Source: Lautropia sp.
GTDB taxonomy: Bacteria; Pseudomonadota; Gammaproteobacteria; Burkholderiales; Burkholderiaceae_E
Direction: 5' to 3'
Assembly: GCA_030532895.1 (NCBI GenBank)
Contig: JAUNKF010000022.1
Coordinates: 1-55,072, forward strand
Length of the DNA stretch: 55,072 nt
Part shown: one piece after another, positions 1 to 55,072 of the stretch
Layout: the number at the start of each line of letters is the position of its first letter
Position numbering within the stretch: the first letter of the stretch is position 1
Notes under the pieces: model-generated
The model's database searches: none
Seen by the model: the letters and a program-made list of their open reading frames with translations, nothing else
What the model was told of the DNA's origin: nothing
Made by a program: the position numbers and the translations under genes

Positions 1-44
1 GTTCTTTGCTGGACATGCCGGCAGTGTAATGGAAAGTGGTTCGG

Positions 45-70
45 GATGTCATGGCGCCCGCCATGACGTC
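45..70. repeat. 26-bp near-perfect palindrome
   Basis: The arms GTCATGGCG and CGCCATGAC (48-67) are perfectly complementary around a CC centre, and the symmetry continues outward with one mismatch to 45-70. No T-run follows, so it is not a standard terminator. It lies downstream of the dnaQ stop codon on the minus strand. It could be an operator or a mRNA 3' hairpin. Nothing else in 1-156 looks like a gene. Confidence 0.4.
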
Positions 71-156
71 GACAACCGCGCCGGTGAGGCACGCGTGGCC
101 GCGCTATCGCGGCGGCAAATCCGTGGGGCGGCCACGCTCAGGACTCGGTCAGGGCC

Positions 157-894
157 TCAGGACGCCCCGCCCCGGTGACGATGCCAGAGCATCGAGGCAC
201 GAAACTGCTTCTCCAGGGCCGCCAGCCCCTGACGATGCAGCGCCACTTCGGTCTCTTCGGCCAGGCGGATCTTCAACCCTTTGGGCGGCCACTCACCCGC
301 CAAGGCTTCTGCGCCGCCGCCCGCATGCTCCCCGCCGCCGGACGATGCGCTGATGTCAAAGCTGCCCTGACCGCGGGTCAGACCCAGATAGACTTCGGCC
401 AGCAGCTCCGCATCGAGCAACGCCCCGTGCAAGGTCCGGTGCTTGTTGGGCACCATCAGACGCTCGCACAACGCATCGAGGTTGTTGCGTTTGCCCGGAT
501 ACTGCTCTCGGGCCATCATCAAGGTGTCGGTGATGCCCAGAACATGCGTGTCGAAGCTGCCCCGATCGAGGCGTGCCAGCTCGGCATTCAGAAAGCCCAC
601 GTCGAAGGCCGCGTTGTGGATGATGATCTCGGCGCCACGGCAAAAATCGAGAAAACGGTCGACCACATCGGCAAACACCGGCTTGTCGCGCAGGCTGTCC
701 CAGGTCATGCCGTGAACCCTGGCCGCCCCTTCATCCACCTCGCGCTCCGGGTTGATGTAGAGGTGCAGGTTGTTGTGGGTGAGCCGGCGGTTCACCATCT
801 CCACGCAACCGATCTCGATGATCCGGTGGCCCTGACTGGCCTCCAGGCCCGTGGTTTCGGTATCGAGGCTGATCTGCCTGACGGCACCGCTCAT
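157..894 (-). CDS. dnaQ: DNA polymerase III epsilon subunit (3'-5' proofreading exonuclease)
   Basis: This is the proofreading subunit of the replicative polymerase, removing mispaired 3' nucleotides; in the family it binds the alpha and theta subunits. The 245 residues match the usual length. All exonuclease motifs of the DnaQ (DEDDh) family are visible: ExoI DTETTGL with D11 and E13, ExoII around HNAAFD with D98, and ExoIII HGALLDA with H156 and D161. The start codon overlaps the end of rnhA by four bases (ATGA), so translation is probably coupled. In E. coli dnaQ and rnhA are also adjacent but divergent; here they run in the same direction as the upstream methyltransferase gene. Nothing appears broken. 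Confidence 0.96.
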   Translation of the reverse strand: MSGAVRQISLDTETTGLEASQGHRIIEIGCVEMVNRRLTHNNLHLYINPEREVDEGAARVHGMTWDSLRDKPVFADVVDRFLDFCRGAEIIIHNAAFDVGFLNAELARLDRGSFDTHVLGITDTLMMAREQYPGKRNNLDALCERLMVPNKHRTLHGALLDAELLAEVYLGLTRGQGSFDISASSGGGEHAGGGAEALAGEWPPKGLKIRLAEETEVALHRQGLAALEKQFRASMLWHRHRGGAS

Positions 895-1349
895 ATCGAG
901 CCTCCGCGAGCCTTCTGCAGGGCTGCCACGGCCAGCCGATCGGCCCGTTCGTTGTTGACGTTGCCCTGATGCCCCCGAACCCAGCGAACCTTCACCTGAC
1001 GGCAGTCAGCCTCGGCGAACAGCACTTTCCAGAGTTCAAGGTTGGCAACCGGATCACCCTTGGCATTACGGTAGCCTCGACGCACCCAGCCGGCCCGCCA
1101 TTCACTCAACCCCTTCAGCACATATTGACTGTCGGAGACCAGCTCGACCAGCGCGCCTTCGGGCGTGCGACGCAACCCCTCGATGGCCGCCGTGATTTCG
1201 GCAATCTGGTTGGTGCCCGGCCCGATGAAACCGTGATCGGCAGCCACCTCCTTACCCGAGGGCTCGAAAACCACCACCCCCCAGGCCGCAGGGCCCGGAT
1301 TGGTCGGTGCGCAGGCGCCATCGGTGTAAGCGACCCATTTGTCTGTCAT
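891..1349 (-). CDS. rnhA: Ribonuclease HI
   Basis: Degrades the RNA strand of RNA-DNA hybrids (R-loops, Okazaki primers). With the ATG at 1349 the protein has 152 residues and the catalytic acids fall at D10, E51, D73 and D137, close to the E. coli enzyme, with the active-site loop histidine at H127. This start has a purine-rich AGG about seven bases upstream. An upstream ATG (1364) and TTG (1367) would add five or six residues but lack a good ribosome site. It overlaps dnaQ by four bases and follows the methyltransferase gene by about 33 bp, suggesting a three-gene unit. Confidence 0.95.
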   Translation of the reverse strand: MTDKWVAYTDGACAPTNPGPAAWGVVVFEPSGKEVAADHGFIGPGTNQIAEITAAIEGLRRTPEGALVELVSDSQYVLKGLSEWRAGWVRRGYRNAKGDPVANLELWKVLFAEADCRQVKVRWVRGHQGNVNNERADRLAVAALQKARGGSI

Positions 1350-1382
1350 CACAAGCCTATCCATCAAGAGCGGACAGGCATT

Positions 1383-2225
1383 CTAGCCCGGATGTGAGGT
1401 GCGCTGCCCGCCCGCCGTCACGACCCGACCATTCTTCACCGGCATGCGTCGCCAGGCCGACCCCACCAAATGCATGCCCCTGACCTGCTTGACGGCCTTG
1501 ACCAGATAGGCGGCCCCACACACCGGCCACCACCGGTCACCGGCTTTTTCGACCATGCGGCTGCTACGCATCAGCCACTCGTGGCGAGCAAAAGGCCAGG
1601 CATAACAGCCATGCACGGTGGCTTCCGGTTCAAAACTCAACAGCCGCAGCCAGTCCCGGAGCTGGGCGGCCGCAATCCAGTCCCCCTGCACCGGGACGAA
1701 AGGCCGCCACAGCCATGCCGGCATCGACTGTCGAACGCCCCACAGCGACCAGGGATTCAAGCCGGCCACGATCAGATGCCCGTCCGGCCTCAGCACACGA
1801 TCCACCTCCCGCAACAAGCGATAGGGATCCCCACAGTGTTCCAACTGGTGCATGAGCACCACCAGATCGATCGTGTGCGTCTCGAACGGCAGCTCCCGAA
1901 AATCAGCCACCCGCAGATCCGGCTGCCACCCTGACTCATCACCACGGCCCAAGCCGGCCTTCACCCGGATGCGATGCGGTATGCGACTGGCCGCCAGCGC
2001 ATCCAGCTCGGGCATGCCCAGCTGCACGGCGTAATAGCCGAAGACGTTCGCCACGGCACGCACGAGCTGAGCCTGCTCCCAGCGCAGCAGATATTGGCCG
2101 GCGGGCGAGGCCAGCCACTGCCGCCACGCCGTCTCATCCTCAGGGTAGTCCCGAGGGTCGGGCGCTGCCGGTCGGGCATGGCTGCCGTTAAGATTCGGGT
2201 GACGCGCCTTATCAGGATTATTCAT
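1383..2225 (-). CDS. SAM-dependent methyltransferase, YafS-like
   Basis: A class I SAM-dependent methyltransferase domain of the Methyltransf_11 type sits in the middle of 280 residues: an acidic DLVVLMHQLEHCGDP segment and RVLRPDGHLIVAGLNPWSL are the typical motifs after the SAM-binding strand. The first 30 or so residues are Pro/Arg-rich and may not be conserved. The same gene (yafS) lies between gloB and rnhA in E. coli, so the position supports the assignment. The substrate is unknown. Its ATG shares two bases with the divergent gloB ATG, so the promoters for both genes must lie inside each other's coding sequence, unless the real starts are further in. Confidence 0.85.
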   Translation of the reverse strand: MNNPDKARHPNLNGSHARPAAPDPRDYPEDETAWRQWLASPAGQYLLRWEQAQLVRAVANVFGYYAVQLGMPELDALAASRIPHRIRVKAGLGRGDESGWQPDLRVADFRELPFETHTIDLVVLMHQLEHCGDPYRLLREVDRVLRPDGHLIVAGLNPWSLWGVRQSMPAWLWRPFVPVQGDWIAAAQLRDWLRLLSFEPEATVHGCYAWPFARHEWLMRSSRMVEKAGDRWWPVCGAAYLVKAVKQVRGMHLVGSAWRRMPVKNGRVVTAGGQRTSHPG

Positions 2226-3126
2226 GACATCCCATTACTCTTCTTTCAGGGCTGAACCGTCGACCATCACCGAGAGCGACGGCGAAAGAGAGCCAAGCCG
2301 CTCTACCAGCCCAGGAATCCGCATTGTTCCCATCCTTGCCTTTCAGGACAACTATATCTGGCGTGCAGGTCGAACCGATATACCGGGACAACCCATGCTC
2401 GTCGTCGACCCTGGCGATGCAGCCCCCGTCATGGCTGACCTCGACGCCCTCGGCAGTCCGCTGGCCGCCATCCTGATCACTCACCACCATGCCGACCATG
2501 TGGGCGGCATCCAGGCCCTGAAACGGCGCTGGCCCGACGCACCGGTGTTCGGCCCCGCCAACTGTGTCACGCACGGCGTCGAACGTGTCGTCTCACATGG
2601 CGACACCGTCAACCTGCCCGCCCTAGGCTTTCGCGCCGAGGTCATCGCCACCCCAGGGCACACGGCCGACCATCTGAGCTACTTCTGCCCGGCACTGCCC
2701 GGACAGCCGTCGCCCGTGTTGTTCTGTGGTGACACCCTGTTCGCTGCCGGCTGCGGACGGATCTTTGACGGCACGATCGAGCAGCAGTTCCGCTCGCTGA
2801 CGACACTGGCCATGCTGCCGATGGAAACGCTGGTGTACGCAGCCCATGAATATACGCTGACGAACCTGCATTTCGCCCTCCAGGCCGAACCAAACAACCA
2901 TCGAATCCAGCAACGACTGGAACACTGCCTGCAATTGCGGGCCGAAGGCTTACCCACCCTGCCGTCCACGATGGGGATGGAAGCAGCCACGAACCCCTTC
3001 CTGCGCAGCCACCTGCCCACCCTTGGTGCCAATCTGCCCGCCGGGCTCGTGCCCCGTACCCCCAATGCGCTGTCCGTGTTTCAGGCGCTGCGCAGCTGGC
3101 GTAACGATTTCCGGCCACCAAACTAG
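2224..3126 (+). CDS. gloB: Hydroxyacylglutathione hydrolase (glyoxalase II)
   Basis: Hydrolyses S-D-lactoylglutathione in methylglyoxal detoxification. It is a metallo-beta-lactamase fold enzyme with the binuclear metal motif HxHxDH at H87-H92, then a GHTADH histidine, the CGDTLFAAGCGR aspartate and the YAAHEYT histidine. The C-terminal HAGH domain shows NPFLR and a VFQALRSWRNDF ending. The protein is 300 residues, about 40 longer than usual: homology starts at the IVPILAFQDNYIW segment near residue 34. No other ATG, GTG or TTG lies between, so the N-terminal extension seems real or the start is non-standard. AGGA seven bases before the ATG could serve as ribosome site. Confidence 0.93.
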   Translation: MTSHYSSFRAEPSTITESDGEREPSRSTSPGIRIVPILAFQDNYIWRAGRTDIPGQPMLVVDPGDAAPVMADLDALGSPLAAILITHHHADHVGGIQALKRRWPDAPVFGPANCVTHGVERVVSHGDTVNLPALGFRAEVIATPGHTADHLSYFCPALPGQPSPVLFCGDTLFAAGCGRIFDGTIEQQFRSLTTLAMLPMETLVYAAHEYTLTNLHFALQAEPNNHRIQQRLEHCLQLRAEGLPTLPSTMGMEAATNPFLRSHLPTLGANLPAGLVPRTPNALSVFQALRSWRNDFRPPN

Positions 3127-3495
3127 AGCGGTTGGCAACGCCGTGCTGCGCGCCCATGGGAGCTTTCGCGCAGCCGATCAAGTGCATGACACGCTCTGGC
3201 GCACACCACCAACCGACAAGCGGTCGGGCACAACCGAAACACGTCACGGGGTTTAGGATGCATCGTCATCATCCTGTGCTAGAGTGAAGAAGGCAATTGC
3301 ACTGCCCGGCGCATCGTGCCCCGTCATCCGGCCGCACCTTGAGGCTCACAAGGTCAGTTGCCCGCCTGAAGCTCGTCACATGCAAGCGCCAAGCCTTGGC
3401 TGCTTGCCCGCGGCGCCCCCCCCTGGGTGCCCCACCACACCCTGGAAATGCCTGTGTCCATCCACCGCCTGCCTTCCTCCTTGCCGCCACCTTCC
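3127..3495. other. Gap between gloB and mltD
   Basis: No convincing gene is seen. The stretch probably carries the mltD promoter; the relatively A+T-rich part around 3255-3300 is the likeliest place, but no clear -35/-10 pair can be picked. The reading frame of mltD stays open upstream to an ATG at 3427, which is a possible but less likely start. Confidence 0.4.
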
Positions 3496-5508
3496 ATGCT
3501 TCGCCGACGAGACCTGGTACTCTGGCAGCGCATGCGGCGGCTGCTCGGGCGCGCCGGCCTCATCGTGGGCACCAGCTGGCTGGCGGCTTGTGCCAGCACG
3601 GCAGGGCCGGATGCCGGCAGCCAGGCCGGCCTGTCTCAGGAGCGTCTGGCCGATCACGGCTTCTACCCCGCTGCCAACGAGGATGGCATCCAGTTGATCC
3701 AGCCGGCCCAGCTGGGCCAACATCAGGCCGCGTATGAAGATCTGTGGGATCGCATCCGCGCGGGCTTTGCCTTTCCCGAGCTGGACTCACCGCTCGTGGC
3801 CGAGAAGGAACGCTTCTACCTGCAACGACCTGATTATCTACAGCGGATGTTCGCACGTGGTGCGCGCTATCTGCACCATATCGTCGAAGAGGTCGAAAAG
3901 CGCGGCATGCCCACCGAGCTGGCGCTCTTGCCCTTCGTTGAAAGCGCGATGAACCCGACGGCGATGTCCTCGGCCAAGGCATCGGGATTATGGCAATTCA
4001 TCCCCTCCACCGGTCGGCAGTACGACCTGTCACAGAACTGGTGGGTGGACAACCGACGTGACGTGGTCGAATCGACCCGTGCTGCGCTCGACTACCTGCA
4101 AGTGGTCTACCGGATGCACGGCAACGACTGGTTTCTGGCGCTCGCCTCCTACAACTGGGGCGAAGGCTCCGTCAAGCGTGCGGTTCGTAACAATGAGCGC
4201 GCCGGCAAGCCCACCGACTATCTGCACCTGCGGATGCCGACCGAAACGCGGCACTATGTCCCGAAGCTGATCGCCATCAAGCACATCATCCAGCATGCCG
4301 ATCGCCTGGCGGTCGACCTGCCTGCGCTGCCGAATCAGCCCTATTTCGCCACGATCGAAAAATCACACCCGATCGACATGGCCCTGGCGGCCGAGTTCGC
4401 CGGCATGACCCAAGCCGAATTCCTGGCACTCAACCCGGCCCACAACCGCCCGGTCATCTCGGCCAGCCGCAACCATGTCCTGAAGATCCCCGCCGACCGA
4501 GTCGACAGCTTCCGGGCTGCCGTGGCTGCCCATCGAGCGGCACGCAAGCCTTTCGTGACCTGGCATCCTCACACCCTGCAAGCCCACGAAACCATCGAGC
4601 AGCTGGCCCTGCGTTCGGGTGTGTCCACCAGCGAGCTCCTGCGTGCCAATGGCATCGCAGCCGGTGTGCGCGTGTTGCCGGGCACCCGCCTTCTGGTACG
4701 CAACGCCCGCATTCAGGATGACCGGCTGATCGCCCAATTCAGCGCGCCACGCATCTATCAGCAAGTCAATGCCGGCCCCCTCGTGCACCGCGTGCGCCGT
4801 GGTGACACGGCATCGGCCATCGCCCGGCGCTATGGCCTGCGTCTGGCCGAGCTGAAAGCGATGAATCGCCGCATCAGCCCGTTGAAGCCCGGCATGACGC
4901 TGACGGTGCGCCGCAGTCAGCAACAAACCGTGATGATTTCTGAGGACGGCACCCGTCGCGTGATCCGTCAGCACCGGCCAGCCACCCTGGCCTCGGCCAG
5001 CACCACGGCCACGCGCCAGTCCTCAGCCAGGAGCGGCAGCACCAGTGGCGCCATCCGGCATGTGAGCTACACCCCTGCCCGCCAAGCGGCCAGCCAGCGC
5101 AGCAGCACGCGCCAGGGCAATACCATCGCCGCCGTGCGTGGGGTCAGCGCCAGCCCCCAGACAGGCACCAAGCGCACGACGACCCGAAAAACCGGTACGT
5201 CAGCCACGGCCGGCCGAGCGGCTTCGAGCAAATCGGCCAAAACCACCAAAGCCGCCAAGGGCGCCAAAACCACCCAATCCGCTCAGCTGAACCGTGCCGG
5301 TCGCAACCGGGCCAAGGCGCAAAGCGCTACCGCCAAACTGGTCAAGCAGACCAAGCGCACCCAAGCTGCCACCAGGAGCACCAAAACCACGGCCAGCAGC
5401 GCCAGGCGTAGCAGTGCCCAGTCGGCCAGCAAGAAGTCCACCGGCACGGGCCGACCTGCTCAGCGCACCAAAACGGCCACCGGCAAGAGCGCCCGCAGCA
5501 GTAGCTGA
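3496..5508 (+). CDS. mltD: Membrane-bound lytic murein transglycosylase D, lipoprotein with LysM repeats and long basic tail
   Basis: Cleaves peptidoglycan glycan strands from the outer membrane. From the ATG at 3496 (670 residues) there is a lipoprotein signal ending LAAC (Cys32), then an SLT domain with the catalytic glutamate in PFVESAMNP (about E149) and GLWQFIPSTG, followed by two LysM modules at about 353-400 and 430-470. Starts at 3427 and 3532 are also possible; the last gives a compact signal peptide. The final roughly 195 residues are an unusual Ala/Ser/Thr/Lys/Arg-rich, almost featureless tail resembling histone-H1-like sequence, which standard MltD lacks. Its place next to gloB matches E. 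coli. Confidence 0.93.
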   Translation: MLRRRDLVLWQRMRRLLGRAGLIVGTSWLAACASTAGPDAGSQAGLSQERLADHGFYPAANEDGIQLIQPAQLGQHQAAYEDLWDRIRAGFAFPELDSPLVAEKERFYLQRPDYLQRMFARGARYLHHIVEEVEKRGMPTELALLPFVESAMNPTAMSSAKASGLWQFIPSTGRQYDLSQNWWVDNRRDVVESTRAALDYLQVVYRMHGNDWFLALASYNWGEGSVKRAVRNNERAGKPTDYLHLRMPTETRHYVPKLIAIKHIIQHADRLAVDLPALPNQPYFATIEKSHPIDMALAAEFAGMTQAEFLALNPAHNRPVISASRNHVLKIPADRVDSFRAAVAAHRAARKPFVTWHPHTLQAHETIEQLALRSGVSTSELLRANGIAAGVRVLPGTRLLVRNARIQDDRLIAQFSAPRIYQQVNAGPLVHRVRRGDTASAIARRYGLRLAELKAMNRRISPLKPGMTLTVRRSQQQTVMISEDGTRRVIRQHRPATLASASTTATRQSSARSGSTSGAIRHVSYTPARQAASQRSSTRQGNTIAAVRGVSASPQTGTKRTTTRKTGTSATAGRAASSKSAKTTKAAKGAKTTQSAQLNRAGRNRAKAQSATAKLVKQTKRTQAATRSTKTTASSARRSSAQSASKKSTGTGRPAQRTKTATGKSARSSS

Positions 5509-5717
5509 TTGATCCGAATGATCAGGACGGAACATTGGCAGCAACAACGCGCGGCCATGCTGCGTGCATGGCCGACGTCCCGTGCCTCTGCTCAGCACTG
5601 ACAGCGTAGCGACATACCCTGTCGAGCGCTGAGGCACATGAAAGCTGGTGCGGTCGAGGCGAACGACCGCGATGCCCGGCACCGCGCGACATCCGCCTCC
5701 TTATCCGGCCCTGACGC

Positions 5718-6800
5718 TTAGCGAGGCTGGCCCAGCGACACGCCCAACGAACGCGCCACCTCCACCAGCGGGTGGTCGGCCGGCACGTTGCGGGTGCGAT
5801 TGGCAACTTCGGTGAGCGCCACGCTTTCGGTATTTTCACCGCGCAGCACGACCATGCGGCCAAACTCGCCACGCTCGACCATTCGGGCCGCATGGCAACC
5901 GAAGCGGGTGGCCAGCACGCGGTCGAAAGGCGTCGGCGTACCACCACGCTGCACATGGCCCAACTGCGTGCTGCGCACTTCGCTCTCCAGATGCGGCTGC
6001 AACTGCTCACGCAACACGTTACCCACACCGCCCAGACGGATCGGGTCAGGGCTGGATTCCAGCCGGGCATGCACCGTCAACTCACCATCGATCGGGCGTG
6101 CGCCCTCTGCAATGCAGATCAGCGTGTAGCCCTGCTTCTTCTCGCGCTCACGGCAGACCTCGATGACGGTTTGCAGGTCATAGGGCTGCTCGGGCAACAG
6201 AATGATGTCGGCCGCGCCTGCCAGGCCACCTTCAAGCGCGATCCAGCCCGCATAACGGCCCATCGTCTCGACGATCATCACCCGGCCGTGGCTGCGCGCC
6301 GTGGTCTCCAGACGCGACAGTGCCTCGGCCACGATGGCCACCGCGCTGTCGAAGCCGAAGGTACGCTCGGTGTGCATCAGATCGTTGTCGATGGTCTTGG
6401 GCACTCCCACCACCGGCAGACCCAGCGGTGTGAAACGGTTGGCGATGCTCATCGTGCCATCTCCACCGATGGCGACCAATGCATTGATGCCCTGGTCGCG
6501 GATGAACTGCATGGCCTGACCGGACATGTCGGCGCCCCCTGCCCCCGCCCAGGCAAAGGGGTTGGCCCAATTGTGCGTGCCCAGGATGGTGCCACCTTCG
6601 TTCAGAATGCCGGAGACGGCCTGCGAATCGAGCTGACGCGCCCGCCCTTCGATCATCCCCAAAAAGCCGCGCTCGATGCCCGTGACCTTGGCGCCCGCCT
6701 CGTTGATCAACGATTTGGTCACGGCACGAATCACCGCATTCAGCCCAGGACAGTCGCCACCACCGGTCAGGACACCAACATGAAGGGGAGAACCAGACAT
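5718..6800 (-). CDS. 6-phosphofructokinase, group III (mixed-substrate type)
   Basis: Phosphorylates fructose 6-phosphate to the 1,6-bisphosphate. The 360-residue protein shows GGGDCPGLNA at 13-22, the phosphoryl-donor motif GGDG at 112-115, PKTIDND at 134-140, and MGRYAGWIALEGG. In this family Gly at the GGDG/GGDD position with Lys in PKTIDND is the pattern of ATP-dependent group III enzymes, while PPi enzymes have Asp there; ATP use is therefore inferred. The ATG at 6800 is preceded by AAGAGG at good spacing. It stands alone, convergent with mltD, with a 209-bp gap between them. Many betaproteobacteria lack a phosphofructokinase, so its presence is informative about sugar metabolism. Confidence 0.9.
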   Translation of the reverse strand: MSGSPLHVGVLTGGGDCPGLNAVIRAVTKSLINEAGAKVTGIERGFLGMIEGRARQLDSQAVSGILNEGGTILGTHNWANPFAWAGAGGADMSGQAMQFIRDQGINALVAIGGDGTMSIANRFTPLGLPVVGVPKTIDNDLMHTERTFGFDSAVAIVAEALSRLETTARSHGRVMIVETMGRYAGWIALEGGLAGAADIILLPEQPYDLQTVIEVCREREKKQGYTLICIAEGARPIDGELTVHARLESSPDPIRLGGVGNVLREQLQPHLESEVRSTQLGHVQRGGTPTPFDRVLATRFGCHAARMVERGEFGRMVVLRGENTESVALTEVANRTRNVPADHPLVEVARSLGVSLGQPR

Positions 6801-7190
6801 TCGTAAACCTCTTGATTGACAGTACCAGCCTCATAGCGTAACCGCAGCCGATGGCAGTGTCGAGCGCCGATCCCCTATCAGACACAGATGATATTCACCA
6901 AGGAAATGGCTCACGTCATCCCCCACTCACCATGAACCGCTTCCCCACACGAACGTGGGTTTTCCACGATGCAACAAACCCGGCCCCAAGGGGGTAATAT
7001 TGTTGCCGTAGCCATGGCTGTGAACGCATTCAGGCCCTGCTGGCCCCCTGGCCAGCCACCACTCGCCCAGCGTTTCCGCTTGTCTACAGACACTCGCCGC
7101 GCCATGAGGCTGGCTGCCCGTCGGGGCAGCGGTATGTCTTGCGGTGCCCATTTTCCAGATGGACATCATCACTTCATACGAAAGGTCAAG
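6801..7190. other. Divergent promoter region between phosphofructokinase and TRAP receptor genes
   Basis: No gene is seen. A perfect hairpin GCTGGCC-CCCT-GGCCAGC lies at 7039-7056, and a weak CCCAC/GTGGG stem followed by TTTT lies near 6945-6963. Promoters for both flanking genes are expected here but cannot be pinned down. Confidence 0.4.
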
Positions 7191-8198
7191 ATGACAACCA
7201 AACAACAGTCGTTCAAGCTGTCCCGTCGTGCCTCCCTCGCCGCCGCTTCGGTGCTGGCATCGGTTTCCATGCTGGCCAGCACGCCCGTGGCCGCTCAGCA
7301 AAGCCAGTTCGTCACCATCGGCACCGGTGGCGTGACGGGCGTGTACTACGCCGCCGGTGGCGCCATCTGCCGCCTCGTCAACAAGGAGCGCGCCCAACAC
7401 AAGATCCGCTGCTCGGTCGAGTCCACGGGCGCGTCGGTCTTCAATGTCAACGCCATCAAGAATGGTGAGCTGGACATCGGTTTCGTTCAGTCCGACGTGC
7501 AGTACGAAGCCTTCAACGGCCAGAAACAGTTCGAGAAGAGCGGCAAGGACACCGACATGCGTGCCGTCTTCTCGATGTATGCCGAGCCGCTCACCATCGT
7601 GGCTCGCCGCGAGATCAAGGCCACCGGCATCGAGAGCTTCAAGGGCCGCCGCTTCAACATCGGCAACCCTGGCTCGGGCACCCGCGCCTCGATGGACGAG
7701 CTGCTGGCCGCTTCGGGCATGAAGAAGAGCGACTTCTCGCTGGCCTCCGAGCTGAAGCCGGATGAGCACGGTCCCGCCCTCTGCGACGGCAAGATCGACG
7801 GTTTCGCCTTCGCGGCCGGCCACCCGAGCGCCAACATCCAGGATCCCACCACCACCTGCGCCGCACGCCTCGTGCCACTGAAGGGGCCAGCCATCGACAA
7901 GCTGGTGGCCGACAAGCCCTACTACGCCAAGGCAGTGATTCCGGCCAACCTGTATCCGAACAACCCCGAGGCCATCGACACCTTCGGCGTGCTGGCCACG
8001 CTGACCACCTCGGCCAAAGTCCCGGCCGACACGATCTATGCCGTGGTGAAATCGGTGTTCGACAACTTCGAAGAGTTCAAGAAGCTGCACCCGGCGCTGG
8101 CCAACCTGAACCCTGAGCACATGGTGAGTGAAGGTCTGTCGGCCCCGCTGCACGAAGGTGCTGCCCGCTACTACAAGGAAAAGGGCTGGATCAAGTGA
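7191..8198 (+). CDS. TAXI-family TRAP transporter periplasmic receptor
   Basis: Binds substrate in the periplasm and hands it to a TRAP permease. The 335-residue protein starts at the ATG after AAAGGTCAAG (the frame is open further upstream, but the signal peptide begins here). It has an [14 protein letters not shown] signal with cleavage near VAAQQ, and the TAXI hallmarks [22 protein letters not shown] and [11 protein letters not shown]. The next gene encodes the fused permease, confirming a receptor-permease pair. TAXI substrates are poorly known; glutamate, 2-oxoglutarate and other acids are reported for some members, so the ligand is left open. Confidence 0.93.
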
Positions 8199-8208
8199 TC
8201 TGGTACAG

Positions 8209-8310
8209 GTCTGGCCGGTACTGACCGGCCAGACTGATGGGCAGCACTATCACAACCGTGACCGCCAAAGGTCATCGCCCACCGGGCAGCAGACATATCC
8301 GATGCTGCCC
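8209..8310 (+). promoter_or_regulatory. Two strong hairpins between receptor and permease genes
   Basis: GTCTGGCCGGT (8209-8219) pairs perfectly with ACCGGCCAGAC (8224-8234) around an ACTG loop, 11 bp after the receptor stop codon. A second stem GGGCAGCA/TGCTGCCC spans 8284-8310 and is followed by GGGGTTTCTTC. Neither has a clean T-run. Such hairpins between a binding-protein gene and its permease commonly protect the upstream message or partly terminate, giving more receptor than permease; that role is inferred. Confidence 0.5.
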
Positions 8311-8437
8311 ACGGGGTTTCTTCACCGCGCCGCGCCTGAGTCCATACGCGCGGGCCCCCTCTAGCGCCCGTTGAATGCCTGACGCACTTTGTGCCGTTGG
8401 CAGGTGCCCCTGACGCTTTTCAGACCCGATTTTCGTT

Positions 8438-11086
8438 ATGGCGAATCAAGCCCCTCCCCCCATTCAGCCGGTCGAGCAGCAGGATGCTGACGCCCTGCAG
8501 CAGCTGGTGGCCGATGCCGACACCGGTGGCCGCCACCTGCACGGCTTTGCCGCCGGTCTCGTCACCGTGCTGGCCATCACCTGGTCGCTGGCCCAGCTCT
8601 TTTACGCCAGCCCGCTGCCCTTCGCGCTGGGCATCGGCATCGTCAACGACACCGAAGCACGCTCGTTGCACCTGGCCACGGCCATCTTCCTGGCCTTCCT
8701 CACCTACCCGGCCTTCAAGGGCCGTTCGCCCCGAGACCGTGTGCCGGTCACGGACTGGCTCTTTTCCCTGGCCGGCGCCTTCGCGGCCGGCTACCTGTTC
8801 CTCTTCTACAACCAGCTGGCCGAGCGGCCGGGCCAACCCACCGAGATGGATCTGTGGACGGCCGTCGTCGGCATGCTGTTGCTGCTCGAAGCCACACGGC
8901 GCGCCATCGGCTGGCCCATGGCGCTCCTGGCCATCATCTGCCTCACCTACATCTTTGCCGGCCCCTACATGCCGGAGGTGATCGCGCACAAGGGTGCCTC
9001 GATCTCGCGGACGATGTCGCAGATGTGGCTGGGTACCGAAGGCGTGTTCGGCGTGGCGCTGGGCGTATCGGTCTCCACCATCTTCATCTACGTGCTCTTC
9101 GGTTCGCTCCTTGATCAGGCAGGTGGCGGCAACTACATGATGCAGGCATCCTATGCGCTGCTCGGCCACCTGCGCGGCGGCCCAGCCAAAGTGTCGGTCA
9201 TCTCCTCGGCGCTCAACGGCGTGGTTTCCGGCTCTTCGGTGGCCAACGTGGTCTCGGGCGGCATCTTCACGATTCCGCTGATGAAGCGTGCCGGCTATGG
9301 CGGCGTGAAGGCCGGCGCCATCGAGACGATGGCCTCGGTCAACGGCCAGATCATGCCGCCCGTGATGGGCGCGGCCGCCTTCCTGATGACGGAGTACATC
9401 GGCATCACCTATGCCGAAATCGTGAAGCACGCGCTGATGCCCGCGCTGCTCTCGTACATCGGCCTCTTCTACATCGTCCACCTCGAAGCGCTGAAGATGG
9501 ATCTGAAGCCGGCCGTGTCGGATCCGGATCATCGCAGCTTCGCGCAGCGCCTGCAGGCCACGCTCCTGGGCATCAGCGGCACCATCGTCGTGCTCTGCCT
9601 CACCTACTACATCGTGATCGGGCTGCGCAGCCTGCTGGGCGAATCGGCCGGCATGGGCATTGCCCTCTTCCTGCTCGTCATGTATCTCACTGCCGTCTGG
9701 CAAGCCGCCCAGGCGCCGGATCTGGCCGAGGACATCGACATCAGCAATCCGGTGCGCCCCAAGCTGTGGCCCACCGTGCGGGCGGGTCTGCACTTCTTCA
9801 TCCCGATCGGCGTGCTGATCTGGCAACTGATCATCGATCAGAAATCACCGGCGCTCTCGGCCTTCTGGGCCTGCTGCACGCTGCTCGTGATGTCGATCAG
9901 CCAGTATGCGTTGGTGAGCCTCTTCCGCGGCAAGACCGACGAAATCCCGGCGGGCCTGAAGCGCGGGCTGTGCGGTGTGGTGCGCGGGCTGGAAAACGGC
10001 GCCCGCAACATGGTCGGCATCGCGGTGGCCACGGCAACCGCTGGCGTCATCGTGGGCACCATCACGCTGACCGGGCTGGGGCTTCGCATGACCGATCTGG
10101 TCGAGCTGGTCAGCGGCGGCAACATCATGATCATGCTGGGCTTCACGGCCTTCGTCTGCCTGGTGCTGGGTCTGGGCGTGCCCACCACGGCCAACTACAT
10201 CCTGGTCGCCAGTCTGATGGCCCCGGTCATCGTCGAGCTGGGTGCACAGAACGGGCTGATCATCCCACTGATCGCCGTGCACCTCTTCGTGTTCTATTAC
10301 GGCATCATGGGCGACATCACGCCGCCGGTGGGGCTGGCCACCTTCGCGGCCTCGGCCATCTCGCGGGAAAGCCCGATCAAGACCGGGGTGCAGGGCGCCA
10401 CCTATGCGCTGCGCACCGTGATCCTGCCCTTCATCTGGATCTTCAACCCACAGCTGCTCTTGATCGGCATCGACAGCTGGCCGCATGCGCTCCTGATCTT
10501 CTTTGCCTCGACGCTGGCCATGCTGGCTTTTGCGGCCGTCACGCAAAACTGGCTGCGCATCCGGCTCAAGTGGTGGGAAAGCGCGCTCCTGGTGGTTGGC
10601 ATCGCCATCCTGTTCCGCCCCGACTTCCTGATGGACAAGCTCTATGACCGCTACGTTCACCACGAACCGGCCGAGCTGGTGACGTTGACCGAGGCACTGC
10701 CGCCCGGCAGCCAGCTCGTGCTGAAGATCGAAGGCGAAACCCTCGAAGGCGATCTGAAGAGCAAGGTGCTGTCGTTGCCGATGGGCGAACCGGGGCCAGC
10801 GCTCAAGCGGATGAGTGATTCGGGCCTGGGTGTGATGAGCTTTGGCGGCATGAACCAGATCAGCCTCGTGCGCTTCGGCTCGCCGGCACAAAAAGCCGGG
10901 TTCGAGCAAGGCTGGGACATCGTGGGCGTGATGGTGCCCAACGACCGGCCAAGCCCCAACTGGTTCTATCTGCCGGGCACCCTGCTGCTGGCCTTCGTCT
11001 GGGTGGTTCAAGGCTTCCGGATGCGCTCGGGCAGCGGCACCGGTCGCCCGCCTGCCCCGAAGCCCACGCAGGCCACCACCGCCTGA
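8438..11086 (+). CDS. TRAP transporter fused permease (DctQ-DctM type, TAXI-linked)
   Basis: Inner-membrane subunit that imports the substrate delivered by the adjacent TAXI receptor using an ion gradient. The 882-residue protein joins small (four-helix) and large (twelve-helix) TRAP subunits in one chain, the usual form for TAXI systems. Recognisable segments include SALNGVVSGSSVANVVSGG, INGQIMPPVMGAAAFLM-like VNGQIMPPVMGAAAFLM and GLGVPTTANYI. The last 200 residues match the C-terminal DUF3394 extension: a soluble, PDZ-like stretch (RFGSPAQKAGFEQGWDIVGV) followed by a final helix. No strong ribosome site precedes the ATG. Confidence 0.93.
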   Translation: MANQAPPPIQPVEQQDADALQQLVADADTGGRHLHGFAAGLVTVLAITWSLAQLFYASPLPFALGIGIVNDTEARSLHLATAIFLAFLTYPAFKGRSPRDRVPVTDWLFSLAGAFAAGYLFLFYNQLAERPGQPTEMDLWTAVVGMLLLLEATRRAIGWPMALLAIICLTYIFAGPYMPEVIAHKGASISRTMSQMWLGTEGVFGVALGVSVSTIFIYVLFGSLLDQAGGGNYMMQASYALLGHLRGGPAKVSVISSALNGVVSGSSVANVVSGGIFTIPLMKRAGYGGVKAGAIETMASVNGQIMPPVMGAAAFLMTEYIGITYAEIVKHALMPALLSYIGLFYIVHLEALKMDLKPAVSDPDHRSFAQRLQATLLGISGTIVVLCLTYYIVIGLRSLLGESAGMGIALFLLVMYLTAVWQAAQAPDLAEDIDISNPVRPKLWPTVRAGLHFFIPIGVLIWQLIIDQKSPALSAFWACCTLLVMSISQYALVSLFRGKTDEIPAGLKRGLCGVVRGLENGARNMVGIAVATATAGVIVGTITLTGLGLRMTDLVELVSGGNIMIMLGFTAFVCLVLGLGVPTTANYILVASLMAPVIVELGAQNGLIIPLIAVHLFVFYYGIMGDITPPVGLATFAASAISRESPIKTGVQGATYALRTVILPFIWIFNPQLLLIGIDSWPHALLIFFASTLAMLAFAAVTQNWLRIRLKWWESALLVVGIAILFRPDFLMDKLYDRYVHHEPAELVTLTEALPPGSQLVLKIEGETLEGDLKSKVLSLPMGEPGPALKRMSDSGLGVMSFGGMNQISLVRFGSPAQKAGFEQGWDIVGVMVPNDRPSPNWFYLPGTLLLAFVWVVQGFRMRSGSGTGRPPAPKPTQATTA

Positions 11087-11260
11087 GTCAGAAACACCAC
11101 GGGGCCACGCCTGGCCCCTGTCATGCTGGCCCAGAGGTGTGTCGTGGGGCGAATCAGTGCAGAGAATCGGTGTAGACACATGCCTGGCCCAGCATCCCGG
11201 CACCTGCATGGCTGGAGCCGGGATGGCAATCACCGGTAACAGACTGGGTGCGGCACATCG

Positions 11261-11300
11261 ACCCGCGTTTTCCATGGTGGGAAAACGCGGGTTTTCTTTT
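11261..11300 (+). terminator. Rho-independent terminator after the TAXI TRAP operon
   Basis: A perfect 13-bp stem, ACCCGCGTTTTCC (11261-11273) with GGAAAACGCGGGT (11280-11292), loop ATGGTG, followed by TTTCTTTT. It lies 175 bp after the permease stop codon. Confidence 0.85.
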
Positions 11301-11679
11301 AGAGCATGTTATGCACTGATTCGTCCCCGCAGCTCATGCCATAGGCCAAACCCTATTGCCCCCAATCCGAGCAGGCCCTGGCGAGAAACACCAACCATCC
11401 CGGCACGGCACGGCACGGCACGGGATCATCGTCTGCCTACCTCCGCCATCCACACAATCCGAATGAGATGATGTGGTTATATGACAGTGTTTTGCGATTT
11501 GGCCTAGGATGAGGCCAAGGCATGTGCAGGTCTGGTTCAAGCCGCCAGGCCGGCTCATGGGCATGCGTCAGCGCTGATTCAGCAGCCAAACACCTGGCGC
11601 GTGGTCATGCATGACACATGCGCCGCCGGTATCCGGCAAACCTTGTCTTTCTCAACCGACTCGCATCCAAGGAGGTTCA
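11301..11679. other. Gap before the DASS transporter, with a CGGCA tandem repeat
   Basis: No gene is seen. Four exact copies of CGGCA occupy 11401-11420. The A+T-rich stretch around 11460-11500 is the likeliest promoter site for the transporter gene, and 11669-11676 (AAGGAGGT) is its ribosome binding site. Confidence 0.45.
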
Positions 11680-13137
11680 ATGGGCTTCAGACCCTTACCG
11701 ATGTTGATCGCACTGGCGCTCGGGCTCAGTATCTGGTTCCTGATTCCCGTGCCCGAAGGCGTCTCGGAAAACGCCTGGCATCTGCTGGCACTCTTCGTGG
11801 GCACCATTGCCGCCATCATCGGCAAAGCCATGCCCATCGGGGCCGTCTCGATCATCGCCATCACGCTGGTGGCGCTCACGGGCGTGACGGCCGCCAAGCC
11901 CGCCGATGCCATCAAGGATGCCCTCAGCAGCCTCTCCAGCCCGCTGATCTGGCTGATCGGCATCGCCATCATGATTTCGCGGGGCATCATCAAGACCGGA
12001 CTGGGTGCGCGCATCGGCTATTACCTGATCTCCCTCTGGGGCAAGCGCACGCTCGGCATCAGCTACGCGCTCGCGCTGGCCGAACTGATCCTCGCGCCCG
12101 TCACGCCCAGCAACACGGCACGCGGCGGTGCGATCATCCACCCCGTGATGCGGGCCATTGCCGGCAGCTATGACTCCGACCCGGCCAAAGGCACGGAGGG
12201 TCGCATCGGCCGTTTTCTGGCACTCACCAATTACCATGCCAACCCGATCACCTCGGCCATGTTCATCACGGCCACGGCCCCCAACCCGCTGGTGGTGAAG
12301 CTGATCGCCGAGAGCACCGGCGCACAGATTCAGCTGAGCTGGAGCACCTGGGCCTTGGCCATGCTGCTGCCTGGGCTGGTGGCCATCCTGCTGATGCCGC
12401 TCGTGCTCTATCTGATCTACCCGCCCGAGATCAAGCAGACCCCCAACGCAGCCGAATTCGCGCGAGAACAGCTGATGGCGATGGGGCCGCTCAACCGGGG
12501 CGAATGGATCATGCTGGGCGTGTTCGTCGTGCTGCTGCTGCTGTGGGCCAATGTGCCGGCCTACCTCTTCGGGCCAGATGCCAAGGTCGATGCCACCACC
12601 ACTGCCTTCATCGGCCTCTCACTGCTGCTGCTCACCGGGGTCTTGAGCTGGGAGGATGTCATCAAGGAAAAGAGCGCCTGGGATACCGTGATCTGGTTCA
12701 GCGCACTGATCATGATGGCCACCTTCCTGAACAAGCTGGGCCTGATCGGCTGGTTCACCGAGCACATCAACAACGGCATCAGGCACCTCGGTCTGGGGTG
12801 GTTCGGCGCAAGCGCCCTGCTGCTCGTCACCTACCTGTATGCCCATTATTTCTTTGCCAGCACCACGGCCCACATCACGGCGATGTTCGCCGCCTTCTAT
12901 GGGGCAGGTCTGGCCGTGGGCGCGCCCGCCATGCCCTTTGCGCTGATGATGGCCGCTGCCTCCAGCCTGATGATGACGCTCACCCATTACGCCACCGGCA
13001 CCTCGCCTGTCATCTTCGGCTCGGGTTACGTCACGCTGGCGGAATGGTGGAAAGCCGGCTTCGTGATGAGTGTCGTGCTGCTGATCATCTGGCTCGTCGT
13101 GGGCGGCGCCTGGTGGTATGTGCTCGGCTACTTCTGA
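11680..13137 (+). CDS. DASS-family anion transporter (CitT/TtdT-like)
   Basis: A divalent-anion:Na+ symporter or antiporter family protein of 485 residues with about 12 hydrophobic segments. It carries both signature loops: TPSNTARGG in the first half and HYATGTSPVIFGSGYV near the end, the form seen in E. coli CitT (citrate/succinate) and TtdT (tartrate/succinate) rather than in Na+-coupled VcINDY-like proteins; antiport of di- or tricarboxylates is inferred. The ATG at 11680 follows a consensus AAGGAGGT at six bases; an earlier ATG at 11611 is not needed. It is a single gene; whichever enzyme it serves is not nearby. Confidence 0.9.
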   Translation: MGFRPLPMLIALALGLSIWFLIPVPEGVSENAWHLLALFVGTIAAIIGKAMPIGAVSIIAITLVALTGVTAAKPADAIKDALSSLSSPLIWLIGIAIMISRGIIKTGLGARIGYYLISLWGKRTLGISYALALAELILAPVTPSNTARGGAIIHPVMRAIAGSYDSDPAKGTEGRIGRFLALTNYHANPITSAMFITATAPNPLVVKLIAESTGAQIQLSWSTWALAMLLPGLVAILLMPLVLYLIYPPEIKQTPNAAEFAREQLMAMGPLNRGEWIMLGVFVVLLLLWANVPAYLFGPDAKVDATTTAFIGLSLLLLTGVLSWEDVIKEKSAWDTVIWFSALIMMATFLNKLGLIGWFTEHINNGIRHLGLGWFGASALLLVTYLYAHYFFASTTAHITAMFAAFYGAGLAVGAPAMPFALMMAAASSLMMTLTHYATGTSPVIFGSGYVTLAEWWKAGFVMSVVLLIIWLVVGGAWWYVLGYF

Positions 13138-13298
13138 TCCCACACAGCACGGTGTTGCCGGGTCGTCGCCCTCGGACGCGCCCGGTTCAGGGCGCAGTAA
13201 GCACAAGCGCCCCGGATCCGGTTTAGGCAGATAGAGGCAAGGGGGCCAAGGCAGGTCTCGCACGTATGACGGTCTGGAATTGGTATACAGTCTGATCC

Positions 13299-14266
13299 AT
13301 GCACATCCGCCCCCACCATCAGGCTGAGATCGAATTGCCCGGCCAGCCGCACCGCCCTGCCCGCATCCGCCCGATCACGGCCAGCCGACGGCTGCCGGAG
13401 CCGGCCGTGCCGGGCCAGGCAGATCCCACCATCGTGCTGGGAGAGCTGGCCGACTGGTTGCACCGCCATCAGCGCATTGCCGTGCTGACCGGCGCGGGCA
13501 TCAGCACGGCCTCGGGCATCCCGGATTACCGCGGGGCCGACGGGCAATGGCAACGCGGCTCACCGATCACCTGGCAGGGCTTCATCACAGACCCGACGCT
13601 ACGCACGCGCTACTGGCGGCGCAGCTTTGTGGGCTGGCCGATGGTGAAAGCCGCACAGCCCAACGCCGCCCATGATGCCCTCGTCCGCTGGGAACGCCAC
13701 GGCCTGATCAGCGGGCTGATCACGCAGAATGTCGATGGCCTGCACACGCAGGCCGGCCAGCAACGGGTGATCGACCTGCACGGCCGGCTCGATCAGGTCA
13801 TCTGCCTCGATTGCGGCAGCCGCCACCACCGTGACACCATCCAGCAACAACTGCATCAACGTTACCCCGATGCCGGCCCTATTCAGGTTACACAAACCCC
13901 GGATGGCGATGCCGAAGTGAGCGAAGCGCAGTTGCCCGGCTTTGCGCCCCGCCCTGCCCGGTCTGTGGCGGGCTGCTGAAGCCGGATGTGGTGTTTTTTG
14001 GTGAAAACGTCCCACCAGCCCGCATCACCGAGGCCGAGCGCATCCTCGATGAAGCCAACGCGCTGCTGGTGGTTGGCTCCTCCCTGATGGTGTATTCCGG
14101 CTACCGCTTCACCCAGCGCACCGCGCAACAGAAAAAACCCATCGCGCTACTCAACCGCGGCCTGACCCGCGCCGATGACCTGGCAGGCCATCGGTGGCAG
14201 GTGGATAGCCGCTTATTGGCCGATCTGGTATTGCCCGATCTTGTGCCGGTTGATGCTGCTGGCTGA
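13299..14266 (+). pseudogene. NAD-dependent protein deacetylase (SIR2 family), frameshifted
   Basis: The first frame (13299-13979) encodes LTGAGISTASGIPDYRGADG, ITQNVDGLHTQAG and LHGRLDQVICLDCGS, the NAD-binding, catalytic-histidine and first zinc-cysteine parts of a sirtuin of the type seen in Bordetella relatives. It then runs to a stop at 13977-13979. The protein continues in another frame from about 13955: CPVCGGLLKPDVVFFGENVP (second cysteine pair), VVGSSLMVYSGYR and the C-terminus to 14266. One base is missing, or two are extra, in the C/G-rich stretch 13940-13965. This is either a real disruption or a sequencing error; all other motifs are intact. Confidence 0.85.
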
Positions 14267-14320
14267 TCCATGCGTATGTGTGGGCAAAAAGAAACCAGTC
14301 AGCGCACGGCACCTGCCAAG

Positions 14321-15252
14321 CTACTGCCCCCTCTTGCCGATTTTGGGCATGATGTCGTCATTGGAGGCGCGCCGCGTCCAGAAATGCGCGCCCTCGATGC
14401 CGTTGGCCTGGGCATCAAAACCGGTATCGACCCCCTGCCGTTTTTGTGCCTCATAATCTCGCAGCGCGCGAACGGCAGGCCGCGTCAACAGCACGATCAC
14501 GATCAGGTTCAGATAGCACATCGTGCCAAAGCCGATGTCTCCCAGCCCCCACATCATGTCGGCCGTCTGCACGCAGCCCAGGCCCACCACGCCCAGAAAC
14601 ACGATCTTCAGCAGCATCGGCGGTGAGCGGAAGCCGAGCTTTTCCTGCAAATAAACCAGCGTGGTTTCTGCAATATAGTAGTAAGCCATCAAACAGGTGA
14701 AGGCAAAAAAGAAGATCGCCAACGCGACGAAAGCGGCGCCCACGCCCGGCAGCACTGAGGCGATCGCCTGTTGGGTGAAGGCGGCGCCCGCCTCCACACC
14801 CGGCAGATGTTCAACCAGAAAGCCGGATTCGCCAGGCGTCATCACGTTGTAAGAGCCGGTGGAGAGGATCATCAGCGCCGTGGCAGTGCACACCAGCACC
14901 GTGTCGATATACACCGAGAAAGCCTGCACCAGCCCCTGTTTGACCGGGTGAGACACTTCTGCCGCGGCCGAGCTGTAGGTGCCTTCACCAGCGCCAGCCA
15001 CGTTCGAGAAAACCGCCCGGCGAACACCCCAGGCAATGGCATGACCGGCCATGCCACCGAACACCGCATCTTTGCCGAAGGCACTGCGCACGATCAGCGA
15101 GAGCATCTCGGGCACCTGCGCCAGATTGGCCCCCAGCACGATCACCAGCATGATGATGTAACCCACTGCCATCACGGGCACGACGATGTCCGCCACCTTC
15201 GCAATGCGCTTGATGCCGCCCAGAATGATCAGCGCAAGCGGCACCAGAATGA
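14321..15252 (-). pseudogene. Sodium:amino-acid symporter (AGCS family), 5' end deleted
   Basis: About 310 residues of C-terminal AGCS (sodium:alanine symporter) sequence remain: ILGGIKRIAKVADIVVPVMAVGYI, MAGHAIAWGVRRAVFSNVAGAGEG and the last helices ending in a soluble tail. Full-length members have 450-500 residues, so the first third, including the signature helices, is absent. Homology stops near 15252, exactly where the oppositely directed GntR remnant begins. The frame stays open beyond that point only as the antisense of the GntR remnant. The protein cannot be functional as it stands. Confidence 0.88.
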
Positions 15253-15258
15253 ATTGAT

Positions 15259-15698
15259 GACGTGTTCGAGCTGCGCAGCCTGCTGGAGCCTCGCCTGTAT
15301 CGCCTCTCGGCCCCCAAACTCGACAGCGCCGATGTGCATCAGGCCGCGCAGGTGAATGAGCGATACCGACAAGCCATCGAGCAAGGCCACTATCACCAAC
15401 TCGGGCCACTCAACGCCGAGTTTCATCTGGCACTCTATGCCAAGGCCGATCTGCCCCGAACAAGCCAGATCGTCACCTCGCTGCTGCAAACCTCCGAGCG
15501 TTATACCCGCGCATCCAGCTGAGCACCTCTGAAGCGCTTGCCACCTCCCTCGTCGAGCATGCCGAGCTGCTGCAACTGACGCAGGCACATCAATTCAAAA
15601 AAGCCGAAGCGCTACTGCTCGTACACCTGAACCACGTCTGGCAGGGACTCACGGCGGTATTGGGCCAGCAGGGGATGGCAGACGGCAAGGCGGATTGA
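15259..15698 (+). pseudogene. GntR-family regulator (FCD domain), 5' end deleted and frameshifted
   Basis: The ligand-binding FCD domain is recognisable: VFELRSLLEPRLYRLSA, LNAEFHLALYAKAD, then ending in ASS and a stop at 15520-15522. Skipping two bases (GC near 15508-15511) restores the reading frame, giving RIQLSTSEALATSLVEHAEL and HLNHVWQGLTAVLG up to a stop at 15696-15698. The N-terminal winged-helix DNA-binding domain is missing entirely. The gene was probably divergent from the AGCS gene and regulated it; a single deletion across the shared promoter would explain both truncated 5' ends. Confidence 0.82.
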
Positions 15699-16089
15699 GT
15701 GCTTATTCAGCCAAAAACGTGTCCAAACAACAACAAACAATCAACACATCAATCAGGATTGCATGGCGGCCCTCCTCCTGATGCACCGAGGCAACAAGCA
15801 TCAGATACAAATGGACACGAATCGTTGGCCTGTCAGCAATCACGATCACGACGGCCTTTTTTATTAAATTAGGTTTCTTTTAGGCTTATGATCAGGGTAC
15901 GGACATTTTATTAGCGCTTTGACGACCTGTTTTGCCTGGCTTGATGTCTCGGCTTTTCGCAGGAAGGCATCGCAAGACTAGCACAAAGTGTGTTCTGTTT
16001 AAGTCACGAACAAGGTTTGTCGCATCCACCCTGCGCAAACCCGTCATCGCAGCACAAAGGCTTCAGATCGAGTTGAACAGGAGAAACTC
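15699..16089. other. A+T-rich gap before lipoprotein gene
   Basis: No gene is seen. The stretch 15855-15915 is markedly A+T-rich (runs such as TTTTTTATTAAATTAGG) and is the likely promoter region of the following lipoprotein gene, whose AGGAGA ribosome site lies at about 16078-16083. Confidence 0.4.
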
Positions 16090-17229
16090 ATGATCCACAC
16101 GCGCCCTGCACAAACCCCAAGCACCACCCTGCAACAGCCTCCATGGATGCGCGGTGCCGTGGCAGGCACGGCCGCCAGCCTGATGCTGCTGATCGCCGCA
16201 TGCGGTGGCGGCGGTGGTGGTGGCAGCAACGACAACAACGTCTCTTCAAGCCCTGATGCACCCGGCACACAAGCGCCCGCCCCGGATACGGGTACGCCCA
16301 ACCAGCCAAGCCCCGGCAATGGCGGTAGCAGCGGAGTTGGCGGTGGCAATCACGACACGGCGCCTGCTCCAACGCCGGTGCCACCCATTTCTGCGGCAGG
16401 TTTGAGCGGTGACGTGCTGGCCACCATGATCAATCAACCGGGCACCCATCGGCCAGACGATCACATGACGCCGCCCTCTCATCCCAACGCACATATCGGT
16501 GGCAGCATGCGCCCCTGGTTCGTTGACCAGACCGAGCGTTGGTCGGCCATGCCACCAGCCGGACAAGCGGTCGAGCACGGCTCGCGGCTTTCCGTCGATC
16601 AAACCGTCGAAGCTTGGGCAGAGCATTCACATGACCGGGCGAATGACCTCAGTTATCGGGTTCAGTCATTTCCCTTCGGCCACAACACGCCCGCGTCCAT
16701 TCACGCCATGGACGCCAAGCTCCAGCTCAGCTCCCCCATCGAGGGTTTTCTTGCACGCAACGTGAAGACGCTGGCGCCTGCCGCCACGGCCGGCGTGGGC
16801 ACCGAGCTGCTCCGGCTGAAGCCCACTGGCAGCATCACAATCCACGATGCCGCCGACCCGACCTCGGCAGCCCTCAAAACCACCCTCGTGCTGGATGGGC
16901 AGCAAGCCTTTGTCGTCCGCAAAGGCAAGGCCGTGCCCATGAACCAGGTGCTGCACCAGTGGCAAGGCACGGGCAGCGTCGCCCAACTGATGGTGAAACG
17001 CGGCCAAAACCCGGACGAGGCGCAACTGTGCCTCAACGTGCAAACCCCCAAGCTCGGGCGACTCAGTTGCGCCATTTTCCAGGTGCCGGCCAATTGGCAA
17101 CTGGGCCAGCCACTCACCCGCCGGGGCTACCTGATTGTGGATGAGCGCAGCCACTATCCGGGCGAATCAGGCAAAGCCTACTGGTATGCCTCGCCCGAGA
17201 AGCTGCCCCAGCACCCGGACGGATATTGA
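16090..17229 (+). CDS. Lipoprotein of unknown function
   Basis: I do not recognise the family. The 379-residue protein has a type II signal with lipobox LIAAC (Cys38) followed directly by seven glycines and then a Ser/Pro/Gly/Asp-rich linker to about residue 105, typical of surface lipoproteins tethered to the outer membrane. The rest looks globular, with the segment VQSFPFGHNTPASIHAMDAK, two later cysteines (LCLNV, LSCAIFQV) and a C-terminal KAYWYASPEKLPQHPDGY. AGGAGA precedes the ATG. It is a single gene between decayed neighbours; the open frame and strong ribosome site argue that it is still expressed. Confidence 0.75.
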   Translation: MIHTRPAQTPSTTLQQPPWMRGAVAGTAASLMLLIAACGGGGGGGSNDNNVSSSPDAPGTQAPAPDTGTPNQPSPGNGGSSGVGGGNHDTAPAPTPVPPISAAGLSGDVLATMINQPGTHRPDDHMTPPSHPNAHIGGSMRPWFVDQTERWSAMPPAGQAVEHGSRLSVDQTVEAWAEHSHDRANDLSYRVQSFPFGHNTPASIHAMDAKLQLSSPIEGFLARNVKTLAPAATAGVGTELLRLKPTGSITIHDAADPTSAALKTTLVLDGQQAFVVRKGKAVPMNQVLHQWQGTGSVAQLMVKRGQNPDEAQLCLNVQTPKLGRLSCAIFQVPANWQLGQPLTRRGYLIVDERSHYPGESGKAYWYASPEKLPQHPDGY

Positions 17230-17616
17230 TGTCCCGAAGGATCTGGAGGATATCCGCCTTGACGGCACTGTCCGTCGAGGCGGCTGAATAACGGCCAATG
17301 GCAGTGAATACCATGTCTCTGAACCTGCCCCGTGCCTCTCAGAAAAAACCGGCAGTGCCAAAGCCGGCAATGCATGGCACCGCCGGATGTCATGATGACA
17401 CTTACCCTAGGGATACGCTGAACAAGCCACACCTTGCCGGATTCGTTCCTGCGAAAACCCCTCTGGGCGTGCAGAACTTCGTGCCCGTCGCATATCGGGA
17501 TACGAGCAGTGCGACGCGTCCAGAGACATGCTTCTTGCCCCCTCATGTGAGGCTGATGATTGAACCCGCGTAGTGCTCACAACAAACTTGCCTCTGAGCC
17601 GCTTCATCAAACATCG
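17230..17616. other. Gap between lipoprotein gene and LysR remnant
   Basis: No supported gene. A short open frame (17298-17573) has no recognisable content. A GCCGGC repeat at about 17350 and 17364 is too weak to call. Confidence 0.35.
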
Positions 17617-18270
17617 TTATTCTTCCCCTCCCTGAACAGCGGGGCTTGTCGTGAACTGGGTCATCAAAAAATCGACGAATACCCGAACCTTGGGTGACAG
17701 ATACTGGCGACAGGGATACACGACATACAGCGCCGTGCTGACCGGTTTCCAATCTGGCAGCACGGCCCGAAGACGACCGGCGCGCAGATCGTCCGCCACA
17801 TAAAGCTGTGGAATCAAGGAGATGCCCATGCCTGCCACCAAGGCATCACGCACGGCAAGACTGGATGAAACCGAATAAACGGCATGCACAGGCACCGTCT
17901 CTACGACCTCATTCCAGGATGACACCGAAGCAACCCTTTTCTTCCTGCCAAACGGCTTGCGTGATATTCCCTCCTGTCGTACCGGTTGATCAGTAGACAA
18001 CAAATTGAAAACCCAACTATCGGCATGCCCCGACAAGCTGAAACGGATCAACCGATGCTCACTCAAGGCTGATGGTGATGCAGGCACCCCATGTTCGCGC
18101 AGATAGGCAGGTGATGCGCACAACACATGCGGCAAATGTGCAAGCTTTCGGACAACCAGACTGGAATCCTCCAGCCGATCCGAGCCTCGAATGGCCAGAT
18201 CAAACCCTTCCCGGATCAGATCGATACGCCGATCATCCAGTACCAGATCGAGCTTCAAAGCCGGTTTTGG
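17617..18270 (-). pseudogene. LysR-type regulator, DNA-binding half deleted
   Basis: Homology covers the substrate-binding domain only: PALKLDLVLDDRRIDLIREG, FDLAIRGSDRLEDSSLVVRKL, CASPAYLREHG and VRDALVAGMGISLIPQLYV. The roughly 85-residue N-terminal helix-turn-helix region is absent. Homology ends at about 18270, meeting an EamA remnant on the other strand. Upstream in the same frame is only antisense of that remnant. In intact genomes LysR genes are often divergent from the DMT permease they control, which fits a deletion across the shared promoter. Confidence 0.83.
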
Positions 18271-18667
18271 TACAGCCATCTCGATGGCACTGGGCACGGT
18301 GCTCAGCCGTCGCTGGCAGCCACCGGTGCCATTGCTCAGCTTCACCGCCTGGCAACTGTGCGCTGGCGGACTGTTACTGTTGCCCGTCGTATGCCTGTTT
18401 GCACCGCCAACGCCGACCGTCACCCCAACCAACCTGATCGGCCTTCTCTGGTTGGGTCTGATCGGTGGCGCGCTCACCTACATCCTGTGGTTTCGCGGCC
18501 TCGCGCGGCTGAACACGGCCGTCGTATCATCGCTGGGCTTTCTCAGTCCACTCACGGCCGTCCTCCTCGGCTGGCTCGTGCTGGATGAACGCCTCAGTGG
18601 CTGGCAACTACTTGGTATCGTGTTGGTGCTGACCAGCATCGGTTGGGGGCAGCGACGGCCAGGTTGA
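18263..18667 (+). pseudogene. EamA-family (drug/metabolite) permease, N-terminal half deleted
   Basis: Only the second EamA repeat survives, about 134 residues from GFGTAISMALGTVLSRRW through IGLLWLGLIGGALTYILWFRG and VSSLGFLSPLTAVLLGWLVL to a stop at 18665-18667. Full-length members have two such repeats and about 300 residues. The 5' boundary coincides with the start of the truncated LysR remnant, and the 3' end abuts a truncated RES toxin gene. Confidence 0.83.
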
Positions 18668-18672
18668 ACACA

Positions 18673-18810
18673 AAACCTGTTCAGCCCAGAGCGCCCAAAA
18701 TAAGGCTCGCCCGAATCATGGCGACTGATCCGAAACAGACGCTCAGGCTCCACGGACAAGATCTCCAGATCATATGACGCGAACGTATCCGCTGGCGGCT
18801 GAAGACTCAT
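18673..18810 (-). pseudogene. RES-domain toxin, only the first 46 residues left
   Basis: The reading frame begins with an ATG overlapping the antitoxin stop by four bases and encodes LEILSVEPERLFRISRHDSG and EPYFGRSGLNRF, the beginning of a RES domain (NAD+-degrading toxins of RES-Xre systems). After NRF the sequence turns into antisense of the EamA gene end, so at least two thirds of the domain, including most active-site residues, are gone. Confidence 0.68.
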
Positions 18811-19499
18811 TGGCGTGCTTCTTCAACAACTGCCTTCGCCACGCGCATGACCTCATCGACACGCCCTGCACGTAAGGCCTCCAGAGGCGTCTTTCCGCCC
18901 AATGATGCACGGGCCGCGGTGAAAAAATCCCATTTCGACCAACCGGGCAACTGCGCCAGTTGCTGAGTGACTGCCGCCAACACCGAACGATCGACCTTGC
19001 CATCAGCAAAGAAGGCCGGATACCAGTTTGCACCATCGACATCGACTGAAAACAGCCGCCCCGTGCGCACCGCCGCACTGATCGCCTGCCGGGTGATACC
19101 CAATGCCCGTTGCAAGTCGCCGCTGGAAATCAACGCCCGCTTTTCAAGTAATGTCCGACGATTGATTTGTGCTTGTTCCGTCAGCGCGTCCAGCACGGAG
19201 AACGCCCTCTGTTCCGCCACAGATACGCGGGCACGTCCTGACTTCTCAGGCGCCGAGCTGGCGAGGCTTTCCTTTTGCCGAGGATGGGGCAACGGGTCTG
19301 CCACCAGCGTTGCCGTCATGTCACGAAATGCGCCGATCCGTTTCTTCAGAAAGCGCCCCAGCTCGGCATCTGGCATGGCAAGCAGCAGATCAACCCCTTC
19401 GGCATGGCTAACCGCACCTGCGGCGCTGGCCAATACCCGCTCAATGGGGGTGGGCAAAGTCCGCCCTGGCCTGCTACGTATCGCTACCGCCTGACTCAT
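18807..19499 (-). CDS. Xre/MbcA/ParS-type antitoxin (partner of a RES toxin)
   Basis: The 230-residue protein ends with GGKTPLEALRAGRVDEVMRVAKA, the form of the antitoxin/toxin-binding domain (DUF2384) of RES-Xre systems. Before it comes a helix-turn-helix-like segment, LISSGDLQRALGITRQAISAAVR. In intact systems this antitoxin neutralises a RES toxin encoded immediately downstream and represses the operon. Here the four-base overlap with the toxin gene is preserved, but the toxin is only a stub. The antitoxin frame itself shows no damage. The N-terminal hundred residues are not assigned. Confidence 0.72.
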   Translation of the reverse strand: MSQAVAIRSRPGRTLPTPIERVLASAAGAVSHAEGVDLLLAMPDAELGRFLKKRIGAFRDMTATLVADPLPHPRQKESLASSAPEKSGRARVSVAEQRAFSVLDALTEQAQINRRTLLEKRALISSGDLQRALGITRQAISAAVRTGRLFSVDVDGANWYPAFFADGKVDRSVLAAVTQQLAQLPGWSKWDFFTAARASLGGKTPLEALRAGRVDEVMRVAKAVVEEARQ

Positions 19500-19969
19500 G
19501 GATGCACCTCAGAGGATGGGTCTATCTGGCGCGTGTTATGCACGGCCCATAGGACTCTCTCGGGGACAAATATGTGCATGACACGCTCCAACTCAGTCTA
19601 TCACCTGATGACAAATAAGACAATCATGACAAATCAGGCTTCATGACGAGCATCTTCACGAAGACGGTCAACCTCCCGAATCAGCCCCCTGATCCGATAC
19701 CACACCCAAAGATGGGGCAAGCGCCAGGCGACGCTGCCGGGCATCCACGCACTGCTGCGCATCCGGGGCATGATGACAAGCGCGGGACATCGGATGATGG
19801 GCGGAAGAGAACACGAATCAGGCAGGCTAACCCACCCCTCCCACGGCCCGAAGCCCTGCCCGCCGGACGGTCAGGGCCAACGAACAGGCAGCAGATGGAT
19901 ACACAGGTTTTTTCAGGCCAGACGATATCCAAAGTGCAGGACGGCATCATTGCCTGAAAGCCTCCTTGT
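19500..19969. other. Gap upstream of antitoxin and VOC genes
   Basis: The 19643-19957 plus-strand frame and an overlapping minus-strand frame have no recognisable sequence, so neither is called. The motif ATGACAAAT occurs twice around 19609-19633, in the upstream region of the antitoxin gene, and could be part of its control region. Confidence 0.35.
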
Positions 19970-20002
19970 CATCACTGCTGACGAAAACTGTCAGCAGTGA
20001 TG
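19970..20002. promoter_or_regulatory. Perfect 13-bp hairpin upstream of VOC gene
   Basis: CATCACTGCTGAC (19970-19982) and GTCAGCAGTGATG (19990-20002) are perfect complements around GAAAACT. No T-run follows on either strand. It lies about 75 bp before the VOC gene start and may be an operator or a leader structure. Confidence 0.5.
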
Positions 20003-20027
20003 CCCCCAACCGCGGGGCCGGGTGTTA

Positions 20028-20055
20028 AGCTGATCACAACATCACAGCTGATCAC
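20028..20055 (+). promoter_or_regulatory. Direct repeat AGCTGATCAC, spacing 18 bp
   Basis: Two exact copies (20028-20037 and 20046-20055), each holding the palindrome TGATCA, stand just upstream of the AAGGAG ribosome site of the VOC gene. This is the arrangement of a tandem operator; no regulator is identified. Confidence 0.4.
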
Positions 20056-20077
20056 CGCTCACCTCAAGGAGACTCAC

Positions 20078-20497
20078 ATGAGCAACGACACGCACTTTCC
20101 CTCCCCCAGCATCCTCTCGCATGTGTCGCTAGGCAGCAACCGCATCGAGGAAGCCGTGGCCTTCTATGACAAGGTGTTGGGCGCCATGGGCATTGGTCAA
20201 CTGGTAGATTTGAGGCCGCATGTTCCGGCCGTTGCCTATGGCCGAGCCTACCCGGAGTTCTGGATTCAAACGCCCGGTGATGGCCAACCTGCCCAAACGG
20301 CCAATGGTGTTCACATCGCCTTTTTTGCCGCCAACAAGGAAGAAGTGCATGCCTTCCACGAGGCCGCACTGGCAGCCGGCGCCACCGACGATGGCGCCCC
20401 TGGCCCACGCCCACACTATGGCAAGGAATATTACGGCTGCTTCGTGCGCGATCTGGATGGGCACAAGATCGAGGCGATGGCGTGGTTGCCAGCATGA
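20078..20497 (+). CDS. VOC-superfamily protein (glyoxalase/bleomycin-resistance/dioxygenase fold)
   Basis: The 139-residue protein has the beta-alpha-beta-beta-beta repeats of the VOC fold: ILSHVSLGSNRIEEAVAFYD at the start, FWIQTPGD, VHIAFFAANKEEVHAFHEAA and a C-terminal YYGCFVRDLDGHKIEAMAW. Metal-ligand positions would be the His in LSHVSLG, a mid-protein His and the final Glu. Substrate cannot be told; close relatives are usually annotated only as glyoxalase-like. AAGGAG precedes the ATG. The last 163 bp are duplicated at 30860-31022, on the other side of the siderophore island. Confidence 0.88.
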   Translation: MSNDTHFPSPSILSHVSLGSNRIEEAVAFYDKVLGAMGIGQLVDLRPHVPAVAYGRAYPEFWIQTPGDGQPAQTANGVHIAFFAANKEEVHAFHEAALAAGATDDGAPGPRPHYGKEYYGCFVRDLDGHKIEAMAWLPA

Positions 20498-20593
20498 GGG
20501 AAACCGTCCGCTCGTGATCCGGGCAAGCCCATGCTCATTTCCGCCCGGCCAGCAGCTGCCAATAATCTGGATGCAGGCTGATGTGGTCATGCC
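20335..20593. repeat. Left 259-bp direct repeat bounding the siderophore island
   Basis: Covers the 3' end of the VOC gene, the 37-bp intergenic stretch and the first 59 bp of the (minus-strand) hydrolase gene end. The copy at 30860-31118 is identical over the first 233 bp and differs at three places in the last 26 bp. Both are in the same orientation, 10,525 bp apart. Confidence 0.95.
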
Positions 20594-20596
20594 AAA
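20535..20596 (-). pseudogene. Left-over C-terminus of alpha/beta hydrolase gene
   Basis: Encodes the final residues ISLHPDYWQLLAGRK of the hydrolase whose complete copy is at 31060-31842. Upstream of codon 20 or so the similarity ends and island sequence begins. Confidence 0.85.
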
Positions 20597-20808
20597 CTGG
20601 CTATTCCGATTGATCGTTTCATCTTCAAACTTGAGGCCCTGTGGCTGTCTCAACAGCAGCACGCGAATGAGTTGGTGGTGTGCGCGGTATGCACACTGCC
20701 GTTAGTACCTCAAGATCCATCCATGCGTATCGAACCTCCACGCAGGCTCCTCTTCGCCACGATCCAGACCAGTCCTCAGTCAAGTATAGGCTCTGCATGA
20801 AGGCGCAA

Positions 20809-20826
20809 CGCCCGCGAGGGCGGGCG
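20809..20826 (-). terminator. Possible terminator of the AraC regulator gene
   Basis: CGCCCGC and GCGGGCG form a 7-bp stem with a four-base loop 31 bp after the regulator stop codon. On the minus strand only a weak TTGCGCCTT follows, so intrinsic termination is uncertain. Confidence 0.4.
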
Positions 20827-20856
20827 AGATAAGACGAGGCGTACCACCGCGGTGTC

Positions 20857-21843
20857 CTAGTGTGAGATGCGCGGGCTGATGCCCAGGGAGCATTGCTTGG
20901 GCGTGATGCCGGTGTAGCCGCGGAACATGCGGCTGAAGTGGCTGAGGTTGGCGAAGCCACAGCAGGCGGCGGTTTCGGTGACGCTGGTGCCCCGCTTAAG
21001 CATGGCGACGGCGGCGTTGAGCCGGATGCGCGTCAGGCAGGCATGCACAGGGCAACCGTAGAGAGCCTGGAAGCCTTGCTGCAGGCGCTTTTCGTTCAGG
21101 CCCACGGCATGTGCCAGTGATTGAACAGTCCATTCCTGGCCGTAGTTCTGCTCCAGCAGCGCCCGCGCTTCGATCAGCCGCTGCCGGTCGCCCGGTATGG
21201 GCAGGGGCATGTCGGCCTGTTCTAGGTTTTCCTGCACGAAGCAGGCAATAGCTTCCATGGCCTTGGCGCGCAGGTAGAGGTCGCGGGAAAGGCAGGATCC
21301 GACATGGCTGCATCCGAAGCCGAGCAGGTCGCAGGCCACGCGTTGCAGCGTGCTGGAAGATGGCACAACGCCGAGGAAGGCGTCGATGTGCGACTGGTCA
21401 CCCGACAGCGTCCGGACGCGGCGACGCAGCTCATCCATGTTCATCCCAGTCAGGCTGGCCATGGCGTCCGCTGGCATGTGGATGCTGACCAAGCGGAATG
21501 CACCGTCGCTCTGCCCATCGAGCACGTCCCAGCCGGAGGTGGGTTCACCCGAGGCCATCAGGATGGTGGAGCCAGCACTGACATCCACGACCGCACCGTC
21601 GTCGAAGGCGGTCTGCATATGCCCTTCGAGCAGGATGTTGACACTACAGGCGGCGGAACCAGAGGCCTGGAAGAACCATTTGCCGCCGGGGCGGCCACTG
21701 ATGCAACTGATGTAGAGCCCTTCGCTTGGATGATACATGTGCACGGCGTGCCGCCAATCTTCAGGCACGCCTTCAAGACCATCTTCCTGCAGTTTGCTCG
21801 GATCAAGTGCTTGATCCGAAGCCGGCTCGCTGATCCCCTCCAT
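20857..21843 (-). CDS. AraC-family regulator, YbtA/PchR-like
   Basis: A 328-residue transcription regulator. The C-terminal 100 residues hold two helix-turn-helix motifs: WTVQSLAHAVGLNEKRLQQGF and MFRGYTGITPKQ preceded by SVTETAACCGFANLSHFSR. The N-terminal ligand domain has GKWFFQASGSAACSVNILLEG. The layout is that of siderophore-sensing AraC regulators such as YbtA and PchR, which bind the ferric siderophore and switch on the receptor and transporter genes. It is divergent from the uptake genes with a 193-bp A+T-rich region between them. AGGAT precedes the ATG. Confidence 0.88.
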   Translation of the reverse strand: MEGISEPASDQALDPSKLQEDGLEGVPEDWRHAVHMYHPSEGLYISCISGRPGGKWFFQASGSAACSVNILLEGHMQTAFDDGAVVDVSAGSTILMASGEPTSGWDVLDGQSDGAFRLVSIHMPADAMASLTGMNMDELRRRVRTLSGDQSHIDAFLGVVPSSSTLQRVACDLLGFGCSHVGSCLSRDLYLRAKAMEAIACFVQENLEQADMPLPIPGDRQRLIEARALLEQNYGQEWTVQSLAHAVGLNEKRLQQGFQALYGCPVHACLTRIRLNAAVAMLKRGTSVTETAACCGFANLSHFSRMFRGYTGITPKQCSLGISPRISH

Positions 21844-21908
21844 AAATTTATCCTGAAAACATCAAATTTTTTCCGTAAACCGTTAGCGCAATTTGCCCGA
21901 TTTCCAGA

Positions 21909-21923
21909 TCATAACAGTTCTCA
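21909..21923. promoter_or_regulatory. Candidate Fur box in the divergent promoter region
   Basis: On the minus strand TGAGAAC-T-GTTATGA matches the 7-1-7 Fur consensus TGATAAT-N-ATTATCA at 10 of 14 arm positions. It lies between the AraC gene and the uptake operon, where Fur control would be expected. The match is moderate and is supported mainly by position. Confidence 0.42.
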
Positions 21924-22036
21924 TTGTACATCGGGAATGAACTGCTGAAGCACCTGAAGTGATCATGTGAACTGCAGCGGACCATCAAATAACCATTTGC
22001 CACGACGGCTATTTGAGCCGTGGATTCACCCATCGC

Positions 22037-23314
22037 ATGTCAACGACTTCTTCTGCTTCACGAAGCCTGACGACGGCCCATGTGCTGCTGGCCATTGCCG
22101 GCATTTATGTCAGTCAGACCATCGTCACGGCATTGACCACACAGGCGTTGCCGTCGTTGCTGCGCAGCGAAGGCGCCTCGCTGACGGTGGCAGGGTTGAC
22201 CTCCCTGCTGTGGGTGCCGTGGGGTGTCCGCTTTCTCTGGGCGCCCTGGGTGGAACGCATGCGCCTGCCGACGGGGACGCTTGAGCGCCGCTCGCGCACG
22301 CTGGTGCTGACTGGGCAATGGATGATGGCGACCATCCTGATGGGAATGGGACTGGCAAGCTGGGCCGCCGATGTTTCGCTGGACAGCTTTGCCGTGTGGC
22401 TGTTGGCCGGCCTGCTGCTGGTGGCGGTCGTTTCGGCTAGCACCGATGTCGCGTGCGATGGCTTCACAGTGGAGCAGCTTGCCGGGCAGCGGCGCGGCTG
22501 GGGCAACGTGGCGCAGGTGGGCGGCAACTATGTCGGTGCAATGCTCGGTACCGGGGGCTTCCTTCTGGTAGCGGGCGAAGTGGGCTGGCCTGCGGCACTG
22601 CTGGCCGCGGGCATAGCCATCCTGCTGCTGGGCCTGCCGATGCTGCTGTTGCGCGAACCACCGCGCGACCAGGTGCTGGCCATTAGTCATCGGCCCGGGC
22701 TGCTGCATGCCTTGCGCCGCCCGCAGGTGCGCACGGGGCTGCTGCTGATGCTGCTGTCGAGCGTTGGGATGCGGCTGACGCTAGGTATGTTCGGTCCGTT
22801 CATGCTGGATCGCGGCATGAGCCTAGAGCAGGTGGGCTGGTTGTTCGGGTCGATGCATATCGGCGCAGGGTTGACCGGCGCGGTGCTGGGCGGGCTGCTG
22901 GTGCGGACCGCGTCGGGCTGGCGGGCGGTATGGATCGCCGCCGGACTCAAGGCCGGTGTGCTGCTGGCCTTGACGCTGGCAGCGCCAACGGCCTCGTTGA
23001 CGGTTCTGACGATTCTGCTCGGCCTGACCTTCACGGTCTTGAGCTGTCTCTGGGTCTCGCTGTATTCGGCACTGATGAACCTGACCTCACCACTGCAGGC
23101 GGGCCTGGACTTCACGGTGTTCCAGAGCGCTGACGCGCTGCTGGCCATGGCGGGCGGCGTGGCAGGCGGCTGGCTGGCCAGCCACCTGGGTTACTCCTTC
23201 TGCTTCGGGCTGGCCAGCATGCTGACAATCATCGCTACCGGGGCCGTTTGGCGCCAGGCGCGTATCGAGAAGAACACCTCAGTAGCCACGCAAGGAGCAA
23301 TGCATGCGGGATAA
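22037..23314 (+). CDS. MFS siderophore permease, RhtX/FptX-like
   Basis: About 425 residues and 12 hydrophobic segments. The start, with TTAHVLLAIAGIYVSQTIVT, ALTTQALPSLLR and LWVPWGVRFLWAPWVERM, and the internal DVACDGFTVEQLAGQRRGWG are typical of the single-protein siderophore permeases FptX (ferripyochelin) and RhtX (rhizobactin), which are related to AmpG. It would carry the ferric siderophore or a breakdown product across the inner membrane. The ATG at 22037 is preferred over a TTG at 22013; neither has a clear ribosome site. Its 3' end overlaps the next gene by 11 bp. Confidence 0.87.
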   Translation: MSTTSSASRSLTTAHVLLAIAGIYVSQTIVTALTTQALPSLLRSEGASLTVAGLTSLLWVPWGVRFLWAPWVERMRLPTGTLERRSRTLVLTGQWMMATILMGMGLASWAADVSLDSFAVWLLAGLLLVAVVSASTDVACDGFTVEQLAGQRRGWGNVAQVGGNYVGAMLGTGGFLLVAGEVGWPAALLAAGIAILLLGLPMLLLREPPRDQVLAISHRPGLLHALRRPQVRTGLLLMLLSSVGMRLTLGMFGPFMLDRGMSLEQVGWLFGSMHIGAGLTGAVLGGLLVRTASGWRAVWIAAGLKAGVLLALTLAAPTASLTVLTILLGLTFTVLSCLWVSLYSALMNLTSPLQAGLDFTVFQSADALLAMAGGVAGGWLASHLGYSFCFGLASMLTIIATGAVWRQARIEKNTSVATQGAMHAG

Positions 23315-25076
23315 GGAACGCGCCGGGACTGGTGCCAGTATCTGGGGCATCATGCGGCCCGTACAGGGCCAGATCCGCTTTGCCATGGTGCTGGCCAGCC
23401 TGGCCGCTGCCTCTGCCCTGGGAGCGCTGGCCGTGCTGGCCTTGGCAGTGCACACCCTGCTGTCTGAGCCCGGTCAGTGGCCCTGGCTGCCGCTGGGGGT
23501 GGCTGTGCTGCTCACCATTCTGGCCTTTGTCTTGCGCCTATCGGCCTTCAACCAGTCGCACTACGCCGCCTTCCGCCTGGAAACCCGGCTGCGCACCGAT
23601 CTAGCCGGGCATCTGGCGCGCGTGCCACTGGGCTATGTGCAGCAGACCGGCTCCGGTGCGCTGACCAAAGTGATAATGGACGACGTGAAAGCGCTGCACG
23701 TGTTCGTGGCCGACAGCACGCCGCTGTACGCGCGGGCGTATGTGTCGCCGGTGCTAACCTTCGTGCTGCTGTGGTGGCTGGACTGGCGCCTAGCGCTGGC
23801 CGCGACGGCTGTGTTGGCGGTTGGCATGGTGGTGGTGTCGCTGGCCACGCGCGGCAGCAGTCAGATGATGCAGCGTTATCACGCGACTGGCGAGAACGTG
23901 AGCAAGGCGGTCATCGAGTATGTGCAGGCGATGCCGGTAGTGCGCACTTTCGATACCGGCGCGGTCACGTTCCAGCGCTACCAGCGTGCGCTCGATGAAT
24001 TCATGGCGGTAATGCTGGCGTGGTATCGAATGGCTGGATTTTCCTCGCGCCTCTCAGTGGCGATCCTCAATCCGATGCCGACGCTGGCAGTGCTGGTATG
24101 GCTGGGCGGCTGGCTGATCAGCCGTGAGGCGCTGGACGCGGCCACCTGGCTGGCCGTGCTGTTGGTAGGCACCGGCATGGCCGAATCGCTTCTGCCGTTG
24201 ATGTCGCTCAAGCATCTGGTGGCCAAGACGCAGATGAGCATTCACCGCATCCAGGAGGTGATGGACGAGCCGGAGCTACCCGAGCCGGATATGGTCCAGG
24301 CCAAGTTTCCCAAGGATGCCAGTGTACGTTTCGAGGCGGTTGATTTTCGCTACACGGCAGACGGCGAGCTGGTATTGCAGGACGTGAGCTTTGATGTGCC
24401 GCCAGGCAGTGTAACGGCGCTGGTGGGGCCGTCCGGTGCGGGCAAGACCACGGTGGCGCGGCTGATCTCGCGCTTCTGGGACGTGAGTTCCGGCTGTATT
24501 CGAGTGGGCGGCGTGGATGTGCGCGAGATGCTGTCTGAGGTCTTGATGCAGCAGTTGGCTTTCGTGTTCCAGGACACGTTTCTGTTTACCGACACTATTG
24601 CGGGCAATATCCGCCAGGGGCTGGCCTCTGCAACAATGGATGAGGTGATCGCCGCCGCGCGCGCCGCCCAGGCGCACGAGTTCATCGAGCGGCTACCACA
24701 GGGTTACGACACGCCAGTCGGCGAACGAGGAGTGTTCCTCTCCGGTGGGCAGCGCCAGCGCATAACCATCGCCCGCGCCATCCTGCAGAACCGCCCCATC
24801 CTGGTGCTGGATGAGGCTACGGCCTTTGCCGACCCGGAGAACGAAGCCGCGCTGGTGGCGGCACTTTCCAACCTGATGCGGGGCAAGACCGTGCTGATGA
24901 TTGCGCACCGGCTCTCCACGATTCGCGATGCGGATCAGATCCTGGTGTTCGACCAGGGACGGCTGGCTGAGCGTGGCCGGCACGATGCCTTGTTGGCGCA
25001 GCGCGGCGTGTATGCGCGGCTGTGGAGCAGCTATGAGCAGGCGCAGGACTGGGCATTGATGGGAGCACTGGCATGA
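23304..25076 (+). CDS. ABC transporter, fused permease/ATPase, YbtP/IrtA-like (first half-transporter)
   Basis: A 590-residue type IV ABC half-transporter: six transmembrane helices in residues 20-320, then an ATPase domain with Walker A GPSGAGKTT (about 374-382), signature LSGGQRQR (about 478) and Walker B ILVLDEATAFADPENE (about 498). Together with the next protein it resembles the YbtP/YbtQ and IrtA/IrtB heterodimers, which have exporter architecture but import iron-siderophores. AAGGAG precedes the ATG. It overlaps the permease gene by 11 bp and the next gene by four bases (ATGA), so all are one operon. Confidence 0.92.
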   Translation: MRDKERAGTGASIWGIMRPVQGQIRFAMVLASLAAASALGALAVLALAVHTLLSEPGQWPWLPLGVAVLLTILAFVLRLSAFNQSHYAAFRLETRLRTDLAGHLARVPLGYVQQTGSGALTKVIMDDVKALHVFVADSTPLYARAYVSPVLTFVLLWWLDWRLALAATAVLAVGMVVVSLATRGSSQMMQRYHATGENVSKAVIEYVQAMPVVRTFDTGAVTFQRYQRALDEFMAVMLAWYRMAGFSSRLSVAILNPMPTLAVLVWLGGWLISREALDAATWLAVLLVGTGMAESLLPLMSLKHLVAKTQMSIHRIQEVMDEPELPEPDMVQAKFPKDASVRFEAVDFRYTADGELVLQDVSFDVPPGSVTALVGPSGAGKTTVARLISRFWDVSSGCIRVGGVDVREMLSEVLMQQLAFVFQDTFLFTDTIAGNIRQGLASATMDEVIAAARAAQAHEFIERLPQGYDTPVGERGVFLSGGQRQRITIARAILQNRPILVLDEATAFADPENEAALVAALSNLMRGKTVLMIAHRLSTIRDADQILVFDQGRLAERGRHDALLAQRGVYARLWSSYEQAQDWALMGALA

Positions 25077-26854
25077 GCATTGCAGATCCCGGCCAGCAGA
25101 TTACGCCCCTGCGCGAGACGTGGCGACAACTGATGACCAGTGCCCGTAGCCGCGCGCCCAGGCTACGCGCCAGCCTGTTTGGCCTGACCCTGGCCGCCAT
25201 CGCGCAAGGGCTGGCACTGGCCTGCCTGATGCCGCTCTTCCAGGCCCTGATACCGCGCGCCAGTTGGCGGGCGGCGCTGCCCTGGCTGCTGGCGATGACA
25301 GGGCTGATGCTGGCCAGCACGATCATCCGCTGGTGGGCACAGGGCTTCGACTATCGCGGCGACATGGTGCGCAACACGCATGAGCTGCGTTCTGAGCTGG
25401 GCGCACAGTTGCGCCGCATTCCGCTGGAGGTGCTGCAGGACAAGCGCGCCGGTGGGGTCAATGCGACCTTGCTGGGGAACGTGGACGAGACGCTCAGCTA
25501 CATCCTCACGATCGCCAACATGATGGCCACCGCCCTGCTGACGCCGCTGACGGTGGCACTGGCAGCGCTGTGGTTCGATTGGCGCATGGGGCTCGTTCTG
25601 ATACTGGTGTTCCCGCTGTTGATTCCCCTCTACCGCTGGCGGCGCCCCGCCTACGGACGTGGCATGCGCATGCTAGCCAACGCCCATGAGCGCACCAGTG
25701 CGGACATCCTCGAATACGTCCAGGGCCTACCGATGCTGCGCGCGACCTGCTGCACAGGCGAAAAGGCGCAGCGCCTGCAGGCCAGCTTCGTGCACCTGGA
25801 AAAAATCCAGACCATCGGCCAACACAAAGGCGCCAAGCCGAACCTGATCCTAGCGACGGTGATGGAGTTGGCGATCCTGCTGGTAGTATTCCTGGGAGTT
25901 TGGTTCGTCACGCAGGACTCGCTGGACATCGCCGTGCTGGTTGCGTTGATGGTGATCGTCATGCGTTTCAGTGAGCCACTGGCAACGTTCGTGCTGTTTT
26001 CCAAGGTGATCGACCTGATCGAGGCGGCACTGAGCAAGATCGAGGCCTTGCTGGCCATCAAGCCTCTGCCGCAGCAGGCATCGACAGGTACGCCGGACGA
26101 GTTCTCGATCAGCTTCATTGGCGTGGAGTTCGCCTACGCCGGACAGCCGCAGAGCACATTGAAAGACTTCAGCGCCCAATTGCCCGCCCGCCGGATGAGC
26201 GCGCTGGTGGGACCGTCGGGGTCTGGCAAGACCACGGTGACGCGGCTGCTGATGCGGCACGCGGACCCCCAGGCGGGGCAAGTGCTAATGGGCGGCGTGG
26301 ACATCCGCACCCTGTCGCCGGAGCAACTCAATGGCTTGATATCGGTGGTGTTCCAGGACGTGTACCTGTTCGACGACACCATCCTGGCCAACATCCGCAT
26401 GGCCCGGCCGCAAGCCAGCGACGAGGAGGTGGAAGCCGCTGCTCGTCTCGCCTGCTGCCACGAGTTCATTACTCGCCTGCCCGAGGGCTACCGGACACGG
26501 GTAGGTGACATCGGCGGCAGCCTCTCAGGCGGCGAACGCCAGCGCATCAGCATCGCCCGCGCCATGCTCAAGAACGCGCCCGTTGTCGTCCTCGACGAGC
26601 CTACCGCGGCGCTGGACACCGAAAGCGAAGTGGCCGTGCAGCGTGCCATCGACGCCCTGGTGCGCGAGCGCACGGTGATCGTGATTGCGCATCGGCTGTC
26701 GACCATTGCCGGCGCCGACCAGATTCTGGTGATCGACGAAGGCCACGTGATCGAGGCAGGTCGGCACGCCGAGCTGCTGGCCGGTAATGGTCGCTATGCG
26801 CGGATGTGGCAGGCCCAGCAGAGCGCCAAGCGTTGGCGCGTGGGAGAGTCATGA
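25073..26854 (+). CDS. ABC transporter, fused permease/ATPase, YbtQ/IrtB-like (second half-transporter)
   Basis: A 593-residue partner of the preceding protein with the same layout: membrane domain, Walker A GPSGSGKTT (about 379), signature LSGGERQR (about 483) and Walker B VVVLDEPTAALDTESE (about 503). The H-loop is IVIAHRLSTIAGADQILV. The two ATPase cores differ enough to indicate a heterodimer, not a recent duplication. Start and upstream stop share ATGA. The gap of 119 bp to the receptor gene contains no clear terminator, so the receptor is probably co-transcribed. Confidence 0.92.
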   Translation: MSIADPGQQITPLRETWRQLMTSARSRAPRLRASLFGLTLAAIAQGLALACLMPLFQALIPRASWRAALPWLLAMTGLMLASTIIRWWAQGFDYRGDMVRNTHELRSELGAQLRRIPLEVLQDKRAGGVNATLLGNVDETLSYILTIANMMATALLTPLTVALAALWFDWRMGLVLILVFPLLIPLYRWRRPAYGRGMRMLANAHERTSADILEYVQGLPMLRATCCTGEKAQRLQASFVHLEKIQTIGQHKGAKPNLILATVMELAILLVVFLGVWFVTQDSLDIAVLVALMVIVMRFSEPLATFVLFSKVIDLIEAALSKIEALLAIKPLPQQASTGTPDEFSISFIGVEFAYAGQPQSTLKDFSAQLPARRMSALVGPSGSGKTTVTRLLMRHADPQAGQVLMGGVDIRTLSPEQLNGLISVVFQDVYLFDDTILANIRMARPQASDEEVEAAARLACCHEFITRLPEGYRTRVGDIGGSLSGGERQRISIARAMLKNAPVVVLDEPTAALDTESEVAVQRAIDALVRERTVIVIAHRLSTIAGADQILVIDEGHVIEAGRHAELLAGNGRYARMWQAQQSAKRWRVGES

Positions 26855-26973
26855 TGGATCGAGGATCGTGGATCAGCTGGCAAACCAGATGCCATTCTCG
26901 CCGATGCACCAGCATGTAATGGTTGTTTGCTGTACCACCTGTCGTTCCAAGAAACAAGGAGAAATCTTTCATT

Positions 26974-29079
26974 ATGCGTTTTCAACTCCGTGCCCTAAAC
27001 ATTGCGCTGCTTTCCTTCCATGCCACGTCATGGGTGCATGATGCCTGCGCACAAAGCGTACCAAGTGCAGACGATGAGCCGGCCGTTCTCACCACCGTGG
27101 TCGTTTCGGCCAGTAAGCGCGGTCAAACCCTGGAACGGCTCAATAGCTCTGCCAGCGTGGCCGACCCTCCAACGCTTGATGACGCCCAGGTAACTTCGAC
27201 CCTGGAACTGAATCGCGTTTTCCCCGAGCTGTACACCTCGCACAGCGCGACATTCCTGTTCCCGATCATCACGCTGCGCGGCGTGACGTCGGCGCAGGAT
27301 TTCTACAACCCGGCACTGACCGTGTATGTGGATGGTGTGCCGCAGTTGCCAACTTTTGCCGCCCAGTCCCTGCTGGGCGTCGAGCAAGTGGAATTGCTCA
27401 AGGGACCGCAAGGCACGCTGTATGGCAAGAGTGCCCAGGGCGGCGTGCTCAATATCGTCTCTCGCAAGCCGGGCAACACCCCCGACTTCGCTGCCCGCAC
27501 CGGGGTGGCGAGCCGAGACGGCTACCAGTTGCAGGTCGAGGGATCGGGCCCTCTGCTCAAGGATCTGCTTTATGGCTCGATCTCTCTGCTTGACAATGAT
27601 GTCAATGGCGACTTACGCAGCGATATCATCGGCAGCGATCAGTTGGGAGGCGTTCGTTCGCGCGCCGGCAATGTCGAGCTGCGCCTGGCCCCAGCCAGCA
27701 GTCCATGGGAGGTGGGGCTGCGCGCCGGCCGCGATTGCGCCACGGGAGATCAGGAAGCCTATACGCTGTTCGACGACTACAAGTCCCGAACAGCCTATGT
27801 GCTGCCCAACCTGCCGGAAGCCTACCGTGATTTTCACCAGCGACGCTGCGCCAACAGCGTCGCCATCAATGGTCAGTATGACTTCAGCATCTGGCGCTTG
27901 AACGCCATTGCCAGCAGCCAGCGGGTGCACACAGAACGCCAGTGGCCGCTGGACGCGTATTTCCCTCAGTTCTCCGAGCATTGGAAACAGAATACCCAGG
28001 AATTGCGCCTGTCGACACGTTCTCCGCAACAGGGTGAGGAACCTTCCCGCGCCTGGGACGCGGTGTTCGGCCTCTACCGGCAAGGGGTGGACATGTCGCG
28101 CGGCTACCAGTTCGATATGGTGCTTCCCAGTTTTAATCGGGTGACCGACTCTTCTTCCAGCAACCGCATCGAGTCGCTGGCGGCCTATGGCGACGTGACT
28201 TGGCACCTGAGCTCCAAGACCGACATCACCACGGGTCTGCGCATCACCCGAGACAAGGCCAGAACCCGCTTCCAGGGCGACATGATGGGCAGTACCTTCC
28301 AGGGGCAAGCATCCAGCGACCAGACGACGTGGCTTGGCCATTTGGCCGCAGGGCACCAGTTCAACCCCAATTGGCGCGGCTACGTCAATGTGGCGCAAGG
28401 TTACAAGCCGCTGGGCTACAATCTTGCGCCATCGAGCATGGACGATGCCGCCGGGTATGGCCGCGAACGCTCGATAAGCTACGAGGCAGGTATGCGCTAT
28501 GCCGGAAGCGACATGCGCGCCAGCATCGCCCTCTACCGGGTGGACAGCAAGGACGTGCAGCTCTACGGTGATGGCGACACGGGGAACCAGACGCTGAGAA
28601 ACGTAGGTGATACCCGCTCGGTGGGTGTGGAGTTCAACACTGAGAGGGATCTCACCCGGCAATGGACACTCAGCGCGGGAGGCTTCATCAATGACGCGAC
28701 CTTCCGTCGCTTCGAGGATTCCATCGCCTGCACCGGCTGCGCGCACAACGATGTGCCGATGACGCCGAAGTATGGCCTGACGCTGGGTGTCAAGGGCAAT
28801 GTACCTGTGGGCCACACCGTCTTGCGGCCACAGTTGACGGTGCGCCGCACGGGGGCGCATTACTTCGATAGCGCCAATACCCTGCGCCAGGGAACGTACA
28901 CCGTAGTGGATGCGGGCTTTGGTTGGCGGCCAACCCGCAATCTGGAATTGATGCTCTACGCGCAGAACCTGACGGATCAGGATTATCGTACCTATGGCTT
29001 CTCCTATGGTGCCACGGGCAACTTCGCACAGATTGCATCGGGCCGGACAATAGGCGTGACAGCGACCTATCTGTACTGA
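26974..29079 (+). CDS. TonB-dependent outer-membrane siderophore receptor, FyuA-like
   Basis: Imports ferric siderophore across the outer membrane. From the ATG at 26974 (after AAGGAGA, 11 bases away) there are 701 residues: signal peptide ending DACAQS, a TonB-box-like LTTVVVSA, a plug domain with ITLRGVTSAQDFYNPALTVY, YVDGVPQLP and GPQGTLYGKSAQGGVLNIVS, and a beta-barrel ending in an aromatic TATYLY. Size and plug sequence resemble FyuA, the yersiniabactin/pesticin receptor (673 residues), more than hydroxamate receptors. With the YbtPQ-like ABC pair and AraC regulator this suggests a phenolate-thiazoline-type ligand; that is inference. Confidence 0.92.
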   Translation: MRFQLRALNIALLSFHATSWVHDACAQSVPSADDEPAVLTTVVVSASKRGQTLERLNSSASVADPPTLDDAQVTSTLELNRVFPELYTSHSATFLFPIITLRGVTSAQDFYNPALTVYVDGVPQLPTFAAQSLLGVEQVELLKGPQGTLYGKSAQGGVLNIVSRKPGNTPDFAARTGVASRDGYQLQVEGSGPLLKDLLYGSISLLDNDVNGDLRSDIIGSDQLGGVRSRAGNVELRLAPASSPWEVGLRAGRDCATGDQEAYTLFDDYKSRTAYVLPNLPEAYRDFHQRRCANSVAINGQYDFSIWRLNAIASSQRVHTERQWPLDAYFPQFSEHWKQNTQELRLSTRSPQQGEEPSRAWDAVFGLYRQGVDMSRGYQFDMVLPSFNRVTDSSSSNRIESLAAYGDVTWHLSSKTDITTGLRITRDKARTRFQGDMMGSTFQGQASSDQTTWLGHLAAGHQFNPNWRGYVNVAQGYKPLGYNLAPSSMDDAAGYGRERSISYEAGMRYAGSDMRASIALYRVDSKDVQLYGDGDTGNQTLRNVGDTRSVGVEFNTERDLTRQWTLSAGGFINDATFRRFEDSIACTGCAHNDVPMTPKYGLTLGVKGNVPVGHTVLRPQLTVRRTGAHYFDSANTLRQGTYTVVDAGFGWRPTRNLELMLYAQNLTDQDYRTYGFSYGATGNFAQIASGRTIGVTATYLY

Positions 29080-29374
29080 AGTCACCATGAGAAACAAGTT
29101 GATACGGCAAGACAATGGACGCTCCATGAATTGCACGCAAACCCTCGGCCATATCAAAACGGTGAGGCTCGGGAGACCTTGCCGATGCCACACGGCATGG
29201 TTCCCACGAAGCGGAAGGCGCACTTGTACGAGCGCTGACCACCCTGACTGCTGGTCTGGTAGTCGTCTTCTTCGTGTCACTGACGCTTGTGTTGTTGCTA
29301 TTGACAATAACGGAACCCATAGGCTGACTATGTAGCCCTCTTCATCCAGCTTGGTGACGTGGAGACAAAACTAG
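29080..29374. other. Gap between receptor gene and second MFS gene
   Basis: No clear gene. In the frame running from about 29170 to a stop at about 29333, the translation contains VVVFFVSLTLVLLLLTI, which looks like one membrane helix; no convincing start codon precedes it. It may be a remnant or a small membrane protein. GGAGAC at 29361-29366 is the ribosome site of the next gene. Confidence 0.35.
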
Positions 29375-30646
29375 ATGACTCAAGACAATGCAAGCTCAGT
29401 GACAGTCGGCGGCGAGCACCTGGTTAGCGCGGCCCGCTTCAACATCAAGCCGCTGATGGCGGTCTACATGACCTGCACCATGGCCATGATGGCATTCGTC
29501 TCTCTGATCGGCCCAATCGCACGATCGCTGCGCTTGGCCCCCTGGCAGGCCGGCGCGGTGGTCACCGTGGGAGGCGTGTTGTGGATGCTGTTGTCGCGGC
29601 CCTGGGGAGCGTTGAGTGATCGGCGTGGGCGGCGAACGGTTCTCCTGGCGGGGGTGGGCGGCTTCATGCTCGCCTACTGGGCCATGTGTGCCCTGCTGAT
29701 CGTATCGTTGCGGGTACTGCCTTCGGCGGGTCTGGTGTTTGCCGGGCTGCTCGTCAGCCGCGGGGCGGTCGGTGCATTCTTCTCCGCAATCCCGGCGGCG
29801 GGCCAGGCGTTGGTGGCCGATCACGTCGCTCCAGGTGAGCGCGCCGGCGCCATGGCCTCACTTGGCGCAGCCAATGGCGTTGGATTGGTCGTAGGGCCGG
29901 CAATCGCTGCCGCACTGGTCCAGTATGGCCTGGATTTGCCGCTCTACGTGACGGCCGCATTGCCCTTGCTGGCGATCGGCATCCTTTGGCACCAGCTACC
30001 GCGCAATGAGCGGATATCCGACACAGCTTCGGCTGCTTTGGGCCTGGGCGATGCACGGCTGCGCCGACCAATGATCGTCGCCTTCGCCGCCATGTTCAGT
30101 GTCGCGATCGGTCAGATCACAGTGGGGTTCTTTGCCATCGATCAACTACAGTTGAAGCCTGAACCAGCCGCCCGAGCCTCAAGCCTGGCATTGACCTTGG
30201 TCGGGGTTGGCCTGATCGTCGCCCAGTTGATCGTGCACAAGCTGCACTGGTCACCACAACGGCTGATCCGTATCGGCGCCCTGGTCAGTGCGGCTGGCTT
30301 CGGTGCGGTTTCTCTGGTGTCGACGCAATGGGCATTGATGGCGTGCTTCTTCTTTGCTGCCGCCGGAATGGGCTGGGTCTTTCCGGCCTTCTCGGCAATG
30401 GCCGCCAATGCGGTGCAGCCGCATGAACAGGGCGCAGCCGCTGGGTCCGTGGGTGCGGCCCAAGGGCTGGGGATCGTGCTGGGGCCGCTGGCGGGCAGTT
30501 TGCTATACGAGCTAGGCCCTGGAATCCCTTATCTGCTGGTCGGCACGCTATTGGTGCTGGTGGCACTGTGGACATCAGAGATGTGCCCCACGGAAGTGAC
30601 GCCATGGAATACTAGCGACCAGCCTGGGTATTCCGATCGATTGTGA
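29375..30646 (+). CDS. MFS transporter at the end of the siderophore cluster
   Basis: A 423-residue, 12-helix MFS protein with the loop-2/3 motif GALSDRRGRR and the segment SRGAVGAFFSAIPAAGQALVAD, resembling drug-efflux-type members. In position it matches ybtX of the Yersinia high-pathogenicity island, whose role is accessory. Export of apo-siderophore or recycling is possible but not shown. The final residues (after about 408) are encoded by sequence that belongs to an IS-end-like repeat at 30624-30693, so the natural C-terminus may have been replaced by the junction. Confidence 0.85.
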   Translation: MTQDNASSVTVGGEHLVSAARFNIKPLMAVYMTCTMAMMAFVSLIGPIARSLRLAPWQAGAVVTVGGVLWMLLSRPWGALSDRRGRRTVLLAGVGGFMLAYWAMCALLIVSLRVLPSAGLVFAGLLVSRGAVGAFFSAIPAAGQALVADHVAPGERAGAMASLGAANGVGLVVGPAIAAALVQYGLDLPLYVTAALPLLAIGILWHQLPRNERISDTASAALGLGDARLRRPMIVAFAAMFSVAIGQITVGFFAIDQLQLKPEPAARASSLALTLVGVGLIVAQLIVHKLHWSPQRLIRIGALVSAAGFGAVSLVSTQWALMACFFFAAAGMGWVFPAFSAMAANAVQPHEQGAAAGSVGAAQGLGIVLGPLAGSLLYELGPGIPYLLVGTLLVLVALWTSEMCPTEVTPWNTSDQPGYSDRL

Positions 30647-30693
30647 CCGCCGAGTCCGGTATCGTGACCGCACAGTCCGCTCATCGTGACCGG
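30624..30693. repeat. Iterated TCCG-N-GTGACCG motif, resembling an IS21-family element end
   Basis: Three units of about 20 bp follow each other: TTCCGATCGATTGTGACCGC (30631-30650), AGTCCGGTATCGTGACCGC (30653-30671) and AGTCCGCTCATCGTGACCGG (30674-30693). Multiple short terminal repeats of this kind are characteristic of IS21-family ends; the family is assigned from memory of that pattern. CTGGGTATTCCGATCGAT (30624-30641) has a 16/18 match at 20597-20614, directly inside the left boundary of the island. No transposase gene is present. Confidence 0.45.
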
Positions 30694-30854
30694 GGAGAGA
30701 CTGCGCGCCAAGGATTATACGAGCCGGGCATAGGCAATCAAGCATTTTGCTTTGGGAGGCGCGGCACAAACTCAGTTTTTGATGGCGGGTGTCTGCTCAA
30801 CATCGGTCTTGGCAGCACGCAAGGATTGCCTTGAGCACAATCCGAATCAAGCTG

Positions 30855-31022
30855 GCCACCAAGGAAGAAGTGCATGCCTTCCACGAGGCCGCACTGGCAG
30901 CCGGCGCCACCGACGATGGCGCCCCTGGCCCACGCCCACACTATGGCAAGGAATATTACGGCTGCTTCGTGCGCGATCTGGATGGGCACAAGATCGAGGC
31001 GATGGCGTGGTTGCCAGCATGA
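30855..31022 (+). pseudogene. Left-over C-terminus of the VOC gene
   Basis: Repeats the last 54 codons of the VOC gene at 20078-20497, starting with KEEVHAFHEAALAAGATDDG. The first two thirds are missing; upstream in frame is unrelated island-end sequence. Confidence 0.9.
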
Positions 31023-31118
31023 GGGAAACCGTCCGCTCGTGATCCGGGCAAGCCCATGCTCATTTCCGCCCGGCCAGCAGCTGCCAATAATCGGGATGCA
31101 GGCTGATGTCGTTATGCC
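30860..31118. repeat. Right 259-bp direct repeat bounding the siderophore island
   Basis: Second copy of 20335-20593 (233 bp identical, then three mismatches). Beyond 31118 the sequence continues as the intact hydrolase gene, whereas the left copy continues into island DNA; before 30855 the reverse holds. Confidence 0.95.
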
Positions 31119-31842
31119 CAACGCCTGGCAACAACACCATGCGGGCAATGCCGGGCGCAAAGGCATTCAGCAAGGCTGTGGCGTGGTCGGGCGGAATGAT
31201 GTTGTCTTCAGCCGCAGCCACCATCAGTGTGGGTGCAGACACCTTCGGCGCCATCTCAACCGACATATAACGGTCTTTCAATAGCCAGGAAACGGGCATC
31301 AAGAAAAATGCCCGCTGCACCACGGACAGAACACTGTCATAGGGCGTGACCAGCACCAGACGATGAACGGTTCTCTGGGCAGCCAGTTGCACGGCAATCC
31401 CGCTACCCAGGCTTCGACCGATGACGGTGACGCTGGCATGCCGTTTGCCCACTTCATCAAACCATTGAATGGCATCCGCCACCAGCGCCGCTTCCGTCGG
31501 CGAGCCGGCGCTCCCTCCCCAGCCCCGATAGTGCAGCGCGTAAATGTCGTGACCAGGAAAAGCGCGGGCCAGCGCCGGCACACTGGCCGCGGTATCTTCG
31601 GCATTTCCGCCCAGATACAGCACCACACTTTCAGCGGGTGATGTCTCGCTGCCCGGCCAGACGGTGACATGAACCGGGCCAGCTGGTGTGAGAAGGCTGC
31701 TGAGTTTCGTACCGGGCACCGGCATGCGCGGCTGGGGGTGATACAGCAAGTCTCGCTGCATCATGAAGAGCCAGGCGCATAGGCCCAGATAGAACAGTAG
31801 GACGAGGCCCAGTCCGACAGCAAATACCGTTTTCATGCGCAT
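31060..31842 (-). CDS. Membrane-anchored alpha/beta hydrolase (BEM46/ABHD13-like)
   Basis: A 260-residue serine hydrolase. Residues 5-27 form an N-terminal membrane anchor. The catalytic triad is visible as the nucleophile elbow GRSLGSG, the aspartate in AAAEDNIIPPDH and the histidine in PGVGHNDIS. The oxyanion region is YLGGNAED and RGWGGSAGSPTE follows. Such proteins act as esterases or thioesterases of unknown substrate. The gene is convergent with the VOC gene in the inferred ancestral arrangement, and lies 12 bp downstream of the YkvI-like gene, probably in one transcript. Confidence 0.88.
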   Translation of the reverse strand: MRMKTVFAVGLGLVLLFYLGLCAWLFMMQRDLLYHPQPRMPVPGTKLSSLLTPAGPVHVTVWPGSETSPAESVVLYLGGNAEDTAASVPALARAFPGHDIYALHYRGWGGSAGSPTEAALVADAIQWFDEVGKRHASVTVIGRSLGSGIAVQLAAQRTVHRLVLVTPYDSVLSVVQRAFFLMPVSWLLKDRYMSVEMAPKVSAPTLMVAAAEDNIIPPDHATALLNAFAPGIARMVLLPGVGHNDISLHPDYWQLLAGRK

Positions 31843-31854
31843 TGAACATCCTGT

Positions 31855-32692
31855 TTACCGAACATCACGCCGGATACGCCACCACGCCACCAACGTGCAA
31901 GCCATCAGTACAAAACCGAGATAGCCAAAAAACGGATAGACCGTACCGACCAATGCGATGAATCCGACAAAGCTGAGTAAGAAAGCAGCAACGCCACTCA
32001 GCAACACACCTATCCGGAAACGCCGAACACTGCCAGAGAACAGACGGGCCGAGAATGAATACAACATGCCTACAGCCGTGTTCAGGATCATGGCAAAAAT
32101 GACCAGACCCATCAATCCGCCGACCCAAGGGGAAAGCATTGAGGCCAATTTCAACATCGGCAGATCAACCCCGCCCAACTGATCAACCTGGGCAAACATG
32201 CCACCAGCTATCACCAGCATCAACAGGCCCAACAATAATCCGCCCAAGATACCGCCCCACCACGCTGATGGCAATCACCTGGCGCACGTCGAGGCAGACG
32301 ATCAAAATGGTGGCCACCATCGTAAACACGCTACCCACAACCGAGGTAGGCCAGACAATTGCTCCAGCAAGGCACCAGCCCCCGAGAACATCACCACCAC
32401 GATTGCGAACATGAAGAAGGTGATCATCAGGTCGATAGCCCTGCCCAGATATCGCCCCCCCCATCAACTGGATGACTTCCTTGTGGGAACCCCCGCCACA
32501 ATGCTTACTCAGGGACGACAGGGCCATCGACAGAAAGACGAACAGCGCACTGCTGATCACTGCCCCCACCAATCCATTGATGCCGAAGCTCGTGAAGAAC
32601 CGCATGATTTCCTGCCCCGAAGCAAAACCCGCTCCCACGATGACACCAACAAAAGCGCCACCGATCTGCACTGCCTCCTTGAGGTGTTTCAT
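31855..32692 (-). pseudogene. YkvI-like membrane protein (APC-type transporter fold), multiple frameshifts
   Basis: The start (after AGGAGA) reads AVQIGGAFVGVIVGAGFASG, GQEIMRFFTSFGINGLVG and KEVIQLMGG. Then a run of eight G (plus-strand C at 32455-32462) puts the frame out by one; the expected RYLGRAIDLMITFFMFAIVV continues in the next frame up to about 32335. The first frame resumes with GSVFTMVATILIVCLDVRQV, and from about 32270 the third frame gives GGILGGLLLGLLMLVIAGGM to a stop at 31855. At least three shifts are needed, so no full-length protein of the usual 340-350 residues is made. Confidence 0.78.
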
Positions 32693-32836
32693 AATCTCCT
32701 TCCCATGTCTTGATGCACTGACGAACCGGAAAATGCCATGTTTACCGCCAACCTGTGATCATGCGTTGCTGCGGTCAGTAGCTACCCGGTCGCCTTTTTT
32801 TAATTGCATCTCATGCATTCAGAACCTGAAAACCCT

Positions 32837-33346
32837 TCATCTGAAGCGGGCAGGATCGACAACTGCTGGCGAAACCCCAAACTGCCGCAGACACTCGGCC
32901 ATGGGCTGGCGCAACAACAGTGAGGCAGCCAGCTCCGATGCGCCAGCCGCCGTCTGGATGCCATAACCTCCCTGCCCGGCCAACCAGAAGAAGTCATCGA
33001 CATCAGCATCCCAGCCAATCACCAGCTCGCTGTCGGGTGCAAAGGTTCGTAACCCTGCCCAGGTATGGGTCGGGCACCGGATCGACAGCGTCGTGGCCTC
33101 CAGGATTCGGTGAATGCCAAGTGCGACATCCCATTCCTCGGCCACCACGTCATGCGGTTCGACCGGATCGGCATTGGCAGGCGAACCAAGCAGCACGCTG
33201 GCATCAGGCTTGAAGTAATAGCTTTCATCCACCCCCAGTACTGTGGGCCACTCCCGTACATCGACGCCATCATTCGGATTAGCTTCGCAACCAGCCCTGA
33301 CCATCAACTGCCAGGGATAGGCAGATTTCTGCATATTGATCAGCAC
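32837..33346 (-). pseudogene. FAD-dependent amino-acid oxidase-like protein, C-terminal part only
   Basis: About 165 residues match the C-terminal half of DAO/DadA-like oxidoreductases: YYFKPDASVLLGSPANADP, HTWAGLRTFAPDSELVIGWD and the FAD-contact end FFWLAGQGGYGIQTAAGASE. The N-terminal Rossmann GxGxxG region (about 200 residues) is absent: in-frame stop codons occur just upstream of 33346 and no matching sequence is found before the VapBC operator. The remnant is therefore non-functional. Confidence 0.8.
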
Positions 33347-33406
33347 CTTAGCTGCCGATCACGTAGTCCGATCAAACCCGAAGCATGGCGATACTTGACG
33401 GGAGAG

Positions 33407-33432
33407 TATAATTGTCATAACGTTATGACAAT
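33407..33432 (+). promoter_or_regulatory. VapBC promoter and perfect 22-bp palindromic operator
   Basis: A consensus -10 TATAAT (33407-33412) runs into a perfect palindrome with half-site ATTGTCATAAC (33411-33432). No good -35 is seen at normal spacing. The palindrome would cover the transcription start, fitting autorepression by the antitoxin-toxin complex. Confidence 0.72.
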
Positions 33433-33478
33433 CCATTTCCCTCATGATTGGTTAATCAGCTTCGCCAAGGAGAGGCCC

Positions 33479-33763
33479 ATGCCCGGCAACGTCACCACGA
33501 TTTCTGCCCGCCAGTTTGCCCGTGACCTGGCAGGCGCCAAGCGGGCAGCAAACGAAGGCCCGGTCTTCATCACGGATCGGGGCACACCGTGCTATGTGCT
33601 GCAAACGATCGAAGACTACTACCAGTCCAATACGGGTCAGGCAGAACCTACGCTGCTTCAGTTGATGCAGTCTCTGCCAGAAACTGAGCCGGATTTCGAT
33701 CCGCCCCTGATGAACCCGATGTTCTCTGCGGCGAACCTCAATGATGACAACGGAGCAGACTGA
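33479..33763 (+). CDS. Antitoxin, Phd/YefM-type
   Basis: A 94-residue protein beginning with VTTISARQFARDLAGAKRAA, the DNA-binding start of Phd/YefM antitoxins, then GPVFITDRGTPCYVLQTIEDY; the acidic C-terminus (LPETEPDFDPPLMNP) is the expected toxin-binding segment. AAGGAGAGG precedes the ATG. Its TGA overlaps the toxin ATG by one base. It would neutralise the downstream PIN toxin and repress the operon through the palindrome at 33411-33432. Confidence 0.88.
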   Translation: MPGNVTTISARQFARDLAGAKRAANEGPVFITDRGTPCYVLQTIEDYYQSNTGQAEPTLLQLMQSLPETEPDFDPPLMNPMFSAANLNDDNGAD

Positions 33764-34197
33764 TGTACCTGCTCGATACCAACGTCATTTCAGAGCTTCG
33801 CCCGAACAAGCCTCATGCCTCGCGTAGCGTGATGGCGTGGGCCGATACCGTCAAGATCGGCTCACTGTATCTGAGCAGCATCACGACCTTTGAGCTTGAA
33901 CTGGGCGTCCTGCAACTGGAAAGAAAGGGCGAAGGCCAAAAGCTTCGCGCATGGCTGAACGCTCTGCTGCAATCCTTTTCTGGCCGGATTCTTCCCTACG
34001 ATGTCGAGACATCCCTGCTGTGCGCCCGGATGCACTCGCCAGATCCCAAATCACCGCGAGACGCCATGATTGCAGCCATTGCCATGCGCCATGACTGCAC
34101 CCTCGTCACCCGGAACACCAGAGATTTCGCCCGGATAGACGTGCCGGTGTTCAATCCCTGGCAGCATCATGTGTTGCAGGAACCTGGGCCAGAGTGA
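33763..34197 (+). CDS. PIN-domain ribonuclease toxin (VapC-type)
   Basis: A 144-residue PIN toxin with the conserved acidic residues in MYLLDTNVISELRP (D5), FELELGV (E), SPRDAMIAAIA (D) and VTRNTRDFARI (D). VapC toxins cleave specific RNAs, often initiator tRNA or rRNA. It overlaps the antitoxin gene by one base, so the two are translationally coupled. The pair stands complete between a broken oxidase gene and the yej operon. Confidence 0.93.
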   Translation: MYLLDTNVISELRPNKPHASRSVMAWADTVKIGSLYLSSITTFELELGVLQLERKGEGQKLRAWLNALLQSFSGRILPYDVETSLLCARMHSPDPKSPRDAMIAAIAMRHDCTLVTRNTRDFARIDVPVFNPWQHHVLQEPGPE

Positions 34198-34309
34198 AGA
34201 CGCAAGGTCGGCAATGACCACCGCAGCACAAACAACGAGCTGGATAGCCCACGAGCGTGTCATGCTCGCCCTGGGAGGTTTTCCGCAGGGACGAACAAGT
34301 ACATGAGCC

Positions 34310-36056
<1,747 letters not shown>

Positions 36057-36082
<26 letters not shown>

Positions 36083-37148
36083 CACGCAGCGCCTCTCCAA
36101 TGAAAATCAGCAACATCAGGGTGCCCACCAGCACCGTGAAGGTGGGCAATGAAATCCACCACGCATCCAGATTGGCCTTGCCCTGCGCAAGCAACTCGCC
36201 CAGGCTCGGACTGTTGGCCGACACGCCCAGCCCCAGAAAATCCAGACTCGTCAGCGCCACGATGGCGGCACTCATCCGAAACGGCAAAAAGGCGATGACG
36301 GACGTGAGCGAGTTGGGCAGGATATGCCGAATGATGATGCGGTGCGCGGGCATGCCCAGCGCCTTGGCAGCCTGCACGTACTCCAGCTGGCGGTTGCGCA
36401 GGAACTCGGCCCGCACATAATCCGACAGGCCCATCCAGCCAAAGAGCGAGAGAATCGCCAGCAGGATCCACACACTCGGCTCGAACATCGAGGCCAAAAT
36501 CAGCAGCAGATACAGCTCAGGAATCGAAGCCCAGACCTCGATCAGCCGTTGCAGCGTCAGGTCGATGCGCCCGGCAAAATAGCCCTGGATGGCCCCCATC
36601 ACGATACCGATCAGCATGCCGATGGCGGTCAGCGCCAGTCCGAACAGCACCGACAACCGAAATCCGTACAAGAGCCGCGCGAACACGTCCCGGCCACGGT
36701 CATCGGTGCCCAGCAAGTTGTCGGCCGAGGGCGGGCCTGGATTCGGCTGTGCCGCGTAGTAGTTGAGCGAGTCGAAATCGTATCGGTTGATCGGCCACAG
36801 TGCCCAGTTGCCCGGCTGCTGAAACTGCTCGGTGATGAAGGGATCGTGGTAGTCGGTGGGCGCATGAAAATCCCCGCCGAAGGTGGTTTCGGGGTAATCG
36901 TGCAGCATCGGCACATACCACTCGCCCTGATAGCGCACGAGTAGCGGCCGGTCGTTCGAGATCAGCCCGGCAAAGAGCGAGATCACGAAGAGCACGATGA
37001 AGATCCACAGGCTCCAGTAACCCCGGCGGTGACGCTTGAAACGCTGCCAGGCACGCTGCGTGGGCGTGAGCGAACGGGGCGGCAACGGCATGTCCCGCAC
37101 GCTCACGGCCGGTGGTGGCGACAAATCGGTCGAATCCATCGATGTCAT
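36057..37148 (-). CDS. yejE: Peptide ABC transporter permease
   Basis: Inner-membrane permease of 363 residues of the DppC/OppC type, with the long periplasmic insertion typical of YejE after the first helix (residues about 60-150) and the BPD transport signature around EFLRNRQLEYVQAAKALGMP. The start, with RSLTPTQRAWQRFKRHRRGY, matches the family. It is separated from yejB by seven bases and overlaps yejF. Confidence 0.92.
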
Positions 37149-37155
37149 CCGCCCC

Positions 37156-38199
37156 TCAACGTCCGGAATCCGAAAACTTCACCCGAGGATCGACCCAGGT
37201 GTAGGCAATGTCGGTGATCAATTTGGTGAGCAACCCAATGAGCGAGAACAGGTACAGCATGCCGAGCACGACCGGGTAATCGCGTTTCATGACTGCCTCA
37301 TACGACAGCAGCCCCAGCCCGTCGAGCGAGAACAGTGTCTCGATCAGCAAGGAGCCGGTGAAGAAGGCGCCGATGAAGGCGGCCGGAAAGCCGGTGACGA
37401 GCGGGATCAGCGCGTTGCGCAGCACATGCTTGTAGAGCACGCGCTGCTCGCTCAGCCCTTTGGCGCGCGCCGTCATCACATAGTTGCGGCGGATTTCCTC
37501 CAGCATCACGTTCTTCGTGAGCAGCGTGGTGACGGCAAAGCTGCCTGCCACCAGACAGGTCAGGGGCAGCGCCAGGTGCCAGAAATAATCCATGAGCTTG
37601 CCAAAGAAGCCGAGCGTCTCCCAATCATCGGATGTCAGCCCGCGCAATGGGAAGATCGAAAGAAAAGAGCCGCCACCAAAGAGCACCAGCAGCGCCACCC
37701 CCAGCACGAAGCCCGGGATGGCATAGGCCACCAGCACGACCGTGGTCGTCCACAGATCGAAGCGGCTGCCATCACGCACGGCCTTCGCGATCCCCAGCGG
37801 GATCGAGACCAGATAGACGATGAAAAAGCTCCACAGCCCCAGACTGATCGACACCGGCAGCTTCTCCACGATGAGCGACCAGACCGACTTCTGGTAACGA
37901 TAGCTGGTACCCAAATCGAAAGTGAGGTAACGCCCCACCATCTCGATGAAGCGCACCGGCGCCGGCTTGTCGAAGCCATAGAGTGCCTTGATTTCCTCGA
38001 TCTGCTCGGCATCCACACCCTGCCGTCCCCGGTAGCCACCGCCGCTCACGGCGACCTCGCCACCAGCGCCCCGCAGCTCCTGCACCATCTGCTCCACCGG
38101 CCCACCGGGCACGAACTGGATGACGATGAAGCTCACCAGCAGGATGCCCAGCAGGGTGGGCACCATCAACAGCAGTCGACGAAGAATGTAGGCACTCAT
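37156..38199 (-). CDS. yejB: Peptide ABC transporter permease
   Basis: A 347-residue DppB/OppB-type permease beginning SAYILRRLLLMVPTLLGILL and carrying the family insertion with VDAEQIEEIKALYGFDKP. The signature loop is NYVMTARAKGLSEQRVLYKH. Start overlaps the yejA stop by four bases (ATGA), so translation is coupled; the frame is open further upstream but that is inside yejA. Confidence 0.93.
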   Translation of the reverse strand: MSAYILRRLLLMVPTLLGILLVSFIVIQFVPGGPVEQMVQELRGAGGEVAVSGGGYRGRQGVDAEQIEEIKALYGFDKPAPVRFIEMVGRYLTFDLGTSYRYQKSVWSLIVEKLPVSISLGLWSFFIVYLVSIPLGIAKAVRDGSRFDLWTTTVVLVAYAIPGFVLGVALLVLFGGGSFLSIFPLRGLTSDDWETLGFFGKLMDYFWHLALPLTCLVAGSFAVTTLLTKNVMLEEIRRNYVMTARAKGLSEQRVLYKHVLRNALIPLVTGFPAAFIGAFFTGSLLIETLFSLDGLGLLSYEAVMKRDYPVVLGMLYLFSLIGLLTKLITDIAYTWVDPRVKFSDSGR

Positions 38200-40154
38200 G
38201 GCTTGGCCTGCGGTTCCGTAACGGTAGCGGGTGGTTGGGTGGACTGGGACTTGAGGCCGGCGGGCAGCGCCGGCTCTTCGAGGGCCGGCGGAATGGGCGT
38301 GGCCGTGCCATCGAACCACCAGGTTTGCAGCATCCAGCCCGTGGGCTCGTAGAACAGCGGCAGCACGCTCGGGTAGTGCAGACGGTAGTCGAACGCCACC
38401 CGATGGCTGCTGATGTGATACTGGGGCACCATGTACCAGCCATGCCGCAACACCCGATCCAGCGCCCGCGTGGCCACGTTCAGCCGCTCGCGCGAATCGG
38501 CTCGCACGATGTAATCGATGATCTCATCCACGACCGGATCGGCAACGCCCGCATAATTGCCGGAGCCATCTTGACCCAGCGCAGCCGAGCCGAGCATCAG
38601 CCGAAGCTCGTTGCCGGGCGTGCTGCTCATGGGATAGGAAGCTGTCGTCGCATCGAAATCGAAGACGTGCATCCGCTTCTGATACAGCGCCGGATCCACC
38701 GTGCGCAGCCGCACCTGAATGCCCAGACGGGCCAGATTATGCACCCAGGGCGAGGCCACGCGCTCCAGCGTGGGTGAATAGCTGAGCAGCTCGAAGCTGA
38801 AACGCTTGCCATCGGCGTTGCGCAGCAGGCCATCCTTGCCCACCCGCCAGCCGGCGTCGGCCAGCAACTGCTGCGCCTTCTTCAGGTTCTCGCGCAGCGC
38901 ACGCGCATCGGGCGAGGCCGGCACATCAGGTACCGGGCCGAGCACCTCCGGCGAAATCGGGGCTTTCAGGCTTTCCAGAAAGGCGCGCTCCTCGGCATCC
39001 GGCTCGCCGGTGGCCGCCATCACGCTGTTGGCAAAATAGCTGCGCGTGCGCGAATACTGGCCGTAGAAGACCTGCCGGTTCAGCCACTCGAAGTCGAAGG
39101 CGAGCGCCAGTGCATGGCGCACCCGGCCATCCTGAAAGAGCGGCCGACGCTGGTTGAGCGCAAAGCCCTGCATGCCGCTCACGTTGGAATGCGGGAAGCT
39201 CCGTTGCAGCAGCTCGCCACTCCGATAACGCGCCCCCACGTGGCCCCTCGCCCAGTTGCGGGCCGAGTTTTCAGAGAGCCAGTCGAACTCCCCGGCCTTG
39301 AAGCCTTCAAGGCGCGCCGTCTCGTCCTTGAAATACTTGTAGGTGACGCGGTTGAAGTTGAACATGCCGCGCCGCACCGGCAGCTCGGCCCCCCAGTAGT
39401 CGTCACGCCGCCGGTAGCTGATGCGCCGGCCATAATCGACCGCATCCACCTGATACGGGCCGCTCGTGATCGGCTCATCCTGCACGATCTGGTCGAAGGG
39501 CTTGCCGCCCCCCCATTTATGGGAGAAGATGGGCAGATCCTTCGCGATGATCAGGTGCAGCTCCGGGTTCACCCGCTTGAAGTTGAAGCGCACGATCCGC
39601 TCGTCCACCACGTCCACCGAATCGATGTCCTCGAAGTAATGCCGATAGAGCGGGTGCGCCTTCGGCCCGGTGATCTGCTCGAAAGCATGTTTCACATCCT
39701 TGGCCAGCACCGGGTCGCCGTTGTTGAAGCGCGCCTCGGCCCGCAGCTTGAAGAGGATCGACAACCCATCAGGCGCCAGCACCATGTCTTCGGCCAAGAG
39801 CCCGTAGACACTGAACGGCTCATCCCAGCTGGCCTCGGCGAGTGACTCGAACATCAGCGTGCTGATGCCGGCAGCCGCCAGCCCCCGCAGCGTGAAGGGG
39901 TTCAGCTTGTCGAAAGTGCCGAAGCCATCCAGGCTCACGAGGCCGGCCTTCGGCGCATTCGGGTTCACATAGTCGAAGTGCTGGAACTCGGCCGGGTAAC
40001 GGGGCGTGCCCCCCCAGGCCATGCCATGCGCGGCCCAGACCGGCGTGGCGGTCAGGCCGGCCGTGGTGGCCAGCGCAACACTCAGCAACATGTCCAGGCG
40101 GCTTGCGCGGCACTGGCGACGGATACGGGCAAGAAAAGAGGCTTTCATCGGCAT
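38196..40154 (-). CDS. yejA: Peptide ABC transporter periplasmic binding protein
   Basis: Binds peptides in the periplasm for YejBEF. From the ATG at 40154 (or 40148) it has about 652 residues: a signal peptide with cleavage near TPVWAAHG, then an SBP family 5 domain with YPAEFQHFDYVNPNAPKAG, KLNPFTLRG and LAEDMVLAPDGLSILFKLR. The C-terminus has a Pro-rich extension. The frame continues upstream across fabI antisense, which is not real coding. yejA is divergent from fabI with 78 bp between them, which must hold both promoters. Confidence 0.93.
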   Translation of the reverse strand: MPMKASFLARIRRQCRASRLDMLLSVALATTAGLTATPVWAAHGMAWGGTPRYPAEFQHFDYVNPNAPKAGLVSLDGFGTFDKLNPFTLRGLAAAGISTLMFESLAEASWDEPFSVYGLLAEDMVLAPDGLSILFKLRAEARFNNGDPVLAKDVKHAFEQITGPKAHPLYRHYFEDIDSVDVVDERIVRFNFKRVNPELHLIIAKDLPIFSHKWGGGKPFDQIVQDEPITSGPYQVDAVDYGRRISYRRRDDYWGAELPVRRGMFNFNRVTYKYFKDETARLEGFKAGEFDWLSENSARNWARGHVGARYRSGELLQRSFPHSNVSGMQGFALNQRRPLFQDGRVRHALALAFDFEWLNRQVFYGQYSRTRSYFANSVMAATGEPDAEERAFLESLKAPISPEVLGPVPDVPASPDARALRENLKKAQQLLADAGWRVGKDGLLRNADGKRFSFELLSYSPTLERVASPWVHNLARLGIQVRLRTVDPALYQKRMHVFDFDATTASYPMSSTPGNELRLMLGSAALGQDGSGNYAGVADPVVDEIIDYIVRADSRERLNVATRALDRVLRHGWYMVPQYHISSHRVAFDYRLHYPSVLPLFYEPTGWMLQTWWFDGTATPIPPALEEPALPAGLKSQSTQPPATVTEPQAKP

Positions 40155-40232
40155 CAAGGCGGTGAGCACGCATTGTAGGACGCTCAGCCCGTGCGACAAT
40201 GGCCCCGTTCTTTTTTGCCACGAGGTTCTACG

Positions 40233-41018
40233 ATGCAAGCAGGTTTTTTGGCAGGCAAGCGGATTCTGATCCTGGGTCTGTTGTCGAATCGTTCGATCGC
40301 CTACGGGATCGCCAAGCAGTGCCGCGCCCAGGGCGCCGAGCTGGCCTTCACCTACCAGAGCGAGCGCTTCAAGGATCGGATCGCAGAGCTGGCGGCCGAG
40401 TTCGGCTCCGAGCTGGTCTTCCCCTGCGACGTGACCGATGACGCCCAGATCACCACCCTGATGAGCGAGCTGGGCAAGACCTGGGACAAGTTCGACGGCC
40501 TCGTTCACGCCATCGCCTACGCCCCGCGTGAAGCCATCGCCGGCGACTTCCTCGAAGGCTGCACCCGCGAGAACTTCGCCATGGCCCACGACATCTCGGC
40601 CTACAGCTTCGTGGCCCTTGCCCGCGCTGCCCTGCCGATGATGGAAGGCCGCGACGGCGCCCTCGTCACCCTCTCCTACCTCGGCGCCGTGCGTGCCGTG
40701 CCCAACTACAACACGATGGGCGTGGCCAAGGCCGCGCTGGAAGCCAACGTGCGCTACCTGGCCGAATCGATGGGGCCCAAAGGCATCCGTGTGAACGGCA
40801 TCTCTGCCGGCCCCATCAAGACGCTGGCCGCCGCCGGCATCAAGGGCTTCTCCAGCATCCTCTCGGCCGTCGAAGCCGCCGCCCCGCTGCGCCGCAACGT
40901 GACGATCGAGGAAGTGGGCAACACCGCCGCCTTCCTGCTCTCGCCACTGGCCTCGGGCATCACGGGTGAGATCACCTATGTGGATGCGGGGTACAACAAT
41001 GCGTTGGGTGGGGTTTGA
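40233..41018 (+). CDS. fabI: Enoyl-[acyl-carrier-protein] reductase (NADH)
   Basis: Final reduction of each fatty-acid elongation cycle and the triclosan target. The 261-residue SDR-type protein has the nucleotide-binding [17 protein letters not shown], the substrate-loop [20 protein letters not shown] with the FabI Tyr-x6-Lys pair, and [14 protein letters not shown]. No frameshift. GAGGT precedes the ATG. Location beside the yej operon is common in this order. Confidence 0.96.
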
Positions 41019-41106
41019 GTCAACCGTGCCCCCCACGGACATCCGCTGACGCCAATTGCAGCACCGGTCTTTGGCCACCGGTGCTGCAACAAGCATGAAG
41101 TCCCAC

Positions 41107-41589
41107 TCATTTGAACCGGGCCAGCATCATCTCGGCATCATCCCAAGGCAGGCGCCGCCCCTTCGTGCGCATTTTCCGCAACGCGGCTCTGGCAACAGCA
41201 AAGCTGATTCGCTCTTGACGCAGCATCTGCTCCAACAACCAGATGCTGCCTTTCACCTCGATCCCCTCCTGTTGGGCAGCCTTTCTCAAGGCCGCATCCC
41301 CGGTCAGCAATGGACAATGTTCAGCAGCAGCCAATGCCAAGGCAAACAGATCATTTCGGCTTGGTCTACGGTGAACGCTTGCAAGCTGCTGCATGTGATA
41401 CAGCGCGTCGGGTGACAAGACTCGGGTCTGCAACCCCAACGACAGCAAATGTTCATGCTGCCTCCGTAATTCCTCCTCGAACAGGATGTCAGGCACAGCA
41501 AACTGATACCCCAGACTGAACATCGACGCGGTGAGTTCCCCCACTTCGATGTCGATCAGGATGTTGGCGTCACTGATCAACAGCAGCAT
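41107..41589 (-). CDS. PIN-like protein paired with an XRE-ImmA/IrrE protein
   Basis: A 160-residue protein whose acidic positions fit a PIN-like nuclease: ISDANILIDIEVGEL (two Asp), FEEELRR, RNDLFALALAA and LLTGDAALRKAAQ. The gene overlaps the upstream XRE-ImmA gene by 20 bp, an arrangement seen in toxin-antitoxin-like pairs. RNase toxin function is inferred. The ATG at 41589 gives MLLLISDAN at the start; a longer start at 41604 is also in frame. Confidence 0.72.
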   Translation of the reverse strand: MLLLISDANILIDIEVGELTASMFSLGYQFAVPDILFEEELRRQHEHLLSLGLQTRVLSPDALYHMQQLASVHRRPSRNDLFALALAAAEHCPLLTGDAALRKAAQQEGIEVKGSIWLLEQMLRQERISFAVARAALRKMRTKGRRLPWDDAEMMLARFK

Positions 41590-42649
41590 CGTTGCGCCCC
41601 ACAACCCGATAGTGCCGAAACCCCGCCAAGCTCATCCCCAACAGTTCGGCTGCCTTGGACTCACCTATGTAGTCTTCAGCCAAGGCATGGAAAACAAGCT
41701 GCTCCAACACGCGGGCTGACTCGCTTGGGTATGGATCGCCCGGTTCCTGCCGGTGCCAGCCATGCTCGCGGAACAGCCGCACAAGGCCATCACGACAAGC
41801 ACCGGAGATGATGCCGAGGTCTTCTGCCCGATGCAGGATACCCGCCATCGACAGACCAAAGCTCGCTTTCAACAACGCCAGTTCCTTGATGTCGAGCGCA
41901 TGGCGATGTTGACCCAGCGCATGCAACACGGAGGCACGCGGAAACAGGAAGGCGCCGGCAAAACGATTACAGGCCGCCTCCTCATCCAGATGAGAAGCAA
42001 GACGCCCCTGAAGCATCAGATGGCCCAACTCGTGAGCCAGCGTAAAGCGTTGCCGATCACCCGGCCAGTGATGCGCCACCACCACGAGCGGCAGCATCTG
42101 ATCCTGATACATGGCTTGTGCCGCCAAGCCATCAAATTGCTTGTCGGCCTCGGCGTCGATCATGAAGACGCGGATGCCCCGAAACTCCAACGTATCCACC
42201 AGATCTGGCACCGGGTTGAGACCCAACGCCCAGGCATGGCGTACCTGCTCTGCCACAGCTTCTACCATCTCCAGGCTTTGAACCTGCTCAGGCAAACCTG
42301 CCACCGGTGCAAAAGGTTTGACAGGCGACCGGGGAAACAGCGCTTCCACCTCAATGCGCCGCTCGATCTGTTCGATCAGCTCATGGGTGATGGCATCAAG
42401 CCGTTTGGCGGGCAAAGCGCGATGCTTGCGATAGGCCACCTGATCCAAAGTTACCGACAAGGGACGAAAGAAATACTCGCTACGTACCTTCAGCGCACGC
42501 GCCAGCCCCAGCAATAGGGTGCTGGACGGCATAGCCGCGCCATCTTCATATTTCTTGATGGCCGTATGAGAAACGCCCACCTGCTCGGCCAGCTCCCGAA
42601 GGGAGAGCCCGGCCGCCTTGCGTGCGCGGTGCAATCGTGTGCCAAACAT
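41570..42649 (-). CDS. XRE-family HTH / ImmA-IrrE metallopeptidase protein
   Basis: Two domains in 359 residues: an N-terminal XRE helix-turn-helix (FGTRLHRARKAAGLSLRELA and EQVGVSHTAIKKYEDG) and a zinc peptidase domain with HELGH (about 206-210) followed by EEAACNRFAGAFLFP. ImmA/IrrE proteins cleave or inactivate repressors in stress and mobile-element responses. Its partner is the overlapping PIN-like gene. GGGAG six bases before the ATG supports 42649 as the start. About 140 bp upstream lies IS debris. Confidence 0.88.
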   Translation of the reverse strand: MFGTRLHRARKAAGLSLRELAEQVGVSHTAIKKYEDGAAMPSSTLLLGLARALKVRSEYFFRPLSVTLDQVAYRKHRALPAKRLDAITHELIEQIERRIEVEALFPRSPVKPFAPVAGLPEQVQSLEMVEAVAEQVRHAWALGLNPVPDLVDTLEFRGIRVFMIDAEADKQFDGLAAQAMYQDQMLPLVVVAHHWPGDRQRFTLAHELGHLMLQGRLASHLDEEAACNRFAGAFLFPRASVLHALGQHRHALDIKELALLKASFGLSMAGILHRAEDLGIISGACRDGLVRLFREHGWHRQEPGDPYPSESARVLEQLVFHALAEDYIGESKAAELLGMSLAGFRHYRVVGRNDAAVDQ

Positions 42650-42743
42650 GAGCACTCCCGCCAGATGGATGCTGGCTCTGAAGTTTCCAAATCTCTAGTA
42701 TTTATCTATTATTGTAAACCTCAGATCAATGACGCACAATGTC

Positions 42744-43243
42744 GTCCCGTATCTCGATCTGGCGCTAAAGAACGCATCCATGAAGGATGTCATCCGCCGA
42801 AAGAAGTAACACCGACAGTCAGGCGCGTAGCCGTCGAGCATCTGCAAACGGTGCATGCTCTGTCTGCTCGTCGCGCCTGTAGGATCGTGGGTATCTCGCG
42901 GTCGGTGCTGCACAGACACACCAAGGATTGGTCAGCAGCGGATGCGCCAGTGATCGAGGTGCTCAATGCCACCATGACCCGACATGGCCGATGGGGGTTC
43001 TGAAAGTGCTTTCATCGGCTGCGTGCTGATGGATACCACTGGAACCACAAGCGCGTTCACCGGGTGTATCGCAACATGAAGCTGAATCTTGCGCGCAGAG
43101 CCAAGAAACGTCTGCCCGTTCGTGAACCTCAATCCCTGAGCGCACTACCCGTCCTGAACCGGGTCTGGGCGCTGGATTTCATGCGGGACACGCTCTACGA
43201 TGGGCGGCCATTCAGAACCCTCAATGTCATCGACGAGGGCGGT
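42744..43243 (+). mobile_element. IS3-family transposase remnant (orfA end and orfB start)
   Basis: The orfA tail DLALKNASMKDVIRRKK ends at 42807-42809. The orfB frame continues with RRVAVEHLQTVHALSARRAC and RIVGISRSVLHRHTKDW to a TGA at 43001-43003 in place of the Trp expected in RWGFWKCFHRLR. It then goes on in the same frame through NLARRAKKRLPVREPQSL and LNRVWALDFMRDTLYDGRP until NVIDEG at about 43243, where it breaks off inside the DDE domain. Both ends are missing. Confidence 0.82.
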
Positions 43244-43440
43244 GCATCACTGCACCAGCGCTCCAGGGTGGGCACGCTCACGCCCAACTCGACAGACAGG
43301 GTCTGCAAGGGTGTGCTCTCTGGCGGGAGCATTCTCGCCACCGCCTGTTCTTTGAACTTCTGGCCATATCGTGCCATCGGCTTTCCTCGTCATCTCGCCC
43401 CCTTATGATGGATCCTATCGGGGCGGCAACTAGTCTGACA
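43243..43440 (-). mobile_element. Second IS3-family remnant: left end with start of orfA
   Basis: On the minus strand an IS end TGTCAGACTAGTTGCCGCCC begins at 43440 and is followed by an orfA start (43377) reading MARYGQKFKEQAVARM and TLSVELGVSVPTLERWCSDA before it is cut at about 43243, where the other IS remnant starts on the opposite strand. The two IS3 pieces are thus joined head to head at an internal break. Confidence 0.75.
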
Positions 43441-43599
43441 CAGAGGGAAGTCATCCGTGGCCATCAGGCGTCTCCATTTCTCCCAGTTTTTGATGCCCAG
43501 ATTTTAGTTTCTGGGCGTTTCCCCTGTCTCTGCTGACCCTTCGATTGGCTATCCATGCGGATCTTCGGGGTTTTTCAGGGGCAACTACTGAGAGCAAGC

Positions 43600-44922
43600 C
43601 TAATTCTTAAGGGAAATGTGCCAATGATGCAGGTGCTGGCCAATGAATTTGATGTTTTCAGATATGCTCTCCCATTCCTTGAGCGTTTCACTTGAGGTTA
43701 TCCCCCCAGGAATGGGAATTTGTTTGCCAGATGGGAACTGTGAGCGTAGTAATGCTTTTTTCATCCACTTATCACCTGCGTAAATGACTCTGGCGTTGGC
43801 TGATTCTTTCTCCAATAATGCTCTATTATCTTCTATCCATTTTATGATGACATCCAGGTTTTTTGAACTTTTGAGTTTCTTGACATAAACATCATTCTCG
43901 GCTTCCTTCAATGCTCTCAAAATATGGGCGCCGTGACTGATCCCGCCCATGCTGTCAGAGAATTTACCTTTCCCGTCAGCATATCTCAGGTCTAGCTGTG
44001 CCCCATCACTGTGTCCGGCATGTGATAGGACAGACCTGCCGTTGCTATTCTGTGCAATATGGCCTACCGAGATGTCATTGAACCTATACTCGTTTTCTTC
44101 AAGCCATTTCAATGTTTTCCATGTGGCCCATGAGTCACCTCCTTCGTCTGTCTGGCCCTGTCCGTATCTTCTTGTGCTGTCAAAAATTGTTCCAGCGAAA
44201 AATAGTGGGGTGAAATCGGTCTCTGATGATTCTGAAATGCTCACTGGAAATCTTGGGCTGATCTGATCGGCGCCGTTTACTTCGGCACGTAGTTCCACAT
44301 ATAAATCGATTTTTCCATTGAATTCCCTTTCAATTAAATCCTCTGGGATAGAAAAGTTTTTGAATATTATTGTTCCGTTTTTTATGATGTCTATTTGATT
44401 TAGGACATTTGCTTCAACCTCGCCAAAGCTCCCGGTTGCAATGAGTTTTAGTTCTTTGAGTTTCGCGTCTTGGGGCTTGTAATTCACTGTCAATGGAAAG
44501 CCCCAGGCGTTGGGGGCTCCTGGTCGGGGAATTCCAATATACGCACCTGAATAATTTGGCCGTCCTTCAATCGAGTGTTTCACGGGTTTCAGAACTTTAT
44601 AACCTATTTTGTTGGTCGTGTTCAGGCTTGCTTTGGAGATTTCCAGGAGGTCGTTACAGCCACTTGTTATTGAGTAGCCGACTGAAATGGCGTCACCTTT
44701 GTCATTGGAGGCGCCGACTTTTACTCGAAAGTTGTATGGAGAGTTCTTTGTCAATTCTGAAACATGAATGCATCCTTCCTTGAAAATAATTCCGCCCCTT
44801 TTATAGGCCGACAAGCTGGTTCCTTGCCTTTCAATATTTTTGGGAAGTCCCGTGACGGAATAATTCCATTCGTCATAAATTTGACCGCTTCCAGTCCGCC
44901 ACTTATAAGCGATAACAGCCAT
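43600..44922 (-). CDS. LAS/M15-M74-type metallopeptidase-like protein, A+T-rich gene
   Basis: Not identified by name. From the ATG at 44922 (440 residues), the C-terminal part carries a zinc-site pattern HxxGxxxD at H304-D311 (GHSDGAQLDLRY) and, at the very end, HLHHWHISLKN, like the last zinc ligand of MepA/LAS peptidases (HHxHxxL). The N-terminal part (1-100) looks like a beta-sandwich domain with cysteines at EGCIHV and SGCNDL. No signal peptide is present, which is odd for a wall hydrolase. The ATG stands two bases after the stop codon of the upstream lipoprotein gene: either coupled translation or a frameshift in one long gene. Base composition is clearly richer in A+T than the flanks. 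Confidence 0.6.
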   Translation of the reverse strand: MAVIAYKWRTGSGQIYDEWNYSVTGLPKNIERQGTSLSAYKRGGIIFKEGCIHVSELTKNSPYNFRVKVGASNDKGDAISVGYSITSGCNDLLEISKASLNTTNKIGYKVLKPVKHSIEGRPNYSGAYIGIPRPGAPNAWGFPLTVNYKPQDAKLKELKLIATGSFGEVEANVLNQIDIIKNGTIIFKNFSIPEDLIEREFNGKIDLYVELRAEVNGADQISPRFPVSISESSETDFTPLFFAGTIFDSTRRYGQGQTDEGGDSWATWKTLKWLEENEYRFNDISVGHIAQNSNGRSVLSHAGHSDGAQLDLRYADGKGKFSDSMGGISHGAHILRALKEAENDVYVKKLKSSKNLDVIIKWIEDNRALLEKESANARVIYAGDKWMKKALLRSQFPSGKQIPIPGGITSSETLKEWESISENIKFIGQHLHHWHISLKN

Positions 44923-44924
44923 TT

Positions 44925-46271
44925 CTAACGATATCGATGTACACCTTGCGGGATTGTCATAGTGCCCTCGCATGAGTTGTTAGGGGCTTGAAGTCTGGGA
45001 GAGGATGAAATTCCGAAGCTGTAGTTTTTGGCGCCTTCTGGGAATATTGAGTAACAGCCTTCGCCTATGAGCTCTCCGGTTACAAGACTTTCAAGATTTG
45101 ATGTCTTGGGGTCCAGGCTGTTTATTTTTTGGCCAGACTTTTGATTATCTATGGTATTTTTATAGCTCTTATTGGTTTGAGCGGCGTATGCTTCGGACCA
45201 ATATTCAAGGTCAACTGAAACATGCCTTGAATTTCTTTTGATTGAAACAAAAGTTTTGGTAAATCCAGGTGCACTGGTATCCAGTAGCTCGATTGTATAA
45301 GTACCTGCGGGGAGTCCATTAAGGCCGAATCGGCCTTCGTTGTCGATCACGGTAACGGCGCGTGTGCCATTGGCGCCCTGGCCTCTGATGGCGACCTTTC
45401 TGCCTGAGAGATGGCGGATAGGGGCTCCGGTTCGGGTGTCTAGCACTCTGCCCTCAAGATTTGCTGTTGGCACGTTGGCGATGAACGCCCATGTTCTTGT
45501 GAAGTCGCTATCTTCATCATCACCGTTGAATGTGATGGAAAAGTCGATGTCGCCTTCAGGCAGTCTTTCAAGAATGTTTTCGAGGGCTTCTCGGGAAAGC
45601 ATGAATCCGGAAGCTGTTTGAAGTGGCTTCCAGAGTCTTCTTAAGAAGATGAAGCCATTCTGATTCACATTGAGCAGTGCATTGGAAGCTAATGCGTCCA
45701 GCTTGATCTTTCGTCCGATTTCAAAGACGAGATCTTCGCCAATAATCTCGTTCGATGGTCCTAGGCCTTTTACGATGAGGGGAATGGGCTCTCTGTCCGT
45801 GTCTAGCTCATCGAACTCTGTCGTCTCTTCGATGCCTGTTGGTCTTGAGGTTGCGACGATGATGTTCAGAGATCGCTTGATGCCGTTGCCATCGAAAAGC
45901 AGCTTGATTTTTCCGTTCCTGCCGGGGTCAGCCGGGGTGATGAAGCGAAAATCCCCGCGGTCCACGATCAGATCTTCGACGAGATCGGCTCCTTCGGCAA
46001 CGCGGATATGGTTTGCATCGATCCCTTCCACGGAGAACATCTGCTGGCTTAAGTTGACTACCTGGGCGTAACTGACCGTGATGGGCTGATTGTTGGGGGG
46101 CCACAAATCTGTGTCTTCCTCCGAGTCGTGTTCGGGTGATGGGTCGGTGATGCTCGTCGTGTCGTTCAGGAGGTTGTGGTTTTGTTCGCTGTAGCCTCCC
46201 CCGCATCCAGCGACGGATAGCAGTGTATAGAGTGCCAGCATAATGTGCTTCATACTTATTCCAGCTTTCAT
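44925..46271 (-). CDS. Lipoprotein with carboxypeptidase-regulatory-like domain, A+T-rich gene
   Basis: A 448-residue protein with a lipoprotein signal ending SVAGC (Cys23), followed by GGG and an acidic linker. Residues about 271-335 form a CarboxypepD_reg-like beta-sandwich (NLEGRVLDTRTGAPI, VIDNEGRFGLNGLPAGTYTI). Before it are repeat-like beta domains including IVDRGDFRFITPADPGRNGK. The ATG at 46271 follows AAAGG; an ATG at 46253 is also possible. The end overlaps or nearly meets the metallopeptidase-like gene. Probably an outer-membrane or surface protein of foreign origin, judging by composition. Confidence 0.68.
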   Translation of the reverse strand: MKAGISMKHIMLALYTLLSVAGCGGGYSEQNHNLLNDTTSITDPSPEHDSEEDTDLWPPNNQPITVSYAQVVNLSQQMFSVEGIDANHIRVAEGADLVEDLIVDRGDFRFITPADPGRNGKIKLLFDGNGIKRSLNIIVATSRPTGIEETTEFDELDTDREPIPLIVKGLGPSNEIIGEDLVFEIGRKIKLDALASNALLNVNQNGFIFLRRLWKPLQTASGFMLSREALENILERLPEGDIDFSITFNGDDEDSDFTRTWAFIANVPTANLEGRVLDTRTGAPIRHLSGRKVAIRGQGANGTRAVTVIDNEGRFGLNGLPAGTYTIELLDTSAPGFTKTFVSIKRNSRHVSVDLEYWSEAYAAQTNKSYKNTIDNQKSGQKINSLDPKTSNLESLVTGELIGEGCYSIFPEGAKNYSFGISSSPRLQAPNNSCEGTMTIPQGVHRYR

Positions 46272-46521
46272 GGTCTACCTTTGCTTTGAGTTCTTCTGAT
46301 AAGAATATAGATGCCCTCTGTCCTTGCGCGAGGCAGGAAGCTCCCTGAGACATGTTGTCTGAAGGGCACACTAGGCCGGAGTGGGCAGTGTGTGCCAGAA
46401 CGCACTGACAGAATGCCGGTGCAGCCCGTCAGGCGTAAGGTAAGCCTCCAGGACTGTGGTGGTCTAATCTGATCGGACACCCAGATAAGCCCAGCCAGCT
46501 CCCAACCCAGGAGCCAGCCTC

Positions 46522-46851
46522 ATGGAAGAAACCAACCCCTCTGCATCACGCCGTCCCCGGCGCAGCTTCGACAGTGCCTACAAGTTGCATGTTGCCCGCA
46601 TGGTCCGGGAACAAGGCCTGAGCATCCACCAGGTCTGCCGTGATCTGGATCTCTCCACCTCGGCCGTGCGCCAGTGGGTCAGGCAGCTCGACGAAGAACT
46701 GGCCGGGCGTCCCGGCACGGGTCGCCCCCTGACACAGAGGGCACCTGAACAACAGCGCATTCGCGAGCTTGAGACAAAGCTCAGGCAGCTGCAATCAGAC
46801 TATGATCTGCTAAAAAAGGTCTCGGCCTTGTTCGCCCGGGAGATGAAATGA
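46522..46851 (+). CDS. IS3-family transposase OrfA
   Basis: A 109-residue protein with the helix-turn-helix QGLSIHQVCRDLDLSTSAVRQWV and a C-terminal leucine-zipper-like coiled coil (RIRELETKLRQLQSDYDLLK). It overlaps orfB by four bases (ATGA). Intact in itself; it would bind the IS ends. Confidence 0.92.
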   Translation: MEETNPSASRRPRRSFDSAYKLHVARMVREQGLSIHQVCRDLDLSTSAVRQWVRQLDEELAGRPGTGRPLTQRAPEQQRIRELETKLRQLQSDYDLLKKVSALFAREMK

Positions 46852-47722
46852 TTCAGCGGCTGCTCTCCCAACCGGCCAGCAAGGCAGACATCACACAACT
46901 GTGCCGCGTCTTCCAGTTCAGCCGATCCGGCCTGCACGCGGCTCTTCGTCGCCAGAAGCAGCCCGTCAGGCTCTGCCCGCAAGGCGCCCAGCTCAAGGCT
47001 GCCTTCGAGGCCAGTGGGCGAAACTATGGCAGCCGTCGCCTGATGCAGGCCCTGCGTCAGCAGGGGCTCAGGATTGGTCGGTACCGGGTTAGACGGCTGA
47101 TGCGACACAACGGGCTGCAGGCCCGCTGGCGACGCAAGTTCGTCCACACCACCGACTCACGCCATGAGCTGCCCGTGGCGCCGAACATCCTGAACCGCCA
47201 GTTCGAGGCTGCTGCCCCTGATCGGGCCTGGGTGGGCGACATCACCTACATCCGCACCCGTACGGGCTGACTGTACCTGGCGGTGGTCATCGACCTGTAC
47301 TCGCGCCGCGTGGTGGGCTGGGCCATGGCGGATCACATGCAGGCCAGTCCTGTGACGCGATGAGAATCGCCATGGCCACGCGCCAACCGCCACAGGGCCT
47401 GCTGATGCACTCGGACCGGGGCAGCCAGTACGCGAGCCATGAGCATGTCCGACTTCTCCAGCAGCATGGCATCACCCAGAGCATGAGCCGAAAGGGGCAA
47501 TGTTGGGACAACGCTGTAGCCGAGCGATTCTTCCTGAACCTGAAGATGGAGCGTGTCTGGCGGCGCAACTATGCCAACCAGGACGAGGCACGCCAGGATA
47601 TCGCCGATTACATCGTCAATTTCTACAACTCCTGCCGCTTGCATGCCTCACTCGGCTACCGCTCGCCGGTCCAGTTCGAGCAGGCATTCCACCAAGCCCT
47701 ATCGTCCACCCCGCTGGCCTGA
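46848..47722 (+). pseudogene. IS3-family transposase OrfB, nonsense codon and frameshift
   Basis: The DDE transposase frame runs from RLLSQPASKADITQLCRVFQ to WVGDITYIRTRTG, then TGA at 47268-47270 where Trp is expected ([17 protein letters not shown]). After [14 protein letters not shown] a small deletion near 47350-47358 shifts the frame; the rest (MATRQPPQGLLMHSDRGSQY, CWDNAVAERFF, to 47722) is in another frame. The catalytic Asp, Asp and Glu are all present, but the protein cannot be made. Confidence 0.9.
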
Positions 47723-47761
47723 ACGAACTTATCTGGATGTGCGAAAAAATTTGACCACTAC

Positions 47762-47920
47762 ATGAGCGAGTGGCTTGCTGACGACGCCAGGCTGGCCAAC
47801 CTGACGCTTGATGAAGTCAACGCCGCTTTCCGCAAGTGGTTCTCGCCTGACAAGACGCTGACGATCGCTGCGGGCAGTTTCAAGGACAAGGATACCCTTC
47901 AGACTGCGCAGAAAGACTGA
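47762..47920 (+). pseudogene. C-terminal scrap of an M16 zinc protease
   Basis: Fifty-two residues, with ARLANLTLDEVNAAFRKWFS and LTIAAGSFKD, match the end of M16 (pitrilysin/insulinase-type) peptidases of about 900 residues. The fragment starts exactly at the IS right end; nothing of the gene is left on the other side of the IS. Confidence 0.72.
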
Positions 47921-47923
47921 TGC

Positions 47924-48113
47924 TCATCCCTGCGACGGATCAGCACACGGTGTATCACGAACCTGTTGTTCTGGCTGATCCCGCCCGTTCATGAAATCCT
48001 CGCTGACCCCCTCGGCATCGAACCAGGTGCCCCATGCCTGATCTGCCGGCATGATCAAAGGGGTGTTGCCTACGGCAATGACATCATCCTTACTGACGTG
48101 GCAGGCACGGGCT
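47924..48113 (-). pseudogene. VapB-type antitoxin remnant (C-terminal part)
   Basis: The minus-strand frame from about 48113 down to the stop at 47924-47926 reads KDDVIAVGNTPLIMPADQAW, then GTWFDAEGVSEDFMNGRDQP and EQQVRD, like the toxin-binding end of AbrB-fold VapB antitoxins. Stops lie directly upstream in frame and no start codon or DNA-binding part is present. The cognate VapC gene, expected downstream, is absent: an M16 scrap abuts. Confidence 0.65.
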
Positions 48114-48231
48114 CATCATGCCTCCCCTTCTGAAGCCAGCCCGTTGTTCATGCACCAGAGACCGGAGCCGCCGGCGCAATCGCGTGCCCCCGTCTCCGTG
48201 TGGGACGTCTCAATGGCTTCCTTCCAGAGTC
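48114..48231. other. Short gap upstream of the ATPase gene
   Basis: No gene. Holds nothing recognisable apart from the palindrome that follows it. Confidence 0.35.
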
Positions 48232-48266
48232 TGTTTGATTTACGATTGGATCGTAAATTGAACAGA
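48232..48266. promoter_or_regulatory. 35-bp imperfect palindrome before the DUF4143 ATPase gene
   Basis: Core TTTACGAT-TGG-ATCGTAAA (48240-48258) is perfect; outer arms CTGTT and AACAG (48232-48236 and 48262-48266) pair too, with two mismatches between. It ends 15 bp before the ATG, so binding there would block expression of the ATPase gene; autoregulation is possible. Confidence 0.65.
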
Positions 48267-48280
48267 TCTCAACGCCTCTC

Positions 48281-49501
48281 ATGTACATCGAACGCCAGAT
48301 TCAGCCTCTACTGGCCCGGTTGCAGCAACAGTTCCCGGCGCTGTTGCTGACCGGGCCCCGTCAGGTGGGCAAATCCACCCTGCTGCAGCATGTGGCGCCG
48401 GACTACCGGCAGGTGAGTTTCGATGATCCACTGTTGCGCCAGCAGGCCGAGCAGGAGCCGACGCTCTTCATGCTGAACCATCCAGCTCCCCTGCTGCTGG
48501 ACGAGGTTCAGTATGTACCCGCGCTGTTTTCGGTGCTGAAACTGGCCATCGACAGGCAGCAGCAGAATGGCCTCTTCCTGCTGTCCGGCTCCCAGGCATT
48601 TGCGCTGATGAAGAACGTCAGTGAAAGTCTGGCCGGGCGGGTGGCTGTGCTGAAGCTGTCCGGGCTTTCACTGCGGGAGATTCATGGCGCCCCGCCAATG
48701 GGAGCCTTCATCCCCGACGATGACTATCTGGCCAGCCGCGAATCTGCCCTCGTCCCCTACCCGGACATCTGGCAGACCATTCATCGCGGGTACATGCCGC
48801 GGCTGTATCAGCAGACGGTAGACTGGGACATCTACTACAGCTCTTACGTGGCCACCTATATCGAACGGGATGTCCGGCAGCTGGCCAACATCGGCAGTAC
48901 GGGAGACTTCACCCGCTTCATGGTGGCGGTGGCGGCCCGCAGCGGCGAGCTGCTCAACTACAGCAGCATGGCGCAGGATGTGAGCATCTCGGTGGACACG
49001 GCAAGGCGCTGGATCAGCATCCTGCAGACCTCCGGCATCATCCATCTGTTGCCGCCCTATCACAACAAGCACCTCAAGCGCGCGATCAAGACGCCCAGGC
49101 TCTACATGATGGACACAGGTCTGATGGCCTGGCTGACGAAATGGCTGACCCCGGAAACGATCCGCGACGGCGCCAAAAGCGGCCAGTTCTTCGAGACTTT
49201 CGTGGTCAGCGAGATCATCAAGTCCTTCCATAATCAGGGACAGGAGCCGCCGCTGTACTTCTATCGCGATACGGCACAGAAGGAGATCGACCTGCTGATC
49301 GAGCACGGCCGATCGGTCTGGCCGGTGGAAATCAAGACCACGGCGAAACCGGAACGCCGGATGGGCAGCGCGTTCGAGTACCTGCGCCAGTACCTGCCTG
49401 CCAGTGACATCCGTGTCGAACGCGGCACGCTGATCAACCAGTATCCGCAAAAGCTCTGGCTGGCCGAAGATCTGATGGCAATGCCGCTGACGTACGTTTA
49501 G
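48281..49501 (+). CDS. AAA_14/DUF4143-family ATPase
   Basis: A 406-residue protein starting RQIQPLLARLQQQFPALLLT, with Walker A TGPRQVGKST (37-46 region), Walker B LLLDEVQYV and the sensor LLSGSQAF in the AAA_14 ATPase part. Residues 190-380 are the DUF4143 domain: a winged helix (SSMAQDVSISVDTARRWIS) and a restriction-endonuclease-like fold with DxxD/ExK residues YRDTAQKEIDLLIE and WPVEIKTTAKPE. Family function is unclear; proposals include mobile-element or toxin-like roles. The conserved acidic and lysine residues suggest a nuclease-like site. It is flanked by gene debris and preceded by the palindrome at 48232-48266. Confidence 0.92.
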   Translation: MYIERQIQPLLARLQQQFPALLLTGPRQVGKSTLLQHVAPDYRQVSFDDPLLRQQAEQEPTLFMLNHPAPLLLDEVQYVPALFSVLKLAIDRQQQNGLFLLSGSQAFALMKNVSESLAGRVAVLKLSGLSLREIHGAPPMGAFIPDDDYLASRESALVPYPDIWQTIHRGYMPRLYQQTVDWDIYYSSYVATYIERDVRQLANIGSTGDFTRFMVAVAARSGELLNYSSMAQDVSISVDTARRWISILQTSGIIHLLPPYHNKHLKRAIKTPRLYMMDTGLMAWLTKWLTPETIRDGAKSGQFFETFVVSEIIKSFHNQGQEPPLYFYRDTAQKEIDLLIEHGRSVWPVEIKTTAKPERRMGSAFEYLRQYLPASDIRVERGTLINQYPQKLWLAEDLMAMPLTYV

Positions 49502-49653
49502 GACCTCCCTGTCGTTCTTGTAAATCGGAAACTCGCTTTGTAACAAGCCACAAAAAGACTGACATCCGGAGCCAGAGCAACAGCAGAATGTGCGCTGTCG
49601 GGCCGTCCGACGGACATTCCCGTTGGTCCACGACCGCATGAAAGGAGAAGAGC

Positions 49654-50388
49654 ATGACACGAGGGAGACGCAACATCCTGTCGGTACTGACGGTGTTGGG
49701 CTTGCTGGGAGCCTGTGGCGGTGGTTCTGGCGACTCGCAGGCAACCGAACCGAATGAGCAACAGAACGGGCAAGGCACGAATCCGGATAGCTCGGTCAAC
49801 GGTACAACGCCTGCCATGCTTGCCCAGCAACATGCCCGTTTCAAGGGCAAGCGGCGACTGAGCGTGCTGAAGGCGAGCGCCGTGTCAGGATCGGCGGTAG
49901 CAGAGGTTCCTGCCATCCTCCATTTCGAGTCCGAAGAAGGCAAACTCGCGCTGAAACTCGAAGAGGATCTGGACGGCAATGGTCGGCTGAACCTGAGCGT
50001 GCGCGGCCAGACCGAGGCGGCAGGCGGCTGGGAAGGCAAGGACCAGCCGAAGCCGAATGAGGGTATCACACTGAGAATCGACCCCAGCGGCCAGATCACG
50101 GGACAAGTGCAGGACGCCCAGCTGCTGATGGATATCAGCGGTCGGCTGTCGGCCACGAGGGCCTTCCTGCGCATCCAGATCGACGCGGCCCCCGGCGCAC
50201 CAGCTCATCTGGCCGGCATGCGCCATGTTCATCGTTATGACCTGGAAAGGGATACCGGGGAAGCCAGAACAGATGGACAGACCAGCGTTGAGGGCCATTG
50301 CCAGCGCGTCCGCTGGAAGTTGAAACCCCGGCTGAACTGGCAAACCGGTTTGATCGACACGATCCGCGTGCCGGTCTGCGAGCGCTGA
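49654..50388 (+). CDS. Lipoprotein of unknown function
   Basis: Not recognised. A 244-residue protein with lipobox LLGAC (Cys21) followed by GGGSG and a Ser/Asn/Gln-rich linker to about residue 55. The rest resembles a beta-rich domain with LALKLEEDLDGNGRLNLSV and ITLRIDPSGQITGQVQDAQ, possibly a repeat. Two C-terminal cysteines (GHCQRV, VPVCER) may pair. AAAGGAGAAG precedes the ATG. The gene is convergent with the Na/Pi cotransporter gene, nine bases apart. Confidence 0.72.
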   Translation: MTRGRRNILSVLTVLGLLGACGGGSGDSQATEPNEQQNGQGTNPDSSVNGTTPAMLAQQHARFKGKRRLSVLKASAVSGSAVAEVPAILHFESEEGKLALKLEEDLDGNGRLNLSVRGQTEAAGGWEGKDQPKPNEGITLRIDPSGQITGQVQDAQLLMDISGRLSATRAFLRIQIDAAPGAPAHLAGMRHVHRYDLERDTGEARTDGQTSVEGHCQRVRWKLKPRLNWQTGLIDTIRVPVCER

Positions 50389-50397
50389 GAGGCCCGC

Positions 50398-52044
50398 TCA
50401 GGCCTGACCCGCTGCCGGCGCCTTGGCGACAGAAACCGCTGCAGCAACTGGCTCCTTTTTGGACATGTCGCTCCCCTCCCCCAGCGTCTCGGCAATCCGC
50501 GCCAGATGCTTCGTGACCCGCTCCAGCCAGCGCTGGGAGGTGAGGCGGTCGAGCGCCGTCGTGGTGGTGATATGTGTGTTGACGGCCCCCTCGACGACAT
50601 CACGCCGCGTGCTGTGCTGGTGCTCGTGCATCCACTGGCTGATCTGACGCAGCTCTTCGGCCAGCTCGTCGGAGAGCCGCATCCGGCCCTCATCGGCCAG
50701 CCACTGGGCACTCTGCTCCAGCACGGCGGCCAGGCGTTCGGTGGGCTCCTTCAGTGCCGGAACATCCTGCAGATAATGGGCGTACACGATGGCATCCAGA
50801 TCGGCGCTGAATACGCGGGTCTGATCCATCAGCAGCAGCAACTGGATCAGGCGCTGCTGATCACCGGTGGACTGGGGCACCGACAGTTTGGCCAGATAGG
50901 TATCGACGGCTTCGAGCACGGCCTCCAGCGACGGTCGCCGCTTGCTGGACGTGACGTGCTGGCCCTGCAGGCGCTGTGCCAGCATGTGACAGGTGTGGGA
51001 AAGCCCCAGCCGCAAGGTCTTTTCGGCGGCCGAGATGGCCAGCGCAGGCGAATCGAGCAGCGACTTGTCCAGATGGCGCAGGGCTGGCGGCACCGACTCC
51101 TTCACCAGCCGGCGTGTCAGCCGTGTGAGGAGCTTGCGTTGCGGCAAAAAGATCAGCGCCCCCACCACACTGAAGAGCGTGTGGAAGGCCGCCAGCGCCA
51201 CCGCCTGATCGAGATGCAGCTGCGTCTCCCAGTGCTTCAGCACATAGAGGAACAGGGGCTGGAGCATCAACAGGGCGATCACGGCCGAACCGATGTTGAA
51301 GAAGACGTGGACCAGCGCCGTGCGCTTGGCCGCCGCACTGCCACCGACGGCTGCCAGCAGCGCGGTGGCCGTCGTGCCGATGTTCTGACCGATGACGAGC
51401 GAGGTCGCCTGATCGAAGTCGATGGTGCCGGCCGCGAGCGCCGCCAGCGTCGTGGCCATCGCCGCACTGGAGGCCTGCAGGATGATCGTCATGACGATGC
51501 CGACCACCACGAGCATCAGCCTCGCCTGCCAGCTGTCCGAATACTGGCTGAGGTCGATCGACTTGGCCAGATCGGCCATCGCATCCTGCAGGAAGTCGAT
51601 GCCGACGAAGAGCAGCCCGAAACCACAGAGCACCAGCCCGAACAGCGCCCAGCGGTCCTTGCACAGCAGCTTCATCAGCGCCCCCACGCCCAGGATCGGC
51701 ATCGCGAGGCTCGAGATGGAAAACTTCATCCCGAGCAGGGCCACGATCCAGCCCGTGCTGGTGGAACCGATGTTGGCGCCGATGATGACGCCGATGGCGT
51801 TGTTGAAGGTGAGCAGACCCGCACTGACGAAACCGATGGTGGCCATCGTCGTGGCGGTGGAGGACTGCACGGCCACCGTGGCGCCGATGCCGGCCATCAG
51901 CGCCTTGCGCGGCTTGCCGGTCAGGTTGGACAACACCTTCTTCAGCGATTCACCGGCCAGCGCCTTCAGGCTGTCCGACATCAACACCATGCCGAGCAGG
52001 AAAAGGCCGATACCACCAGCAAGGGTACTGAGGTCTGAGAACAT
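50398..52044 (-). CDS. Na+/phosphate cotransporter with C-terminal PhoU-like domain
   Basis: A 548-residue protein. The membrane part (1-310) contains the inverted-repeat signature of NptA/YjbB-type cotransporters: VAVQSSTATTMATIGFV and the second-half IILQASSAAMATTLAAL, with GANIGSTSTGWIVALLG and GQNIGTTATALLAA. The last 200 residues are helical and PhoU-like. In E. coli YjbB acts as phosphate exporter/regulator when PhoU is missing. A T/A-rich region upstream (52045-52100) may hold the promoter. The first methionine is at 52044 with no strong ribosome site seen. Confidence 0.9.
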   Translation of the reverse strand: MFSDLSTLAGGIGLFLLGMVLMSDSLKALAGESLKKVLSNLTGKPRKALMAGIGATVAVQSSTATTMATIGFVSAGLLTFNNAIGVIIGANIGSTSTGWIVALLGMKFSISSLAMPILGVGALMKLLCKDRWALFGLVLCGFGLLFVGIDFLQDAMADLAKSIDLSQYSDSWQARLMLVVVGIVMTIILQASSAAMATTLAALAAGTIDFDQATSLVIGQNIGTTATALLAAVGGSAAAKRTALVHVFFNIGSAVIALLMLQPLFLYVLKHWETQLHLDQAVALAAFHTLFSVVGALIFLPQRKLLTRLTRRLVKESVPPALRHLDKSLLDSPALAISAAEKTLRLGLSHTCHMLAQRLQGQHVTSSKRRPSLEAVLEAVDTYLAKLSVPQSTGDQQRLIQLLLLMDQTRVFSADLDAIVYAHYLQDVPALKEPTERLAAVLEQSAQWLADEGRMRLSDELAEELRQISQWMHEHQHSTRRDVVEGAVNTHITTTTALDRLTSQRWLERVTKHLARIAETLGEGSDMSKKEPVAAAVSVAKAPAAGQA

Positions 52045-52433
52045 GGTGCAGGCGCCCGCAACAAGTATTCAAGTCTGCAATGATGCCAAGGGCGACTACA
52101 TGGCCCGGGCATTCAGGTAGACGCGAATCCCCCGAAGTTTCATCACGAACACCAATGATCAGGGCATGAAAGCCCGCTCAATCGGGATGAGACACGCTTT
52201 GACAAGAATCTACCCCAGTCGCCTGAAACCGGGTAGTCATCCCCCGGTTCCGGGCGCCATCCGGCTATGGCGGCACGCCGGGCGTCGCGGGAAACAGACA
52301 CTGAAACATCAGACATCGAGACATCGGCCAGCCACCGTAAAGCAGCAGGACGCCCCATGCCTGCTGTCCGGTTCTGGGGCCTTTTCCCTGGCAGAATGTG
52401 CTCAAACAGGACTGGCGCACGCAGCAACCAATG
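52045..52433. other. Gap upstream of the Na/Pi cotransporter gene
   Basis: No gene or clear structure other than the terminator that follows. The 52143-52469 minus frame has no recognisable content. Confidence 0.4.
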
Positions 52434-52456
52434 AAAAAGGCACCACGAAGGTGCCT
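52434..52456 (-). terminator. Rho-independent terminator of the DUF1232 gene
   Basis: On the minus strand AGGCACC-TTCGT-GGTGCCT (52438-52456) forms a 7-bp stem followed by TTTTT (52434-52438), about 100 bp after the DUF1232 stop codon. Confidence 0.8.
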
Positions 52457-52555
52457 GTTGAAACGCCATGAATCATGAACACCGGGGCAACGTCAGTAGT
52501 CCGGTGTCGCGCTGCCCATCATCGGATGATCAGCGCGCTCGCCTGCCTTGAAACG

Positions 52556-52879
52556 TCAGGCCGCCTGCTCACGCTTGCGGAACCAGCCCCCCAGCCACGA
52601 GCGATCGGCCCGGGCAGCTGCTTCGGCACGAACATGGGCCGGCAGGCGATTGACCAGGAAGGGCACGCCCATCAGCAGCACGGCCAGATCATCGGCCAGG
52701 CCCAGCATGATGGCGAACTCGGGCACGATGTCGATCGGCGACACCAGATAGGCTGCCAGCGCCAGGATCGCCACCTTCATGCCCACGGGCGTGGCTGGAT
52801 TGCGCAGCGCGTACCAGAGCATCACGGCCTCACGACCGGTGGAACGGAACAGGCGGCGGATTTTCAGCAACCAGAACAT
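52556..52879 (-). CDS. DUF1232 (YkvA-type) small membrane protein
   Basis: A 107-residue protein whose core VGMKVAILALAAYLVSPIDI and VPEFAIMLGLADDLAVL is the DUF1232 signature, with helices on either side of the PIDI/P motif. The role is unknown. ATG at 52879 is preceded by GAGAGG; a longer start at 52921 is in frame but lacks one. A good terminator follows. Confidence 0.87.
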   Translation of the reverse strand: MFWLLKIRRLFRSTGREAVMLWYALRNPATPVGMKVAILALAAYLVSPIDIVPEFAIMLGLADDLAVLLMGVPFLVNRLPAHVRAEAAARADRSWLGGWFRKREQAA

Positions 52880-53379
52880 GGATTTTCCTCTCAGTGCAGT
52901 AAGTGAAGGTTGTACACCCAACCGCGCCGATGGAAAGCCGGCACGATGACAGAAACTGAGGTCACGGGCGAGATGCCCGGCCCAGCATGTTCCGCGTACA
53001 TGGGGACAATCTTGTTCCGGTCAAGGAAAAATTCACAGAAATCCATAGTTGGCCAAATTCAGAGCCAATCTTTCGAAACACCTGTCCCGGGGAATGGACG
53101 GGATTCCGGTATCCAGGCCTGACCACCCGGCGCCAAGTCCAAAGCAGCCTGACCAATGACACGCTCCCTTGGGAAATCCCTGCCCCATGGCTCCCCTGCA
53201 GTATCTTGCCAATATGAATCGTATGCTGATACGATGAAAATCATCATGTGATCCGAAAACACCGGCTTCAGCCAGAGATATTCTCAAGCCGAACGAAGCA
53301 ACGGATACACAGAAGGAGAGAGACAGCGGGCTGACCTTTGAAGTCAAGGCCATCCTGCCGACACCAGAGGAGGAAAGAG
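52880..53379. other. Long gap upstream of the DctQM genes
   Basis: No gene found: no TRAP receptor (DctP) gene, although one is usual beside DctQM. The likely promoter lies in the A+T-rich stretch around 53200-53290; a palindrome at 53218-53235 is listed separately. Confidence 0.45.
53218..53235. promoter_or_regulatory. Palindrome ATCGTAT-GCTG-ATACGAT (GntR-like operator)
   Basis: Perfect seven-base arms separated by four bases, about 145 bp before dctQ. FadR-type GntR regulators bind similar ATnGTAT/ATACnAT sites, and such regulators often control TRAP genes, so a GntR operator is inferred. No regulator gene is in the window. Confidence 0.45.
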
Positions 53380-53892
53380 ATGCGAGTTCTCGCAACACTC
53401 AACGCGCATGGCGAGCGCTGGATGATGTTGTGGCTCTATGCCTATATCGTCCTGGTCACCGCCGTCGAAGTCATCCGCCGCTTCGTACTTGATCTTTCTT
53501 CGGTATGGGGGGAAGAAAGTGCACGGTATGCCTTCATCTATCTCACGTGGATCGGGGCAGCAGTGGCGATCAGAAACCGCTCACACATTCGCATCGACGT
53601 GCTCCTCAACGCGCTGCCCGTCCGCGGCAAGGCGTTCCTGAATGCCATTGCACATCTGTGCGCCATCATCTTTGCGGGTTTTGCCCTCTACTGGTCTATC
53701 GAGCCCGTGCTGGTGTCCTTCAGATTCGGCTCCGTAACCGACGGGCTTCGCATCACGAAAGGATGGTTTCTGATCGCGGTTCCCCTGGGCTTCACCCTGG
53801 TTCTCGCACGGTCACTGGAAGCGTTGATCCATGACATCAACGATCTGCGCCACGGGCGTGAGGCCCGAAGCGGAGAAAAACTCTTTGATTGA
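53380..53892 (+). CDS. TRAP transporter small permease (DctQ-type)
   Basis: A 170-residue, four-helix protein with the DctQ pattern: ESARYAFIYLTWIGAAVAIRN and HIRIDVL after the second helix. With the next gene it forms a tripartite TRAP importer, probably for an organic acid. AGGAGG precedes the ATG (53380); the frame is open further upstream but that is not needed. The gene lies ten bases before dctM. Confidence 0.9.
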   Translation: MRVLATLNAHGERWMMLWLYAYIVLVTAVEVIRRFVLDLSSVWGEESARYAFIYLTWIGAAVAIRNRSHIRIDVLLNALPVRGKAFLNAIAHLCAIIFAGFALYWSIEPVLVSFRFGSVTDGLRITKGWFLIAVPLGFTLVLARSLEALIHDINDLRHGREARSGEKLFD

Positions 53893-53902
53893 GGAGGTCA
53901 CC

Positions 53903-55072
53903 ATGCTCTACGGAGACACACCGCTCGAGTTGGAGCTCGGCCCCGACGTGATTTTTCCGCTCGCCCTGCTGGCGCTGCTCTTTGCCATCGGGGTACCAAT
54001 CTGGATATCCCTCGGACTCTCGAGTCTGCTGATGTTGTGGATGACAGGCGTCCTGCCACTGTCACTGCTGGGGGAAAGCCTGTTCAGCGGAATCGACGCC
54101 TTCGCGCTGATCGCCATTCCACTGTACCTGCTGACCGGCGATGCGCTGGTTCGCTCCGGCCTCTCCGACAAGCTGCTCAACATCGCCGAAGCCACTGCAG
54201 GTTGCCTGAGAACCGGCCTGGGGAGTTCAACCGTACTGGGCTGCGGGTTCTTCGCCTGCATCTCCGGTTCAGACGCAGCAGGATGCGCCGCCGTGGGCCG
54301 AATCACTCACAAGCATCTTGTCGAGCGCGGTTATCCCCCTGCCTATGCTGCGGCCCTGATTGCCGCAGGCGCCTGCACCGGCATCCTGATCCCTCCGTCG
54401 ATTGCCTACATCATCCTGGGCATGGTTCTCGGTGTTCCCGTAACCAGCCTGTTCGTTGCGGCAGCCATTCCTGGCGTGCTGGTGCTGGTGGCGATCATGC
54501 TGACCAATGTGCTCATCAACCGCCTTTCCGGCTTCGAAAACAGCGCTACCAGATTCTCCTTCCGGCGCTGGCTGACGGCCATCTGGGACGGCAAGTATGC
54601 ACTGGCCATTCCCGGCATCATTCTTGGCGGCATCTACTCGGGAGTTTTCACGCCCACCGAGGCAGCGGCCGTGGCAGTCGTCGTCACGATCGGTATCGGA
54701 TTCATGACCGGGTCACTCGAGCGGCGGGACATTCCCCGCATGCTCGAAACATCCGCCAAGGTGAATGGTGTGATCGTTCCCATCATTGCCGTGGCGCTTC
54801 CCCTGGCACAGGCACTCGCACTGGTCGAACTACCCCAGGCATTCGCCGACATGATCACTTCATACACGGATGACTCGACGATGATCATCCTCCTCATGCT
54901 TGCCGTCTTCCTGGTCGCTGGCTGCTTCATGGAAGCGACGCCAAACATCGTGATTCTGGGTCCGATCATGTTTCCACTGGCATCCCAGATCGGCATGGAT
55001 CAGCTGCAGTTCTGCGTGTTCATGATCACCGCGCTGGGCATCGGCTTCATCACACCACCACTGGGGTTGAAT
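53903..55072 (+). CDS. TRAP transporter large permease (DctM-type), runs off the window end
   Basis: The first 390 residues of the large, 12-helix subunit. It starts at an ATG after GAGGAGGT: MLYGDTPLELELGPDVIFPL, then FALIAIPLYLLTGDALVRSG, ISGSDAAGCAAVGRI and GILIPPSIAYIILGM, all typical of DctM. No stop codon occurs before 55072; usual length is 425-435, so about 40 residues are missing. The receptor (DctP) gene may lie beyond the window. Confidence 0.92.
   Translation, partial: MLYGDTPLELELGPDVIFPLALLALLFAIGVPIWISLGLSSLLMLWMTGVLPLSLLGESLFSGIDAFALIAIPLYLLTGDALVRSGLSDKLLNIAEATAGCLRTGLGSSTVLGCGFFACISGSDAAGCAAVGRITHKHLVERGYPPAYAAALIAAGACTGILIPPSIAYIILGMVLGVPVTSLFVAAAIPGVLVLVAIMLTNVLINRLSGFENSATRFSFRRWLTAIWDGKYALAIPGIILGGIYSGVFTPTEAAAVAVVVTIGIGFMTGSLERRDIPRMLETSAKVNGVIVPIIAVALPLAQALALVELPQAFADMITSYTDDSTMIILLMLAVFLVAGCFMEATPNIVILGPIMFPLASQIGMDQLQFCVFMITALGIGFITPPLGLN

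Follow-up and report, generated by a model that had tools for sequence, protein, structure and literature searches.

The Yersinia high-pathogenicity island carries the yersiniabactin uptake genes ybtA, ybtP, ybtQ, ybtX, and fyuA together with the genes for siderophore synthesis, and is inserted at a tRNA gene. In Escherichia coli conjugation experiments, PCR detected a duplicated homologous locus in 56 of 60 selected clones; in the 14 clones that were sequenced the duplication measured 109-950 bp, and the authors attribute it to a circular molecule that integrated via a single crossover (PMC3240628). For the T6SS module arrays of Vibrio cholerae homology-facilitated illegitimate recombination (HFIR) has been proposed (PMC5361080). 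In the window, by which we mean the whole analysed stretch of 55,072 nucleotides from Lautropia sp., an uptake cassette of the yersiniabactin (Ybt) type is located between two direct copies of a VOC-hydrolase junction. We give somewhat better than even credence to an acquisition of this cassette at the VOC-hydrolase locus by insertion-duplication, with one crossover via about 233-263 bp of homology. In kind this is probably an ordinary acquired insertion, resulting from one recombination event and reversible in principle.

The cassette consists of six genes. An AraC-family regulator (20857-21843, reverse strand), assigned by family search and YbtA-like by position, is followed on the forward strand by a YbtX-like candidate MFS siderophore transporter resembling RhtX/FptX (22013-23314), which matches TIGR02718 with an E-value of 9.4e-49 but at 166 bits falls below the curated cut-off of 356. 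The next two genes, also on the forward strand, encode a YbtP-like (23304-25076) and a YbtQ-like (25073-26854) ABC subunit, whose best solved matches are the two chains of 6p6i, the YbtP/YbtQ importer pair (6p6i_A, the partner chain of YbtQ, E 1.9e-209, for the former; 6p6i_B, E 3.5e-201, and YbtQ 8vsi_B for the latter). The FyuA-like TonB-dependent receptor (26923-29079, forward strand) aligns over residues 57-713 with the pesticin receptor 4epa_A (E 1.7e-152), and a second MFS transporter, again assigned by family search, completes the cassette (29375-30646, forward strand). Judged by these similarities the six genes resemble the uptake half of the yersiniabactin system and are predicted to function in ferric-siderophore uptake, and the family and structure searches thus support what the sequence-only reading had called an acquired siderophore-uptake island. 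The base composition does not separate the cassette from its surroundings, the third-position GC being 0.72-0.83 in the cassette genes and 0.61-0.84 in five flanking genes, and among the cassette proteins scanned there was no match to replication, relaxase, or integrase families.

The closest counterpart to be described here is found in Azoarcus taiwanensis NSC3. The 9.8-kb core (20802-30616) is 89-90% identical to it at the DNA level (88.8% over 20802-26866 and 90.3% over 26956-30616), and all six genes are present there in the same order and orientation with protein identities of 86-95%. In Azoarcus a MobH relaxase gene begins 831 bp past the aligned core and is followed by TraG_N and two further ICE proteins. 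Seven proteins encoded there next to the cassette (MobH, TraG_N, TIGR03755, TIGR03756/TraU, and three without family) were compared with the window by tblastn and none matched at an E-value of 1e-3, so that by this search the window contains no ICE relaxase or transfer genes of the Azoarcus type, whereas the cassette adjoins such genes in Azoarcus. Elsewhere, a near-match search of the whole island against plasmids resulted in a single 45-bp match. Scanning viral contigs with the receptor and the hydrolase revealed no relative, and the same scan with YbtQ one relative of 34% identity.

The left neighbour of the cassette is an intact gene of the VOC/glyoxalase superfamily (20078-20497, forward strand, 139 aa; Pfam Glyoxalase PF00903, E 5.6e-11), and the right neighbour an intact alpha/beta hydrolase gene (31060-31842, reverse strand, 260 aa). 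The longest identical run between the two repeat copies is 233 bp in direct orientation, the left copy at 20335-20567 spanning the VOC 3' end, the intergenic region, and the hydrolase 3' end, and the right copy at 30860-31092. The final 163 bp of the VOC gene reappear at 30860-31022, and the last hydrolase codons at 20535-20597. The coordinates of both copies agree with the earlier description that each neighbour is present once intact and once truncated, and the 259 bp with three mismatches given there is correct for 20335-20593. Extended further, the repeat covers 20330-20597 and 30855-31122 with 263 of 268 positions identical and a start-to-start spacing of 10,525 bp. The five mismatches are at 20334, 20568, 20585, 20588, and 20594, and four of them fall into the 30-bp tail of this copy on the left (20568-20597, forward strand), for which the probability is 1.7e-4 under uniform placement if 20334 is left out, the clustering having been counted post hoc. 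The right joint is abrupt, as beyond one mismatch only GCCA still matches. By formula, not by shuffles, the longest repeat expected by chance in 55 kb of the same composition is about 16 bp. The window contains two families of direct repeats of at least 60 bp, the second being a segment shared by the two ABC genes at 71% identity, and in the genome assembly of 74 contigs the repeat was matched twice, both times at this locus. The known target duplications of transposons are far shorter than 233 bp, and we therefore rule out a target-site duplication, as had already been argued from the length. The absence of differences over 233 bp limits the divergence to at most 1.3% (95% upper bound), which lends weak support to the former suggestion of a recent event, but conversion between the copies could also have kept them identical. 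A weak match at 20538-20681 (E 1.6e-5) that includes stops led us to consider whether the hydrolase fragment on the left is an ancient copy that has diverged; from 20601 on the alignment to the hydrolase is no better than that of shuffled sequences (97 of 500 equal or better), and this reading was rejected.

Terminal sequence of the IS21 family, oriented alike, is found at both inner borders; this finding, like the ICE-linked relative of the cassette, is new relative to the sequence-only reading. Directly 3' of the left repeat there is a 19-bp tip (20599-20617, forward strand), which was assigned by PWM and, unlike full ends, does not continue into GTGACC; 20 of the 21 bases at 20597-20617 are identical to an IS21-type end in the congener G006. 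The right border (30623-30692, forward strand) matches at 89% identity the terminus on the istB side of a complete IS21 element in the congener G001, with weaker similarity continuing to about 30730 (about 70-105 bp in all), and the last residues and the TGA stop of the second MFS transporter are located inside this end, giving the protein a C-terminus unlike that in Azoarcus. When the PWM, built from 12 tips, was scanned over both strands of the 55 kb, the two borders were the top two sites, 30626(+) and 20599(+), the latter ranking second with 14.8 bits and the third-best site reaching 13.6 bits. The borders comprise end sequences alone, not two IS21 copies with istA/istB, and the outer ends show no short target duplication, only the exact 233-bp repeat. 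G001 contains four near-full-length IS21 copies, and the one that was scanned has an IstB gene; with this element as query, all that the own genome yielded were fragments no longer than 70 bp (four matches at three places). Seven integrase-core matches, not sorted by family, were recorded as well. An inverted tip at the right joint seemed plausible by eye and failed the PWM, ranking 1114th of 55,060 same-strand sites. An assignment of the border as IS66 end, suggested by the neighbour of one plasmid match, was dropped because two other matches adjoined istA/istB and the G001 element has an IstB gene. Two fillers of unexplained origin remain between these ends and the neighbouring segments. The left one (20618-20801) has no off-locus match in the own genome, in 73 other genomes of the family, in plasmids, or in phages; the right one (30731-30859) joins the right repeat within VOC sequence. 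Aligned to each other they do not outscore shuffled sequences (102 of 500).

The relatives available for comparison are congeners, represented by one genome per species. In two of eight congeneric genomes (G006 and G004) the VOC gene has the same surroundings and the island is absent. An intact hydrolase is absent from this locus in both; in G006 there could be a remnant of the hydrolase C-terminus, which is weak at most (tblastn E 0.03, HPDYW in frame). When 121 genomes were searched with a 1-kb query taken from the right flank, matches of more than 40 bp outside the own genome came from the VOC part only, and none of the other genomes searched showed an intact VOC-hydrolase pair. An island-free VOC locus therefore exists in congeners, but the predicted empty VOC-hydrolase locus itself was not found.

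In the insertion-duplication that we favour, a resident VOC-hydrolase pair would have been the starting state. The cassette itself is of the type adjoining ICE transfer genes in Azoarcus, and the incoming DNA, presumably circular or recircularised, would have included the VOC-hydrolase junction over about 233-263 bp, with an IS21-type tip and then the cassette attached to it beforehand. One RecA-type crossover through the shared stretch would then place this stretch on both sides of the cassette and leave one VOC and one hydrolase gene intact, and the insertion may be recent. The signature of a single crossover is present, with direct resident copies at both ends and an intact VOC gene on the left and hydrolase gene on the right, and integration of a circle by one crossover produces exactly this topology. 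The reverse event is predicted to excise a 10,525-bp circle and to restore a single VOC-hydrolase locus. A foreign circle must, however, have shared 233 identical base pairs with the recipient although the adjoining 30 bp differ at four places. The two unexplained fillers, the lack of a cassette-specific GC content, the absence of replication, relaxase, and integrase families among the cassette proteins scanned, and the failure to find an intact VOC-hydrolase pair in any other genome searched are also points against it.

The IS21-type borders themselves suggest another history, in which a cointegrate or composite with IS21 copies in the same direction entered the hydrolase gene and the IS copies decayed, the long repeat being a separate event. 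The same-orientation tips at both inner borders and the near-full-length copies in G001 are in its favour, but IS21 generates target duplications of a few bases, not of 233, only short fragments of the G001 element were matched in the own genome, and the right joint has no inverted tip, and we regard this history as improbable. An assembly fault, in which the repeat copies were misjoined, for example from merged strains or from a separate molecule with cassette and repeat, is improbable to a similar degree. The exact repeat does exceed the k-mers usually used in assembly, which are shorter than 233 bp, and the assembly is fragmented; however, the copies differ at their edges, each is joined to its own unique flank, and a join inside the repeat would leave the IS21-type tips at both borders unexplained.

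A one-sided homologous recombination is unlikely but deserves more weight. Linear DNA would have been anchored by homology in the VOC/hydrolase region at the left and joined illegitimately at the right. This right join would have been made at VOC position 20335, upstream of the crossover, by an HFIR-like process or a template switch, so that the stretch became duplicated. The differences gathered in the left-copy tail are expected if the tail is from the donor and both 233-bp stretches are from the recipient, and the sharp right joint also fits. The clustered edge differences fit one-sided homology slightly better than a foreign circle. However, HFIR generally removes recipient DNA, and in the E. 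coli study only 4 of 60 clones were assigned to HFIR, all four with deletions, compared to the large majority with duplications (PMC3240628).

The locus is a clear natural candidate for insertion-duplication, by which a useful trait is gained while both neighbouring genes stay intact. The Ybt-type uptake cassette of a Lautropia-like organism is moreover linked to one adjoining ICE genes, a link relevant to the possible spread of uptake systems apart from siderophore synthesis. The relative associated with a conjugative element and the IS21-marked borders add modest interest to an otherwise ordinary insertion. It is very doubtful that the cassette acts as a reversible module for siderophore piracy, which is lost as a 10.5-kb circle via the 233-bp repeats and regained by recombination at any VOC-hydrolase locus, and whose solo IS21-type ends helped to transfer an ICE-type cassette from its conjugative element to a site in the chromosome without ICE genes.

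Compared to the Yersinia high-pathogenicity island, the cassette shares the FyuA-like receptor, the YbtP/YbtQ-like ABC pair, the AraC regulator, and possibly the RhtX/FptX-type MFS transporter, and has a second MFS gene in addition. In contrast to that island with its biosynthesis genes and its tRNA site, none of the four genomic matches to the condensation domain PF00668 is on this contig, the window contains no tRNA gene, and the cassette proteins scanned include no integrase family. With the V. cholerae T6SS arrays the locus would have in common a one-sided homologous anchor, which there adds a foreign module and moves the resident part downstream, whereas here the resident segment is duplicated, not displaced, and the illegitimate joint is putative (PMC5361080). 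The E. coli experiments differ in that here a natural event is inferred from one genome, with a 9.8-kb core and IS21-type tips; the arrangement is the same, the insert being located between direct homologous copies, which measure 109-950 bp there and 233 bp here (PMC3240628).

The island is enclosed by a direct repeat of 233 identical bases (20335-20567 and 30860-31092, spacing 10,525), which bears out the sequence-only reading that long direct repeats lie at its ends. In the extended register 263 of 268 bases are identical, and the longest repeat expected by chance in such a window is calculated to be about 16 bp. The assembly of the host, taken to be a Lautropia-like betaproteobacterium, comprises 3.64 Mb in 74 contigs, of which the window is one complete contig (C40), and the repeat sequence has two matches in it, which are these two copies. 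Each spans the 163 bp that end the VOC gene (glyoxalase superfamily), the gap between the two genes, and the final codons of the alpha/beta hydrolase gene. The VOC gene is intact on the left side of the island (20078-20497), and the hydrolase gene on its right side (31060-31842, minus strand). The lack of any difference over 233 bases bounds the divergence of the copies at 1.3%, and their identity is compatible with a recent insertion and also with conversion between the copies.

It had been suggested that relatives might carry an empty VOC-hydrolase locus. In the genus comparison set of nine genomes including the own one, VOC DNA matches were found in five of the eight congeners (G001, G003, G004, G006, and G007) and not in G002, G005 (a genome that is 81% complete), and G008. 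Both G006 and G004 have the VOC gene between sequences homologous to the window flanks and lack the island. In G006 the VOC match ends 76 bp before the sequence homologous to window position 31841 onward; in G004 the window homology picks up again at 34310. Within 14.0, 9.6, and 15.0 kb of G001, G003, and G007, respectively, matches longer than 80 bp cover only the VOC gene and its fragment. No close relative of the hydrolase was found in the eight congeners, the weak protein matches being in G005 (35%) and G006 (32%). Searching 121 genomes with window 30855-31855 gave a match in 12, and outside the own genome all matches longer than 40 bp lie in the VOC part. A VOC locus without the island thus exists, but an intact island-free VOC-hydrolase pair was not seen. 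The 76 bp after VOC in G006 include a possible remnant of the hydrolase C-terminus (L004, 1917-1993; HPDYW in a hydrolase frame, a weak match with E 0.03), which, if real, would make the pair older than the island.

According to Pfam, NCBIfam, and solved-structure searches, the cassette encodes, in this order, an AraC regulator, an RhtX/FptX-like MFS protein whose score falls under the curated cut-off, two ABC subunits that resemble YbtP and YbtQ and whose best matches among solved structures are 6p6i_A and 6p6i_B, respectively, a FyuA-like receptor (solved match 4epa_A), and a second MFS protein. Among 46 loci collected from genome contigs with the receptor as query, the first five genes are kept in order and orientation in 13, and the second MFS gene is also present in two (L015 and L018), each at a coverage of at least 50%. 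Within the genus, one of the eight other genomes has a receptor relative (G002, 75% DNA identity), with YbtP, YbtQ, and AraC as neighbours. In third-position GC the cassette does not stand out from the neighbouring sequence. NRPS condensation-domain matches were found in 10 of 13 genomes searched, including that of L015. The own genome has four (contigs C4, C17, and C50), none of them on the island's contig; two lie less than 1 kb from the end of their contig. One of the four may belong to a Ybt-like siderophore pathway, and the cassette is therefore likely, though not certainly, uptake-only.

The best relative found is the locus of Azoarcus taiwanensis NSC3 (L015), which aligns to window 20802-26866 at 88.8% and 26956-30616 at 90.3% DNA identity, with cassette proteins 86-95% identical. 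Beyond the cassette lies a 252-aa ORF without family match, and at 831 bp past the aligned core begins the gene for a MobH relaxase, which the ICE PFGI-1-class relaxase model also matches; next come TraG_N and two integrating conjugative element proteins. Eight plasmid records match parts of this ICE-side flank, four of them covering at least half of it. Seven L015 flanking proteins have no match in the window, and at the DNA level the flanks share with it only 28 bp, close to the AraC promoter. These 28 bp (21860-21887) lie upstream of AraC, are found again in inverted orientation (93%) at L015 3563-3590, left of the aligned core, and are perhaps a regulator site.

Both inner borders carry IS21-type tips in the same orientation. 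Directly after the left repeat stands GGCTATTCCGATTGATCGT; 21 bp at this border agree at 20 positions with an IS21-type end in G006 (E 0.001) but lack the GTGACC motif with which full IS21 ends continue. Right of the cassette core is an IS21-family end of about 70-105 bp, from which the second MFS reading frame, entering the tip, takes its TGA stop, and the C-terminus of this protein differs from its L015 counterpart. Two plasmid matches of the right border adjoin istA/istB and three others examined do not; its one other short match in the own genome is an isolated IS21-type end on contig C54. The right border also shares 89% identity with one end of a G001 element of 2.6 kb, which contains an IstB gene and a transposase (rve just under, Mu-transpos_C_2 over the cut-off). 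G001 has four near-full-length copies of this element in addition to partial copies and lone ends (L116, L117, and L119; the total is 51 matches, several of which coincide in position). A 13-position weight matrix derived from 12 distinct tips, one of them on a different contig of the own genome, placed 30626(+) first on both strands (19.9 bits) and 20599(+) second (14.8 bits), the latter ahead by little because the third site, 14090(+), reaches 13.6 bits. Fillers occupy 20618-20801 and 30731-30859. Elsewhere in the window, an IS3-like transposase remnant (46522-47722) is split over separate ORFs that hold HTH_Tnp_1, HTH_21, and rve_3 pieces, and one of two rve matches is interrupted by one TGA. 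The stretch 43000-46300 has a low GC content of about 47-48% and contains two long ORFs on the minus strand; a CarboxypepD_reg domain is present in one, and the other has no Pfam match.

The insertion is real and ordinary in kind, and the sequence-only account describes it well. One crossover between the resident VOC-hydrolase pair and a molecule that shares a short stretch of homology with it would yield the order VOC, stretch, insert, stretch, hydrolase, and this is the arrangement seen in the window. The incoming molecule must then already have carried this stretch with the IS21 tip attached, and the joint between right filler and VOC would be either the circle-closing or an illegitimate joint. 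Alternatively, the DNA might have entered through homology on one side only, similar to HFIR. This is slightly favoured by the clustering of four of the five copy differences within the final 30 bp of the left copy (1.7e-4 under a uniform distribution over 263 bp, computed post hoc with 20334 excluded). However, the published bias towards duplications favours the circle, and we therefore rank the single crossover with a circle first, as a ranking and not as proof. In a study on E. coli conjugation, four of 60 selected clones were HFIR events with deletions, whereas 56 were PCR-positive for a duplication, of 109-950 bp in 14 sequenced clones (PMC3240628).
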